46,336 nt of DNA from Methylobacterium bullatum (GTDB lineage Bacteria > Pseudomonadota > Alphaproteobacteria > Rhizobiales > Beijerinckiaceae), in the NCBI RefSeq assembly GCF_014845095.1, contig NZ_NKUG01000079.1, forward strand, positions 1 to 46,336, written 5' to 3'. A model generated the notes under the pieces. It did no database searches, had not been told where the DNA came from, and saw only the letters and a program-made list of their open reading frames with translations. Of the stretch, positions 1 through 46,336 are shown one piece after another. Numbering within the stretch: position 1 is the first letter of the stretch; the number at the start of each line of letters is the position of its first letter. A program made the translations under genes and the position numbers.

Positions 1-1
1 C

Positions 2-196
2 CTGTCGTTCCTCGGCCTCGGCGTCCAGCCGCCCCTGCCCTCCTGGGGGCTGATGATCGCCGAGGGCAAGCCGTACATGTTCTTCCAGCCCTGGGTCATC
101 ACCATCCCGGGCGTCGCCCTCCTCGTCCTCGTTCTCGCCATCAACCTCCTGGGCGACGGATTGCGCGACGTCACGGCACCCGAGGGGCGGCGCTGA
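2..196 (+). CDS. ABC transporter permease, DppC/OppC-like (C-terminal end only)
   Basis: The open frame enters from the left edge and ends at a TGA, giving the last 64 residues of an inner-membrane permease. It begins with the family hallmark LSFLGLGVQPPLPSWG, which follows the EAA coupling loop in peptide/nickel permeases of the DppC type. One more hydrophobic helix (around ITIPGVALLVLVLAINLLG) and the typical NLLGDGLRD ending follow. The protein would pair with a DppB-like permease outside the window and the double ATPase downstream at 1666. The start and most of the gene lie beyond the window, so the substrate class cannot be refined. Confidence 0.85.
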   Translation: MSFLGLGVQPPLPSWGLMIAEGKPYMFFQPWVITIPGVALLVLVLAINLLGDGLRDVTAPEGRR

Positions 197-240
197 GCGC
201 TCCCCTCGGCTCCCATTCTCCCCCGACACAGAGTGGATCC

Positions 241-1662
241 ATGTCCCGACACGATGCGATCGCGCATGCCGCGCGCCACTACGACGGAGGCGGTTTCCGC
301 GCCGTCCTGCAGGATGCCGTCGCCCGCCCCACCGAGAGCCAGACCACCGGGCAATTGCCGGCGCTCCATGCCTACCTGTCCGACTTCCTCATGCCCGCCA
401 TCGCGCCTCTGGGCTTCACCGGCCGCATCCTCGACAATCCCGACGGCGAGCACGGCCCCTTCCTCATCGCCGAGCGGCACGAGGGCGACGACCTGCCCAC
501 CGTGCTGATCTACGGCCACGGCGACACCGTGCGCGGCTACCCCGAACAATGGCGCGACGGCCTCGACCCATGGGCGATCGTCGTCGAGGGCGACCGCTGG
601 TACGGTCGCGGCACCGCCGACAACAAGGGCCAGCACATCATCAATCTCGGAGCGCTCGAGGCGGTGATGGCGGCGAGAGGCGGACGCCTCGGCTTCAACA
701 CCAAGCTCCTCATCGAAATGGGCGAGGAATCCGGTTCGCCGGGTCTGCGCGACCTGTGCCGGGCCGAGGCGCGCGCCCTCGCCGCCGACGTGCTCATCGC
801 CTCGGACGGGCCACGGGTGAGCGCGGAACGCCCCACGCTCTTCCTGGGCTCGCGCGGCGGCTACACGTTCGAACTCATCGTGAACCTGCGCGAGGGCAGC
901 CACCATTCGGGCAATTGGGGCGGCCTGCTGCGCAACCCCGGCACGGTGCTGGCCAACGCCATCGCGACCCTGGTCGACGGGCGCGGCAAGATTCTCCTCG
1001 ATGCCCTGCGGCCACCCGCGATCCCCGAGGGCGTGCGGGCGGCGCTCGCCGACATCGCGGTGGGCACCGACCCCACCGCGCCGAGGATCGACGAGGAATG
1101 GGGCGAGCCCGGCCTCACGGCGGCCGAGCGCGTCTTCGGCTGGAACACCCTCGAAGTCCTGGCCTTCAAGACCGGCGACCCCGACGGCCCGCTGAACGCG
1201 GTGCCGCCCCACGCCAAGGCGACGTTGCAGCTGCGCTTCGTCGTCGGCACCGACTGGGAGGGCCTGATCCCGGCCGTGCGCGCCCATCTCGACGCGAAGG
1301 GCTTTCCCATGGTCGAGGTGCGGGCGGCCCGCTCCGAAGTGTTCCGCGCCACCCGCCTGCCCGTGGAGGACCCTTGGGTCGGCTGGGCGCTGGCCTCCAT
1401 CGAGACCAGCACGGGCAAGCGCCCGGCCCTGCTGCCCAATCTCGGCGGTTCGCTGCCCAACGACGCCTTTTCCGAGATCCTCGGCCTGCCGACCCTGTGG
1501 GTGCCGCATTCCTACCCGGCCTGCCTTCAGCACGGTCCGGACGAGCACCTGCTCGGGCCGATGAGCCGCGAGGCGCTGATGCTGATGGCCGGCCTGTTCT
1601 GGGATCTCGGCGAGACCGGACCCGGCATCCTGGGCCAGCGCGACGCCAAACGGGAGACCTGA
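241..1662 (+). CDS. M20 family metallopeptidase (ArgE/DapE/carboxypeptidase type)
   Basis: A 473-residue zinc-dependent amidohydrolase/peptidase, probably cytoplasmic as no signal peptide is visible. The M20 motifs are in order: YGHGDTVRG (metal His/Asp), GRGTADNKGQ (bridging Asp), EMGEESGS (catalytic and metal Glu pair), a SDGPR segment and a late HGPDEHLL histidine. The lid/dimerisation domain lies between, around HHSGNWGG. It sits between a peptide-transporter permease and the transporter ATPase gene, with only 3 bases before the next ORF, so the operon probably imports and then cleaves a peptide or N-acyl amino acid. ATG at 241 was chosen because the M20 fold starts soon after it; the ribosome site is weak. 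The exact substrate is unknown. Confidence 0.9.
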   Translation: MSRHDAIAHAARHYDGGGFRAVLQDAVARPTESQTTGQLPALHAYLSDFLMPAIAPLGFTGRILDNPDGEHGPFLIAERHEGDDLPTVLIYGHGDTVRGYPEQWRDGLDPWAIVVEGDRWYGRGTADNKGQHIINLGALEAVMAARGGRLGFNTKLLIEMGEESGSPGLRDLCRAEARALAADVLIASDGPRVSAERPTLFLGSRGGYTFELIVNLREGSHHSGNWGGLLRNPGTVLANAIATLVDGRGKILLDALRPPAIPEGVRAALADIAVGTDPTAPRIDEEWGEPGLTAAERVFGWNTLEVLAFKTGDPDGPLNAVPPHAKATLQLRFVVGTDWEGLIPAVRAHLDAKGFPMVEVRAARSEVFRATRLPVEDPWVGWALASIETSTGKRPALLPNLGGSLPNDAFSEILGLPTLWVPHSYPACLQHGPDEHLLGPMSREALMLMAGLFWDLGETGPGILGQRDAKRET

Positions 1663-1665
1663 ACC

Positions 1666-3276
1666 ATGAGCGAGCCTGTCGTCAGCATCCGCAACCTCAC
1701 CCTGGCCCTGCCCAAGGGAGCGGACCGGCCGCATGCGGTGGAGGATCTCTCCCTCGATCTGATGCCGGGCAAGATCCTCTGCGTCGTCGGCGAATCGGGC
1801 TCGGGCAAGTCCATGAGCGCCTATGCGCTCACCGGCCTGCTGCCGCGCGCCCTGACCCCCGTCGGCGGCAGCATCCTCTTCGAGGGGCGCGATCTCCTCA
1901 CCCTCGGCGAGCGCGACTGGCGTGCCTTGCGCGGTCGCCGCATCGCCATGGTGTTCCAGGAGCCGATGACGGCGCTCAACCCGGTCATGCGGATCGGCGA
2001 CCAGATCGCCGAGATGTTCGAGGCGCACGGCCTCCTCACCAAGGCCGAGCGGCGGGCCAAGGCCATCGCGCTCGCCACCGAGGTCGGCCTGCCCGATCCG
2101 GCGCAGATCGTGCGCGCCTATCCGCATCAGCTGTCGGGCGGACAGCGCCAGCGCGCGATGATCGCCATGGCCCTGGCCCTCGAGCCCTCGATCCTCGTCG
2201 CCGACGAGCCGACCACGGCGCTGGACGTCACCACCCAGGCGCAGATCCTGAAGCTCGTCCGCGACCTGCAGCGGCGGCGGGGCATGAGCGTCCTGTTCAT
2301 CACCCACGATTTCGGCGTCGTCGCGGACATCGCCGACCATGTGGCGGTGCTCCAGCGCGGCAAGCTGGTGGAATCGGGCTCCGCCGACGAGGTCCTGAGG
2401 AGCCCGCAGCATCCCTACACCAAGGCGCTGCTGGCGGCGGTGCCGAGCATCGTGCCGCCGGAGCGCGCATCACGGGAGGGCGCGCCCATCGCCCTTTCGG
2501 CCATCGGCTTGACGAAAACCTACACGTCGCGTCGTGGCCTGTTCGGGCCGCCGCGCATCGTCCACGCGGTCAAGGAGGTGGCGTTCGACGTCCGGCGCGG
2601 CGAGACCCTGGGGCTCGTGGGCGAATCGGGCTCGGGCAAATCCACCACGGCGCGCCTCGCCATCCGGCTCATCGACCCGGACCGGGGCACCGTCCGCCTC
2701 GGCGCGCTGGATTACACGGCTTTGGGGCCGCGGGCGCTCCGCGCCGAGCGCAAGCGCATCCAGATGATCTTCCAGGACCCCTTCGCCTCCCTCAATCCGC
2801 GCCGGACCGTGGAGCAGATCATCACCGCCGGGCCGATCGCCCATGGCACGCCCGTCCGCGAGGCAAGGGAGCGGGCGCGGGAACTCCTCGATCTCGTCGG
2901 CCTGTCGCCCAGCGCCGCCGAGCGATATCCGAACGCCTTCTCCGGCGGCCAGCGCCAGCGCATCGGCATCGCCCGGGCGCTCGCCATGGAGCCCGACGTG
3001 CTGGTCGCCGACGAGGCCGTCTCGGCCCTCGACGTGTCGGTCCAGGCCCAGGTGCTCGACCTTCTCGAGGATCTGAAGCAGCGCCTGAACCTCGCCATGC
3101 TGTTCATCACCCACGACCTGCGCGTCGCGGCCAAGATCTGCGACCGGATCGCGGTGATGCATCGCGGCGAGATCGTGGAGCAGCGGCCGACCGCCGACCT
3201 GTTCCGCCGGCCGGACCATCCCTACACGCGGGATCTGCTCTCGGCCGTGCCCGGCCTGCAGATGGACGTGGCCTGA
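1666..3276 (+). CDS. Fused double ATP-binding protein of a peptide/nickel-type ABC transporter (DppD-DppF)
   Basis: 536 residues carrying two complete ABC ATPase domains in tandem, the arrangement seen in GsiA/YejF proteins. Domain 1 (about 5-265) has Walker A GESGSGKS at 42-49, signature LSGGQRQR and Walker [11 protein letters not shown]. Domain 2 (about 275-530) has a second GESGSGKS, signature FSGGQRQR and [10 protein letters not shown], with Ala where Pro is usual after DE. Each half ends with the HPYT oligopeptide-ATPase tail motif that closes this family. It powers the permease whose end lies at 2-196. A GGGAGA-like ribosome site (GGGAGA) sits 9 bases before the ATG. Start and family are secure; the imported molecule is not. 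Confidence 0.93.
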
Positions 3277-3289
3277 CGCGCGAGGGGCG

Positions 3290-3667
3290 CTACTTGCGCC
3301 AGGCGTCGATCCAGGACGTCACCGGGTCGACCACGTAGGACAGGAGCGAGGTGGCCCAGCCCCTGGCCCTCGCGCCGATCGATGGCTTGCCCTGTCGACG
3401 GGCCTCGGCCTCGGCCGCCTGGGCGACCAGCATCGCCGAGACGTAACTGTTCTCCAGGGTCTTGCACTCGGCCAAAGCGGCCTTCTGCGCGGCATGGGTC
3501 GGCAGGCCGGCGGGTTGCCCGGAAAAGGCCTGGCGCACGCATTTGTGCCAGCGCCGCTCCAGGAGATCGAGATCGGCGCCTGCTGCCGGCGCCTCCTGAG
3601 CCATCGCCTCCTGAGCAAAGGCTCCCGCCGATGCCGCGAGGCCCGCCACGAAGGCAGCCGCCATCAG
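3290..3667 (-). CDS. Hypothetical exported protein
   Basis: About 125 residues with a hydrophobic, alanine-rich leader ending in an AFAQ-type cleavage site, so probably periplasmic. The mature part holds two cysteines (WHKCVRQ and LAECKTL), a helical alanine/glutamate-rich stretch and a tryptophan-rich end. No family recognised. The ATG at 3667 gives a leader without positive charge; in-frame upstream ATGs at 3778 and 3829 would add arginines but overlap the next gene (3723-3902), so the start is uncertain. It converges with the ABC ATPase gene, leaving 13 bases between the stops. Confidence 0.6.
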   Translation of the reverse strand: MMAAAFVAGLAASAGAFAQEAMAQEAPAAGADLDLLERRWHKCVRQAFSGQPAGLPTHAAQKAALAECKTLENSYVSAMLVAQAAEAEARRQGKPSIGARARGWATSLLSYVVDPVTSWIDAWRK

Positions 3668-3722
3668 GGCCTGAGTCGCTGCCTGGCGGCCCGGTCGAGG
3701 ATACGTCGTCGTCCGAGGCTCG

Positions 3723-3902
3723 CTAGCGGGCAAGGGCCCGCGTCTCGTCGAGGACGGCTTCCACCGCGGCGATCGCATTTTCCAGCTCCGCGATGCGGCG
3801 TAGCGTGCTGTCGGCCGGCATCGTTTCATGCTCCGCCGCTTCCAGGATCAGGGCGCGCTGACGAGCTTTGAGACGGTCCAGGAGAGATTCGAGCTTAAGC
3901 AT
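3723..3902 (-). CDS. Small hypothetical coiled-coil protein
   Basis: A 59-residue, charged and almost wholly helical protein (heptad-like leucines in LESLLDRLKARQ and AELENAIAAVEAVL). It has no cysteine or membrane segment. The ATG at 3902 is preferred; a GTG three codons earlier is possible. It precedes the exported-protein gene on the same strand by about 55 bases and may be cotranscribed. No function can be assigned; it could be a small regulator or adaptor. Confidence 0.55.
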   Translation of the reverse strand: MLKLESLLDRLKARQRALILEAAEHETMPADSTLRRIAELENAIAAVEAVLDETRALAR

Positions 3903-4150
3903 GAACCGCACTTAACCGCGTGTTGCGCGATGGACAACATTTGTTTGCACCGAAATTGACGCCCTGTTGGTGGGGAATGACCCTGAAACACAAGATTCCA
4001 CCGGAGTGTGGCCAAGATGAAATAGCGCCTGCGTACTTCACCTCCGCCCCGTGCTGTCCGGCGAGGACGGCTAAGGTCGCGTGCTGAACCTTTCCCACGG
4101 CCGCGGGTTCACAAAGCCTCGAGGCAACCTCCACCCCGGAAACCGTGATC

Positions 4151-4456
4151 ATGTCGAAGACGATGTCCGCCGACTTCAAGAGCCGCCGCGATGCCGAGAC
4201 CGCAGTCGAGCACATCGTCCAGGAACACGGGATCGACCGGAGCGCCGTGACCATCGCCCCCGCCGGCGACGACAACACCGCCGGGACCGAGGCGGCGCGG
4301 GCCGATATCGAGGATGGCCGCCTGAAGGAAGGCACCGAGGGCGAGCCCGCCCTGGAGGGCGAGATCCGCGTCACCGTCGCGTTCGACGAGGGGCTGACCG
4401 AGAAGGTGATGACGTCGTTCGAGACCTATGGCGGACGCGCGATCGATGCCGTCTGA
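4151..4456 (+). CDS. Small acidic hypothetical protein
   Basis: A 101-residue acidic, soluble protein. The first half reads like an alpha-beta fold that pairs residues of a mobile helix (SRRDAETAVEHIVQEHGI) with a strand (RSAVTIAPAG). A disordered Asp/Glu/Gly-rich linker follows, then a second strand-helix unit (EIRVTVAFDEGL and EKVMTSFETYGG). The pattern resembles stress or heat-shock-associated small proteins described only as hypothetical in alphaproteobacteria. ATG at 4151 is taken rather than the GTG at 4145. It converges on bphO with 13 bases between the stops. Confidence 0.65.
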   Translation: MSKTMSADFKSRRDAETAVEHIVQEHGIDRSAVTIAPAGDDNTAGTEAARADIEDGRLKEGTEGEPALEGEIRVTVAFDEGLTEKVMTSFETYGGRAIDAV

Positions 4457-4469
4457 TCCGGCTCGACGA

Positions 4470-5105
4470 TCAGCGCTGTGACGGCTCGGCCCGACCGGAA
4501 TCCGGCGGGAGGCCGGCGGTGAGCCAGAGCTTGAGGGCGTCGAAGGTCCAACGGGCGCCCTCGATCACGTGATGCGGTGGGCCTTCCTCGCCGGACCGGT
4601 CGAGGAAGGTTCGGAACGAGGCCCACATCGCCCCCGTGTCCCGCTTGCCGTAGCCTTCGTAATAGGCGCACCCGCCCGATGCGATCTCCGCCCCGAGGCT
4701 GCGGTGAAGGTGATGGGCGATGACCTGCCCGCCCAGGGTCGAGCCCTCCGTGACGTAGAGCGCGCCGAGGAGGGCGGGGCGTGAATGGAAGCCGGTGCCC
4801 GCCGCAAAGCGCGGCAGCGCCTCGATCGTGTCCTTCGTCAGTCCGAAATGGACGAGATCGCGTTCCAGCAGGTGCAGCTTGCCGCGCGGCTGCGCGAAGG
4901 CAGGTTCGAAGCTCGCGGCGATTGCGGGCTCGAAGACCCGGTGGAACCCCCACCAGCGGGTGAGGAGAGCGAGGTATCCCTCTCGCGTCGCCATCCGCCG
5001 CCGCCAGTCGAGCCGGTGTTCCAGATCCTCGTGACGGTCACGCGTCTCCTCCCGCAGCCGTTCGCTCAATGACGGGGCCGCGGACGCATGGGCCGCGCCG
5101 CTCAC
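4470..5105 (-). CDS. bphO: Biliverdin-producing heme oxygenase
   Basis: A 211-residue helical protein that opens heme to biliverdin IX-alpha, the chromophore of bacteriophytochromes. The probable heme-ligating histidine is His25 in TRDRHEDLEH. The distal-helix glycine region appears as GSTLGGQVIAHHL, which matches the small BphO/HmuO-type enzymes. The start is a GTG (5105-5103) whose last bases overlap the TGA of bphP in a GTGA junction, so translation is coupled to the photoreceptor gene. This start removes about 290 codons of spurious frame found upstream. Pairing with bphP strongly supports the role. Confidence 0.9.
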   Translation of the reverse strand: MSGAAHASAAPSLSERLREETRDRHEDLEHRLDWRRRMATREGYLALLTRWWGFHRVFEPAIAASFEPAFAQPRGKLHLLERDLVHFGLTKDTIEALPRFAAGTGFHSRPALLGALYVTEGSTLGGQVIAHHLHRSLGAEIASGGCAYYEGYGKRDTGAMWASFRTFLDRSGEEGPPHHVIEGARWTFDALKLWLTAGLPPDSGRAEPSQR

Positions 5106-7300
5106 GGCAGGCCGGCCGGCTCGGGCGCGCCGATCGGGGCGGTCATGATCACCCTCAGCCCCGGGTGATTGTTGGTGTTCTCGATGGTGCCGCCGAGGCG
5201 GTCGACCATGGCGTTGAGCATCCGCGTCCCGAATCCGCTCCGCGTGCCGGTCTTGCCCTGGCCCTGATCGGCGACGATCAGGCGGAAGCGGTTGCGATGC
5301 TGTTCGAGGCTGATGGCGATCGGCCCGACGGCACCGGCATAGGCGTATTTGTTGGCGTTGATGACGAGCTCGGTCAGGATCAGCCCGATGCTCACGGCGG
5401 CATCGGTGGGAATGGTCACGGGGGCGAAATCGGTACTGAACTGATCCGTCCAGTCGGGTCCCATCGACGATTTCATCTCCGTGACGAGATCCTCGAGGTA
5501 GCGCGCGAGATCGATCATCTCGACATTGTCGTCGCTGTAGAGCCGCCGGTGGACCAGGGCCACGGCGGACAGACGGCGCTGCGCTTCGCCCAGGGACTTG
5601 CTGAGATCCGCGTTGCCCTCCGACCTCGCCTGCAGGGACAGGAAGGCGGAGACGAGCTGAAGGCTGTTCTGGACGCGGTGGTTCACTTCCTTGATCAGGT
5701 AGTCCTTCTGGACCAGCAGGCTTTCCTTGTCCGCCACGGTGGCGCCGAGTTCGCGGTTGAGCTCGCGGATGCGCCGGGTCTGGCGCGCCTCGTACAATTC
5801 GCGGACGATGCGCTGCGCCGCCTCGATCTCGGGAAGGGTCCAGGGTTTGGCATGGCCGTGGACCTCCTCGGTCCAGGCCTCGAAGGAGGCGCGGGGGCTC
5901 AGGGTGTCGCCGACGGCGACGGCGGCCTTGTGCGGGTTGCCCGCCCAGTTCACGAGTTCGATCTGCTCGGCCCGGAACCACATCAGGATGATCGGCTCAT
6001 CCCCCGACAGGACCACGGCGAGGAGACCGCTCGCCAGGGCGCGATAGGCGTCGGCACGCGGGAACCGCTTGCTGAGGGCGTGGGTGTGGAGGGCCTGCGC
6101 GCCGCCCACCGTTCGGACCCAGGCGGCGATCTCGCGCAGGTCGGCCTCGTCGGCGCAGCGTCCGGTCCGGTGGAGATCCCTGCCCTGCAGGAGCGCGAAG
6201 CCATCGGCCCCGAGCATGCGGCGCAGGTCCTCGCTCGTCTCGATGAGGATGTCCGAGAGGGGCGCTTCGCCCAGGACCTTTCCGGAGACCACGTCCTCGG
6301 CGCTGCGCAGCTGGAGCCGCTCGCGGTAATCCTCGGCTTCCTCCCGCGACCTGATCTGGCGCGCGACGCTCCCCGCCAGGGCCTGGCAGGCCATCCGCTG
6401 TCCGAAGGCGAGGGTGCGGGGCGTGCGGTGGTGGCAGGCCACGAGCCCCCACAGGATGCCGTCCTTGACGATGGAGATCGAGGCCGAGGCCGCCACGTCC
6501 ATGTTGCGCAGATATTGAAGGTGGATCGGCGAGACGCTGCGCAGGTCGACATCGCTGAGGTCGAGCCGGGACAGCTCCTTCGGCCGGATCGGCTGCGGCA
6601 CATAGGCGACGTCGGGGATCACCCGGACGCGGTTGCGGATGTAGAGCGCCCGCGCCTGTTTCGGGATGTCGGAGGCCGGGAAGTGGTGGTGCAGGAAACT
6701 GCCGAGTTCGGGGACCCGGCTCTCCGCGATGACCACACCCGCATCGTCGTCGAGGAAGCGATAGACCATCACCCGGTCGAACCCGGTGACCTCACGGAAC
6801 GACGTCGCCGCCCGTTCACACAGCGTCTTGAGGTCGGCGGCCCGCTCCAGCGCGCTCCCGGCACGGTCGAGCCAGCCGAGCAGGCTGGCGGCATCGGTCC
6901 ATTGGGCGGCCTGCGGCTCGAGCTGCACCAGCCATTGGCCGTCCTGGAAGCGGGCGGTGGCATCCATCGCCGCGTGCAGGCCCTCGACCCGGCCGATCAC
7001 GACGGTCTCGTCCTGCGGCGCGTCGACAAGGAGAGCGGCATGGGTCGCGCCGAGAAGTTCCGACAGCGTCCGGCCGGTCCATTCCGTGGCCAGCATTCCC
7101 TCGATGTCGCCGGCGCCGCCGACCACCCTCTGGTCTTCGGCGCCCGCGATCAGCAGGAGCCCGTGCGGCTGGATCGCCCCCGGGACATGGATCGGCTCTC
7201 GGTCGCAGACGGTCAGATCTGGGCCGAGATCCGAGACGTCACCGTCCTGGCGAGGATCCAGGGCCGGATCGACCGTCCGGGGGGCACTCAGTTGCGTCAT
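5102..7300 (-). CDS. bphP: Bacteriophytochrome sensor histidine kinase (red/far-red photoreceptor)
   Basis: 732 residues from the ATG at 7300. An N-terminal PAS domain carries Cys32 in VCDREPIHVPG, the position that binds biliverdin in bacteriophytochromes, followed by the IQPHG motif. The GAF domain (about 130-300) has the FPASDIP motif near residue 211. The PHY domain (about 310-490) contains the tongue motif PRASFEAW near 470. The output is a HisKA_2/HWE-type kinase: phosphoacceptor His541 in VNHRVQNSL, N-box ELVINANKYAY and a late glycine box GFGTRM. It is soluble, with no membrane segment. The frame stays open 49 codons upstream to 7447, but that stretch lacks phytochrome features. No response regulator is adjacent. 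Confidence 0.94.
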   Translation of the reverse strand: MTQLSAPRTVDPALDPRQDGDVSDLGPDLTVCDREPIHVPGAIQPHGLLLIAGAEDQRVVGGAGDIEGMLATEWTGRTLSELLGATHAALLVDAPQDETVVIGRVEGLHAAMDATARFQDGQWLVQLEPQAAQWTDAASLLGWLDRAGSALERAADLKTLCERAATSFREVTGFDRVMVYRFLDDDAGVVIAESRVPELGSFLHHHFPASDIPKQARALYIRNRVRVIPDVAYVPQPIRPKELSRLDLSDVDLRSVSPIHLQYLRNMDVAASASISIVKDGILWGLVACHHRTPRTLAFGQRMACQALAGSVARQIRSREEAEDYRERLQLRSAEDVVSGKVLGEAPLSDILIETSEDLRRMLGADGFALLQGRDLHRTGRCADEADLREIAAWVRTVGGAQALHTHALSKRFPRADAYRALASGLLAVVLSGDEPIILMWFRAEQIELVNWAGNPHKAAVAVGDTLSPRASFEAWTEEVHGHAKPWTLPEIEAAQRIVRELYEARQTRRIRELNRELGATVADKESLLVQKDYLIKEVNHRVQNSLQLVSAFLSLQARSEGNADLSKSLGEAQRRLSAVALVHRRLYSDDNVEMIDLARYLEDLVTEMKSSMGPDWTDQFSTDFAPVTIPTDAAVSIGLILTELVINANKYAYAGAVGPIAISLEQHRNRFRLIVADQGQGKTGTRSGFGTRMLNAMVDRLGGTIENTNNHPGLRVIMTAPIGAPEPAGLP

Positions 7301-7634
7301 ACGTCCATTCTGTAGCGTCTGTAGGCCGTCGGAAACCTGAACGGCCAACCTCCCGCATCCCCCGAACCGCGTGTCCGAAAGACAATCCTTCTTGGGCGGC
7401 CGAGTAGGAGCCGATTCGCCGACCCCCATCCCGCCGTGTGGAGACACGATGCGGGAGGAAATCTGCCGCCCGTCGAAGGTGGGGCGAGGATTTATTTAGT
7501 GACTCTACGCAGCTTTGCCATATCGACGCCACACATAGTTTGCCGGTCTTATATGTGTACTTTCATACAAACAGAATTGTGTTGATCGAAGCTCGGCTGT
7601 ACTGACGGGAGCGACTGTCCCGGATCGATTCCGC
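7301..7634. promoter_or_regulatory. Intergenic region upstream of bphP with an inverted repeat
   Basis: 334 bases between the stop of the deacetylase gene and the bphP start, visibly AT-richer around 7490-7590. An inverted repeat of 7 bases (ACACATA at 7531-7537, TATGTGT at 7552-7558, 14-base spacer) lies about 230 bases before bphP. On the minus strand a TATAAG hexamer overlaps its arm and could serve as a -10 element, though the -35 is poor. This is the likely bphP promoter region; the operator role is inference. Confidence 0.35.
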
Positions 7635-8561
7635 TCACGCCCCCATGAGCACCGACACATGGGCGGCGACCGAATCGCCGAGCCCCTTCAGGTCGTAGCC
7701 GCCCTCCAGCAGCGACACGATCCTGCCGTCGCAGGTGCGGTCGGCGATCTCCATCACCTGGGCCGTGGCCCAGGCGAAATCCTCGGCCTCCAGCATCAGG
7801 TTGGCCAGCGGGTCGCGCCAATGGGCGTCGAACCCGGCGGAGATGACGATGAGGTCGGGTTTGAACGCCTCGAGACGGGTGAGGATGCGGCTTCGCATCG
7901 CCTCCTTGAAGGCGTCGCCATCGGCGAAGGGCTTGAGCGGCGCGTTGACGATGGTGCCGTGCTCGCCCTCCTCGGACACCGCGCCGCTGCCGGGATAGAG
8001 CGGCATCTGGTGAGTGGAGCAGAACAGCACCGACGGGTCCGACCAGACGATGTCCTGCGTGCCGTTGCCGTGATGCACGTCCCAATCGACGATGGCCACG
8101 CGCTCCGCCCCGTGGACCGTCCTGGCGTGAAGGGCGGCGATCGCCGCGTTGTTGAAGACGCAGAAACCCATCGCCTTGGTGCGTTCCGCGTGATGCCCCG
8201 GTGGCCGCATGGCCGAGAAGGCGTTGCGGGCGGCACCCGTCATCACGAGGTCGACGCTCTGCACCGCCGCGCCGACACCGCGCAGGACGCAATCCATCGT
8301 TCCCGGCGAGAGCACCGTGTCCGAATCGAGATGGGCAAGCCCCTCGCTCGGCACCGAGCGGAGGATGGCGCGGACCCATTCCTCGGGATGGGCGAGGAAC
8401 ACCGATTCGAGGGCTGCGGCGTCCGGCGAGCGACGGTCGAGGCCGGAGAAGTCCGCCGTCCCGAGGGCCTCCCGGACCGCCTTCATGCGCTCCGGCCGCT
8501 CGGGATGTCCGTGCGGCGTGCGATGCTCGAACGCGGCCGCATGATGGAACAGGACGGTCAT
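7635..8561 (-). CDS. Histone deacetylase-like amidohydrolase (class II/AcuC-polyamine deacetylase family)
   Basis: 308 residues of the arginase/deacetylase fold, a zinc enzyme removing acetyl groups from lysine, polyamine or another amine. All catalytic positions are present: HPERPERM near the start, the charge-relay HH in RPPGHHAERT, zinc ligands in DWDVHHGNGT and AGFDAHWRDP, and the active-site tyrosine in LEGGYDL. ATG 8561 is chosen over ATG 8567 because a GAGGGG ribosome site lies 8 bases ahead of it. It follows the phosphatase gene by 67 bases on the same strand, so it may belong to that operon. Whether it acts on acetyl-polyamines, acetoin metabolism or proteins cannot be told. Confidence 0.9.
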   Translation of the reverse strand: MTVLFHHAAAFEHRTPHGHPERPERMKAVREALGTADFSGLDRRSPDAAALESVFLAHPEEWVRAILRSVPSEGLAHLDSDTVLSPGTMDCVLRGVGAAVQSVDLVMTGAARNAFSAMRPPGHHAERTKAMGFCVFNNAAIAALHARTVHGAERVAIVDWDVHHGNGTQDIVWSDPSVLFCSTHQMPLYPGSGAVSEEGEHGTIVNAPLKPFADGDAFKEAMRSRILTRLEAFKPDLIVISAGFDAHWRDPLANLMLEAEDFAWATAQVMEIADRTCDGRIVSLLEGGYDLKGLGDSVAAHVSVLMGA

Positions 8562-8628
8562 CGACATCTCCCCTCGTCAATCTGGCATTGAGTATACCAG
8601 CTTGAGCGAGGGATGACAGGAGCGCGGA

Positions 8629-9429
8629 TCAGGCTCGCAGGCGCCGGAGGGCCTCGGCGTGGAGGCCGGCATTGGCCGCGGCCACGACCCGTCCGTCGAA
8701 GGCGGGCGTCAGGGGGCGACCGTCCCAGTCTGTCATCACGCCGCCCGCCCCTTCCACCACCGGCACGAGGGCCATGACGTCGTAGACCTGGAGCCCGGCT
8801 TCCACCACGAGGTCGCAATGACCGCTGGCGAGGAGGCCGTAGGCGTAGCAATCGCCGCCGAAGCGGCGCAGGCCCACCGCTCCGCTGAGCCGTGCGAAGG
8901 CCTCCGCATCCGCGCCCACGAAGATGTCCGGGGAGGTGGCGAACAGGCGGGCCTCGTGAAGGTGCCTGTCGCTCGTCCGGGCGGGCAGAGCGCCGAACCA
9001 CGCCGCGTCGCCGGTGCCGCACCAGCGTTCCCCGAGTGCCGGCATGTCGATGACGCCGACGATCGGCCGCCCCTCCGAGACCAGGGCGATGAGCGTGCCG
9101 AAGAGCGGCATGCCGGTGATGAAGCTCTTGGTCCCGTCGATCGGGTCGATCACCCAGGTGAGCGGCCGTTCGAAATCGCCGCCCTCCTCCTCTCCGAGGA
9201 TGCCGTGGTCGGGATAGACGCTGCGGATCTCGGCGCGCAGCAGGGATTCGATGGCGCGGTCGGCGGCCGTGACCGGGCTCGCATCCGCCTTGGCTTCCAC
9301 CGGCAGTTCGGTGCGGAAATAGTGCCGGGCGAGGGGGGCGGCGAAATCGGCGAGGCGATGGGCGAAGGCGATGACATCCGCCTTCGTCGCCCCGTCCCCG
9401 GACGGGATCGCCAATGCGTCCACGCCCAT
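8629..9429 (-). CDS. Inositol monophosphatase family protein, HisN-like
   Basis: 266 residues of the Mg-dependent, lithium-sensitive phosphatase fold. The metal site reads GEEEGGD, then WVIDPIDGTKSF (DPIDGT signature), and later a degenerate LQVYDVMALVPVVEGAGG in place of the usual WDxxAG motif. The DPIDGTKSFITG form and this degenerate end are typical of HisN histidinol-phosphatase-like members rather than true inositol phosphatases. ATG 9429 shares one base with the TGA of the upstream kinase gene (TGATG), so the two are coupled. In this cassette it more likely dephosphorylates a product of the neighbouring kinases than histidinol phosphate, but that is inference. Confidence 0.88.
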   Translation of the reverse strand: MGVDALAIPSGDGATKADVIAFAHRLADFAAPLARHYFRTELPVEAKADASPVTAADRAIESLLRAEIRSVYPDHGILGEEEGGDFERPLTWVIDPIDGTKSFITGMPLFGTLIALVSEGRPIVGVIDMPALGERWCGTGDAAWFGALPARTSDRHLHEARLFATSPDIFVGADAEAFARLSGAVGLRRFGGDCYAYGLLASGHCDLVVEAGLQVYDVMALVPVVEGAGGVMTDWDGRPLTPAFDGRVVAAANAGLHAEALRRLRA

Positions 9430-10367
9430 CACAGGCGCCTCAGCCAGAGCGGCCAGTCGGGATGGTGGAACAGGGTGCGGGCCCGCATGTGCTTCCAGGT
9501 TCCGTATTTGTAATAGTCGAAATCGAGGGTGGAGACGGCCTCCTGAATCATCGCCCAGGTCGCCCATTTGAGATCGCCCAGCGCCTTCAGGACCGCGATG
9601 CGCGCGTCGATCTCGGGGCTCCAGCGGCCGAAATAGGCCTCGATCATCTCGCGCTCGATGGCGTCGGGGAACGCCATCTCGTCGAACCAGAGGGCGAGCT
9701 CGTAGGCGCGCTCGTTGTTGGAGGCGTATTCGAAGTCGACGAGCAGCACCCTGTCGGCCGCGTCGATCATGAAATTGCCGGCCAGCGTATCGTTCATGCA
9801 CGGCACGAGATCGAGGCCGGAGGCCGTCAGGGCCGCCTTCGCCTCGGCCACGCAGCGCATCAGATGGGCCTGGTCGGCGGGAAGCCGGCCACCCACCTCC
9901 GCGACCTGCTCCACATGCTCCTCGATCATCGCGAAGATCGTCTTCGTCAGCCCGAGCGGCGCGGAATCGTTGAAGGCCTTGAGGGCACGCACGGCGTTGT
10001 GGCGCACGGCGGGGCGCAGGAAGTCGAGATTCGAGGAGGCGCGGTAGCCCTCGACGAAGGCGAAGATCTCGACGCCGGCCTCGGGCAGGTAGTCGATCAC
10101 CTCGACGCCGTAGCCGCAGGCATGGGCGCGGCGGCTGGCTTCGTTGGCGTGGTCGCGGGTGATGAACATTTCGGTGCCGCGACCGGGCATCTTCACGAAG
10201 ACATCCCGCGCGTCCCCGATGGCGACGTGCCAGTTGGTGTTGCTGATGCCACCCGCCACCGGCCGGTAGCGCATCGGCCGGCCCTGCCAGGAGGCGATGC
10301 CGGCGAGCACGCCCTCCAGGGCGCGCTCGCCCTCGCTGATGCCGTCGCCCAAGCCTGTCCAGCTCAT
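9429..10367 (-). CDS. Choline/ethanolamine kinase-like phosphotransferase (copy B)
   Basis: 312 residues of the APH/ChoK small-molecule kinase fold. The N-lobe has a nucleotide-loop-like GGISNTNWHV and a DVFVKMPGRGTEMF lysine strand. The catalytic loop is CMND-TLAGN, with Asp193 and Asn198; Met191 replaces the His that normally opens the motif. The metal-binding DFE is at 211-213 within LLVDFEYASNNE, typical of choline/ethanolamine kinases. The tail (YKYGTWKHMRAR, WLRRL) matches copy A at 10402-11352, so the two are paralogues. It starts 34 bases after copy A stops and couples to the phosphatase. The hydroxylated substrate is unknown. Confidence 0.87.
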   Translation of the reverse strand: MSWTGLGDGISEGERALEGVLAGIASWQGRPMRYRPVAGGISNTNWHVAIGDARDVFVKMPGRGTEMFITRDHANEASRRAHACGYGVEVIDYLPEAGVEIFAFVEGYRASSNLDFLRPAVRHNAVRALKAFNDSAPLGLTKTIFAMIEEHVEQVAEVGGRLPADQAHLMRCVAEAKAALTASGLDLVPCMNDTLAGNFMIDAADRVLLVDFEYASNNERAYELALWFDEMAFPDAIEREMIEAYFGRWSPEIDARIAVLKALGDLKWATWAMIQEAVSTLDFDYYKYGTWKHMRARTLFHHPDWPLWLRRL

Positions 10368-10401
10368 CGCCGTTCGGTGCCCCCCGTCTTGAGTGATCGA
10401 G

Positions 10402-11352
10402 TCACAGCCGGCGCAGCCAGCTTTCGAAATCGCGTGCGCCCATGGTCGTGCGCGCATGCAGGAGCCGCCAGGTTCCGTATTTGTAGAACTCGATTCCGCT
10501 GCGCGCCGAGGTGACCGCACGGGTGACGCCCCAGAGGCCGCCCATCACGTCGTCGACCGCGCCGTAGAGGCGGCAGCGGTTGTAGAGGCGCTCGTCGAAC
10601 CGGCCGGCATAATGCTCCACCGCCTCGCGCCGCTCGGGTTCGAAGGCGCAGGCCTCGTTGAGGAGGGCGCCGACGTCGAACCAGGGGTCGTTGTCGCCGG
10701 CGAGGTCGAAATCGACGAGACGGATCTCGCCCTCCCCGATCATGACGTTCGAGGCGATGCCGTCATTGTGGCAGAAGGCGAGGTCGATCCCCGACGCATG
10801 GATGGCCTCGCGCACGAGCGCCATCGTCGCCACCAGCCGGTCGGTCCCGTCGGGAAGCGGCGCGTCGGCGGCGCGGGCTTCGGCCGCGAGGCTCTCGATC
10901 CGCCCGAAGGGGCAGAATCGATGGCCGAGACGACCGTCACCATGGAGCCGCTTCTTGGCGTCCAGCACCTCGGCCAGGACCGCCCCGTCCTGAAGGTCGC
11001 CGACGCGGGCATAGCGCCAGGGCTCGGGCAGGTAGGCGAGGCCGAGCGCTCCGTCCGCCTCGTGGACCACCTCCGGGGCGACGCCGAGGCGCGCGGCCTT
11101 GCGGGCCGCCAGCCCGGCCACGGGCGTCACGTCGTCCGCCATGTCGGCGTGGCGGAGCTTGAGGAAGACCGGCTCGCCCTCGCGGAACGTGATCCGGACG
11201 CAATCCGACGCCACGGCCCGGTGAGTCGGGGACGCCACCGGCGCTGCGGCCAGCCCATAGCGAGGCTGGCGCGCGATCCAGTCCGGCCGCGTGGCGATGA
11301 CGGCCTCCACGCGGTGGTCGAAGGTGGTGCCGGCCTCGCCGTAGGCTATCAT
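10402..11352 (-). CDS. Choline/ethanolamine kinase-like phosphotransferase (copy A)
   Basis: 316 residues of the APH/ChoK fold. The N-lobe carries the PVFLKLRHAD lysine strand. The catalytic loop is the standard CHND-GIASN (His195, Asp197, Asn202), and the metal site is DFD at 214-216 in RLVDFDLAGDNDPWFD. The C-terminal YKYGTWRLLHAR and WLRRL motifs are shared with copy B. ATG 11352 overlaps the TGA of the M20 gene in an ATGA junction, giving translational coupling. It probably phosphorylates a small alcohol such as choline, ethanolamine or a related compound; the partner genes do not fix which. Confidence 0.87.
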   Translation of the reverse strand: MIAYGEAGTTFDHRVEAVIATRPDWIARQPRYGLAAAPVASPTHRAVASDCVRITFREGEPVFLKLRHADMADDVTPVAGLAARKAARLGVAPEVVHEADGALGLAYLPEPWRYARVGDLQDGAVLAEVLDAKKRLHGDGRLGHRFCPFGRIESLAAEARAADAPLPDGTDRLVATMALVREAIHASGIDLAFCHNDGIASNVMIGEGEIRLVDFDLAGDNDPWFDVGALLNEACAFEPERREAVEHYAGRFDERLYNRCRLYGAVDDVMGGLWGVTRAVTSARSGIEFYKYGTWRLLHARTTMGARDFESWLRRL

Positions 11353-12671
11353 CGCTCCCCTCCGAACGCGTCGTTCGGCCGCCTGAAGAGCAAGGCCCGT
11401 TCCGGAGATCCGCCGGCGCGGCACAGGCGCCATGCGGCGAGCAGTCCCACCGAGAGCCCGGCTTCGAGATCGGCCGGCCGCGTCAGCTCGGCCTCGTTAT
11501 GCGCGATGCCCCCGACGCTGGGGACGAAGACGATGCCGGTGGGGCATTGGCCGAGCAGGCTGATCGCGTCGTGGCCGGCCACGGTATCCATGCGCAGCGA
11601 CCGCAGGGAGGTCTCCTCGGCGCAGGCGGCGACGAGATCGCACACGGCCTCCGGCAGGCTGCGGATCGGCCGCAGGGTCCGGCCGGGGATCGCCGCGACG
11701 ACGCCTGCGCGCTCCGCCGCTTCCGTGATCGCCGCCTCCGCCATGAGGGCCGCATCGGTGAGGAGGGCATTGTCGGCCGAGCGCAGTTCCACGCTCAGTT
11801 CCACCCGCGCGGGCACCACGTTGGGGGAATTGGGCTCGACCAGGATGCGGCCGACGGAGGAATGGAAGCGGCCGGGCCAGCGCTCGGCGATCTCCCTCAC
11901 CTCGGCGATGAGATAGGCGGCGGCGAGCAGCGCATCGCGCCGGCGCGGCATCGGGGTCGGGCCGGTATGGGCCTGCTCGCCGGTGAAGACCACGTCGATC
12001 TTGGCCGCCCCCCAGTTGCGGGTGACGATGCCGATGCTCGCCTTGGCCTTCTCCAGGACGAGGCCCTGCTCCACGTGGAGTTCGAGATAGCAGGCCGGGA
12101 GCGGCGGCGGCCGGTCCGTGCCGAGGAACCCGATCCCGTCCAGGGCCTCCCGAAGGGTGATCCCGGCATCGTCGCGGCTGGACAAGGCCTCCTCGATCCG
12201 GCGCGCGCCCGCATAGGCGCCGCTTCCGAGCAGGCTCGGCCGGAAGCGCGCGCCCTCCTCGCCGGTCCAGTTCACCGCACAGAAATCCGCCCCGAAGGTC
12301 TCGCCAGCGCGCCGCGCCCGCATCAGGGCGGCGCCGATGGCGGCGGCCGCGACCACGCCGTAGGTCCCGTCGAAGCGGCCGGCCTTGGGCTGGCTGTCGA
12401 GATGGGAGCCCAGCATCACCAGGGGGGCGCCCGGACCGTCCGCGAGGGGGAAGATGGCGAACTGGTTGCCGACCCCGTCCACGAGGATGTCGGCCCCCGC
12501 CTCCCGGGTTGAATTGGCGAAGAGGCGACGGGCCTGCCCGTCCTCGGCCGAGGCGCAGAGCCGGGTGATGCCGCCGCCCGGCGTCGCCCCGCAGGCGGAG
12601 ATCTCCGCGAAGAGCGCGTGGAACGCGCGCGCCGTCGCTGCCGCGTCAGGAGCTGATGAGATCGATGTCAT
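11349..12671 (-). CDS. Zn-dependent M20 amidohydrolase (allantoate amidohydrolase / N-carbamoyl amino acid hydrolase type)
   Basis: 440 residues of the hydantoinase/carbamoylase branch of M20. Metal and catalytic motifs are in order: GSHLDSQPKAGRFDG (His, Asp), NWTGEEGARF (Glu pair), ELHVEQG (His), AGHDAISLL and the late GGIAHNEAE histidine. The EEGARF and HIEQG-type motifs separate it from the peptidase at 241-1662. Such enzymes hydrolyse allantoate, beta-ureidopropionate or N-carbamoyl amino acids, releasing ammonia and CO2 or a free amine. ATG 12671 overlaps the deoR-family stop by 26 bases. No hydantoinase or allantoinase partner is in the window, so the substrate is open. Confidence 0.9.
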   Translation of the reverse strand: MTSISSAPDAAATARAFHALFAEISACGATPGGGITRLCASAEDGQARRLFANSTREAGADILVDGVGNQFAIFPLADGPGAPLVMLGSHLDSQPKAGRFDGTYGVVAAAAIGAALMRARRAGETFGADFCAVNWTGEEGARFRPSLLGSGAYAGARRIEEALSSRDDAGITLREALDGIGFLGTDRPPPLPACYLELHVEQGLVLEKAKASIGIVTRNWGAAKIDVVFTGEQAHTGPTPMPRRRDALLAAAYLIAEVREIAERWPGRFHSSVGRILVEPNSPNVVPARVELSVELRSADNALLTDAALMAEAAITEAAERAGVVAAIPGRTLRPIRSLPEAVCDLVAACAEETSLRSLRMDTVAGHDAISLLGQCPTGIVFVPSVGGIAHNEAELTRPADLEAGLSVGLLAAWRLCRAGGSPERALLFRRPNDAFGGER

Positions 12672-13398
12672 GCTGGGTGAAATGATCCAGGAACGGCTGT
12701 GGCGGCGGCCGGTCGGTGACGAGGGTGAGCCGTTCCGAGAGGCCGAAGGTGCAGAGGTTCGCCTGACGCCCGAACTTGCGGGAATCGGCCAGAAGCACGC
12801 TCTGGCGCGCCTGGCCCCGCAGCACCTTCCGCAGGGCGGATTCGTGCTCCTCGTAATCCATCCAGCCATGGGTGAGGTCGCAGGCCGCGATACCCATGAA
12901 GGCGATGTCGAAATAGAACCGCTGCGCGTAGGCCACCGTCTCGTAGCCCACCAGGGCGTTGTCCCGCGCCCGCAGCATCCCCGGCGTCAGGTTCACCCGG
13001 GCGGGGCCGCTGCCGAGATGGAGCGCCACGTCGATGGAATTCGTCGTCACCGTGAGGTTGCGGCCGCTGAGGCGGCGGGCGAAGGCGAGCGTCGTGGTGC
13101 CGGTGTCGATGAAGATCGACATCCCGTCGCGGATCAGCCCCTCGGCATTGGCTGCCACCTTCGCCTTCTCGCGCGGGTTGGTCTTGCCCCGCTCCTGGAG
13201 CGGCCGGTCCTGGTCCAGGCGGGGTGGCACGGCGCCCCCGTGGATCCGCCGCAGGACGCCGCGCTCCTCCAGCACCTTGAGGTCGCGCCGGATGGTCTCC
13301 TCGGAGACCCGCAGATAAGCGGCCACGTCGGAGACGCCGACCCGCCCCGTCCCGTTCAGACGGGACAGGATCTCCTGGTAGCGGTGGTCGGTCAGCAT
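12646..13398 (-). CDS. DeoR/GlpR family transcriptional regulator
   Basis: 250 residues. The N-terminal winged helix (about 5-57) has the DeoR recognition helix in VSEETIRRDLKVLEERG followed by LRRIHGGAV. The C-terminal DeoRC domain carries the phosphosugar-binding loop DTGTTTLAFARRL and a VTTNSIDVA strand. DeoR regulators usually repress their operon until a phosphorylated metabolite binds. Here the operon encodes two kinases and a phosphatase, so the inducer could be the kinase product. ATG 13398 gives a normal family length. It is the first gene of the minus-strand cassette. Confidence 0.92.
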   Translation of the reverse strand: MLTDHRYQEILSRLNGTGRVGVSDVAAYLRVSEETIRRDLKVLEERGVLRRIHGGAVPPRLDQDRPLQERGKTNPREKAKVAANAEGLIRDGMSIFIDTGTTTLAFARRLSGRNLTVTTNSIDVALHLGSGPARVNLTPGMLRARDNALVGYETVAYAQRFYFDIAFMGIAACDLTHGWMDYEEHESALRKVLRGQARQSVLLADSRKFGRQANLCTFGLSERLTLVTDRPPPQPFLDHFTQHDIDLISS

Positions 13399-14007
13399 CG
13401 GCGTCGGCGTCTCCCCAATCCGCGAAAGAGTAGCGATTTTGGTGAGCCGAGGCCGCAGGAAAACACGTGTCCCACAGGGTGTTTCCCACGGAGATGGCAA
13501 TCGCGTCGCTCGTGCCGGGGGAAGCCGCCAGCGATGCCGGTTTCCGGAACCCTCCGGCGATCGGGAGCCGCGCTGGAGCCGGATGGGCGGGATCGGGCAG
13601 ATCCAACGCGGCGGCCTGTCCTGTCCGATTGATCATGCCGCCAGAATCACGCTGCCTGAGCCGAGATGACGAGAGATGCCGGCGTCGCTTTCCATGACGA
13701 CACGTGACGGCCGGACCTCAGCGGAAAGGTCCCCGGCGCAGGTCGCCTGTCAATCTGATTCTGACCGAAATGTGGGATTTATGAGTATTTGCCTGAATTT
13801 TCCGCCTTATGCCATCTGTGGGATCACACATGCCCGTTTCCGTGCCCGGTTTGTCCGTCCGGCTCCCGCAGGTCCGCTGCGTCAGGCTTCTTGAGCCTGC
13901 TTCTTCTGGTTGAATATCAATCGTTTAGCGTCGAGAACACAATCTGCCGGTGTCGTGCAAAGAATTCGGGTGAGAAATGGAACTTTTCTCGAGTGCGCTC
14001 CCCGTTG
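13399..14007. other. Divergent intergenic region between the DeoR cassette and the porin gene
   Basis: A 721-base gap extends from the deoR-family start to the porin start at 14120; this entry covers the part before the sigma-54 element. Several short open frames cross it but none has a convincing ribosome site or composition. The stretch near 13760-13970 is AT-richer and probably holds promoters and activator sites. No RNA gene or operator could be identified with confidence. Confidence 0.4.
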
Positions 14008-14022
14008 TGGCACTGGCCTTGC
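14008..14022 (+). promoter_or_regulatory. Predicted sigma-54 (RpoN) promoter of the porin gene
   Basis: TGGCACTGGCCTTGC matches the RpoN consensus TGGCAC-N5-TTGC exactly. The invariant GG (14009-14010) and GC (14021-14022) are separated by the required 10 bases. Transcription would start near 14034, leaving a leader of about 85 bases before the porin ATG at 14120. RpoN promoters need an ATP-dependent activator bound upstream, and the 13760-13990 region could hold its site. Confidence 0.65.
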
Positions 14023-14119
14023 GGAACCCTCCCAATCTCACAATTCCCCGCGCCTGGGCTCCTCCGACGAGCACGAGACCCGAAAGGCGCGGGGAACAGC
14101 AGCAGGGGGACGTTCGACG

Positions 14120-15595
14120 ATGCCGAGAGACGCGACAGAGAAACCCGCGAGCGCCGCCGTCGCGCGCTCCGCTCGCCGCACCGGGCTTCCGGTTCTCCTG
14201 GGCGGTGCGTTCCTCGCCGCGGGCATGCTGTCCGCCGAGGCTCAGACCGCCTCGCCCGTCGGCGAACTCAACGCCCAGACGCAGCCGCGCACCGACCGGG
14301 ACATCGCCTCGAAACCCGCCGATCCCGTGCGCACCGGGCCGCTTGCGCCCTGGGCCACCGACATGGCGGCGCGGGGACTGACCTTCGACGTCAACATCTA
14401 CGATTTCTACCAGGCCAATCCGAGCGCCGGCCTGCGCACGGGCGAGCAATCGAACGCCGCCTATTTCGTGCTCAGCATGACGGCCGACATGCAGAAGCTC
14501 GCCGGCATCGCCGGTGGCTCGATCAACTTCACCCAGACCTTCTTCGGCCTCGTGCGCAACCTCAACATGGCCGGCGACATCGGCGACACCACGGTGGGCT
14601 ACCAGCCGCCCTACACGCCCAACAGCACCCGCCTCTCGCTGCTGACCTATCAGCAGAAGCTCCTCGACGACCGCCTCGTGGTGGAGGTCGGCCGTACGCA
14701 TCCCGACCGATATTACGGCCTGCCGCCGTGCAACTCGATCAATTCCTGCTTCCAGGACATGTTCTACTTCAATGCCGGCTTCACCTCGCCGCTCTTCGGC
14801 GTCTGGGGCGCCAACATCGCCTATAAGCTCTCGCCGACGACTTACATCCAGGCCGGCGCTTTCAGCGTGAACCCCAACACCAACGTCCTGTCGGGCTACG
14901 ATTTCGGCTACGAGCGCCTGTCCGGCGCCGTCGTGATGACCGAGATCGGCCGCAAGACCGACTACACGATGGAGGCCTATCCCGGCCGCGTCTCGCTCAC
15001 CGGCTTCTACAACACCGCCGACCACGACGATAACTTCAAGACCATCGCCGGCACGTCGAAGGGCCTCAATCCGGGCACTCCGTCGTTGCAGAAATCCGGC
15101 ACGTCGGGCGTCGTCCTCACCGGCACGCAGACCCTGTGGCGGGCCGATGGCGGGCGTGACGCGAGCAACCCGCATCCCACCGCGATCTCGGCCTATACCG
15201 GCACCGGCTACGCCTTCGATCCGACGATCCCGATCCGCTTCAACTCCTTCGCCGGCCTGCTGCTGTCGGCGCCCGACCAGGGCCGTCCCAACGACACCTA
15301 CGGCATCAAGGCCAACTGGCAGCGGCTGAACCAGAACTATGCCGACTTCCTGTCGGATGCGAACTTCATCTCGGGCGGCACCGGCGAGCCCTATTCGCGT
15401 GACAAGTTCGTGTTCGAGGTCAACGCCCATTTCGATCTCGGCGCGGGCGTCGTCCTCGAGCCGGTGGTCCAGTACGTCGTCAACCCGAATTCCTTCTACA
15501 ACCCCTATACGGCCCGCCGCGCCAAGGACGGGTTCTACGGCGGCTTCACCCTCGTCGTTCCCCTCGGCACGCTGCTGGGCCTGGCGCCGGGCTGA
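14120..15595 (+). CDS. Carbohydrate porin, OprB-like
   Basis: 491 residues. A signal peptide with an arginine-containing n-region and an alanine/leucine core ends at AEA-Q (about residue 41). The mature part alternates aromatic beta strands and turns, as in an outer-membrane barrel: LTFDVNIYDFYQ, GSINFTQTFFGLV, LVVEVGRTHPDRYYG, FEVNAHFDLGAGVVLEPVVQYVVNPN. The VGRTHP and QYVVNPN segments and the overall layout fit the OprB carbohydrate-selective porins. Its GGGGGA ribosome site lies 9 bases before the ATG. It is probably a sugar or small-solute channel; ions or amides are also possible. It is monocistronic, with its own promoter and terminator. Confidence 0.88.
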   Translation: MPRDATEKPASAAVARSARRTGLPVLLGGAFLAAGMLSAEAQTASPVGELNAQTQPRTDRDIASKPADPVRTGPLAPWATDMAARGLTFDVNIYDFYQANPSAGLRTGEQSNAAYFVLSMTADMQKLAGIAGGSINFTQTFFGLVRNLNMAGDIGDTTVGYQPPYTPNSTRLSLLTYQQKLLDDRLVVEVGRTHPDRYYGLPPCNSINSCFQDMFYFNAGFTSPLFGVWGANIAYKLSPTTYIQAGAFSVNPNTNVLSGYDFGYERLSGAVVMTEIGRKTDYTMEAYPGRVSLTGFYNTADHDDNFKTIAGTSKGLNPGTPSLQKSGTSGVVLTGTQTLWRADGGRDASNPHPTAISAYTGTGYAFDPTIPIRFNSFAGLLLSAPDQGRPNDTYGIKANWQRLNQNYADFLSDANFISGGTGEPYSRDKFVFEVNAHFDLGAGVVLEPVVQYVVNPNSFYNPYTARRAKDGFYGGFTLVVPLGTLLGLAPG

Positions 15596-15606
15596 TTCAT
15601 CCGTCC

Positions 15607-15626
15607 GAGACGCGGCACCGCGTCTC
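15607..15626 (+). repeat. Perfect hairpin after the porin gene
   Basis: Nine-base arms, GAGACGCGG (15607-15615) and CCGCGTCTC (15618-15626), are separated by only CA. It begins 11 bases after the porin stop and precedes the intrinsic terminator. There is no T-run directly after it, so it may protect the 3' end of the mRNA rather than terminate transcription. Confidence 0.6.
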
Positions 15627-15644
15627 GCGACCGACGACAGGGCT

Positions 15645-15694
15645 ACGGATCCGCCGCCGGTCTCGCAGATCGGCGGCGGATCCGTTCTCGTTTT
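15645..15694 (+). terminator. Rho-independent terminator of the porin gene
   Basis: A perfect inverted repeat of 14 bases (ACGGATCCGCCGCC at 15645-15658 and its complement at 15672-15685) with a 13-base loop, followed by TCTCGTTTT. The strength of the stem and the T-rich tail make it the clearest intrinsic terminator in the window. It lies 50 bases after the porin stop. Confidence 0.8.
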
Positions 15695-15811
15695 GGGGCG
15701 GCTGCGCGCCGGAAGAAGGCAGGCGGGTCCGGGGCGGGTTGAACCACCGATCCCGTCGCGGCAGAAGGTCGGCATTGCGCGCATCGCGTCGTTCGGACGT
15801 CAGGTCCCGTC

Positions 15812-16375
15812 ATGCTCGAAACGAACACGTCCCGGCCCGCGCCCGGCGCCGCAAACAGGACGGAACTGGTCTACGAGGTTCTCAAGGCCGACCTCGTCGA
15901 GGCGGGTCGCACGACGTTCCGGGCCCAGATGAGACGACCGCGCCTGCGCCTGTTCCTGATCGGCTGCGCGGCCATGATGGTGGTCTTCGGTTTCGCCCAG
16001 AACGACGTCGTCGGCTTCGTCAGCTGGGTCATCATCGTCTGCCTCGTCGCGCTCCTCCTGCCGCACGCGATCACCAGGGTACTGATCCCCTGGCAGGCCG
16101 GCATGACGGTGAGGCGGGACGAGCGGTTCCGGCATCCCTGGCGCGCGATCATCGCGCCGGAGGCCTTCACCATCGCCACCTCGCAGGGGGAGACGCGCTA
16201 TCTCTGGAGCGCGTTCACCTCCCGCCTGTCCTCCCCGGACATGACGCTTCTCATGCTGGGAACGCGGGTGTTCGTGCCGATCCCCGGCCGGGTCCTCTCC
16301 CCCGACGATCTGGCGGCGATCGACGCCCATATGGCGGCATCGCGGCCGGCCCCCGCCGCCGCGTCGCCGGCCTGA
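15812..16375 (+). CDS. YcxB-like membrane protein
   Basis: 187 residues. Two adjacent hydrophobic helices (about 48-65 and 69-88: LFLIGCAAMMVVFGF and WVIIVCLVALLLPHAI) follow a short cytoplasmic N-terminus. A C-terminal beta-rich domain comes next, with FTIATSQGETRYLWSAF and TLLMLGTRVFVPIPGRVLS, the pattern of the YcxB-like C-terminal domain. That family has no known biochemical role. It is separated from the porin by the terminator and from the MOSC gene by 135 bases, so it is probably an independent gene. Confidence 0.75.
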   Translation: MLETNTSRPAPGAANRTELVYEVLKADLVEAGRTTFRAQMRRPRLRLFLIGCAAMMVVFGFAQNDVVGFVSWVIIVCLVALLLPHAITRVLIPWQAGMTVRRDERFRHPWRAIIAPEAFTIATSQGETRYLWSAFTSRLSSPDMTLLMLGTRVFVPIPGRVLSPDDLAAIDAHMAASRPAPAAASPA

Positions 16376-16510
16376 TCCGGGGGAGCCCGACCGCGGTCCG
16401 CGCCGTCGCCGAGACGGCCGGGATCGCACCGGGGATCCTGCGCAAAACAGCGTATGGCGTATCGGCCCCGCCCCCGGCATCGAGGGGGGAACATCCCCAA
16501 GGAACCCGCC

Positions 16511-17284
16511 ATGCCCGCCGTCGACGCCCTCTACCGCTATCCGATCAAGGGTCTGTCGGCCGAGGCCCTGACACGCCTGAGCGTCACCCCGCAGGACGGG
16601 CTCGCCCATGACCGGGAATACGCCCTGGCGCTGGGGACCACCCGGTTCGATCCGGAGAAGCCGGAGCCCCTGGACAAGGGCTTCTTCCTGATGCTGCGCA
16701 ACAACACGGCGCTGGCGGCCCTTTCGACGCGGCTCGACCCCGAAAGCCATCGCCTGACGATCCGGCGCGGCGGGGAGGAGGTGTTCGCCGCCGACCTGTC
16801 CACGGAGGCCGGGCGTGCCGGGACGGAGGCGTTCTTCGCCGATTACCTCGGCGAGGAGACCCGCGGGCGACCCCGCCTCGTGCGGAGTGAGAACCACAAG
16901 TTCACCGATGCCAGCGTGCTCTCACCGGTGATGATGCGCGCGATCTCGGTGGTGAACCTCGCCTCGGTGCGGGCGCTGTCCGAGGCGACGGGGCGGGAGC
17001 TCGATCCCCTGCGCTTCCGCGCCAACATCCATCTCGACGGGCTGGAGCCGTGGCAGGAGCTCGATTGGGTGGGGCGCGCGCTCGGCATCGGCCCGGTGCG
17101 CCTGCGCGGCCTCGCCCGCACGCCGCGCTGCGGCGCCGTCAACGTCAACCCGAAGACCGCCGAGCGCGACGCGAACCTGCCGAAAGCCATCATGAAGCAT
17201 TTCGGGCATGTGGACCTCGGGATCTATCTCGAGGTCGTCGAGGGCGGGACGATCGCCACGGCGGATGGTGTCACCCTCGACTGA
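16511..17284 (+). CDS. MOSC domain-containing protein (MOSC N-terminal beta barrel)
   Basis: 257 residues. The N-terminal beta-barrel domain opens with the family motif LYRYPIKGLSAE. The MOSC domain (about 110-250) includes LDPLRFRANIHLDGLEPWQE, then RTPRCGAVNVNPKTAERD, where the cysteine is the predicted molybdenum-cofactor/sulfur ligand of mARC-like and YcbX-like proteins. It is likely a molybdoenzyme reducing N-hydroxylated compounds or a sulfur carrier. The ATG at 16511 has AAGGA 7 bases upstream, so the 19 extra codons open before it are not used. Confidence 0.9.
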   Translation: MPAVDALYRYPIKGLSAEALTRLSVTPQDGLAHDREYALALGTTRFDPEKPEPLDKGFFLMLRNNTALAALSTRLDPESHRLTIRRGGEEVFAADLSTEAGRAGTEAFFADYLGEETRGRPRLVRSENHKFTDASVLSPVMMRAISVVNLASVRALSEATGRELDPLRFRANIHLDGLEPWQELDWVGRALGIGPVRLRGLARTPRCGAVNVNPKTAERDANLPKAIMKHFGHVDLGIYLEVVEGGTIATADGVTLD

Positions 17285-17300
17285 GGGAGGTCCAATCTCT

Positions 17301-17446
17301 CTTGTGGGCTTCTCGATTCAGAAATCTGGTCGAGAGCCGTTGCCTCTGTTCAAGAGGGTTCGTCATGAGGCGTCACGGGCTCCCTCTCCTTCCAGGAGAG
17401 GGGACCCGTGTTGCCCGCGAGAGGTGCGACTATCGTAGCCCACAAG
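17301..17446. repeat. Nested palindromic intergenic element
   Basis: Outer arms CTTGTGGGCT (17301-17310) and AGCCCACAAG (17437-17446) enclose a second long hairpin. Its 17-base arms at 17374-17390 and 17394-17410 (CACGGGCTCCCTCTCCT and its near complement, two mismatches) flank a 3-base loop. The element lies between convergent genes and could fold into a branched RNA that stops transcription from both sides. The layout resembles dispersed intergenic palindromes of GC-rich alphaproteobacteria. Confidence 0.6.
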
Positions 17447-17481
17447 GGGAAGGAGGGCCTCTGGTCAGGCGCGCTCCGTCC

Positions 17482-19038
17482 TCAGCTTGGCCTCACCAGG
17501 CTCGGCGCCTTGCGGTAGCCGGTGGCCGCCTCGTAGGCATAGGCGAAGCCGAGGAGGTCGGCCTCGCTCCACATCCGGCCCACGAAGATCAGGTTGAACG
17601 GCGAGCCGCTGGCATAGGCCCCGGCCGGCAGCGTGACGCCGGGCAGGCCGGCGATGTTGATCTCGCAGACCGTGGTCTCGTTGATGGCGAGGCCGCCATG
17701 CAGGGGCGGCAGTTCATCGCGCATCTGCGGGAAGACGAGCCCGTCGAGCCCGTTCTCGTCCATCACTTGGTTGAAGATGTCGAGATAAGCCTCTCTGAGG
17801 GCGAGGAAGTCCGACAGGTCGGGCGGCCGCGTCGGGTCGGCCAGGATCGCCTCGAAGACCGGATATTGGTGCAGGTAGCGCAGCACGCCCTTGGGGCCGA
17901 ACGCATCCTCCTCCGCCGTCGCCTCGGCGAAGGACGCGACGCTCCGCAGCGCGGCGCTCCCCCCGAGGCGCTGCAGGTAGAGATGCAGGTCGTAGGGCAC
18001 GGATTCCATGCCGCGGGCATCGAAATAGTTCAGGCCCTCGGTGGGCTCGGCGAGGGCCGCGAAGCCCGTGCCGGCGAAGGGATCGGCGACCAGGGTCGCG
18101 CCGCAGGCGGTAATCTCGCTCTGCGCCCGCGCGTAGAGGTCCGTCGCCTCCGCCGAGAGCGGCAGGTCGCGCCAGCCGGGTCCGAACAGGCCGAGGCGCT
18201 TGCCCTGGAGCCCGTTCCTGTCGAGCTTCGAGGTGTAGCCGCCCTTGGGCCGCTTGCCGATGCCGGCCACGGTCTTGGGGTCGGCGGCGGTGTAGCCGGC
18301 CAGCACGTCGAGGGTCAGCGCCGCGTCGCGCACGCAGCGGGCGATGGGGCCGACCACGTCGCGGGTGCTGCCGGCCAGGGGCACCACCCCGGCATTGGGG
18401 ACGAGGGCGAAGGTCGGCTTGATGCCGACCAGTCCCTGCGCCGAGGCCGGGTTCTGGATCGAGCCGCCGGTCTCCTCGGCGAGGCCGAGCACCGCGAGGC
18501 TGGCGCCCACCGCCGTGGCCGTGCCGGCGCTGCTGCCGCCGGGCAGGCAATCGGGCGCCGCCGAATTCAGGGTCGGTCCGGCCCAGCTGTCGTTGGCGTG
18601 GCTGCCGGTGGCGCTGAGGACGGGGACGTTGGTCTTGCCGAGCATGACGCAGCCGGCCGCCCGCATCCGCGCCACGACGGGCGAGTCGGTCTCGGGGATC
18701 AGGTCGACGCCGCCGGCCTTGGCGCTGAGGAAGCGCCAGCCCGCCGTGGTCGGCAGCCCGGCCATGTCCATCGGGTCCTTGATCACCACCGGCACGCCGG
18801 CCAGCGGTCCCAGCGCCTCGCCGGCGGCGCGGCGCGCGTCGATGGCGCGGGCGTCGTCCAGCGCCTGCGGGTTCATGACGATGATGGCGTTGTAATGCGG
18901 GTTGTAGGCGGCGATCCGGTCGAGGAAGGCCAGCGTCAACGCCTCCGAGGTGACGCCGCTGGCGAAAGCGTCGGCCACGTCGGCCAGGGTCATCTCGACG
19001 ATGTCGAGGTCGGGGCTTGGTGTCGGGGCGGCGGCCAT
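17482..19038 (-). CDS. Amidase (amidase signature family)
   Basis: 518 residues of the Ser-cisSer-Lys amidase family. The catalytic lysine is in VPVVIKDPMDMAG. The serine pair is in LPGGSSAGTATAVGAS and EETGGSIQNPASAQGLVGIKPT, where EETGGS replaces the common DTGGS. Such enzymes release ammonia from amides or act on acylated amines. A strong AAGGAGA ribosome site sits 7 bases before ATG 19038. It is the last gene of the minus-strand transporter cluster, 60 bases after the final ATPase gene, which suggests it hydrolyses what the transporter brings in. It has no signal peptide, so acts in the cytoplasm. Confidence 0.92.
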   Translation of the reverse strand: MAAAPTPSPDLDIVEMTLADVADAFASGVTSEALTLAFLDRIAAYNPHYNAIIVMNPQALDDARAIDARRAAGEALGPLAGVPVVIKDPMDMAGLPTTAGWRFLSAKAGGVDLIPETDSPVVARMRAAGCVMLGKTNVPVLSATGSHANDSWAGPTLNSAAPDCLPGGSSAGTATAVGASLAVLGLAEETGGSIQNPASAQGLVGIKPTFALVPNAGVVPLAGSTRDVVGPIARCVRDAALTLDVLAGYTAADPKTVAGIGKRPKGGYTSKLDRNGLQGKRLGLFGPGWRDLPLSAEATDLYARAQSEITACGATLVADPFAGTGFAALAEPTEGLNYFDARGMESVPYDLHLYLQRLGGSAALRSVASFAEATAEEDAFGPKGVLRYLHQYPVFEAILADPTRPPDLSDFLALREAYLDIFNQVMDENGLDGLVFPQMRDELPPLHGGLAINETTVCEINIAGLPGVTLPAGAYASGSPFNLIFVGRMWSEADLLGFAYAYEAATGYRKAPSLVRPS

Positions 19039-19098
19039 CGCGCAATGTCTCCTTGGTTGGAATGGATGGAAGGACTGTACGGGATGAGGCCGGCGGCC

Positions 19099-19881
19099 TC
19101 ACTCCATGCCGACGAATTCCTCGATCATCGCCCGGTCGCGGGCGATCTCGGGCGGGATCTCACGGGTGACGACGCCCTTCTGCAGGATCAGCACCCGCTC
19201 GGAGAGGCCGGCGATGAAGGTGAGGTTCTGCTCGACGAGCAGGATCGTCAGGCCGCGCGCCCGGCCGATCGCCTGCAGCGTCTCGATGATCTCCTCGATG
19301 ATCGAGGGCTGGATGCCCTCCGTCGGCTCGTCGAGGAGGAGGATGCGGGGATTGCCGCACAGGCAGCGCGCCAGCGCCAGCAATTGCTGCTCGCCGCCCG
19401 AGAGTGCCCCGCCCGGCCGGTCGAGATAGGCCTTCAGCCGGGGGAAGACGCTGAGGCTATCCGCGATGGTCTCGTCCTCGTCCCTGTCGGAGAGAAGACA
19501 GCCCATGCGCAGGTTCTCGCGCACGCTCAAGGTCGCGAAGATCTCCCGCCCTTGCGGCACGAAACCCATGCCGAGCCGCGCCCGCGCCGTGGGCGAGCGC
19601 CGGGCAATGTCCTCGTCCCCAAGGCGGATGCGGCCGGCGGTGACGGGGAGGTAGCCCATCAGGGTGCGCAGCAGGGTCGTCTTGCCCATGCCGTTATGGC
19701 CGAGGATGCCCACGAATTCGCCCTCCCCCACGGTCAGCGATACGCCGCCGAGGATCGGGATGCGGCCGTAGCCGGAATGCAGGCCCTCGACGGACAGGAG
19801 GGCGGGCCGTGCCGCCATGGCGTTGGCGTCCGGGCTGGAGGAGAGCGGCAGCGTTTCGATCGCGTTCATGGCGCGGCTCAT
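19099..19881 (-). CDS. urtE: UrtE-type ABC transporter ATP-binding protein
   Basis: 260 residues with one ABC ATPase domain: Walker A GHNGMGKTTLL, Q-loop region PQGREIFATLSV, signature LSGGEQQLL and Walker B RILLLDEPTEGIQPSII. The GMGKTTLL Walker A and the EGIQPSII ending are features of UrtE rather than generic LivF. It is the second ATPase of a branched-chain/urea-type importer. ATG 19881 overlaps the preceding gene's stop by 4 bases (ATGA); an ATG four codons in (19869) is also possible. About 30 N-terminal residues precede the domain and look disordered. Confidence 0.88.
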   Translation of the reverse strand: MSRAMNAIETLPLSSSPDANAMAARPALLSVEGLHSGYGRIPILGGVSLTVGEGEFVGILGHNGMGKTTLLRTLMGYLPVTAGRIRLGDEDIARRSPTARARLGMGFVPQGREIFATLSVRENLRMGCLLSDRDEDETIADSLSVFPRLKAYLDRPGGALSGGEQQLLALARCLCGNPRILLLDEPTEGIQPSIIEEIIETLQAIGRARGLTILLVEQNLTFIAGLSERVLILQKGVVTREIPPEIARDRAMIEEFVGME

Positions 19882-20645
19882 GCGGCCTGCTTGCCGAGAT
19901 AGACGTCGCGGACGCGCTGGTCGGCGAGCACCCGTTCCACGCTGTCTTCCATCAGGATGCGGCCCTGGTTGAAGACGGTGACGGTCCTGGCGATCATCCG
20001 GATGAAGGGCATGTCGTGCTCCACCACGATGAGGGCATGGGTGCGGTTGATCTCGCGGATGAGCTCGGCGGTGCGGTGGACCTCGTCATGGGTCATGCCG
20101 GCGGCGGGCTCGTCGAGGAGGATCAGCTCCGGTTCCTGGGCCAGCACGGTGGCGATCTCGACCCATTGGCGCTGGCCGTGGGCGAGCTGGCCGACATTGC
20201 GTTCGGCGATGGCCGTGAGCTGGAGCCGGGTCAGGGTCTCGTCGACGATGGACCGCGTCCGGGCGATGGACTTGCGCCGCCCGGCCGCCACGAACACGTT
20301 CTCGCGCACCGACAGGCCGTTGAAGACGTTGGGCACCTGGGTCTTGATGCCGACCCCGAGCCTCGCGATCCGGTGCGGCTCGGCCCCGGTGATGTCCGTG
20401 TCGCGGAAGCGGATGCGGCCCTCGGTGGGCGTCAACTGCCCGGTGAGCATCTTGAAGAAGGTGCTCTTGCCCGCGCCGTTGGGGCCGATGAGGCAGCGCA
20501 GCTCCACCTCGCCGAGGGTGAAGTCGACATTGCCCACCGCCGTCACCCCGCCGAAGCGCATGGTGACGCCCTTGGCCTCGACGAGCGGGCGAAGCGGCGG
20601 GCGGACCGGGGAAGCCGGCGCCGCCGCTGTCGTGGTGATGCTCAT
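19878..20645 (-). CDS. urtD: UrtD-type ABC transporter ATP-binding protein
   Basis: 255 residues with Walker A GPNGAGKSTFF, signature LAHGQRQWVEIA and Walker B LILLDEPAAGM. The HGQRQW signature in place of LSGGQ is the mark of UrtD. The C-terminal EHDMPFIRMIARTVTVFNQG is typical of LivG/UrtD ATPases. It partners with the ATPase at 19099-19881. ATG 20645 overlaps the TGA of the permease gene in an ATGA junction, which sets the start despite a longer open frame upstream. Confidence 0.9.
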   Translation of the reverse strand: MSITTTAAAPASPVRPPLRPLVEAKGVTMRFGGVTAVGNVDFTLGEVELRCLIGPNGAGKSTFFKMLTGQLTPTEGRIRFRDTDITGAEPHRIARLGVGIKTQVPNVFNGLSVRENVFVAAGRRKSIARTRSIVDETLTRLQLTAIAERNVGQLAHGQRQWVEIATVLAQEPELILLDEPAAGMTHDEVHRTAELIREINRTHALIVVEHDMPFIRMIARTVTVFNQGRILMEDSVERVLADQRVRDVYLGKQAA

Positions 20646-21730
20646 GGCCGGACCTCCCCTGCCAGCGCCTCGCGGGCGGGATCGGCGGGTTTGCCCGCCT
20701 TCGCCTCGACGATTTTGGCCTTGAAGAGCTTGGCGGGGAGTTCGGGAAGGCGCATCAGCAGGGTCCTCACCACCGGCAAAAGCCCCTGCGGGATCAGCAG
20801 GACGAACGCCACGAGGACGATGCCGAGGCCGAGATTGGAATCGACGACGTTCTGCGAGCCGGCCTCGATGATGAGCCACTGGATCAGCACCGCGCCGAGC
20901 ATCGGGCCGACGAGGGTGCCGAGGCCGCCCACCAGCACGAAGATGATCACCTGCGCCGACATCGACAGGCCGAACACGGTGGGGCTGATGAAGCCGCCCC
21001 AATTGGCGTAGAGGCAGCCCGCGAGCCCGGCGACGGCGCCCGAGATCATGAAGGCGAGGAGCTTGTACAGGCGCGGATCGTAGCCGATGAGTTGCGCCCT
21101 GGTCTCGTTCTCGCGGATCGCCACCACGACGCGGCCGAAGCGGCTGGCCAGCACCCAGCGCAACAACGCGTAGACCAGGATCAGGGCGCCCATGGCGGCG
21201 TACCAGACGCCGTCATTGTCGAGCGGGTTGCCCGCGTCGCCGAGCTTGTTCAGCGCCGGGATCGCCGGGATGCCGTTGAACCCGCCGAGTTCCGCCTCGC
21301 CGATCCGGTACTGGCTGCCGGAGGTGGTGTTCACGAGCTGGAACAGGATCACCGAGACGGTGAGCGTGATGACGCCGATATAGGCGTCCGAGATCCGGCC
21401 GTAGAACATGAAGTAGCCGAGCAGCCCCGCGAACAGGGTCGGCACCAGGATGGCGATGAGGATCGGCAGCGTGCTGTCGCCCATGTTGATGACGGAGACG
21501 GCGTAGGCGTAGCCCCCGAGCCCGAGGAAGGCGGCCTGCCCGAAGGACATCACCCCGCCATAGCCCCAGATGAAGCCCTGGCTCAGGGCGAACATGGCGA
21601 GTGCTGCAAAGCCCGTGGCCTGGACGAGGCCGAACGTGTCGAGGGCGTGCGGCGCCCCGAACAGGATGCCGAGCATGACGCCGAGGGTGACGAGGAACCC
21701 CATGGCGGAGCGGCGGGCGACGGGATTCAT
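20642..21730 (-). CDS. UrtC/LivM-type ABC transporter permease
   Basis: 362 residues with about nine to ten hydrophobic helices, including the LivM-family segments GYGGVMSFGQAAFLGLGGYAY near residue 55-75 and the cytoplasmic coupling loop around IRENETRAQLIGYDPRLYKL. The protein ends with a charged tail. It forms the membrane channel together with the permease at 21727-22593, whose stop overlaps this start by 4 bases. Codon overlaps through the whole cluster point to one mRNA. Confidence 0.9.
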   Translation of the reverse strand: MNPVARRSAMGFLVTLGVMLGILFGAPHALDTFGLVQATGFAALAMFALSQGFIWGYGGVMSFGQAAFLGLGGYAYAVSVINMGDSTLPILIAILVPTLFAGLLGYFMFYGRISDAYIGVITLTVSVILFQLVNTTSGSQYRIGEAELGGFNGIPAIPALNKLGDAGNPLDNDGVWYAAMGALILVYALLRWVLASRFGRVVVAIRENETRAQLIGYDPRLYKLLAFMISGAVAGLAGCLYANWGGFISPTVFGLSMSAQVIIFVLVGGLGTLVGPMLGAVLIQWLIIEAGSQNVVDSNLGLGIVLVAFVLLIPQGLLPVVRTLLMRLPELPAKLFKAKIVEAKAGKPADPAREALAGEVRP

Positions 21731-22593
21731 AGGCTGCGCCTCAGGTAGCGGCCGGTGATGCCCTGCGGCAGCACGCGGATCAGCAGGATCGCGGCGACGA
21801 GGAGGGCGACGTCGCCGATGACGGGCGTGGTCCTGAACGAGACCAGTTCGTTGATGACGCCGAACACCGACGAGGCGAGGCCCGTGCCCGTGACGATGGC
21901 CGGCCCGCCGCCGAGCACGGTGATGAAGGCGCGGGAAATGTAGGCCGCCCCCATGGACGGGGAGACGCCGGAGATCGGCGCGAGCACGCCGCCGGCCAGC
22001 CCCGCGAGGGCCGCGCCGAGGCCGAACGTCGCCATGTAGATGCGGTCGGGCGACACGCCCATGGCTGCGGCCATGCGCGGGTTCTGCATGGTGGCGCGCA
22101 GGATCAGCCCGAACTTCGTCATGCGCAGCAGGAGGAACATGCCCGTCAGCACGGCGAGCGCCGTGGCGACGATGACGAGGCTGTAGAGGCTGGCGCCGTA
22201 GCGGCCGATCTCGAAGCTCCCGACCGGCGTCGAGACGCCCCGCACGACGTTGCCGTAGAGCGTGGTGATGAGGCCGATCAGCCCGAGGCTGATGCCCCAG
22301 GTCGCCAGCATCGTGTCCATCATCCGCCCGTAGAGGAAGCGGATGACGGTGCGTTCGAGGATCAGCCCCACCGCCCCCACCACCAGGGGCGGCAGGACCA
22401 GCATGGCGATCCAGATGTTCACCCCGGCACCGTTCGCCATCACGGCGGTGTAGGCGCCGAGCATCATGAACTCGCCATGCGCCAGGTTGATGATGCGCAT
22501 CATGCCGTAGATCACCCCCAGACCGAGGGTGATCAGGACCAGGGTGGCGATGCCGGTGAGGACGTTGAAGGTCAGGAGCCCCGCGAGATCCAT
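21727..22593 (-). CDS. UrtB/LivH-type ABC transporter permease
   Basis: 288 residues, mostly membrane-spanning. The N-terminal helix is followed by GVIYGMMRIINLAHGEFMMLGAY, shared by LivH and UrtB permeases, and the coupling loop ILRATMQNPRMAAAMGVSPDR. The AlaAsn/Pro form of that loop resembles UrtB. ATG 22593 lies 11 bases after the substrate-binding gene stops and gives the usual family length; a longer frame runs back through that gene but is not coding. It is the second permease of the importer. Confidence 0.9.
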   Translation of the reverse strand: MDLAGLLTFNVLTGIATLVLITLGLGVIYGMMRIINLAHGEFMMLGAYTAVMANGAGVNIWIAMLVLPPLVVGAVGLILERTVIRFLYGRMMDTMLATWGISLGLIGLITTLYGNVVRGVSTPVGSFEIGRYGASLYSLVIVATALAVLTGMFLLLRMTKFGLILRATMQNPRMAAAMGVSPDRIYMATFGLGAALAGLAGGVLAPISGVSPSMGAAYISRAFITVLGGGPAIVTGTGLASSVFGVINELVSFRTTPVIGDVALLVAAILLIRVLPQGITGRYLRRSL

Positions 22594-22604
22594 GAAGAGG
22601 CGCC

Positions 22605-23855
22605 TCAGCCCTTCAGGTCGGGCGTGAACTGCTTGTTCATGCGCGGGTTCTTCACGAGGTCGCAGGCGCCGCCGGTATCGGCCGGGAACGAATCCGGGAA
22701 GGTCGCCAGCTGCTCCCATTTCCGGTCCTTGGGCCGGGCGAGATAGGTGTTGCGGATGGTGTGGTGGGTGCCCGGATCCATCGTCACCTTGCCCGTGGGC
22801 GAGTCGATGCTGATGCCGCTCTCCAGCGCCGCCACGACGGCGTCGCGCTCGATCGAGCCGGCCTTCTTCACCCCCTCCGCCCAGAACATGATGCCTTCGT
22901 AGGTGGCGGTGTCGAGCTCGCTCAGATCGGTGACGTCGGCGCCGAACTTGGCCTGCATGCCGGCGACGAAGGCCTTGCTCGCGGGCGTGTCGAGGTCGTT
23001 GTACCAGCCGTAGCAGGTGAGGATGCCGTTGGTGGTGGAGGTGTCCATGGTGGTCAACTCGTCGCCGAGGCCGAACACGCTGGCGCCCATGGGGATCTTG
23101 CCCTTCATGCCGGCGGCGTCCCACTGGCGGTAGAAGCCCGAATGGTTGGCGCCGACGAGGGCGGAGAGGACGATCTCCGGCTGGGCCTGCTGGATGCGGC
23201 TGATGGCGGAGGAGAAGTTCGTGACGTCGAGGGGGAAGAAGTCGGTGCCGGCCACGGAGCCGCCGCCATCCTTCATGAACTTCGTCATCCAGCTCGCGGT
23301 GATGTGGCCGTAATTGTAGTCCGCGGCGACGATGTAGGCCTTCTTGCCCCAGTTCTTGAGGGCGTAATCGACGATGTGGTTGACGGTCTGGGCCGGGGTC
23401 GAGCCGGTGCAGAAGACGTTGCGGTCGCAGACGCCGCCCTCGTACTGGGTGTTGTAGAAATAGAGGGTCTTGGAGCGGCCGAAGATCGGCCGGATCGCCT
23501 CGCGCGAGGCCGAGGTGATGCCGCCCTGGATGACGTCGACCTTGTCCTTCAGGGCGAGGGTCTGGGCGTATTGCGTATAGAGTTGCATGTTGGACTGGGT
23601 GTCGTAGGCGATCAGCTTGATCGGCCGTCCGAGCAGGCCGCCGGCCTTGTTGAGCAGTTCCACCGTGTATTCGGTGGTCTCGATCATCCGCTTGCCTTCG
23701 AGCCCGAGCGCCCCGGTCCCGTCGAGGAGGCTGCCGAGCTTGATCGGCTCCGCCGCGAGGCCGTTGCGCGCGAAGAACGGTATCGCCACCGCGCCGCCCG
23801 CCCCTGCCAAACCGAGCTTGAGCGCATGGCGACGGTTCATCGTGCCCTTGGTCAT
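22605..23855 (-). CDS. UrtA/FmdD-like substrate-binding protein with Tat-type leader
   Basis: 416 residues. The leader NRRHALKLGLAGAGGAVAIPF has a twin-arginine motif, suggesting export in a folded state. The mature protein has the type I periplasmic-binding fold: IKLGSLLDGTGALGLEGKRM, then TSASREAIRPIFGRSKTLYF and a QYEGGVCDRNVFCTG segment, which recall urea/short-chain amide receptors UrtA and FmdD rather than amino acid LivK. ATG 23855 is favoured over the ATG at 23840 because GGAG lies about 9 bases upstream. It is the first gene of the cluster. The amidase at the end supports an amide as ligand. Confidence 0.9.
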   Translation of the reverse strand: MTKGTMNRRHALKLGLAGAGGAVAIPFFARNGLAAEPIKLGSLLDGTGALGLEGKRMIETTEYTVELLNKAGGLLGRPIKLIAYDTQSNMQLYTQYAQTLALKDKVDVIQGGITSASREAIRPIFGRSKTLYFYNTQYEGGVCDRNVFCTGSTPAQTVNHIVDYALKNWGKKAYIVAADYNYGHITASWMTKFMKDGGGSVAGTDFFPLDVTNFSSAISRIQQAQPEIVLSALVGANHSGFYRQWDAAGMKGKIPMGASVFGLGDELTTMDTSTTNGILTCYGWYNDLDTPASKAFVAGMQAKFGADVTDLSELDTATYEGIMFWAEGVKKAGSIERDAVVAALESGISIDSPTGKVTMDPGTHHTIRNTYLARPKDRKWEQLATFPDSFPADTGGACDLVKNPRMNKQFTPDLKG

Positions 23856-24083
23856 CGATATCACTCCGCTTCGTGCCGTCTGCACGGACGATCGCCGCCG
23901 GCCGCGCCGGAGTGACGTAACAAGATCGATGCCAACAAATCTCACATTACGGGCAAGGTCGGGCGAGCGCGCCGGATGCCTCACCCATAGGCAGGGCGAG
24001 GACCGTTCCGCCTCGCCTCAAGGCACGAAAGCCACAGATCACGCACGTGCCGCATCGGCGCGGAGAGCGTCCCGCGTGGCCGG

Positions 24084-25769
24084 TCAGGCGGCGCGCACGG
24101 TGGCGAGGAACCGGGCCACCTCCGTGCCGAGATGGTCGGATTGCTGCGACAGCGCCGAGGCCGAGGCCAGGACCTGGCTCGCGGCGGCGCCGGTCTCCTC
24201 GGCCGCGTTCGCGACGCTGGCGACGTTGGCGGTGACCTGTCCCGTCCCCATGGCCGCCTGGGACACGTTGCGGACGATCTCCTGGGTGGCGGCGCCCTGT
24301 TGCTCCACGGCGGCGGCGATGGAGGTGGCCACGGTGCTGATCTCGCCGATCCGCGTGGTGATGGTTCCGATCGCCGAGACCGCCTGTCCCGTCGAGGCCT
24401 GGATGCGGCCGATCTGGTCGCCGATCTCCTGGGTCGCGCGGCTGGTCTGGCTGGCGAGCTGCTTCACCTCGGCGGCGACCACGGCGAAGCCCCTGCCCGA
24501 TTCACCGGCCCGCGCCGCCTCGATGGTGGCGTTCAGCGCCAGCAGGTTGGTCTGCCCGGCGATCTCCGAAATGATCGACACCACGTCGCCGATCCGGCCC
24601 GCCGCCAGGCTGAGTTCCTCGACGAGGGAGGCGGTCCGTGCCGCCTCGTTCACCGCGAGGGTGGCGAGATTGGCCGATCCGTCGACCTGACGGCCGATTT
24701 CCTGGACCGAGGAGCCGAGCTGTTCGGCCGCCGCCGCCACGGTGTTGACGTTGGAGGCCGCCTCTTCCGCCGCCGCCGCCACAGTCAGGGATTGCGAGGC
24801 GGTGTGCGTGGCCGTCGCCGTCATCGCGCGCGCGGTCCCCTGGAGCTGGCTCGCCGCCGCCGCCACGGTGCCGACGATGCCGCCCACGGCCCGTTCGAAA
24901 TCCCCCGCCAGCCTGTGCATGGCGGCCTGCCGCTGGGCTTCGGCGCCGGCGCGCGCGAGCACGGTCTCCTCCTCCAGGGCGCGCATCTCGATGAGGCGCG
25001 TCTTGAACACCTGCACCGCATCCGCGATCGTGCCGATCTCGGTCCCCTCCCCCTGGCGCGGGATCGCCACGGACAGGTCGCCCGAGGCCAGCGCCTGCAT
25101 CGGCTCGACGACCGAGGCGATGCCCCCGGTGACGCCGCGGATGATCCAGAACGCGAGCAAGGCCGACAGGACGAGGCCGCCGAGGCCCGCGCCGAGGACG
25201 AGGGTCTCGGTGCGGTCGAAGGCCTGCCGGCTGGCGAGGCGGGACGTCTCCGCCACCTCGTTGTTGATGGCCACGAGCCGGTCCGCCAGGGAGGTGCACA
25301 GGCGCTGGAGTTCGGTGGACTTCCCCTGCAGCCGCTCGAGCCCATCCTCGTTCATCCCGCTGCGCGAGAGATCGAGGATCGCCTTGTTCTCCTTCTGGTA
25401 ATCGAGCCAGGTCGTGGTGAGCGTGTCGTAGACGGCCCTCTCGCCGGGGGAGGTGGCCAGACTCGCATACTCGGCCAGGATGCGGGTGACCTTGCCCTGA
25501 CGGTCGATGATCTCGGCATCGTAGCGCGTCTTCGAATCCGGATCGATCGCGCCGAGATGGCGATAGATGCTGATGGCGTAGCGCCCGATCCAGCCGGAGA
25601 TCTCACCGGCCTTGGCGACGCTCGGCAGAGCGTCCGACTGCACGCTCACCAGATGTCCGTTGATCGTCCGGGTGGCGGTCAAGGCCACGGCCCCCATGAC
25701 CACGAGGAGCAGCGTCGTGATCGAGAAGGCGCCGATGAGGCGCGCGCGCAGGGAAAGGCGGCTCAGCAT
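24084..25769 (-). CDS. Methyl-accepting chemotaxis protein
   Basis: 561 residues. The first membrane helix (about 11-31) and second (about 191-212) enclose a helical periplasmic sensor domain of about 155 residues, probably a four-helix bundle. A HAMP segment follows (about 213-265). The cytoplasmic signalling domain has the invariant tip [21 protein letters not shown] and [15 protein letters not shown]. No C-terminal methyltransferase-binding pentapeptide is present. It lies 228 bases downstream of the transporter's first gene in opposite transcription order, so a shared ligand is only a possibility. ATG 25769 is chosen since it directly precedes the first helix. Confidence 0.93.
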
Positions 25770-26029
25770 GAAAAGCGTTCCGGTGACGGGAAGCCATCTC
25801 TGGATGGTATCCGACCGGAAGGTGCGCAAAATATCTAAATAATTCTTAAAGCGGAGCGGTGGCCCTGTTCGAGATTTGTCGCCAAAACCCAGGGCACATG
25901 ATCGCGCGTTGTGCATTTTGACTATCATCGTGCAAGAATTGCCCGAATTTAGTCATGCGATCATGCATTTCTGACATGAGCGTTATGTTCGGGTAATGCG
26001 GTTACGGGCAAGATCGTCTTGCCGTTCGC

Positions 26030-26293
26030 TCACGCTTGCTGGGGCGGGAGGGAATCGCCGCCCTCCGTCGCCTCGGCCTTCGCCGCACGGTCCCGCTCGG
26101 CCCGCAACTCCTTCTCGGCCATGAGCCAGAACTCGATCTCGAACCCCATCGGCTGGTGATTGCGCTCCCAGAGTTCATAGGCGCGCCGGCGGATCTGATC
26201 GAATGTCGGCCCAGTGGCGCGGGCCGTCGCATCCCGCATCATCTGTGCCGTGCCTCGTGCTGATCCTGCCTCATCCGAACCCTGTTTCAGCAT
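26030..26293 (-). CDS. DUF2934 domain-containing protein
   Basis: 87 residues ending in the DUF2934 motif IRRRAYELWERNHQPMGFEI followed by EFWLMAEKELRAE. This short helical domain is common in methylobacteria and other rhizobiales and has no known role. The start is uncertain: ATG 26293, ATG 26242 or 26239, and an upstream ATG at 26368 are all in frame, and only the domain itself (from about 26200 to 26060) is well supported. Confidence 0.75.
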   Translation of the reverse strand: MLKQGSDEAGSARGTAQMMRDATARATGPTFDQIRRRAYELWERNHQPMGFEIEFWLMAEKELRAERDRAAKAEATEGGDSLPPQQA

Positions 26294-26718
26294 TCCCCGC
26301 CGGCCTCGTTTCGCGTCTGTCGCGTGTGATGTGGATGGGGCCATGGCATGGCCCCGGCGCCGGGACATTCACACATGGCAAGAGCGGGACCGATGTCGGG
26401 CCATTCCCCGCGACGGCTCCCCGATCGACAACGGTCCATCTCGAGCCAGGGCGCCTCGGCGCCGTTGTCGCACATGCAAGAGGCGGGCGCGCGCCCGCGG
26501 GAGGGAGATGGACCGTACGGGAGGGCTCTTTCCGCGCGTCCTCCACCCGGGCGGGTCGCAGGACGAGAACGGGCCGTCGGACGTGACATCCCCCGCCCCC
26601 TTCGGCGACAGCGAGTGTGCTCGGAAGCACGTGATGGCGTGTGCGAGGTGGATCGATGCGTCCCGCGCCGCGCGGTCGATGATATGGCCTCGTTCCACGC
26701 GGGAGCAGGATCGGCTCC
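26294..26718. other. Intergenic region with no supported gene
   Basis: About 425 bases between the divergent DUF2934 and phosphoesterase genes. Overlapping open frames on both strands are arginine- and proline-rich shadows without ribosome sites. It presumably holds promoters for both genes. I see no repeat or RNA gene. Confidence 0.4.
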
Positions 26719-27876
26719 GTGCCGATCGTCCACCGTCGCCGATACGAGAGCATGTTTCACCTGATCTTCGGTTTGCCCTGCCTGTACGTCATCACCAGGG
26801 TACTCTGGCCCCTGCCATGGCCGCTCGCCGTGAAGGCCGGCGTCGCCGTCCTGCTGCTCGTCGCGTCGCAGTACCATCTGTGGAGCCGCCTCTCGTCCGG
26901 CTCGGTCTTCGCGCCCGAGTTTCCCCGGCTGCTGATCGTGCTGTTCAACTGGGCCTTCGGGGCGATCGTCCTCCTGGCGGCGATGCAGCTGGCCCTCGAC
27001 GTCGTGGAGCTGGCCTCCAAGGTCATGCCCGGCGGAGGCTGGGCGATCCCGGCCGGCTGGCGCTACACCGAGGCGGCGCTGGCCATGCTCCTGTCGGCGG
27101 TGGCGGTGCAGCAGGCGGTGCGGGTGCCGCCGCTCAAGGACGTCACCGTCGAGATCGAGAACCTCCCGGCCGGTTTCGACGGCTTCACCCTGCTCCAGCT
27201 GACGGACCTGCATCTCAGCCGCCTGTTCCCGGCGGCCTGGGCGCGGGAGGTGGTGACGCGATCCAACGCGCTCGGCGTCGATCTCATCGTCATCACCGGC
27301 GACCTGATCGACGGGGCCCTCGCATCGCGCCGCGCCGACGTCGAACCGTTGCGGGGTCTCCGTGCCCCGGACGGGGTCTGGGTGATCCCCGGCAACCACG
27401 AGTATTTCTTCGACTACGCGGGGTGGATGCGCCGCTATGCCGAGCTGGGCATGGGCGTGCTGGAGAACCGGCATACAATCCTGAGGCGCGGCGCCGATGC
27501 GTTGGTCCTCGCGGGCGTGACCGACCTGTCGGCGTCGCATTCGGGCCGGCCGGTGCACGACCTCGACGCCGCTTTGGCCGGTGCGCCGTCCGATGCCCCG
27601 ATCGTCCTCCTCGACCATCAGCCGAAGGATGCGGCGCGGGCGGCCGCCAAGGGGGTGGCCCTCCAACTCTCCGGGCACACGCATGGCGGGATGATCCAGG
27701 GCCTCGACCGCCTGGTCGCGCGCGCCAATGCCGGCTTCGTCTCCGGCCCCTACGCGGTCGGCGCCATGACGCTCTACGTCAACAACGGCACGGGGCTATG
27801 GCCCGGCTTCGCCTTGCGGCTCGGGACATCGTCCGAGCTGACGCGCATCACGCTCCGGGGCAAACCGCGATCCTAG
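26719..27876 (+). CDS. Membrane-anchored metallophosphoesterase (YkuE/YaeI-like)
   Basis: 385 residues. The first 145 hold about four membrane helices ([64 protein letters not shown]). The calcineurin-like domain follows, with the metal motifs TDLHLSR, TGDLIDG, GNHEY and a final SGHTHGG. Members hydrolyse phosphoesters, some acting on lipids such as UDP-diacylglucosamine. GTG 26719 has AGGA 8 bases upstream and is preferred; ATG 26752 is the alternative. The gene stands alone between an intergenic stretch and an insertion-element remnant. Confidence 0.88.
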
Positions 27877-27964
27877 ACCTGCGCGCGACCGCGTTGGGGT
27901 GGGTGCAGCTCTGGTGGTGAAAATCTGACGTTTGGTCCACGCTGCCGGGGCTGCTTTCGACCGA

Positions 27965-28120
27965 GGCTGTGTGAAAATGCGTCTCGGGCCGATACAAGTA
28001 GAACGATTTTCTGCAACAGTCCTCGAAAGTCGCTATTGCGGCCATTCGGCCTTATGTTTCTCTAGCTGCCATGAAACATTGCTCTCCTGCGTTGCGACGT
28101 GCTGACGTTTTTACACAGCC
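27965..28120. mobile_element. IS/MITE-like remnant with terminal inverted repeats
   Basis: The ends GGCTGTGTGAAAATG (27965-27979) and, inverted, GGCTGTGTAAAAACG (from 28120) form imperfect terminal repeats with an 8-base perfect outermost core plus AAAA. The 156-base interior is lower in GC and holds no transposase. The end sequence is of the kind seen at termini of IS elements in methylobacteria, so this is either a nonautonomous element or the fused ends of a deleted IS. No clear target duplication is visible. Confidence 0.5.
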
Positions 28121-28201
28121 TGGACCCTTCACAGATCCTCGGAAGGTCCGCTTCGCGGCAGCTTAATTAAGGATGACCCACGTCCGGGGTGGGTGGAAAG
28201 C

Positions 28202-28246
28202 CGAAGGTCTGCTTCCAGGTTTTAGCCATCGGTAGGCAGACCTTCG
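28202..28246. repeat. Hairpin with 11-base arms
   Basis: CGAAGGTCTGC (28202-28212) and GCAGACCTTCG (28236-28246) are perfect complements across a 23-base loop. The element lies just after the stop of the MerR gene (minus strand) and could act as its transcription stop; it lacks a T-run directly next to the stem. It may also belong to the preceding insertion-derived DNA. Confidence 0.5.
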
Positions 28247-28257
28247 ACCGCAGAACC

Positions 28258-29190
28258 TCAGTCGGAAAGCTGAAGGTTTTTCATCGCGTCGTTGAGCCAA
28301 GCCCAGGCCTTTCGATCCGCGGCAATTGGTGTGTCGCCATGGAGGATGATGACAAGCTCCCGGTACCGCCCCAAGCGACCGGCGTTCCTGTCGTACTGAG
28401 TGAAATGCCATTCGCGGAATGCACAATCAGGCTTTCGTCCGAGAGCACGGGCAGATCCTTCCAGCCACTCACGGGCGACGGCCTGAGCCTGAACACTCTG
28501 CGGCGACAGCCCGTCAACGATCCCTTTAAGCGCTGCCGCGTACGCTTTGGTCGAGGCAACCTTGTACGCAGCAGCGTCGAGGTTATCGGTCCAGAAAGCC
28601 TTCGTGCCTTCATGGACCTCGTGCTCGAACGAGGGGTCGGACAATAAGCCCGCAAGCTCGTCCCAGGCAGACAGCTGTTCCACCGTGGGGGCATCGGGCA
28701 GCTCAGGCAAACTCATCTCTAAGACCTGACGCCGCCACTCGCTATCGAGAGTAGTGCCTGCGGCTATGCGGTCGATAAACCGTTCAATCCGTACCGTCAT
28801 CTGCTGGTTGCTCAAGTTGCTCATGGTCCAAATCCTCCTCAGATCACTATCGGCAGGGTTTGGGACACGAAGCGTAGCACGAAGAACTGCGGCCATCCGC
28901 TGCATGGCTGCAATCTCCGCTTCGAGGACGTCAAGGCGGGTTTGCAGTACGTCCGACAAGGACAGACGGCGTGCCAAGAGACGCTCAATCGTGTCCAGGC
29001 TGACCCCAGCCTCGCGTAATGCGTGGATGAGATCGAGCTTGGCCACGTCCTCATCGGTGTAGAACCGATAGTTGGACGCAGAGCGCAATGCTGGCGGCAG
29101 CAGGCCCTTATCGGAGTAGAACCTGATACGTCTGACCGGTTGCCCAGTGAGACGCGCCAGATCGCCTATCGTGTACGTCTTCGCTCCCAT
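28258..29190 (-). CDS. MerR family transcriptional regulator
   Basis: 310 residues. The N-terminal winged helix is typical: YTIGDLARLTGQPVRRIRFY, SDKGLLPPA and NYRFYTDEDVAKLDLIHALR, then the long dimerisation helix. The C-terminal 180 residues form a helical effector-binding domain I do not recognise (rich in Trp and Leu, WEEL-like repeats such as AWDELAGLL and FWTDNLDAA). No metal-binding cysteine pair is seen, so it is not a metal sensor. ATG 29190 gives the standard MerR start. The gene is lower in GC than its neighbours and sits beside the IS-like remnant, suggesting horizontal transfer. Confidence 0.85.
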   Translation of the reverse strand: MGAKTYTIGDLARLTGQPVRRIRFYSDKGLLPPALRSASNYRFYTDEDVAKLDLIHALREAGVSLDTIERLLARRLSLSDVLQTRLDVLEAEIAAMQRMAAVLRATLRVPNPADSDLRRIWTMSNLSNQQMTVRIERFIDRIAAGTTLDSEWRRQVLEMSLPELPDAPTVEQLSAWDELAGLLSDPSFEHEVHEGTKAFWTDNLDAAAYKVASTKAYAAALKGIVDGLSPQSVQAQAVAREWLEGSARALGRKPDCAFREWHFTQYDRNAGRLGRYRELVIILHGDTPIAADRKAWAWLNDAMKNLQLSD

Positions 29191-29250
29191 GGCGACCCGA
29201 GTACGGCCTCCACCGAGTGGAGGGTCAACACCTGTTCGGAGAATCTGGTA

Positions 29251-29311
29251 AAAGCGGTTCGGCAGGGAGACGACCGCTTTCACAATTCGGTCGCCGCCGT
29301 CCAAGCGACCG
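29251..29311 (-). terminator. Possible paired hairpins after the SDR gene
   Basis: Two inverted repeats lie 55-115 bases beyond the stop of the gene at 29367-30002. One is CGGTCGC/GCGACCG (29288-29294 and 29305-29311). The other is AAAGCGGT/ACCGCTTT (29251-29258 and 29273-29280), followed on the minus strand by another T. They could end transcription of the SDR operon before MerR, but the tail is short, so this is a weak call. Confidence 0.3.
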
Positions 29312-29366
29312 TTGTTGCGCCGCGCTTTTTCTCCCCAAACCACCATCCACTTCGGCGAAGAGCGCT

Positions 29367-30002
29367 CTAGCCGATGAGGACGACGGCCTTGCGCTCGTAG
29401 GATCGCCCGTCGATCTCGCCGGCGATGAAATGCGCCACGTCGGCCCGGGAGATCAGGCCGTTCCGCCAGGACGCGGGCTCCGTCAGGATCCTGTAGCGTC
29501 CCGTGGCGGAGCCGGGCGTCAGCACGCCGGGCCGGACGAAGGTCCAGTCCAGGCCGCTTCGACGGATCCGCATCTCCTGGGCGTCCTTGTCGTCATAGGC
29601 CCGCCCGAACACGAGGCGGAAGGGGATGCGTTGCAGCAGGCCGATGGCGTCACGGCTGTCGCCGGTGCCGAAGCCCGTCACGGAGAGGATGCGCCGCACG
29701 CCGGCTGTCTCCATGGCCGGCACCAGCACGTTGGTGGCCGCCGAGAACAGGGTCACCGGCCCGAGCAGGTTCTTCGCCGGCACGCCCAGCGCCTGCACCA
29801 CGACGTCGATGCCCTCCAGGGCGGATGCGATATCGGCGGCGTTCAAGGCGTCGCCGGGGAAGCGTTCCAGCCCCTGGCCCGACAGCGACATGGTCGCGGC
29901 GGACCGGGCGAAGGCCCGCACGCGATGGCCGGCCGCCAGGGCCGCCTTCACGGTTTCCAGGCCGATGCCCTGGCTGGCGCCGATGACGAGGACGTGGGCC
30001 AT
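29367..30002 (-). CDS. NAD(P)-binding protein (atypical SDR/NmrA-like)
   Basis: 211 residues with an N-terminal Rossmann motif VLVIGASQGIGLETVK and the arginine of an RAFARS strand, which favours NADP. No classical YxxxK active site is evident; DWTFVRPGVLTPGSATG and SRADVAHFI resemble the YwnB/NmrA-like atypical SDR group, which are oxidoreductases or redox sensors. It follows the HWE kinase gene by 44 bases on the same strand. ATG 30002 is the first start that begins directly with the Rossmann strand. Confidence 0.88.
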   Translation of the reverse strand: MAHVLVIGASQGIGLETVKAALAAGHRVRAFARSAATMSLSGQGLERFPGDALNAADIASALEGIDVVVQALGVPAKNLLGPVTLFSAATNVLVPAMETAGVRRILSVTGFGTGDSRDAIGLLQRIPFRLVFGRAYDDKDAQEMRIRRSGLDWTFVRPGVLTPGSATGRYRILTEPASWRNGLISRADVAHFIAGEIDGRSYERKAVVLIG

Positions 30003-30046
30003 GTCCGGTTTCCTGGTGGGTGAGGTGAAGAGGGACGGATGATCGG

Positions 30047-31024
30047 TCAGGCGACCGGGACGTGCATCGCGAAGCCGAGACCGGCCTCGTCGATCCGGCG
30101 GGTGAAGCTTCCGCCGAGGCTGCGCTCGATGGTCTGTTTCAACAGGCGGGATCCGAAGCCGCCGCCATCGGACGCGACCGCCCCCGAGGACGCCGAGGTC
30201 TCGTTCCAATCGAGCGTCAGCGTGCCGTCCGCAACGCGGCCCGTCACCGTCAGCGTGCCGCCTCCCGACAGGGCGCCGTACTTGGCCGAGTTGGTGGCGA
30301 GCTCGTGCAGGATCATGGCGTAGTCGTTGACCTTGTCGGGAGGCGCCACGGCGGCCTCCTCGACGTCGATCGCGATGTTGCCGCCGTCGAGATAGGGGGA
30401 CAGGATCCGCTCGGCCAGCGTCCGCAGCCTGACGTTGCCGTGGTCGCCGGCCTGTGCCCGCGTGGCGAGGGTGGTGGCTTCGTGCAGGACGCCGAAGCGT
30501 TGCGACAGGTCCTCGGCGAAGTGCGGAGTCGACGTGGCGCCCCGGGCGACGATGGCGGTCAGCGCCCGGGCGACGGAGAACATGTTCGAGACGCGATGGG
30601 CGAGCTCCGCCGTCAGGAGGTGCTCGGCTTCTTCGGCGCGTTTCTGCCGGGTGACGTCGAGAAAGATGGCCTGGACCCATTCGCCGACCTTACCGGCCTC
30701 CCCACCCACGCCGCGGGCGGAGACCCAGCGTGCGTGAGGGCCGTCGCCGATGCGGAAGTCGAAGCTGTAGGGGTGGGAATCCGTCTCGCTCGCCGCCCAG
30801 TCGCGCATCATCGCGCTGCGGTCCTCCGCGTTCACGCGCTCGAACAGGTCGTCGATGGGGACGACGGACTCGGAGGTTCCCCAGAACTCGCGGCAGAGCC
30901 CATCGAGCTGGGCCAGCCTACGCGTCGGTGACCAGGCCCATAGGGCGACACCGCCACGATGGATGGTGTCGGTGAAGCTCGCCAGCGTCCACTCGTAGCC
31001 AGTCGACGTCACATCCTCGGCCAT
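30047..31024 (-). CDS. HWE-family sensor histidine kinase with PAS domain
   Basis: 325 residues, soluble. A PAS domain covers about 10-130 (GVALWAWSP, FERVNAEDRSAM, FDFRIGDGPHARWVSA). The HWE kinase core follows: phosphoacceptor ELAHRVSNMFSV near residue 145, N-box ILHELATNSAKYGAL, and the tryptophan of the HWE motif in LTLDWNETS, then a late GGFGSRLL. Kinases of this class often work in the general stress or light response and phosphorylate single-domain regulators. No response regulator is adjacent. The PAS shows no LOV cysteine motif. Confidence 0.9.
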   Translation of the reverse strand: MAEDVTSTGYEWTLASFTDTIHRGGVALWAWSPTRRLAQLDGLCREFWGTSESVVPIDDLFERVNAEDRSAMMRDWAASETDSHPYSFDFRIGDGPHARWVSARGVGGEAGKVGEWVQAIFLDVTRQKRAEEAEHLLTAELAHRVSNMFSVARALTAIVARGATSTPHFAEDLSQRFGVLHEATTLATRAQAGDHGNVRLRTLAERILSPYLDGGNIAIDVEEAAVAPPDKVNDYAMILHELATNSAKYGALSGGGTLTVTGRVADGTLTLDWNETSASSGAVASDGGGFGSRLLKQTIERSLGGSFTRRIDEAGLGFAMHVPVA

Positions 31025-31453
31025 GCAATTCCTGATCGATCCCTGAACACGGGCGATGCCGATCGCATCGCCGGGGGGACAAGCCGCACGGCCGTAATTT
31101 GCTCCCTCACGCCATCGTCATCATACAACCGCGGCGATCGTTTCTCCTTGCGAAACCGCAAGCGGTCGGACCGCCCCCATCCTCCCTGGCGTTCGAGGCT
31201 TCAGGTCGGGCCGATTCCCGGTTCGACGAGGAGGGGCAGGTGGTCCGTGGACCGGCCCGACGACGACATGGTCGATCCGCAACAGCGGCCAGCCGCTCGG
31301 AAAGGTGGCGGAGCGGACCTTTGCCCGGCGATCCGCCTCGCAGGCGGCGACGACGGATGCCGTGGGACAGGACACGGACGCCGATCGAACGGGAGGGCAC
31401 GGACCGTGACCGGCGCGCGCGCGCCCCCGCGAAAGAGGATGCCGCTGCGGCGC
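31025..31453. other. Intergenic region with no supported gene
   Basis: 429 bases between the HWE kinase start and the stop of the exported acidic protein. Open frames here are arginine-rich shadows. The 31095-31160 part is AT-richer and may hold the kinase promoter. No repeat or RNA gene seen. Confidence 0.4.
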
Positions 31454-31741
31454 TCAATCGTCGTCGTCGTCGACGGGGGATCCGGAGGGGATCGGGCTGC
31501 CGTTCTCGACCCCGTTCTCGAACATGCCGGGCGGACCGTCGAAGCCGACGACGCCGTCCGGATTGTCCGGCGACACGTTGGGGTCCACCGGCGGCGGCAT
31601 GGTCCGGTCGAGGCGGCGCTCGATGCGTTCCTCGCGGCGCAGATCCTGGGTGATCGGCACGTCGCGGGGGCTCTGGGCCAGGGCCTCGGCGGCCGGGGAC
31701 GCCGCGAAGAGCCCCAGCAGGATAGCGGATCCGAACTTCAT
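31454..31741 (-). CDS. Small exported acidic protein with poly-Asp tail
   Basis: 95 residues. A signal peptide (MKFGSAILLGLFAASPAAEALA) is followed by a charged helix (RREERIERRLDR), then a proline- and glycine-rich disordered half (MPPPVDPNVSPDNPDG) ending in five aspartates encoded by GTC repeats on the plus strand. GAGG lies about 9 bases before ATG 31741. The low-complexity acidic end could bind Ca or other cations in the periplasm; no family recognised. Confidence 0.6.
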   Translation of the reverse strand: MKFGSAILLGLFAASPAAEALAQSPRDVPITQDLRREERIERRLDRTMPPPVDPNVSPDNPDGVVGFDGPPGMFENGVENGSPIPSGSPVDDDDD

Positions 31742-32169
31742 CTCATGCCTCCAGGCGCCGTGTCGGCTCCGTCGCCGGAGGTTATCGAGCCGCGGGCAAT
31801 AAAGACCAGTCAATTTCCATGCTGAAGAACGATTAACACAGGCTCGCGAGGACCGTAATTTGCGCCGATGCGGGCGAGCGCTTCTCGAATTCTGCGCGCA
31901 TGCATGGTCGTCCGCGTATCGGGCGGGACAGCGCGGGTGAGGCCGCGCCCGCCTCCGGTCGACCGGCGGATGTGGGGCCGCCGCCGCGCCGGCCCGCCCA
32001 TTGCTAAGCTCCATCCATCGGCGTCGGGTCGGGTCGCTGGACCACGCTTCCCGTCGATGACCGAAGGCCCGCCGTGTCCCGATCGTTATCCTCGTTCGCA
32101 GATGACACCCGAGACATCAGGACGAAACAGACACCTGGGACGTTGTCCTTTTCGGAAAGGGAGACCTGA
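31742..32169. other. Intergenic region with no supported gene
   Basis: 428 bases between two divergently transcribed small genes. The 31790-31870 part is AT-richer and may carry promoters. Remaining open frames are composition artefacts. Nothing else recognised. Confidence 0.4.
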
Positions 32170-32403
32170 ATGGACGCGAGCCTCATTGCCATGAACGACG
32201 AAGCCAACCGGATCGGCTCCGAGCGACTTCTGACGCAGCTGCGCGAGGAGGGGCTCGTCTATCGTCTCTGGGTGACGGGCACGGCGAAGGGAAGCCGCCT
32301 GCACATGCAGGTGAACGGGCTCGACGACGAACTCGAAGGCCGCCTCGTCCGCGTCCTCAGGGGCCGGGGCATGCAGCTCGATATCCAGCCGCTGACGTCG
32401 TAG
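32170..32403 (+). CDS. Small hypothetical protein
   Basis: 77 residues, soluble, with a helix (NDEANRIGSERLLTQLREEG) and then a strand-turn-strand (YRLWVTGTAKGSRLHMQVNG) and a final LVRVLRGRGMQLDIQ. The ATG has GGGAG 8 bases upstream, an unusually good ribosome site. No family recognised. It stands apart from both neighbours. Confidence 0.6.
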   Translation: MDASLIAMNDEANRIGSERLLTQLREEGLVYRLWVTGTAKGSRLHMQVNGLDDELEGRLVRVLRGRGMQLDIQPLTS

Positions 32404-32450
32404 GCGGCGCGGCCCTATCCGCTTCGGGCTTTCTGCTCGGCACCACCTGC

Positions 32451-32873
32451 ATGGCTCGGCGTTCTTCGCCTATGCTGTCCGCCGAGGTGCCCTGCGTGTC
32501 GTTGGCGTGTGAGTTTGAGAAGGCGAACGATTTCTTGAGCGCTACGGAAATCGCTACCGCATACTTGGAGGGCCGTATCAGGCCGCTGAGCGCGGCTATT
32601 GCGATCTTGCGATATGTCGATGCTTGGCAACCTGTTTGGCTAGCCACGAACGGTGCCACAGGCCCGCTCTCTGCCATCTACGCCGCGTCCGACGAGGCAG
32701 ATCGAATCGGCTTCCTGGGAGATTACGAGGAGAGATGGCACCCGGACGTCCGGTCTCAGAAGCGAGCGCAACTGGCTGAGGCAGAGGATCGCCTTGCAAA
32801 GCCGATGATGGCCGCCTGCCAAGCGATTCTGAGCTACGAGGGCACTCAGCATCACATGCAGCGTTCAAACTGA
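32451..32873 (+). CDS. Hypothetical protein, lower GC
   Basis: 140 residues, soluble and mostly helical. Segments such as FLSATEIATAYLEGRIRPL, AAIAILRYVDAW and LGDYEERWHPDVR look like a small alpha-helical domain, and composition is that of a real protein. The DNA is less GC-rich than its surroundings. It is convergent with the MFS gene, 4 bases apart. No family recognised; it may be an accessory gene of foreign origin. Confidence 0.55.
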   Translation: MARRSSPMLSAEVPCVSLACEFEKANDFLSATEIATAYLEGRIRPLSAAIAILRYVDAWQPVWLATNGATGPLSAIYAASDEADRIGFLGDYEERWHPDVRSQKRAQLAEAEDRLAKPMMAACQAILSYEGTQHHMQRSN

Positions 32874-32877
32874 CCCA

Positions 32878-34110
32878 CTACCGGACCGTCGATGAGGCGG
32901 CGCGGGGCCGTTCCAGGGAGGCGGAGACCGCCCATAGGGCCAACCCGCCCAGCGCCAGGGCGACGCCGACCCACCCCGTGGAGGGCAGGCCGAACCCGGC
33001 GGTGAGGGCGAGGCCGGCGAGCCACGGACCCAGCGCGTTGGCGAAGTTGAAGGCCGAGTGGTTGAGCGCGGCAGCCAAGGTCTGTGCGTCCTCGGCCACG
33101 TCCATCAGGCGCGTCTGCAGGATGGTGGCGAGGCCGCCGCCGCAACCGATGAGGAACACCACCGGCGCCAGGGTCCAGACGCTCTCCACCGCGAACGGGT
33201 AGAGGGCGAGAGCCGCCGCCGCCCAGACCAGGGTCAGCCCGGCCGCCGGCATCAGGGCGCGGTCGGCGGCCCAGGCGCAAACGAGGTTGCCTGCCGTGAG
33301 GCCGAGGCCGAACACGGCGAGCACCAGCGGGATCGCCACCGGCGCGGCATGGGTGACCTCGATGAGCGTCGAGGCGAGATAGGTATAGACCGAGAACAGG
33401 CCGCCGAAGCCGATGGCGCCGATGGCCAGGGTGAGCCAGACCTGCCCGCGCCGCAGCGCCCCGAGTTCGCGGAGCGCACTGGCGCCCGACGCCGGACGGC
33501 CGAGGGGCGCCAAGACCCGCACCGCCACCGCCGTCAGCATCGCCAGGACGGCGACGAGCCCGAAGCTCCAGCGCCAGCCCACGAGCTGGCCGATCCCGTT
33601 GGCGAGGGGCACCCCGGCCACCGTGGCGAGGGTGAGACCCAGGATCACCCGCGAGACCGCCTGGGTCCGCCGCTCCCGTGGGACGAGGGAGGCGGCGACG
33701 AGAGCGGCCACGCCGAAATAGGCCCCGTGCGGCAGGCCCGCCAGGAACCTGAACAGCAGCATCCCGTGATAGTTCGGGGCCAGGGCCGACAGGACGTTGC
33801 CCAGCGCGAACAGAACCATCAGCCCGACGAGGAGCGTCCGTCGGGCCATGGTGGCCGCCAGCACGGCGATGACCGGCGCGCCGACGACCACGCCGAGGGC
33901 GTAGGCGCTGATGACATGGCCGGCGGTCGGCGCGTCGATGCCGAGATCGGGCGCGAAGGCCGGAAGCAGGCTCATCGTGGCGAATTCGGTGGTACCGATG
34001 GCAAAGCCGCCCATGGCCAGGGCGGTGAGGACGAGGCCGGGATGCCGGCTGGGCGCCGCATCCGGCAGGCTGAGAGCGCCGGAACGGGTATCGAGGGTGG
34101 TGCCGGTCAT
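32878..34110 (-). CDS. MFS transporter (DHA1/AraJ-like exporter)
   Basis: 410 residues with about twelve hydrophobic helices. The DHA1 motifs are visible: GGFAIGTTEFATMSLLPAF in helix 1, a VVGAPVIAVLAATMARRTL loop 2-3 segment and RFLAGLPHGAYFGV in helix 4, as in AraJ/YdhP-type sugar or drug exporters. ATG 34110 overlaps the GH15 gene stop in ATGA, so it is translated with that hydrolase. The context suggests export of a sugar or sugar derivative, but drug efflux is equally compatible with the fold. Confidence 0.9.
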   Translation of the reverse strand: MTGTTLDTRSGALSLPDAAPSRHPGLVLTALAMGGFAIGTTEFATMSLLPAFAPDLGIDAPTAGHVISAYALGVVVGAPVIAVLAATMARRTLLVGLMVLFALGNVLSALAPNYHGMLLFRFLAGLPHGAYFGVAALVAASLVPRERRTQAVSRVILGLTLATVAGVPLANGIGQLVGWRWSFGLVAVLAMLTAVAVRVLAPLGRPASGASALRELGALRRGQVWLTLAIGAIGFGGLFSVYTYLASTLIEVTHAAPVAIPLVLAVFGLGLTAGNLVCAWAADRALMPAAGLTLVWAAAALALYPFAVESVWTLAPVVFLIGCGGGLATILQTRLMDVAEDAQTLAAALNHSAFNFANALGPWLAGLALTAGFGLPSTGWVGVALALGGLALWAVSASLERPRAASSTVR

Positions 34111-35951
34111 CGGGCCGCTTTCAAGTCTCGTTCGCGGTCGCCACGCAGGGAACAGGCCGCGTGAAGCAGGGCGAGATGGCTCAGGCCCTGCGGTGTGTTG
34201 CCGAGATGGTCGCCGGTGTCGGGATCGACCATCTCGCTCATCACGCCGACGCCCCGGGTGACGGCGCTCAGCGTGCCGGTGAAGACCGCCTCGGCCTCGT
34301 CCTGCCTTCCGAGCTCGGCCAGGGCCTCCACCAGCCAGAACGAGCAGGCGACGAAGGCGCCCTCCTCCCTCTCCGCTCCCGAATAGCGATAGAGAAGCGG
34401 GCCGCGCCCGAGTTCCTCGCGGATCGCGTCGAGGGTGGAGGACAGGCGGTCGCGCCCGTCGAAGCCGAACCGGACCGCCAGGGTCAGGGAGGCGTCGAGG
34501 CGGTCGGTGCCGGGATAGAACGTATAGGCTCGGCGCGTCTGCGACCAGCAATGCTCCTCGATCCAGGCCTGGATCCGATCCCGCTCCCGCGACCAGCGCG
34601 GCACGCAGGTCGCCGAGATATGGCCGGCCTCCGCCAGTTCGACGGCGCGGGCCAGCGCCTGCCAGGCGCTGATCTTCGACATCGTGTAATGCTGCGGGAC
34701 TTCCAGTTCCCAGATCCCGGCATCCTTCTGGCGCCAGCGGTCGGCGCATTCGTCGGCGAGGTCCGCCAGGACCGTCGCGCTCTTCTGGTCGAGGATGTTG
34801 CCGTCGGCGACGAACAGGGTCGCGGTCTCGAAGATGTCGCCGTAGATCCCGTGCTGGTGCTGGCGGGCCGCCGCGTTGCCGACCCGGACCGGGCGCGACC
34901 CGCGATAGCCGGCCAAGTCGAGAGAGGTCTCCTCCGGCACCTTTCCCCCGCGCAGGGTGTAGAAGACCTGCGCCCCATGCGCGCCGAGATGCTTCATCAG
35001 CCAGGAGAAGGCGGCCTTCGCCTCCGGCATCGCGCCGACGCGCAGGAAGGCGTTGACGGTGTAGCCGGCGTCGCGGATCCAGGCGTAGCGGTAATCGTAG
35101 TTCTTCGGCCCGCCGATCCGTTCGGGCAGGGAGGTGGTGGCGGCCGCGGCGATGGCCCCGGTCGGCGAGTAGAGCAGCAGCTTCAGGGCGAGGCCGCTGC
35201 GCCGCACCTCGGAACGGTGCGGGCCGTCGTAATGCAGGCCCTCCGCCCAGTGTCGCCAGGCGTCGTCGCTGACATCGATGCGCTCGTCGATCTCCGCGAT
35301 GGTGGGGATGCCGAGGGGCTCGTCCTCACCGGCCAGAAGCGCCACCAGCGCGCGCTCCCCCTCCCCCAGCGTCACCGTCGCCGCGATGGTGCGGTCCTCT
35401 TCCTCGAGGATGCGGATGTTGTCGCTGAAGCGGATCACCCCGAGCACCGGTCCCACATGGAAGACGCAGCCGTTGGGGTTCGGCTGGAGCCAGGGCGAAA
35501 GCGAGTCGCCGCGCGTGCCGAAGACGGCGCGGATCCGGAACGTCACCGTGCCCGAGACTCCCTCCAGCCGGCGCGCGAGTTCGCACCAGGGCAGGCGGCC
35601 GGCGCGGCTGCTGTTGAGGGATTCGGTGATCCGGGCCGTGCCGGTCGCCGTGGTGACGATCGTCTCCAGCACGTTGCTGTCGGTGCGGTAGCGCCGCTCC
35701 ATCGTGAACGCCCCCTCGGGGCGAACCTGGAAATAGCCGCCGCTGTCCGGCTCCAGGAGCCGGTCGAACAGGGGCGGCGAATCCATCTCGGGGACGCACC
35801 ACCATGCCACCGCGCCGTCCGGCCCGACGAGGACGACGGAGCGGCCGTCGCCCAGGGCGGCATAGTCCTGGATCGGGTGTTCCGTGCCGTCCGGGTCGAC
35901 GCGCCGGGCATCGACGGTGAGGTCGGTGCCCGCCTGGGCTCGGTCATTCAT
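34107..35951 (-). CDS. Glycoside hydrolase family 15 protein (glucoamylase/trehalase-like)
   Basis: 614 residues, no signal peptide. An N-terminal beta domain (about 1-240) has IQDYAALGDGRSVVLVGPDG and WWCVPEMDSPPLFDRLLEP, followed by an (alpha/alpha)6 barrel. Barrel motifs include YRYAWIRDAGYTVNAFL and HGIYGDIFETA. Catalytic acids are predicted as Glu415 in GIWELEVP and Glu530 near AEREEGAF. Members cleave alpha-glucosidic bonds of malto-oligosaccharides or trehalose. It sits 49 bases after the Gfo/Idh gene and overlaps the MFS gene, so the three form an operon. Intracellular trehalose or glycogen breakdown is a fair guess. Confidence 0.92.
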   Translation of the reverse strand: MNDRAQAGTDLTVDARRVDPDGTEHPIQDYAALGDGRSVVLVGPDGAVAWWCVPEMDSPPLFDRLLEPDSGGYFQVRPEGAFTMERRYRTDSNVLETIVTTATGTARITESLNSSRAGRLPWCELARRLEGVSGTVTFRIRAVFGTRGDSLSPWLQPNPNGCVFHVGPVLGVIRFSDNIRILEEEDRTIAATVTLGEGERALVALLAGEDEPLGIPTIAEIDERIDVSDDAWRHWAEGLHYDGPHRSEVRRSGLALKLLLYSPTGAIAAAATTSLPERIGGPKNYDYRYAWIRDAGYTVNAFLRVGAMPEAKAAFSWLMKHLGAHGAQVFYTLRGGKVPEETSLDLAGYRGSRPVRVGNAAARQHQHGIYGDIFETATLFVADGNILDQKSATVLADLADECADRWRQKDAGIWELEVPQHYTMSKISAWQALARAVELAEAGHISATCVPRWSRERDRIQAWIEEHCWSQTRRAYTFYPGTDRLDASLTLAVRFGFDGRDRLSSTLDAIREELGRGPLLYRYSGAEREEGAFVACSFWLVEALAELGRQDEAEAVFTGTLSAVTRGVGVMSEMVDPDTGDHLGNTPQGLSHLALLHAACSLRGDRERDLKAAR

Positions 35952-36000
35952 CGCGAGAACTTGTGGAGCGAGGGACGGGAACGGTCTCGAAACGGCCGGG

Positions 36001-37158
36001 CTAGTTCAGCGGAACCTTGTCCTTGCCCTTGCCGGGATTCGACGTGTTGACGAGCTCCGGCGCCTTCTGTGCCGGGAGCGTCTGCTCCTGGGCCTTCGTG
36101 TCGATGCGCTTGGTGCGGGTGAAGGGTTCGAGCGTCTGGGACGTCCCGGTCTGCAGGGCGCGGACGATGCCTTCGATCACACGAAGATCGGCCAAGCCTT
36201 CCTCGCCATCGGGCTCGGGCTCGCGGTCATGAAGGATGCAATCCGAAAAGTATTTCAGCTCGCCGCCGAAATGGTCGGTGTTCTTGAAGCTGGCGTGGCT
36301 CTTGTCCTCGCCGATGGTGACCGTGTGCTCCAGAGGCTTGCCGTACATGTAGGCCGGGTTGACCTCGACGCTGCCTTTGGTGCCGACGACCGAATAGCTG
36401 TCGAGGGTATTGCCGTAATAGGACAGCACGAACTGCGCGATGCGGTTCTGCGGGAACCGGAGGGTCACCGCGACGGTATCGTCGAAATCGCCGAGACCGG
36501 CTTCGGGGTGGCGGATGCCCACGGCCGAGACCACCTCCGTCGGCTCGTCGCCGAAGATGGTGCGGGCGGCGTTGATCGGATACGGACCCATGTCGAAGAT
36601 CGGGCCCGCTTCGATGCCGCTGGTCGCGCGGTGGTTCTCGGGCGAGACCATCTGGGTGAAGGTCGAGGAGAAGGTGAGGAGGTCACCGAGCCGGCCGGAC
36701 CGGATCAGGTCGATGGTCGCCAGGGTGCAGGGCTCGAAATGCAGCCGGTAGGCCACCATGAGCTTGGCGCCGGAGGCTGTCTGGGCCGAGATGATCTCCT
36801 TCGACTTCTCCGCCGAGATTTCCAGCGGCTTCTCCACGAGGACATGGATGCCGGCCTTCAGGGCGGGAACCGCGAACTCCGCATGGCGCCAGTTCGGCGT
36901 GGCGAGATAGATCGCATCGATCGTGCCCGAGGCCAGCAGCGCGTCGAACTCCTCGTAGCCGTAGGTATCGGTGACGCCGTATTGCGCGCCGACGCCGCGC
37001 GCCTTCTCCGGGTCGCCGGTGACGAAGGCGACGATCTCCGAATTGCCGGTGTGCTTCACGCCGGGCAGCATGGCTTCCTGCGTGATGTCGCCGAGGGCGA
37101 CGAAGGCGTAGCGGACCTTTTTCGAAGAGGTCAGGCCGAGGGCGGAGGCGATGCTCAT
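36001..37158 (-). CDS. Gfo/Idh/MocA family oxidoreductase (glucose-fructose oxidoreductase-like)
   Basis: 385 residues. The Rossmann domain starts KVRYAFVALGDITQEAMLPG, with ALGDIT in place of GxGxxG. The family EKP motif appears as HVLVEKPLEIS, and the C-terminal domain has FDMGPYPINAARTIFG. The basic lysine- and proline-containing tail after residue 350 is an extension. It oxidises or reduces a sugar with NAD(P). It leads the operon with the GH15 and MFS genes. ATG 37158 begins shortly before the Rossmann strand. Substrate not determinable. Confidence 0.9.
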   Translation of the reverse strand: MSIASALGLTSSKKVRYAFVALGDITQEAMLPGVKHTGNSEIVAFVTGDPEKARGVGAQYGVTDTYGYEEFDALLASGTIDAIYLATPNWRHAEFAVPALKAGIHVLVEKPLEISAEKSKEIISAQTASGAKLMVAYRLHFEPCTLATIDLIRSGRLGDLLTFSSTFTQMVSPENHRATSGIEAGPIFDMGPYPINAARTIFGDEPTEVVSAVGIRHPEAGLGDFDDTVAVTLRFPQNRIAQFVLSYYGNTLDSYSVVGTKGSVEVNPAYMYGKPLEHTVTIGEDKSHASFKNTDHFGGELKYFSDCILHDREPEPDGEEGLADLRVIEGIVRALQTGTSQTLEPFTRTKRIDTKAQEQTLPAQKAPELVNTSNPGKGKDKVPLN

Positions 37159-37304
37159 GGGGATGTCCGTATCGGGCGGGCGTCGTTCGGTGCCGGCCTG
37201 GAATGCGCGGGAACCGGGCGAGGCGGCGATGACGGGCCGTGCGGTGACGACAGACGTGCCCCATCGCCCCGGTGACCACGCGCCGGCTTTCATGAGGAGG
37301 GAAC

Positions 37305-37317
37305 GTTGCACTGCAAC
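37305..37317. promoter_or_regulatory. Perfect 13-base palindrome (possible operator)
   Basis: GTTGCA-C-TGCAAC lies 147-159 bases upstream of the Gfo/Idh start in the gap after the LOV kinase. The compact form suits a dimeric regulator such as LacI- or GntR-family proteins that often control sugar operons. No regulator gene is nearby, so this is a guess. Confidence 0.3.
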
Positions 37318-37361
37318 AGAGGTTGCCGCGTCGCCCGGTCGCGCCCGCCCGGCGGGCCGCG

Positions 37362-39782
37362 TCAGCGCGAGACGGCGAGCCGCAGGATGCGCGACAGGTC
37401 GGCCACCGAATAGGGTTTGCGCAGGAGCTCGAACCCATGGCTGCCCTCCTCGGCGAGGACGTGGCTGTAGCCCGAGGTGAGCACGATCGGCAGGTCCGGC
37501 CATGTGCGACGGATCGCGTGGCCGAGATCGATGCCGTTCATGCCCGGCATGACCACGTCGGAGAAGACCACCTCGAAACCGGCGGAGTCGCGCGCCAGGG
37601 CGTCGAGGGCCTGCTGCGCATCCGTCACCCAATGCGTGACGTAGCCGAGTTCCTGCAGGGCCTGGGTCGCGAAGGCGCCGACCTCCGCGTTGTCCTCCAC
37701 CACGAGCACGCGGGTGCCGTGCCGCTCGGCCAGGGGCGGGGGCTCGCGCACCGGCTCGGCGGCCACGGCCTCCCCCGCCGCGCGCGGAAGATAGAGGGTG
37801 AAGGTCGTGCCCTGGCCGAGGCGGCTTTCCACCACGACCTCGCCGCCCGATTGCTTGGCGAAACCGAAGACCTGGGACAGGCCGAGGCCGGTGCCCTGCC
37901 CGACGCCCTTGGTGGTGAAGAACGGCTCGAAGATCCGGTCGAGGACCTCCGGCGCGATGCCCGAGCCGGTATCGGCGACGGAGACGGCGACGAAATCCCC
38001 CCGGATGCGGGGATGCGCCCGGACGGCCGGGATGATCGACGCGCGGCGAACCCGGATGGTCAGCCGGCCTTCGCCGTCCATGGCGTCGCGGGCGTTGACG
38101 ACCATGTTGACGAGGGCCGTGTCGAACTGGCTCGGATCGGCGTCGATGAGGCAGGCCAGCGGCTGTCCCGCATCGTCCCGGCCGGTCTCGATCTGGGTCA
38201 CGACCTGGATGCGCGCGCCCGTGAGCGTGCCGACCATGTCGGCCACGGAGGCCACGCCCTTGGCGACGTCGAAGACCTCTGGCGTCAGGGATTGCCGACG
38301 GGCGAAGGCCAGGAGCTGGCCGGTGAGCTTGGCCGCGCGGGTCACCGTATCCGAGATGGCGTCGACATAGCGCCGCCGGCGCTCCTCCGGCAGGTCGGGA
38401 CGGCGCAGGAGGTCGGTGGAGGACCGGATCACGGTCAGGAGGTTGTTGAAGTCGTGGGCGACACCGCCGGTGAGCTGGCCCACGGCTTCGAGCTTCTGCG
38501 ATTGGCGGAGCTGCTCCTCCAGGGCCTTGCGCTCGGTCACGTCGCGGCCGGCGGCGTAGAAATGGTCGCCCTGGGGAATCGCGTTCCAGGAAATCCAGCG
38601 CTCGCTGCCATCGGCCGCCATCTGCCGGATGTCGAGGTTGTCCAGGATGGCGCCGCTCCGCAACCGGTCCATGGCCTGCTCGGCCGCCTTGCGGTCTTCG
38701 GGATGCACGAAAGCGTCGAACCGCGCGCCGACCAGGGCCTCGGCGGGCCAGCCCAGCATCTCGCTCCAGGCCGGATTGACCGACCGGTAGATACCGTCGA
38801 AGCCGCAGATCACGAGGAGGTCGCGGCTCGCGCGCCAGACGAGGTCCCGCTCCGTGGTGCGCTCGCGGGCCGTCGTCCTCAGCACGGTCTCGGCTTCGCG
38901 CCGGTCGGTGATGTCGTTGAACAGGATGGCGACGCGCCGCTGGACCGGCTCCCCGATGCGCAGGGCGTGCACGTCGAACCAGCGGCCCAGCGTCACCGCC
39001 CCGCTCTCGAACCGGACGGGTTCGCCGGACAGGGCGACCTCGCCATAGGTGTCGAGCCAGCGGGGTTCGATGCCGGGAATGACCTCGCTGACCCAGCGGC
39101 CCTCGACGTCGCCGAGGCCGGCCTGCCGTTCGAAGGCGGGATTGACCTCGATGAAGCGGTAGTCGATGGCGCGGCCCGTGGCGTCGAACCGCATCTCGAC
39201 GATGCAGAACCCGGCATCGATGGCGTCGAACAGCGTCCGGTAGCGGGCCTCGCTCTCGGCGAGCTTGCCCTCCTCGGTGCGGAAGCGGGTGACGTCGAGC
39301 TGGCTGCCGAAGAAGTAGCGCAGGCGCCCGTCCCGGTCGAAGACGGGGCTGACATAGAGTTCGTTGCGGAACGGCGTCCCGTCGCGGTGATAGTTGATGA
39401 TCTCGACCACCACGTCGCGCCGCGCCGCGATGGCGTCGCGCAGGCGCGCCACGTCGGCCGGGTCGGTTCCCGGCCCCTGCAGGAACCGGCAATTGTGCCC
39501 GACGAGTTCCTCCGCCGAGTAGCCGCACAGGTCCTGGAAGGCGCGGTTGGCGAAGACGATGGGATTGTCGGGCTGGTTCGGGTCGGTGATGATCTGCGGC
39601 ATGCGGGTCTTCTCCGCCGCCGTGAACAGCAGTTCCGGCCCCGCCGCCGAGGTCTTCTGGCCGCTCTCCGGGGAATGGATGCCGGACGCGATCTCCGCCT
39701 TCAGCCGCGCGATCTCGGCTTCGAGATCGGCTTCGCGCCGCCGCAACCGGTCGATGTCGTCCTCCATACCGCCCGTTCCCAT
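37362..39782 (-). CDS. LOV-domain hybrid sensor histidine kinase (blue-light receptor)
   Basis: 806 residues, soluble. A coiled-coil start leads into a LOV domain (about 58-165) with the photoactive cysteine Cys98 in GHNCRFLQG and the downstream [19 protein letters not shown] and [10 protein letters not shown] motifs of flavin-binding LOV. Two further PAS domains follow (about 180-300 and 310-425). The kinase core has the phosphoacceptor His443 in [12 protein letters not shown]-box MVVNARDAM and glycine boxes DTGSGI and [10 protein letters not shown] receiver domain at the end has phosphoacceptor Asp742 in [16 protein letters not shown] 39767 is an alternative start. It is a complete phosphorelay input and receiver in one chain. 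Confidence 0.93.
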
Positions 39783-39994
39783 CCGGCCGCCGCGTTCATC
39801 CGGGCTCGAGGGAGCCCAACGGTCGAGACTGCGGTCGGCTCCCTAACCCATCTGGGGGGCGGCCGTCGCGCATCCGAAGGGTCCCCGTTCCGCCCTCACG
39901 ATCGGGCGTCGCTCGCGACGAAAGTGCTGCCTCAGCCGTCCCGGTGACGCCATCGCGCGGAACGACGCAGTGGACGTCCGGGGCGGGGCCGCGA

Positions 39995-40156
39995 TCAGCC
40001 GATGACGTCGTCGTCCCATTCCACCCGCGGATAGGAGACCGGCGGCTCGCGCAGCACCCAGAGCCCCAGGCATCCCACGGCACAGACCGAAGCGCTGATG
40101 TAGAGGATGAAGTCGAGCACGGACGAGGCCCTCGCGGCAGGCTGATGATGGGCCAT
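39995..40156 (-). CDS. Micro-protein with one membrane helix
   Basis: 53 residues. A single hydrophobic helix (VLDFILYISASVCAVGCLGL) with two cysteines is followed by WVLREPPVSYPRVEWDDDVIG, an acidic end. An internal GTG at 40120 has GAGG 9 bases upstream and would give 41 residues; ATG 40156 gives the longer form. Composition is non-random and the region is otherwise empty. No family recognised; likely a small membrane-attached regulator. Confidence 0.5.
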   Translation of the reverse strand: MAHHQPAARASSVLDFILYISASVCAVGCLGLWVLREPPVSYPRVEWDDDVIG

Positions 40157-40331
40157 TCTCCCGTGGCACGGCTAAGAAAGCCTGAACGTCCGCGAGACGA
40201 CGGCCCGTACCGTCCCCTCGTCATGTCGAAGCACCCACCAGGGCGCGTTCGCGTGGATGTGCGCCGGCGCAACCCGTCGGCCCGCCTCCCGGCGTAGAGC
40301 CTTCCTCTCTCCCCCGAGAAGGAAAAGGGCG

Positions 40332-40475
40332 ATGTCCGCCAAATGGGTCCTCGCGTTGACGGTCCTGGTCTTCCTGACCACCGGCCGGGCGCCGGGAATG
40401 CGTGAGCTGCGAAATCCCGACGCTGAGTCCGGCCATTCCCGCATCGTCCACATGGTCAAGCGCGTGTCCGAGTGA
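40332..40475 (+). CDS. Micro-protein with N-terminal hydrophobic segment
   Basis: 47 residues. A hydrophobic leader (WVLALTVLVFLTT) after Lys4 is followed by GRAPGMRELRNPDAESGHSR and a basic end. GGAAAAGGG lies directly upstream of ATG 40332. It may be a secreted or membrane-tethered small protein; a frame extending upstream to 40257 lacks a ribosome site. Convergent with the phosphatase gene. Confidence 0.45.
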   Translation: MSAKWVLALTVLVFLTTGRAPGMRELRNPDAESGHSRIVHMVKRVSE

Positions 40476-40523
40476 GGATGCGCGGCCCGTCGTCCGCCAC
40501 CCCATGCGCCGGCGCGGTGAGTG

Positions 40524-41948
40524 CTACGGGGCGGCGGACCGCCGGGTGGCGGCGAGGGCCGCCGCCTTGCCCCCGGCCGCGTAGAGGTCGAGCCGGGAAT
40601 ACAGGCCGAAGACCGAGCCGTCGTCGAGGAAGCCGCCGGCCGGGCCGAGGGTGTCGGTGAGGATGGCGTTGGCCTCGGCGAGCGTCACCGCCGGAAAGGC
40701 GGCGGTGAGGAGATGTCCGGCCTCCGGCGCGACCCGCGCGACATCCACCGCCTGGCCCGACCGGTCCCGATGCACCACCGGCAGGCCGTAGGTCTGGGTG
40801 GAGGCGTAGAAGGCCCCGTTGGCGGCGGCATCCTTGAACCGGCTCCGGTCGGCGGCGGCGCAGGCGGCCACCGTGTCGCCGCAGCCCTCGCGAAGGACGG
40901 CCTGGAGTTCCGCGCGGGCCGCCTTCAGGGCCTCGGGATAATCGGTGATCGTCACCGCGCCGTCGGTGGCGCGGCTCATCTCGTTGTCGATGGCCGGGTT
41001 CGCGCGGGTCTGGCCCACATAGGCGGGGTCGTTGGCCAGCAGATGGGCGACGGCGTGGAGCGCGACGCTCCGGCCTCCGAGCACGTCCATGGCGTAATGG
41101 GCGCCGACCACGATGCGGTTGTTGCCGTACTCGGCCCCGCGCGCGATCATCTGCTGGTAGCGCTCGGGCACCAGCAGGGCGAGGAGCAGGGATTCCGTAT
41201 AGCCGTAGGTGGTGTGGCCGCTCGGATAGGACGGGCTGTCCGTCAGGTTCTGCTTCGGCCCCCGCAGCCAGTCGATGCTGTGCGAGGCGGCGCCGAAATA
41301 ATCCTCGCCGCGATAGGCGAGAAGGCTCGGCTCGGTCTGGAACGGGCGCGAATTGCCGAAGGCGTCGGCACCCGGCGTCCCGGCGGGACGGCCATAGGCC
41401 TTGCCGAAGACATCCGTCGTACCGCCGATCCTGGTCAGGATGGCGCGGGCGGGTTCGGAGACGGGGGCCTCCCCATTCGTCGTCGCATTGGCGAAGAAGT
41501 ACTTCCCCGCATTCGAATCCGACTTGGTGATGTTGTTGGTGTAGCCGATCAGGCGGGCGATGCTGCCAGAGACGCTGGTGAAGGTCTTGAAGTCCTCGTA
41601 GCGCGCCTTGGCCTGATAGGCCTCCCCGAGGGCGGTGCCGAGGCCGTCGGCGAGCTGCGCGGCGTTGCCGTCGGTGATGAAGCAATCGCGCAGGGCGAGG
41701 CGCTGCTGCTCGGGAAAGGGCAGCAGCAGCGGCTGGTCGTGCCGCCCCATCTGGATGTCGCCGGTGACCGTGAGGTTCGCCGCCAGCGCCGCCTTGCCCT
41801 CCGCCGTCGCCGCCAGGGCGCTCACCGGCGCCAGCCCGCGCACAGCTTCCAGATTCGTCGCCGATTGTGCCAGCGCGTGAGCGGGCGCGAGGGCGAGGAG
41901 GGCGATGAGCCCGAGCGTGCGGGCCGTGTTCGTGCGTGGTCTGGTCAT
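40524..41948 (-). CDS. Exported PAP2-superfamily phosphatase (class A acid phosphatase-like)
   Basis: 474 residues. A signal peptide (TLGLIALLALAPAHALA, cleavage about residue 27) sends it to the periplasm. The PAP2 active site is present: PSYPSGHTTYG and NRIVVGAHYAMDVLGGR, the second histidine and arginine motifs, with a lysine-containing KQNLTDSP before the first. The size and inserted regions are larger than classic PhoN (about 250), so it may be a vanadium-haloperoxidase-like or lipid phosphatase relative. It is divergent from the GH63-like gene. Confidence 0.88.
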   Translation of the reverse strand: MTRPRTNTARTLGLIALLALAPAHALAQSATNLEAVRGLAPVSALAATAEGKAALAANLTVTGDIQMGRHDQPLLLPFPEQQRLALRDCFITDGNAAQLADGLGTALGEAYQAKARYEDFKTFTSVSGSIARLIGYTNNITKSDSNAGKYFFANATTNGEAPVSEPARAILTRIGGTTDVFGKAYGRPAGTPGADAFGNSRPFQTEPSLLAYRGEDYFGAASHSIDWLRGPKQNLTDSPSYPSGHTTYGYTESLLLALLVPERYQQMIARGAEYGNNRIVVGAHYAMDVLGGRSVALHAVAHLLANDPAYVGQTRANPAIDNEMSRATDGAVTITDYPEALKAARAELQAVLREGCGDTVAACAAADRSRFKDAAANGAFYASTQTYGLPVVHRDRSGQAVDVARVAPEAGHLLTAAFPAVTLAEANAILTDTLGPAGGFLDDGSVFGLYSRLDLYAAGGKAAALAATRRSAAP

Positions 41949-42206
41949 GGCACCGGAATCAGGCTGTCGTGGCGGTGGCGCAGGCTAGCAGAGTGCTCGG
42001 CCCGCCGCCGCCGGATTTCGCGGCGGATCACGCGCACCATTCCGTGACGCCCGCGTGACCGTTCTCCGGCGGCCGGTCGAGGACCGCCCCTGGCGGCATG
42101 TTCCTCCAAGACATATCGGCGCTTGGCGCTAATGGTGCATCTCGGCTCCCACTGAGCCAAAGCCCATCGGGACCGATGACCGCCCAAAAGTCGCCCTCCA
42201 CGTCTT
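41949..42206. other. Divergent intergenic region before the tandem repeat
   Basis: The gap between the PAP2 and GH63-like starts spans 388 bases. This part shows no gene with a ribosome site. Promoters for both genes are expected here, but no clear -35/-10 pair could be picked. Confidence 0.35.
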
Positions 42207-42251
42207 GCTGCACGATTCCTTGCCGCACAATTCCCCGCCGCACGATCCCCC
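42207..42251. repeat. Three tandem 15-base repeats
   Basis: Units GCTGCACGATTCCTT, GCCGCACAATTCCCC and GCCGCACGATCCCCC (42207-42221, 42222-42236, 42237-42251) share GCxGCACxATxCC. They lie 86-130 bases before the GH63-like start, in a position where iterated protein-binding sites would be possible. Confidence 0.6.
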
Positions 42252-42336
42252 GTCCTTGCCGGCCGTTGCCCGCCGCGCGCCGGTCATGTCCGTTCGGCGC
42301 CTGCGTCCAGCGTGGTCCGGCACGAGGGGAATCGGC

Positions 42337-45015
42337 GTGAGCGAGCTCGACGCCTGGGCCGAGCGGCGCCGCATCGCCGAGCAGGCGCGGGGCGAGCGCG
42401 CATGGTCCCTGTGGGGGCCGTATCTCGCCGAGCGCCAATGGGGGACGGTGCGGGAGGATTACAGCCGCGACGGCAATGCCTGGCGCTCGCTGACGCATGA
42501 GGAGGCACGCTCGCGCGCCTATCGCTGGGGCGAGGACGGGCTCGCCGGCATCTGCGACGAGCGTGGGCAGATGTGCCTGTCCCTCGCCCTGTGGAACGGC
42601 CGCGACCATATCCTGAAGGAACGGCTCTTCGGCCTGACCAACGAGGAGGGCAACCACGGCGAGGACGTCAAGGAGGTCTATCACTACCTCGACGCGACCC
42701 CGAGCCATGCCTACCTGAAGTTCCTCTACCGCTATCCGCAGGCCGCCTATCCCTATGACGAGCTCGTCCGCGAGGGTCTGCGCCGGGGCCGGGACCAGCC
42801 GGAATACGAGATCGAGGACACGGGCGCCTTCGCCGAGGACCGCTTCTTCGACGTCACCGTGGAATACGCCAAGGAGGAGATCGACGACATCCATGCGGTG
42901 ATCACGGCGACCAACCGTGGCCCGGAGGCGGCCGATCTGCGCCTCGTGCCGCAGCTCTGGTTCCGCAACATCTGGTCGTGGCGCGAGGGACCGGCGGAAT
43001 CGCGCCCCAAGATGGCGGTCCAGCCCGATGGGAGCATCGCCTGCGAGCATCCGCGCCTCGGCCGATACCGGCTCTCCCATGACGGCGAGCCGGAGGTGCT
43101 GTTCTGCGAGAACGACACCAACCTGCGCCTGCATGGCTGGCAGCCCGATGCAGCCGGCCCGTTCAAGGACGGGCTCCACGCGGCCATCGTCGGGGGCGAC
43201 GAATCCGCCGTGCGGCGGGATGGCGGGACCAAGCTCGGCCTGCATTACGCCTTCCGCCTCGAGCCCGGCGAAACCCGGCGGGTGAACCTCAGGCTGTCGG
43301 CGGGGTCGCGGCCCCGTCCGGTCGACCACGAGGGCGCCATCCTGCTGCGCCGGATCGCCGAGGCGGACGCCTTCTACGACGCCCTTCAGGACGGCATCGC
43401 GGACTCGGATTCGCGCGCCATCTTCCGCCAGGCCGCCGCCGGGTTGATCTGGTCGAAGCAGCTCTATTGTTACGACGTGCGGCTTTGGCTGAAGGGTGAC
43501 CCGCTCCAGCCGGCCCCGCCGCGCGAGCGCGACGGCGGGCGCAACATCCACTGGCGTCATTTCGCCGGGTCCGACGTGCTCTCGATGCCGGACAAGTGGG
43601 AATATCCCTGGTTCGCGGCCTGGGACCTCGCCTTCCACTGCCTGCCTCTGGCGCTGCTCGACCCGGATTTCGCCAAGAAGCAGCTCCTGCTCCTCACCCG
43701 CGAATGGTACATGCACCCCAACGGCCAACTCCCGGCCTACGAATGGGAGTTCGGCGACGCCAACCCGCCGGTCCATGCCTGGGCCACCTACCGGGTGTTC
43801 GAGATCGACCGTGACCGGCGCGGCGGGCGCGGCGACCTCGCCTTTCTGGAGGGCGTCTTCCACAAGCTCCTGATCAACTTCACTTGGTGGGTGAACCGCA
43901 AGGACGCCGACGGCCGCAACGTCTTCCAGGGCGGCTTCCTCGGCCTCGACAATGTCGGCGTGTTCGACCGGTCGCGCCCGCCCCCCGGCTTCGGCCGCAT
44001 CCATCAGGCCGACGGCACCGCCTGGATGGCGATGTATTCGCTCAACATGATGCGCATCGCCCTCGAACTCGCGCTCCACAACGACGTCTACGAGAGCACC
44101 GCCTCGAAGTTCTTCGAGCATTTCCTCCTCATCGCCGAGGCGATGACCGACATGGGCGGCGAGGGCTTCGGCCTGTGGGACGAGGAGGACGAGTTCTACT
44201 ACGACGAGGTCGACATTCCCGGCGGCGGGATGCTGCCGTTGCGGGTCCGCTCCGTGGTGGGGCTGGTGCCGCTCTTCGCCGTCGAGGTGATCGAGCCCTC
44301 GGTGCTGCAGCGGCTGCCGGATTTCGCCCGGCGCCTGAACTGGCTCCTCGAGAACCGCCCCCACCTTGCCTGCCTCGTCTCGCGCTGGGACGAAGGCGGC
44401 GTCGGCGACCGCAAGCTGCTGTCGCTCCTGCGCGGGCACCGGATGAAGGCGCTGCTGCGGCGCATGCTCGACGAGGCCGAGTTCCTCTCGGACCACGGCG
44501 TCCGCTCCCTGTCGAAGGCGCATCTGGAGCGGCCCTATTCCCTCAACGGGTTCGGCGACGCGTTCACGGTGCGCTACGACCCGGCCGATTCCACATCGAA
44601 CATGTTCGGCGGCAATTCGAACTGGCGCGGCCCGGTCTGGATGCCGGTCAACTACCTCGTCGTCGAGGCGCTGCGGCGGTTCCATTCCTATTACGGGGAC
44701 GACTTCCTGGTGGAATATCCCACCGGATCGGGCACGTTCCTGACCCTCAACGCCATCGCGGACGCCCTCACCGACCGCCTGATCTCCCTCTTTGCCAAGG
44801 GCGAGGACGGTAAGCGGCCGGCCTTCGGCGATCGCCCGCCCATCGCCTCGGCCCCCGGCGCCGAAGACGCCCTGCTGTTCCACGAGTTCTTCGACGGCGA
44901 TACCGGCCGCGGCCTCGGCGCCTCCCACCAGACCGGCTGGACGGCGCTGATCCTCAACCTGCTGCACCAGAAGGCGCAGCGGACGGAGGTGGAGAAAGGT
45001 GAAACGGCGGCGTGA
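42337..45015 (+). CDS. GH63-like glycoside hydrolase (MGH1-type domain)
   Basis: 892 residues, no signal peptide. The start is GTG 42337, with a strong GAGGGGA ribosome site 6 bases ahead; upstream open frame to 42205 is repeat-rich. The N-terminal half has a beta sandwich; the second half is an (alpha/alpha)6 barrel with EYPWFAAWDLAFHCLPLALL, GQLPAYEWEFGDANPPVHAW, and GGNSNWRGPVWMPVNYL, the GH63/mannosylglycerate-hydrolase type motifs. It may cleave alpha-glucosides or compatible solutes such as mannosylglycerate or glucosylglycerate. It stands as a single gene, divergent from the PAP2 gene. Confidence 0.87.
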   Translation: MSELDAWAERRRIAEQARGERAWSLWGPYLAERQWGTVREDYSRDGNAWRSLTHEEARSRAYRWGEDGLAGICDERGQMCLSLALWNGRDHILKERLFGLTNEEGNHGEDVKEVYHYLDATPSHAYLKFLYRYPQAAYPYDELVREGLRRGRDQPEYEIEDTGAFAEDRFFDVTVEYAKEEIDDIHAVITATNRGPEAADLRLVPQLWFRNIWSWREGPAESRPKMAVQPDGSIACEHPRLGRYRLSHDGEPEVLFCENDTNLRLHGWQPDAAGPFKDGLHAAIVGGDESAVRRDGGTKLGLHYAFRLEPGETRRVNLRLSAGSRPRPVDHEGAILLRRIAEADAFYDALQDGIADSDSRAIFRQAAAGLIWSKQLYCYDVRLWLKGDPLQPAPPRERDGGRNIHWRHFAGSDVLSMPDKWEYPWFAAWDLAFHCLPLALLDPDFAKKQLLLLTREWYMHPNGQLPAYEWEFGDANPPVHAWATYRVFEIDRDRRGGRGDLAFLEGVFHKLLINFTWWVNRKDADGRNVFQGGFLGLDNVGVFDRSRPPPGFGRIHQADGTAWMAMYSLNMMRIALELALHNDVYESTASKFFEHFLLIAEAMTDMGGEGFGLWDEEDEFYYDEVDIPGGGMLPLRVRSVVGLVPLFAVEVIEPSVLQRLPDFARRLNWLLENRPHLACLVSRWDEGGVGDRKLLSLLRGHRMKALLRRMLDEAEFLSDHGVRSLSKAHLERPYSLNGFGDAFTVRYDPADSTSNMFGGNSNWRGPVWMPVNYLVVEALRRFHSYYGDDFLVEYPTGSGTFLTLNAIADALTDRLISLFAKGEDGKRPAFGDRPPIASAPGAEDALLFHEFFDGDTGRGLGASHQTGWTALILNLLHQKAQRTEVEKGETAA

Positions 45016-45362
45016 CGGGCCATGTAGGGGGCGACCTGCGATTCTCGGGCAGGGTAGCATCCCGTTTGCGAGGGCTCGCGACCCGGATAGCCGTGAGCAA
45101 TCGTCCGATCAGCACAACCCGACGTGCAACTCGGTCTCGAGCGGAGCGGGATCTCCCCTGGGGCTCGGTTCTGACCCTGAATGGCGCTGGCATCCACACG
45201 GGGCGGCAACTGCTCGCTACGGCGAATGCTCAGACCTTGCCGGATTGAGCGCGTCTCGGTTTCGGACTCCGCTACTCGGCCTTGTTGGAAGAGCGCGGGA
45301 CAAAGTTCCGCGCCAATGTGCTGAACGTGACGGGGGCGAATTACTGGACCTATACAGCTTCT
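45016..45362. other. Intergenic region with no supported gene
   Basis: 347 bases between convergent genes. Short open frames cross it but lack ribosome sites and plausible composition. GC falls toward 45300, marking the edge of the lower-GC block that follows. No tRNA-like or palindromic attachment site was recognised. Confidence 0.4.
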
Positions 45363-45677
45363 CTAACGATCGTAGGATTTTCCGCCGGTGCTGATGCCGT
45401 ACAGCATTGAAGAGTAGGGCAGTCGGGCAATGATGGTTGCTTGGCTCGCTACCCTACCGGCGACCATGCCTCGGCATAGGAGGTTCACACTCCCCATTTC
45501 CCGCTCGCAGAATGCATCTGGGCTGTCGATGAAGTTTAGATTCGTTAACCGTGAGATGATGACGGTTCGCCCTTCAGGTATGGCGCCGATAGGCTGGATG
45601 ACGAAGATCGTGACGAACTGTGCAGCGATGACAAGCGCGACAGCCATAATAGTGAGGGTGGCGAGCGATTTCTTCAC
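45363..45677 (-). CDS. Small membrane or exported hypothetical protein
   Basis: 104 residues. A strong hydrophobic helix (LATLTIMAVALVIAAQFVTI) near the start after MKKS is either a signal peptide or an anchor. The rest includes three cysteines-containing positions (FCEREM, LLCRGM) and a polar C-terminus. The start overlaps the upstream gene's stop by 4 bases (ATGA). DNA is clearly lower in GC. No family recognised. Confidence 0.65.
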   Translation of the reverse strand: MKKSLATLTIMAVALVIAAQFVTIFVIQPIGAIPEGRTVIISRLTNLNFIDSPDAFCEREMGSVNLLCRGMVAGRVASQATIIARLPYSSMLYGISTGGKSYDR

Positions 45678-46075
45678 GAGACCGCTCCTCGAAGCATGGT
45701 CTCTAAGTCCTCACGGTTTTTGAATTTAATCGTTCGGCCATTGACGATTGCCACCACGCCACCGTCTGGCTCATTCCGGTAGGGCGTGCTGCCAATCACA
45801 CCATCGGCGGCAAAGTCCACTGCTGACTCACGCACAGGGGTGAACCCCTTGCTGGCCAATTCAAGTGCTTTCTGCTTGTTGGCCTCTTCGCTCCCCTCGG
45901 CAGGTTTCATAATAAGCGCATGAGGCAACGCAACAATAAAGAGGGCCGCACCGTAGAACCACCACAGCGCGAACGACTGCCCTTTTTTCTGAGCAATGAA
46001 AGCTGGGATCAACACAATTAGGGCTGCGATTACAAGGATTTTCCACTTCCCGCCCCTAACTGCTTTCACCTGCAT
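45674..46075 (-). CDS. Membrane hypothetical protein
   Basis: 133 residues with two membrane helices (ILVIAALIVLIPAFIA and FALWWFYGAALFIVALPHAL) and a soluble C-terminal part with a beta-rich GGVVAIVNGRTIKFKN and a final NREDLETML. It is coupled to the following small gene. Lower GC than the rest of the window suggests acquisition. Function unknown; a lipid- or cargo-binding membrane pair is possible. Confidence 0.65.
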   Translation of the reverse strand: MQVKAVRGGKWKILVIAALIVLIPAFIAQKKGQSFALWWFYGAALFIVALPHALIMKPAEGSEEANKQKALELASKGFTPVRESAVDFAADGVIGSTPYRNEPDGGVVAIVNGRTIKFKNREDLETMLRGAVS

Positions 46076-46077
46076 TC

Positions 46078-46336
46078 TACCGAAGGTGGTGGTATCCGCT
46101 AGGTACGAAGGCAGACAGACGGCGTGAGGGAATATATCCTATGGCATTAATGTCACAGAGCTCGGCTCTGTCGTCGATGTCGATCGACCTCTGATCGGCG
46201 GAAGCGCGTCCCGCGCGAGTACCCGGTCGGGACAGGAGCGCATACCCGTTCCGATGCTCTGAAGGCTTGCCGTCGGGCTCGTCCCCTGGCACGCGTCTTC
46301 CATGCCGGAAACCGCACCCGCCCGCCGTCCCCTCTC
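46078..46336. other. Right-edge intergenic region
   Basis: Upstream of the low-GC pair and up to the window edge no gene can be supported. A plus-strand ATG at 46302 opens a frame (PETAPARRPL) that runs off the edge but has no visible ribosome site. Confidence 0.3.

What the first reader, a model, noticed from the sequence alone, without database searches (positions are those of the whole stretch)
8629..13398. Uncharacterised DeoR / M20 amidohydrolase / kinase / kinase / phosphatase cassette
Five genes on one strand with overlaps or short gaps: a phosphometabolite-type DeoR regulator, a carbamoylase-type M20 hydrolase, two paralogous choline-kinase-like enzymes and a HisN-like phosphatase. 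Seen: motifs, order and ATGA/TGATG junctions. Known: DeoR proteins usually sense phosphosugars; carbamoylases release amines. Inferred: a pathway in which an amine or amino alcohol is freed, phosphorylated and dephosphorylated, with the phosphorylated compound as inducer. I do not recognise a described pathway with this set.
Basis: partly seen in the sequence, partly recalled or inferred. Interest (0 to 1): 0.72.

Follow-up and report, generated by a model that had tools for sequence, protein, structure and literature searches.

The report
Kinase-assisted ethanolamine-amide breakdown operon
A gene set shared by many plant-associated bacteria appears to import a small amide, tag it with phosphate, cut it and strip the phosphate off again to release ethanolamine as food; my limited literature searches found no description of it.

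Summary
The five genes are real, intact and exactly where reported. They form a conserved cassette: of 93 loci read by tblastn, kinases K1-K2 are in 93, M20 in 91, DeoR in 82, across three proteobacterial classes and one Arthrobacter plasmid.

The system is larger. In four Methylobacterium relatives an amidase and a urea/amide-type ABC transporter (window 17482-23984) run straight into DeoR-M20-K1-K2.

The decisive clue is elsewhere: in a Shinella plasmid, amidase-DeoR-M20-K1-K2-HisN continues into eutB-eutC, ethanolamine ammonia-lyase. Some relatives with another transporter do likewise. The window phosphatase's best plasmid match adjoins eutBC, and the genome has a better-scoring HisN elsewhere.

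Best reading: an ethanolamide- or ureide-like compound is imported, phosphorylated, hydrolysed by M20 and dephosphorylated to ethanolamine; DeoR probably senses a phosphorylated intermediate. Ethanolamine as product is fairly supported; kinase-before-hydrolase is inferred; the acyl group and the need for two kinases are unknown. Against: EutB lies within the stretch read in only 3 of 93 loci, and 16 of 50 cassette genomes lack it. Seven searches for the gene set and one for a candidate substrate showed no description.

The parts
12646..13398 (-). DeoR/GlpR-family regulator (P0001)
   Evidence: Pfam HTH_DeoR 60.7 bits and DeoRC 134.5 bits; keeps DTGTTT and TNS stretches (their role in binding phosphate is recalled); DeoR gene in 82 of 93 loci
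11349..12671 (-). M20 amidohydrolase of the hydantoinase/carbamoylase branch (P0002)
   Evidence: NCBIfam NF006772 481.4 bits (cut-off 424), TIGR01879 279.9 (cut-off 204); N284 and R297 kept in 91 of 91 M20s, Q202 in 75 of 91
10402..11352 (-). K1, divergent choline/ethanolamine-kinase-like protein (P0003)
   Evidence: Pfam APH 39.5 and Choline_kinase 36.6 bits; AF2 model pLDDT 95.8, best PDB match 3dxq, E 1.6e-16; of 91 K1s, catalytic K in 89, D in 89, N in 91, D in 90; first glycine of the GGxxN loop in 0
9429..10367 (-). K2, choline/ethanolamine-kinase-like protein (P0006)
   Evidence: Pfam Choline_kinase 68.5 bits; a profile of 8 K2s matches 3dxq at 2.6e-38 and LicA at 6.2e-26; GGxxN loop, K59, D193, N198, D211, W268, W271 identical in 93 of 93; AF2 pLDDT 94.0
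8629..9429 (-). HisN-like inositol-monophosphatase-family phosphatase (P0007)
   Evidence: TIGR02067 274.6 bits, just under its cut-off 275.15; another HisN in the genome at C268 has 308 bits; best of 148 plasmid records is the phosphatase directly upstream of eutBC in Aureimonas AU20, 61%
17482..19038 (-). Amidase-signature-family amidase, part of the same system
   Evidence: Pfam Amidase 243.7 bits; same family in 14 of 93 loci, in 13 of them with DeoR, and in the Shinella eutBC operon, 64% identity
22605..23984 (-). Periplasmic binding protein of urea/amide type
   Evidence: Pfam Peripla_BP_6 and Peripla_BP_5; PDB matches 8tg1, urea-binding 7s6e/7s6f and AmiC 1pea; family in 15 of 93 loci, in 4 of them on the other strand
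21727..23124 (-). ABC permease (ORF extended at its N-terminus; domain starts near residue 185)
   Evidence: Pfam BPD_transp_2
20642..21730 (-). ABC permease
   Evidence: Pfam BPD_transp_2
19878..21002 (-). ABC ATPase (ORF extended at its N-terminus)
   Evidence: Pfam ABC_tran from residue 157
19099..19881 (-). ABC ATPase
   Evidence: Pfam ABC_tran
13910..15595 (+). OprB-family porin, divergent from DeoR; possible but unproven part
   Evidence: Pfam OprB 143.7 bits; cf. the porin of the Methylophilus amide/urea uptake cluster. Its ORF cluster is in only 5 of 93 loci, so weak
16454..17284 (+). MOSC-domain protein; possible but unproven part
   Evidence: Pfam MOSC_N + MOSC; in 6 of 93 loci, including Stutzerimonas L110 beside the amidase

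Best explanation
A catabolic system that releases ethanolamine from a small N-(2-hydroxyethyl) amide or ureide. Proposed steps: (1) the urea/amide-type ABC transporter imports the compound (inferred from family); (2) the amidase trims it where a second amide is present (inferred; a group of relatives without amidase carries an altered M20 site); (3) the kinase pair, K2 and probably K1 as partner or second kinase, phosphorylates the hydroxyl (inferred from kinase family and pocket residues); (4) the M20 enzyme hydrolyses the phosphorylated amide, its N284/R297 holding the phosphate as M20 carbamoylases hold a carboxylate, to give O-phosphoethanolamine (inferred); (5) the HisN-like phosphatase gives ethanolamine (inferred from adjacency to eutBC in relatives); (6) ethanolamine ammonia-lyase, whose EutB is encoded elsewhere in this genome (C291), makes acetaldehyde and ammonia. 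DeoR probably senses a phosphorylated intermediate (inferred).
For: Product: contiguous amidase-DeoR-M20-K1-K2-HisN-EutB-EutC in Shinella sumterensis L141, the window's own order. DeoR-M20-K1-K2-HisN-EutB in pAspH13-3a L049, Neorhizobium L129 and genome G236. EutB exactly 800 bp from K2 in 25 plasmid records, 24 of them with EutB 97.6-100% identical to the query, so few independent events. Phosphatase-EutB-EutC without the rest in Aureimonas, whose phosphatase is the window's best plasmid match. Arthrobacter U41 has K1-K2-SSS-M20 beside SDR, ALDH, GS-like and glutamine-amidotransferase-type genes, the gene types of the published GlnA4 ethanolamine cluster (passages, PMC6529630). Kinase: K2 keeps the WxxWxxxQ...DFDF stretch of Plasmodium ethanolamine kinase. 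Phosphatase: two unrelated types, IMPase and HAD, each score best against histidinol (amino-alcohol) phosphatase models, both under cut-off. M20: N284 and R297 in 91 of 91.
Against: EutB is inside the stretch read in only 3 of 93 loci, none of them among the 14 with the window's amidase family, and in 2 of the 15 loci with the altered M20. 16 of 50 cassette genomes have no EutB. In the order sample EutB is in 13 of 28 K1-positive against 67 of 269 K1-negative genomes (p 0.023, not corrected for kinship). Two close EutB relatives on plasmids have no cassette within 9 kb: Sinorhizobium BG8 (only a partial phosphatase match) and Rhizobium lusitanum (nothing). Only 41 of 93 loci show a phosphatase. 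The Arthrobacter GS-like and hydrolase proteins are under every NCBIfam cut-off listed, and a polyamine route is not excluded. Nothing fixes the order of kinase and hydrolase or the acyl group. K2's tryptophan cage suggests a cationic substrate, which fits free ethanolamine better than an amide. Two kinases are unexplained. Window K1 has G for one pocket tryptophan.
Confidence: 0.5

Rival explanations
1. Same product, other order: amidase and M20 free ethanolamine first; the kinases then make phosphoethanolamine as inducer for DeoR or as a trap, and the phosphatase returns it.
For: K2's pocket motif matches kinases of the free amino alcohol; sister kinases stand in operons with FAD oxidoreductases, and in two of three cases with choline-type ABC transporters, a setting of free amino alcohols.
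Against: A phosphorylate/dephosphorylate cycle would spend ATP only on signalling or trapping, and does not explain two kinases. In L141, L049 and Aureimonas the phosphatase gene is the one directly before eutBC, as if a phosphorylated compound were the precursor of ethanolamine.
Confidence: 0.25
2. The amino alcohol is not ethanolamine but a relative (for example alaninol, histidinol or homoserine type), and eutBC proximity is a local addition.
For: 16 of 50 cassette genomes lack EutB; the phosphatases score nearest to histidinol-phosphatases.
Against: EutBC adjoins two distinct cassette types (L141; L049/L129/L133), and the Arthrobacter version sits with a second set resembling an ethanolamine route.
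Confidence: 0.15
3. A detoxification or antibiotic-modification cassette using aminoglycoside-phosphotransferase-like kinases.
For: K1 and K2 match Pfam APH; NCBIfam GntI guanitoxin kinase is their best named hit, far under its cut-off (67.8 and 103 against 357).
Against: Uptake transporter, hydrolases and eutBC point to nutrition; the top PDB folds are choline/ethanolamine kinases, not resistance kinases.
Confidence: 0.05
4. The phosphatase is only the histidine-biosynthesis HisN and the cassette is a mixed operon.
For: 274.6 bits to TIGR02067, just under the cut-off 275.15.
Against: The genome has another HisN with 308 bits at C268; the best plasmid match of the cassette phosphatase lies beside eutBC.
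Confidence: 0.05

Closest known systems
Ethanolamine utilisation through EutBC (ethanolamine ammonia-lyase)
   Same: EutB follows the cassette in Shinella L141, pAspH13-3a L049, Neorhizobium L129 and G236; the window genome has EutB at C291
   Different: Here ethanolamine is proposed to be released inside the cell from an amide through phosphorylated intermediates; EutB is not near the cassette in the window
GlnA4 glutamylation route for ethanolamine (Streptomyces coelicolor, PMC6529630; passages read)
   Same: Arthrobacter U41 carries GS-like, SDR, ALDH and glutamine-amidotransferase-type genes beside K1-K2-SSS-M20
   Different: The passages read do not mention a kinase pair, M20 or phosphatase; GlnA4 itself was not compared by sequence
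Choline/ethanolamine kinases (LicA 4r77/4r7b, Plasmodium 2qg7, Mesorhizobium 3dxq)
   Same: Fold, catalytic residues and C-terminal tryptophan motif in K2
   Different: In tandem with divergent K1 in 93 of 93 loci; K2 has Met or Phe for the catalytic-loop His in 91 of 93
M20 carbamoylases, beta-ureidopropionase, allantoate amidohydrolase
   Same: Family and conserved residues
   Different: Below AllC and the other equivalog cut-offs listed; Q202 replaced in 15 loci, none with an amidase
fmdCABDEF short-chain amide and urea uptake of Methylophilus (review PMC10781810; passages found by search terms)
   Same: Porin, high-affinity amide/urea transporter and an amide hydrolase together
   Different: Coupled here to kinases and a DeoR protein; most relatives use Dpp-type ABC or SSS transporters instead
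DeoR - choline-type ABC - choline-kinase-like - FAD oxidoreductase operons (L138-L140)
   Same: Related kinases; DeoR-type genes in or beside L138 and L139
   Different: No M20, amidase or HisN among the annotated genes of the stretches read

Membership tests
Choline/ethanolamine kinase family | Catalytic Lys, Asp, Asn, Asp of the kinase fold | tested here: met
   K2: K59, D193, N198, D211 in 93 of 93; K1: 89, 89, 91, 90 of 91
Choline/ethanolamine kinase family | Pair of substrate-pocket tryptophans (W420/W423 of human ChoK-alpha, recalled) | tested here: met
   K2 W268 and W271 in 93 of 93; K1 83 and 82 of 91, but window K1 has G for the first
Choline/ethanolamine kinase family | Phosphorylates choline or ethanolamine | not testable with these tools
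   needs an assay
M20 hydantoinase/carbamoylase family | TIGR01879 cut-off 204 bits | tested here: met
   279.9 bits
Allantoate deiminase AllC | TIGR03176 cut-off 597.75 bits | tested here: not met
   185.6 bits
Histidinol-phosphatase HisN | TIGR02067 cut-off 275.15 bits | tested here: not met
   274.6 bits; another gene in the genome scores 308
DeoR/GlpR regulators | DeoR HTH plus DeoRC sensor domain | tested here: met
   60.7 and 134.5 bits, both over cut-off
EutBC ethanolamine utilisation | EutB and EutC in the same cluster | tested here: not met
   EutB of the window genome is on contig C291, not here; met in relatives L049 and L141 by annotation and L129 by ORF clusters; EutC not checked in L133
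Short-chain amide/urea uptake (Fmd/Urt type) | Urea/amide-type binding protein with two permeases and two ATPases | tested here: met
   Pfam, PDB matches 7s6e, 7s6f, 1pea
Short-chain amide/urea uptake (Fmd/Urt type) | Transport of amides or urea | not testable with these tools
   needs an assay

The most novel reading that the evidence does not exclude
A catabolic strategy I found no description of: an amino-alcohol amide is phosphorylated so that its phosphate stands in for the carboxylate that M20 carbamoylases grip. N-carbamoyl-ethanolamine phosphate would mimic N-carbamoyl-beta-alanine. Two kinases, an M20 hydrolase and an amino-alcohol phosphatase together form a phospho-relay that turns ethanolamides or ureides into ethanolamine, spread on chromosomes and on Ri and other Agrobacterium/Rhizobium plasmids.
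Probability: 0.4. Interest if true: 0.75.

Novelty: new variant of a known kind. Interest (0 to 1): 0.6.

Why it matters
If right, leaf and root bacteria (Methylobacterium, Shinella, rhizobia, Pseudomonas, Pantoea) share a way to obtain nitrogen and two carbons from an amide whose identity is unknown. Finding that amide could name a plant or fungal compound that feeds bacteria of several classes and whose breakdown genes are carried on Ri and pAt plasmids. It also gives a specific test of a biochemical idea: phosphorylation used as a handle for amide hydrolysis.

Tried and rejected
Shared operator between the transporter block and DeoR in the window: one shared 10-mer in each orientation and nothing longer, no evidence. 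Loose EutB link in Methylorubrum populi (about 14 kb from K2): of six frames between them that were scanned, three have MFS or hydrolase domains and three no Pfam match, so it was not used. Urease, DMFase and formamidase neighbours (4, 4 and 3 of 93 loci; a formamidase-like ORF cluster in 6 loci): suggestive of amide-nitrogen islands, not used as proof. Guanitoxin kinase GntI: best named NCBIfam hit for the kinases but far below cut-off. Mesorhizobium L104 downstream genes (aldehyde dehydrogenase, Fe-alcohol dehydrogenase, GntR) look like a separate operon. Sagittula HisN beside DeoR and an ABC transporter without kinases: noted, not interpreted. Literature: ten searches. Seven were aimed at the gene set and listed 1, 1, 1, 0, 0, 0 and 4 papers, of which I saw only titles and abstract starts, none about this set; one was aimed at a candidate substrate (85, none listed); two were on GlnA4 and Fmd. 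Two papers were seen by passages only.
Full report
What is there. The window lies in a Methylobacterium-like genome: the closest K2 among named genomes is Methylobacterium sp. W2, 97%, and same-genus genome G117 has K1 at 92%. The five reported genes are intact, on one strand and tightly packed: DeoR, M20, K1, K2 and a HisN-like phosphatase. The histone-deacetylase-like gene just downstream (7635-8567) is in only 5 of 93 loci by ORF clustering and is not counted as part of the cassette.

It is a conserved unit. I gathered 80 loci with one scan of named genomes (best 80 of 184 confirmed relatives), 12 annotated plasmid stretches that I chose from the hits, and the window. A tblastn survey of these 93 loci finds K1 then K2 in 93, M20 in 91, DeoR in 82, an amidase in 65 (52 of one family, 14 of the window's, L060 both), a HisN-type phosphatase in 33 and a HAD-type one in 8. 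Three transporter types alternate: Dpp-type binding protein (36), SSS symporter (33) and urea/amide-type binding protein (15, in 4 of them on the other strand). Some loci end at contig ends, so absences are upper bounds. Hosts include Methylobacterium, Shinella, Rhizobium, Mesorhizobium, Pseudomonas, Pantoea, Robbsia and Arthrobacter. In a tree of 91 K1s, 93 K2s and 5 sister kinases the K1s form one clade (support 1.0); the K2s did not come out as a clade.

The cassette is larger than reported. The window's amidase (17482-19038) and ABC transporter (19099-23984) recur in the same order directly before DeoR in L055, L059, L060 and L069. In the window, L051 and L053 a block with a porin and a MOSC protein sits between. 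The binding protein resembles urea-binding proteins and AmiC. A review describes the Methylophilus fmd cluster as formamidase, porin and high-affinity amide/urea transporter (PMC10781810, one passage), the nearest description I saw of this import half.

What it makes. In Shinella sumterensis plasmid L141 the order is two permeases of branched-chain-amino-acid type, one annotated ATPase and a second ATPase-like stretch, amidase, DeoR, Zn-hydrolase, kinase, kinase, hisN, eutB, eutC, all on one strand; no binding-protein gene was seen in the stretch. The window's proteins match at 64% (amidase), 61% (DeoR), 55% (M20), 33% over part of K1, 51% (K2) and 58% (phosphatase). A second type, with a Dpp transporter and no amidase, also runs into eutB in pAspH13-3a, Neorhizobium galegae L129 and genome G236. 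Of the 60 listed of 124 EutB plasmid records and the 60 listed of 77 K2 records, the 29 accessions in both lists were compared: 25 have EutB exactly 800 bp from K2, and 4 Agrobacterium radiobacter or Rhizobium rhizogenes plasmids 11.1 kb away. In 24 of the 25 EutB is 97.6-100% identical to the query, so they count as few events. In 50 of the 80 named genomes, EutB lies within 15 kb of K2 in 5: Neorhizobium (adjacent), three R. rhizogenes (11 kb) and Methylorubrum populi (14 kb). Aureimonas AU20 has a phosphatase-EutB-EutC trio without the rest, and its phosphatase is the best plasmid match of the window's at 61%. The window genome has a different HisN scoring 308 bits against 274.5 for this one. 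In Arthrobacter U41 the cassette sits beside SDR, ALDH, glutamine-synthetase-like and glutamine-amidotransferase-type genes, the gene types of the glnA4 ethanolamine cluster of Streptomyces (PMC6529630, passages). Two possible sinks for the same compound point to ethanolamine as product.

Results against. EutB is missing from 16 of 50 cassette genomes, including the Shinella, Mesorhizobium and Pantoea genomes among them. Across 297 genomes of the order, EutB occurs in 13 of 28 genomes with a K1-like match (E up to 1e-20) and 67 of 269 without, p 0.023 without correction for kinship. Only 3 of 93 loci show EutB within the stretch read: L039 (opposite strand), L049 and L129. None of the 14 loci with the window's amidase family does; L141 was found later through EutB. 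Of the next-closest EutB relatives looked at, Sinorhizobium BG8 has only a partial phosphatase match and Rhizobium lusitanum no cassette gene within 9 kb. The phosphatase is seen in 41 of 93. The Arthrobacter GS-like and hydrolase proteins are under all NCBIfam cut-offs listed, so a polyamine route is not excluded.

The enzymes. K2 keeps the listed catalytic residues and the two pocket tryptophans in 93 of 93 and aligns with Plasmodium ethanolamine kinase through WxxWxxxQ...DFDF. K1 keeps the catalytic residues in 89 to 91 of 91 but has the first loop glycine in none. Both models are confident (pLDDT 95.8 and 94.0), with 3dxq, LicA and Plasmodium ethanolamine kinase at the top. M20: N284 and R297 occur in 91 of 91; their spacing of 13 equals that of the carboxylate-binding Asn and Arg that I recall from yeast beta-alanine synthase. 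Q202 is Q in 75, G in 14, C in 1 and unreadable in one. The 15 with G or C have no amidase and a Dpp transporter in the stretch read; the 65 with an amidase all have Q; 10 have Q and no amidase. So there appear to be two cassette types with different M20 sites.

Mechanism. Where eutBC is joined to the cassette the phosphatase gene is the one directly before it, so a phosphorylated compound most likely precedes ethanolamine. M20 enzymes of this branch grip an anion (recalled), and a plain ethanolamide offers one only after phosphorylation. I therefore favour import, optional trimming by the amidase, phosphorylation, M20 hydrolysis to O-phosphoethanolamine, dephosphorylation, EutBC. Shown: gene order, families, conserved residues. 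Inferred: every reaction, the order of kinase and hydrolase, the DeoR ligand. Unknown: the acyl group and the need for two kinases.

Known or new. The parts belong to known families. Seven searches aimed at the gene set and one at a candidate substrate listed no paper whose title or abstract start concerns it; those listed were not opened. The library lacks most subscription journals, so a description may exist. I class it as a new variant of ethanolamine utilisation.

Noticed in passing
L132 (G000:C146) 7576-8262: The same genome carries a truncated K2 of the other cassette type (residues 83-311, 93% identical to that of same-genus genome G117, which has a full second cassette, L134). The rest of that cassette was not found in the 12.4 kb of this contig that was read.
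   Followed up: partly
L138, L139, L140: Sister kinases stand in operons with large FAD-dependent oxidoreductases, betaine/choline-type ABC transporters (L138, L140) and DeoR-type genes (L138, L139), perhaps another amino-alcohol pathway.
   Followed up: partly
L066, L070, L110, L124; L046, L057, L058, L066; L045, L064, L065: Cassette loci lie near N,N-dimethylformamidase-like (first group, 4 of 93), urease (second, 4) or formamidase (third, 3) genes, suggesting amide-nitrogen islands.
   Followed up: partly
window 5102-7447 and 4470-5981, minus strand: By eye, a phytochrome-like sensor histidine kinase and a haem-oxygenase-like reading frame after it; no family search was run on either.
   Followed up: no
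L151 (Sagittula sp. MA-2 plasmid p3): A phosphatase 60% identical to the window's stands beside a DeoR gene and an ABC transporter without kinases, as if an already phosphorylated compound were imported.
   Followed up: no
L080, K1 region: K1 of Stutzerimonas kirkiae could not be read through without a stop in my extension, possibly a frameshift.
   Followed up: no
L048 (Thioclava), L115, L135: Kinase pairs with an amidase but no M20 found in the stretch read, suggesting that the two hydrolases can replace each other.
   Followed up: no
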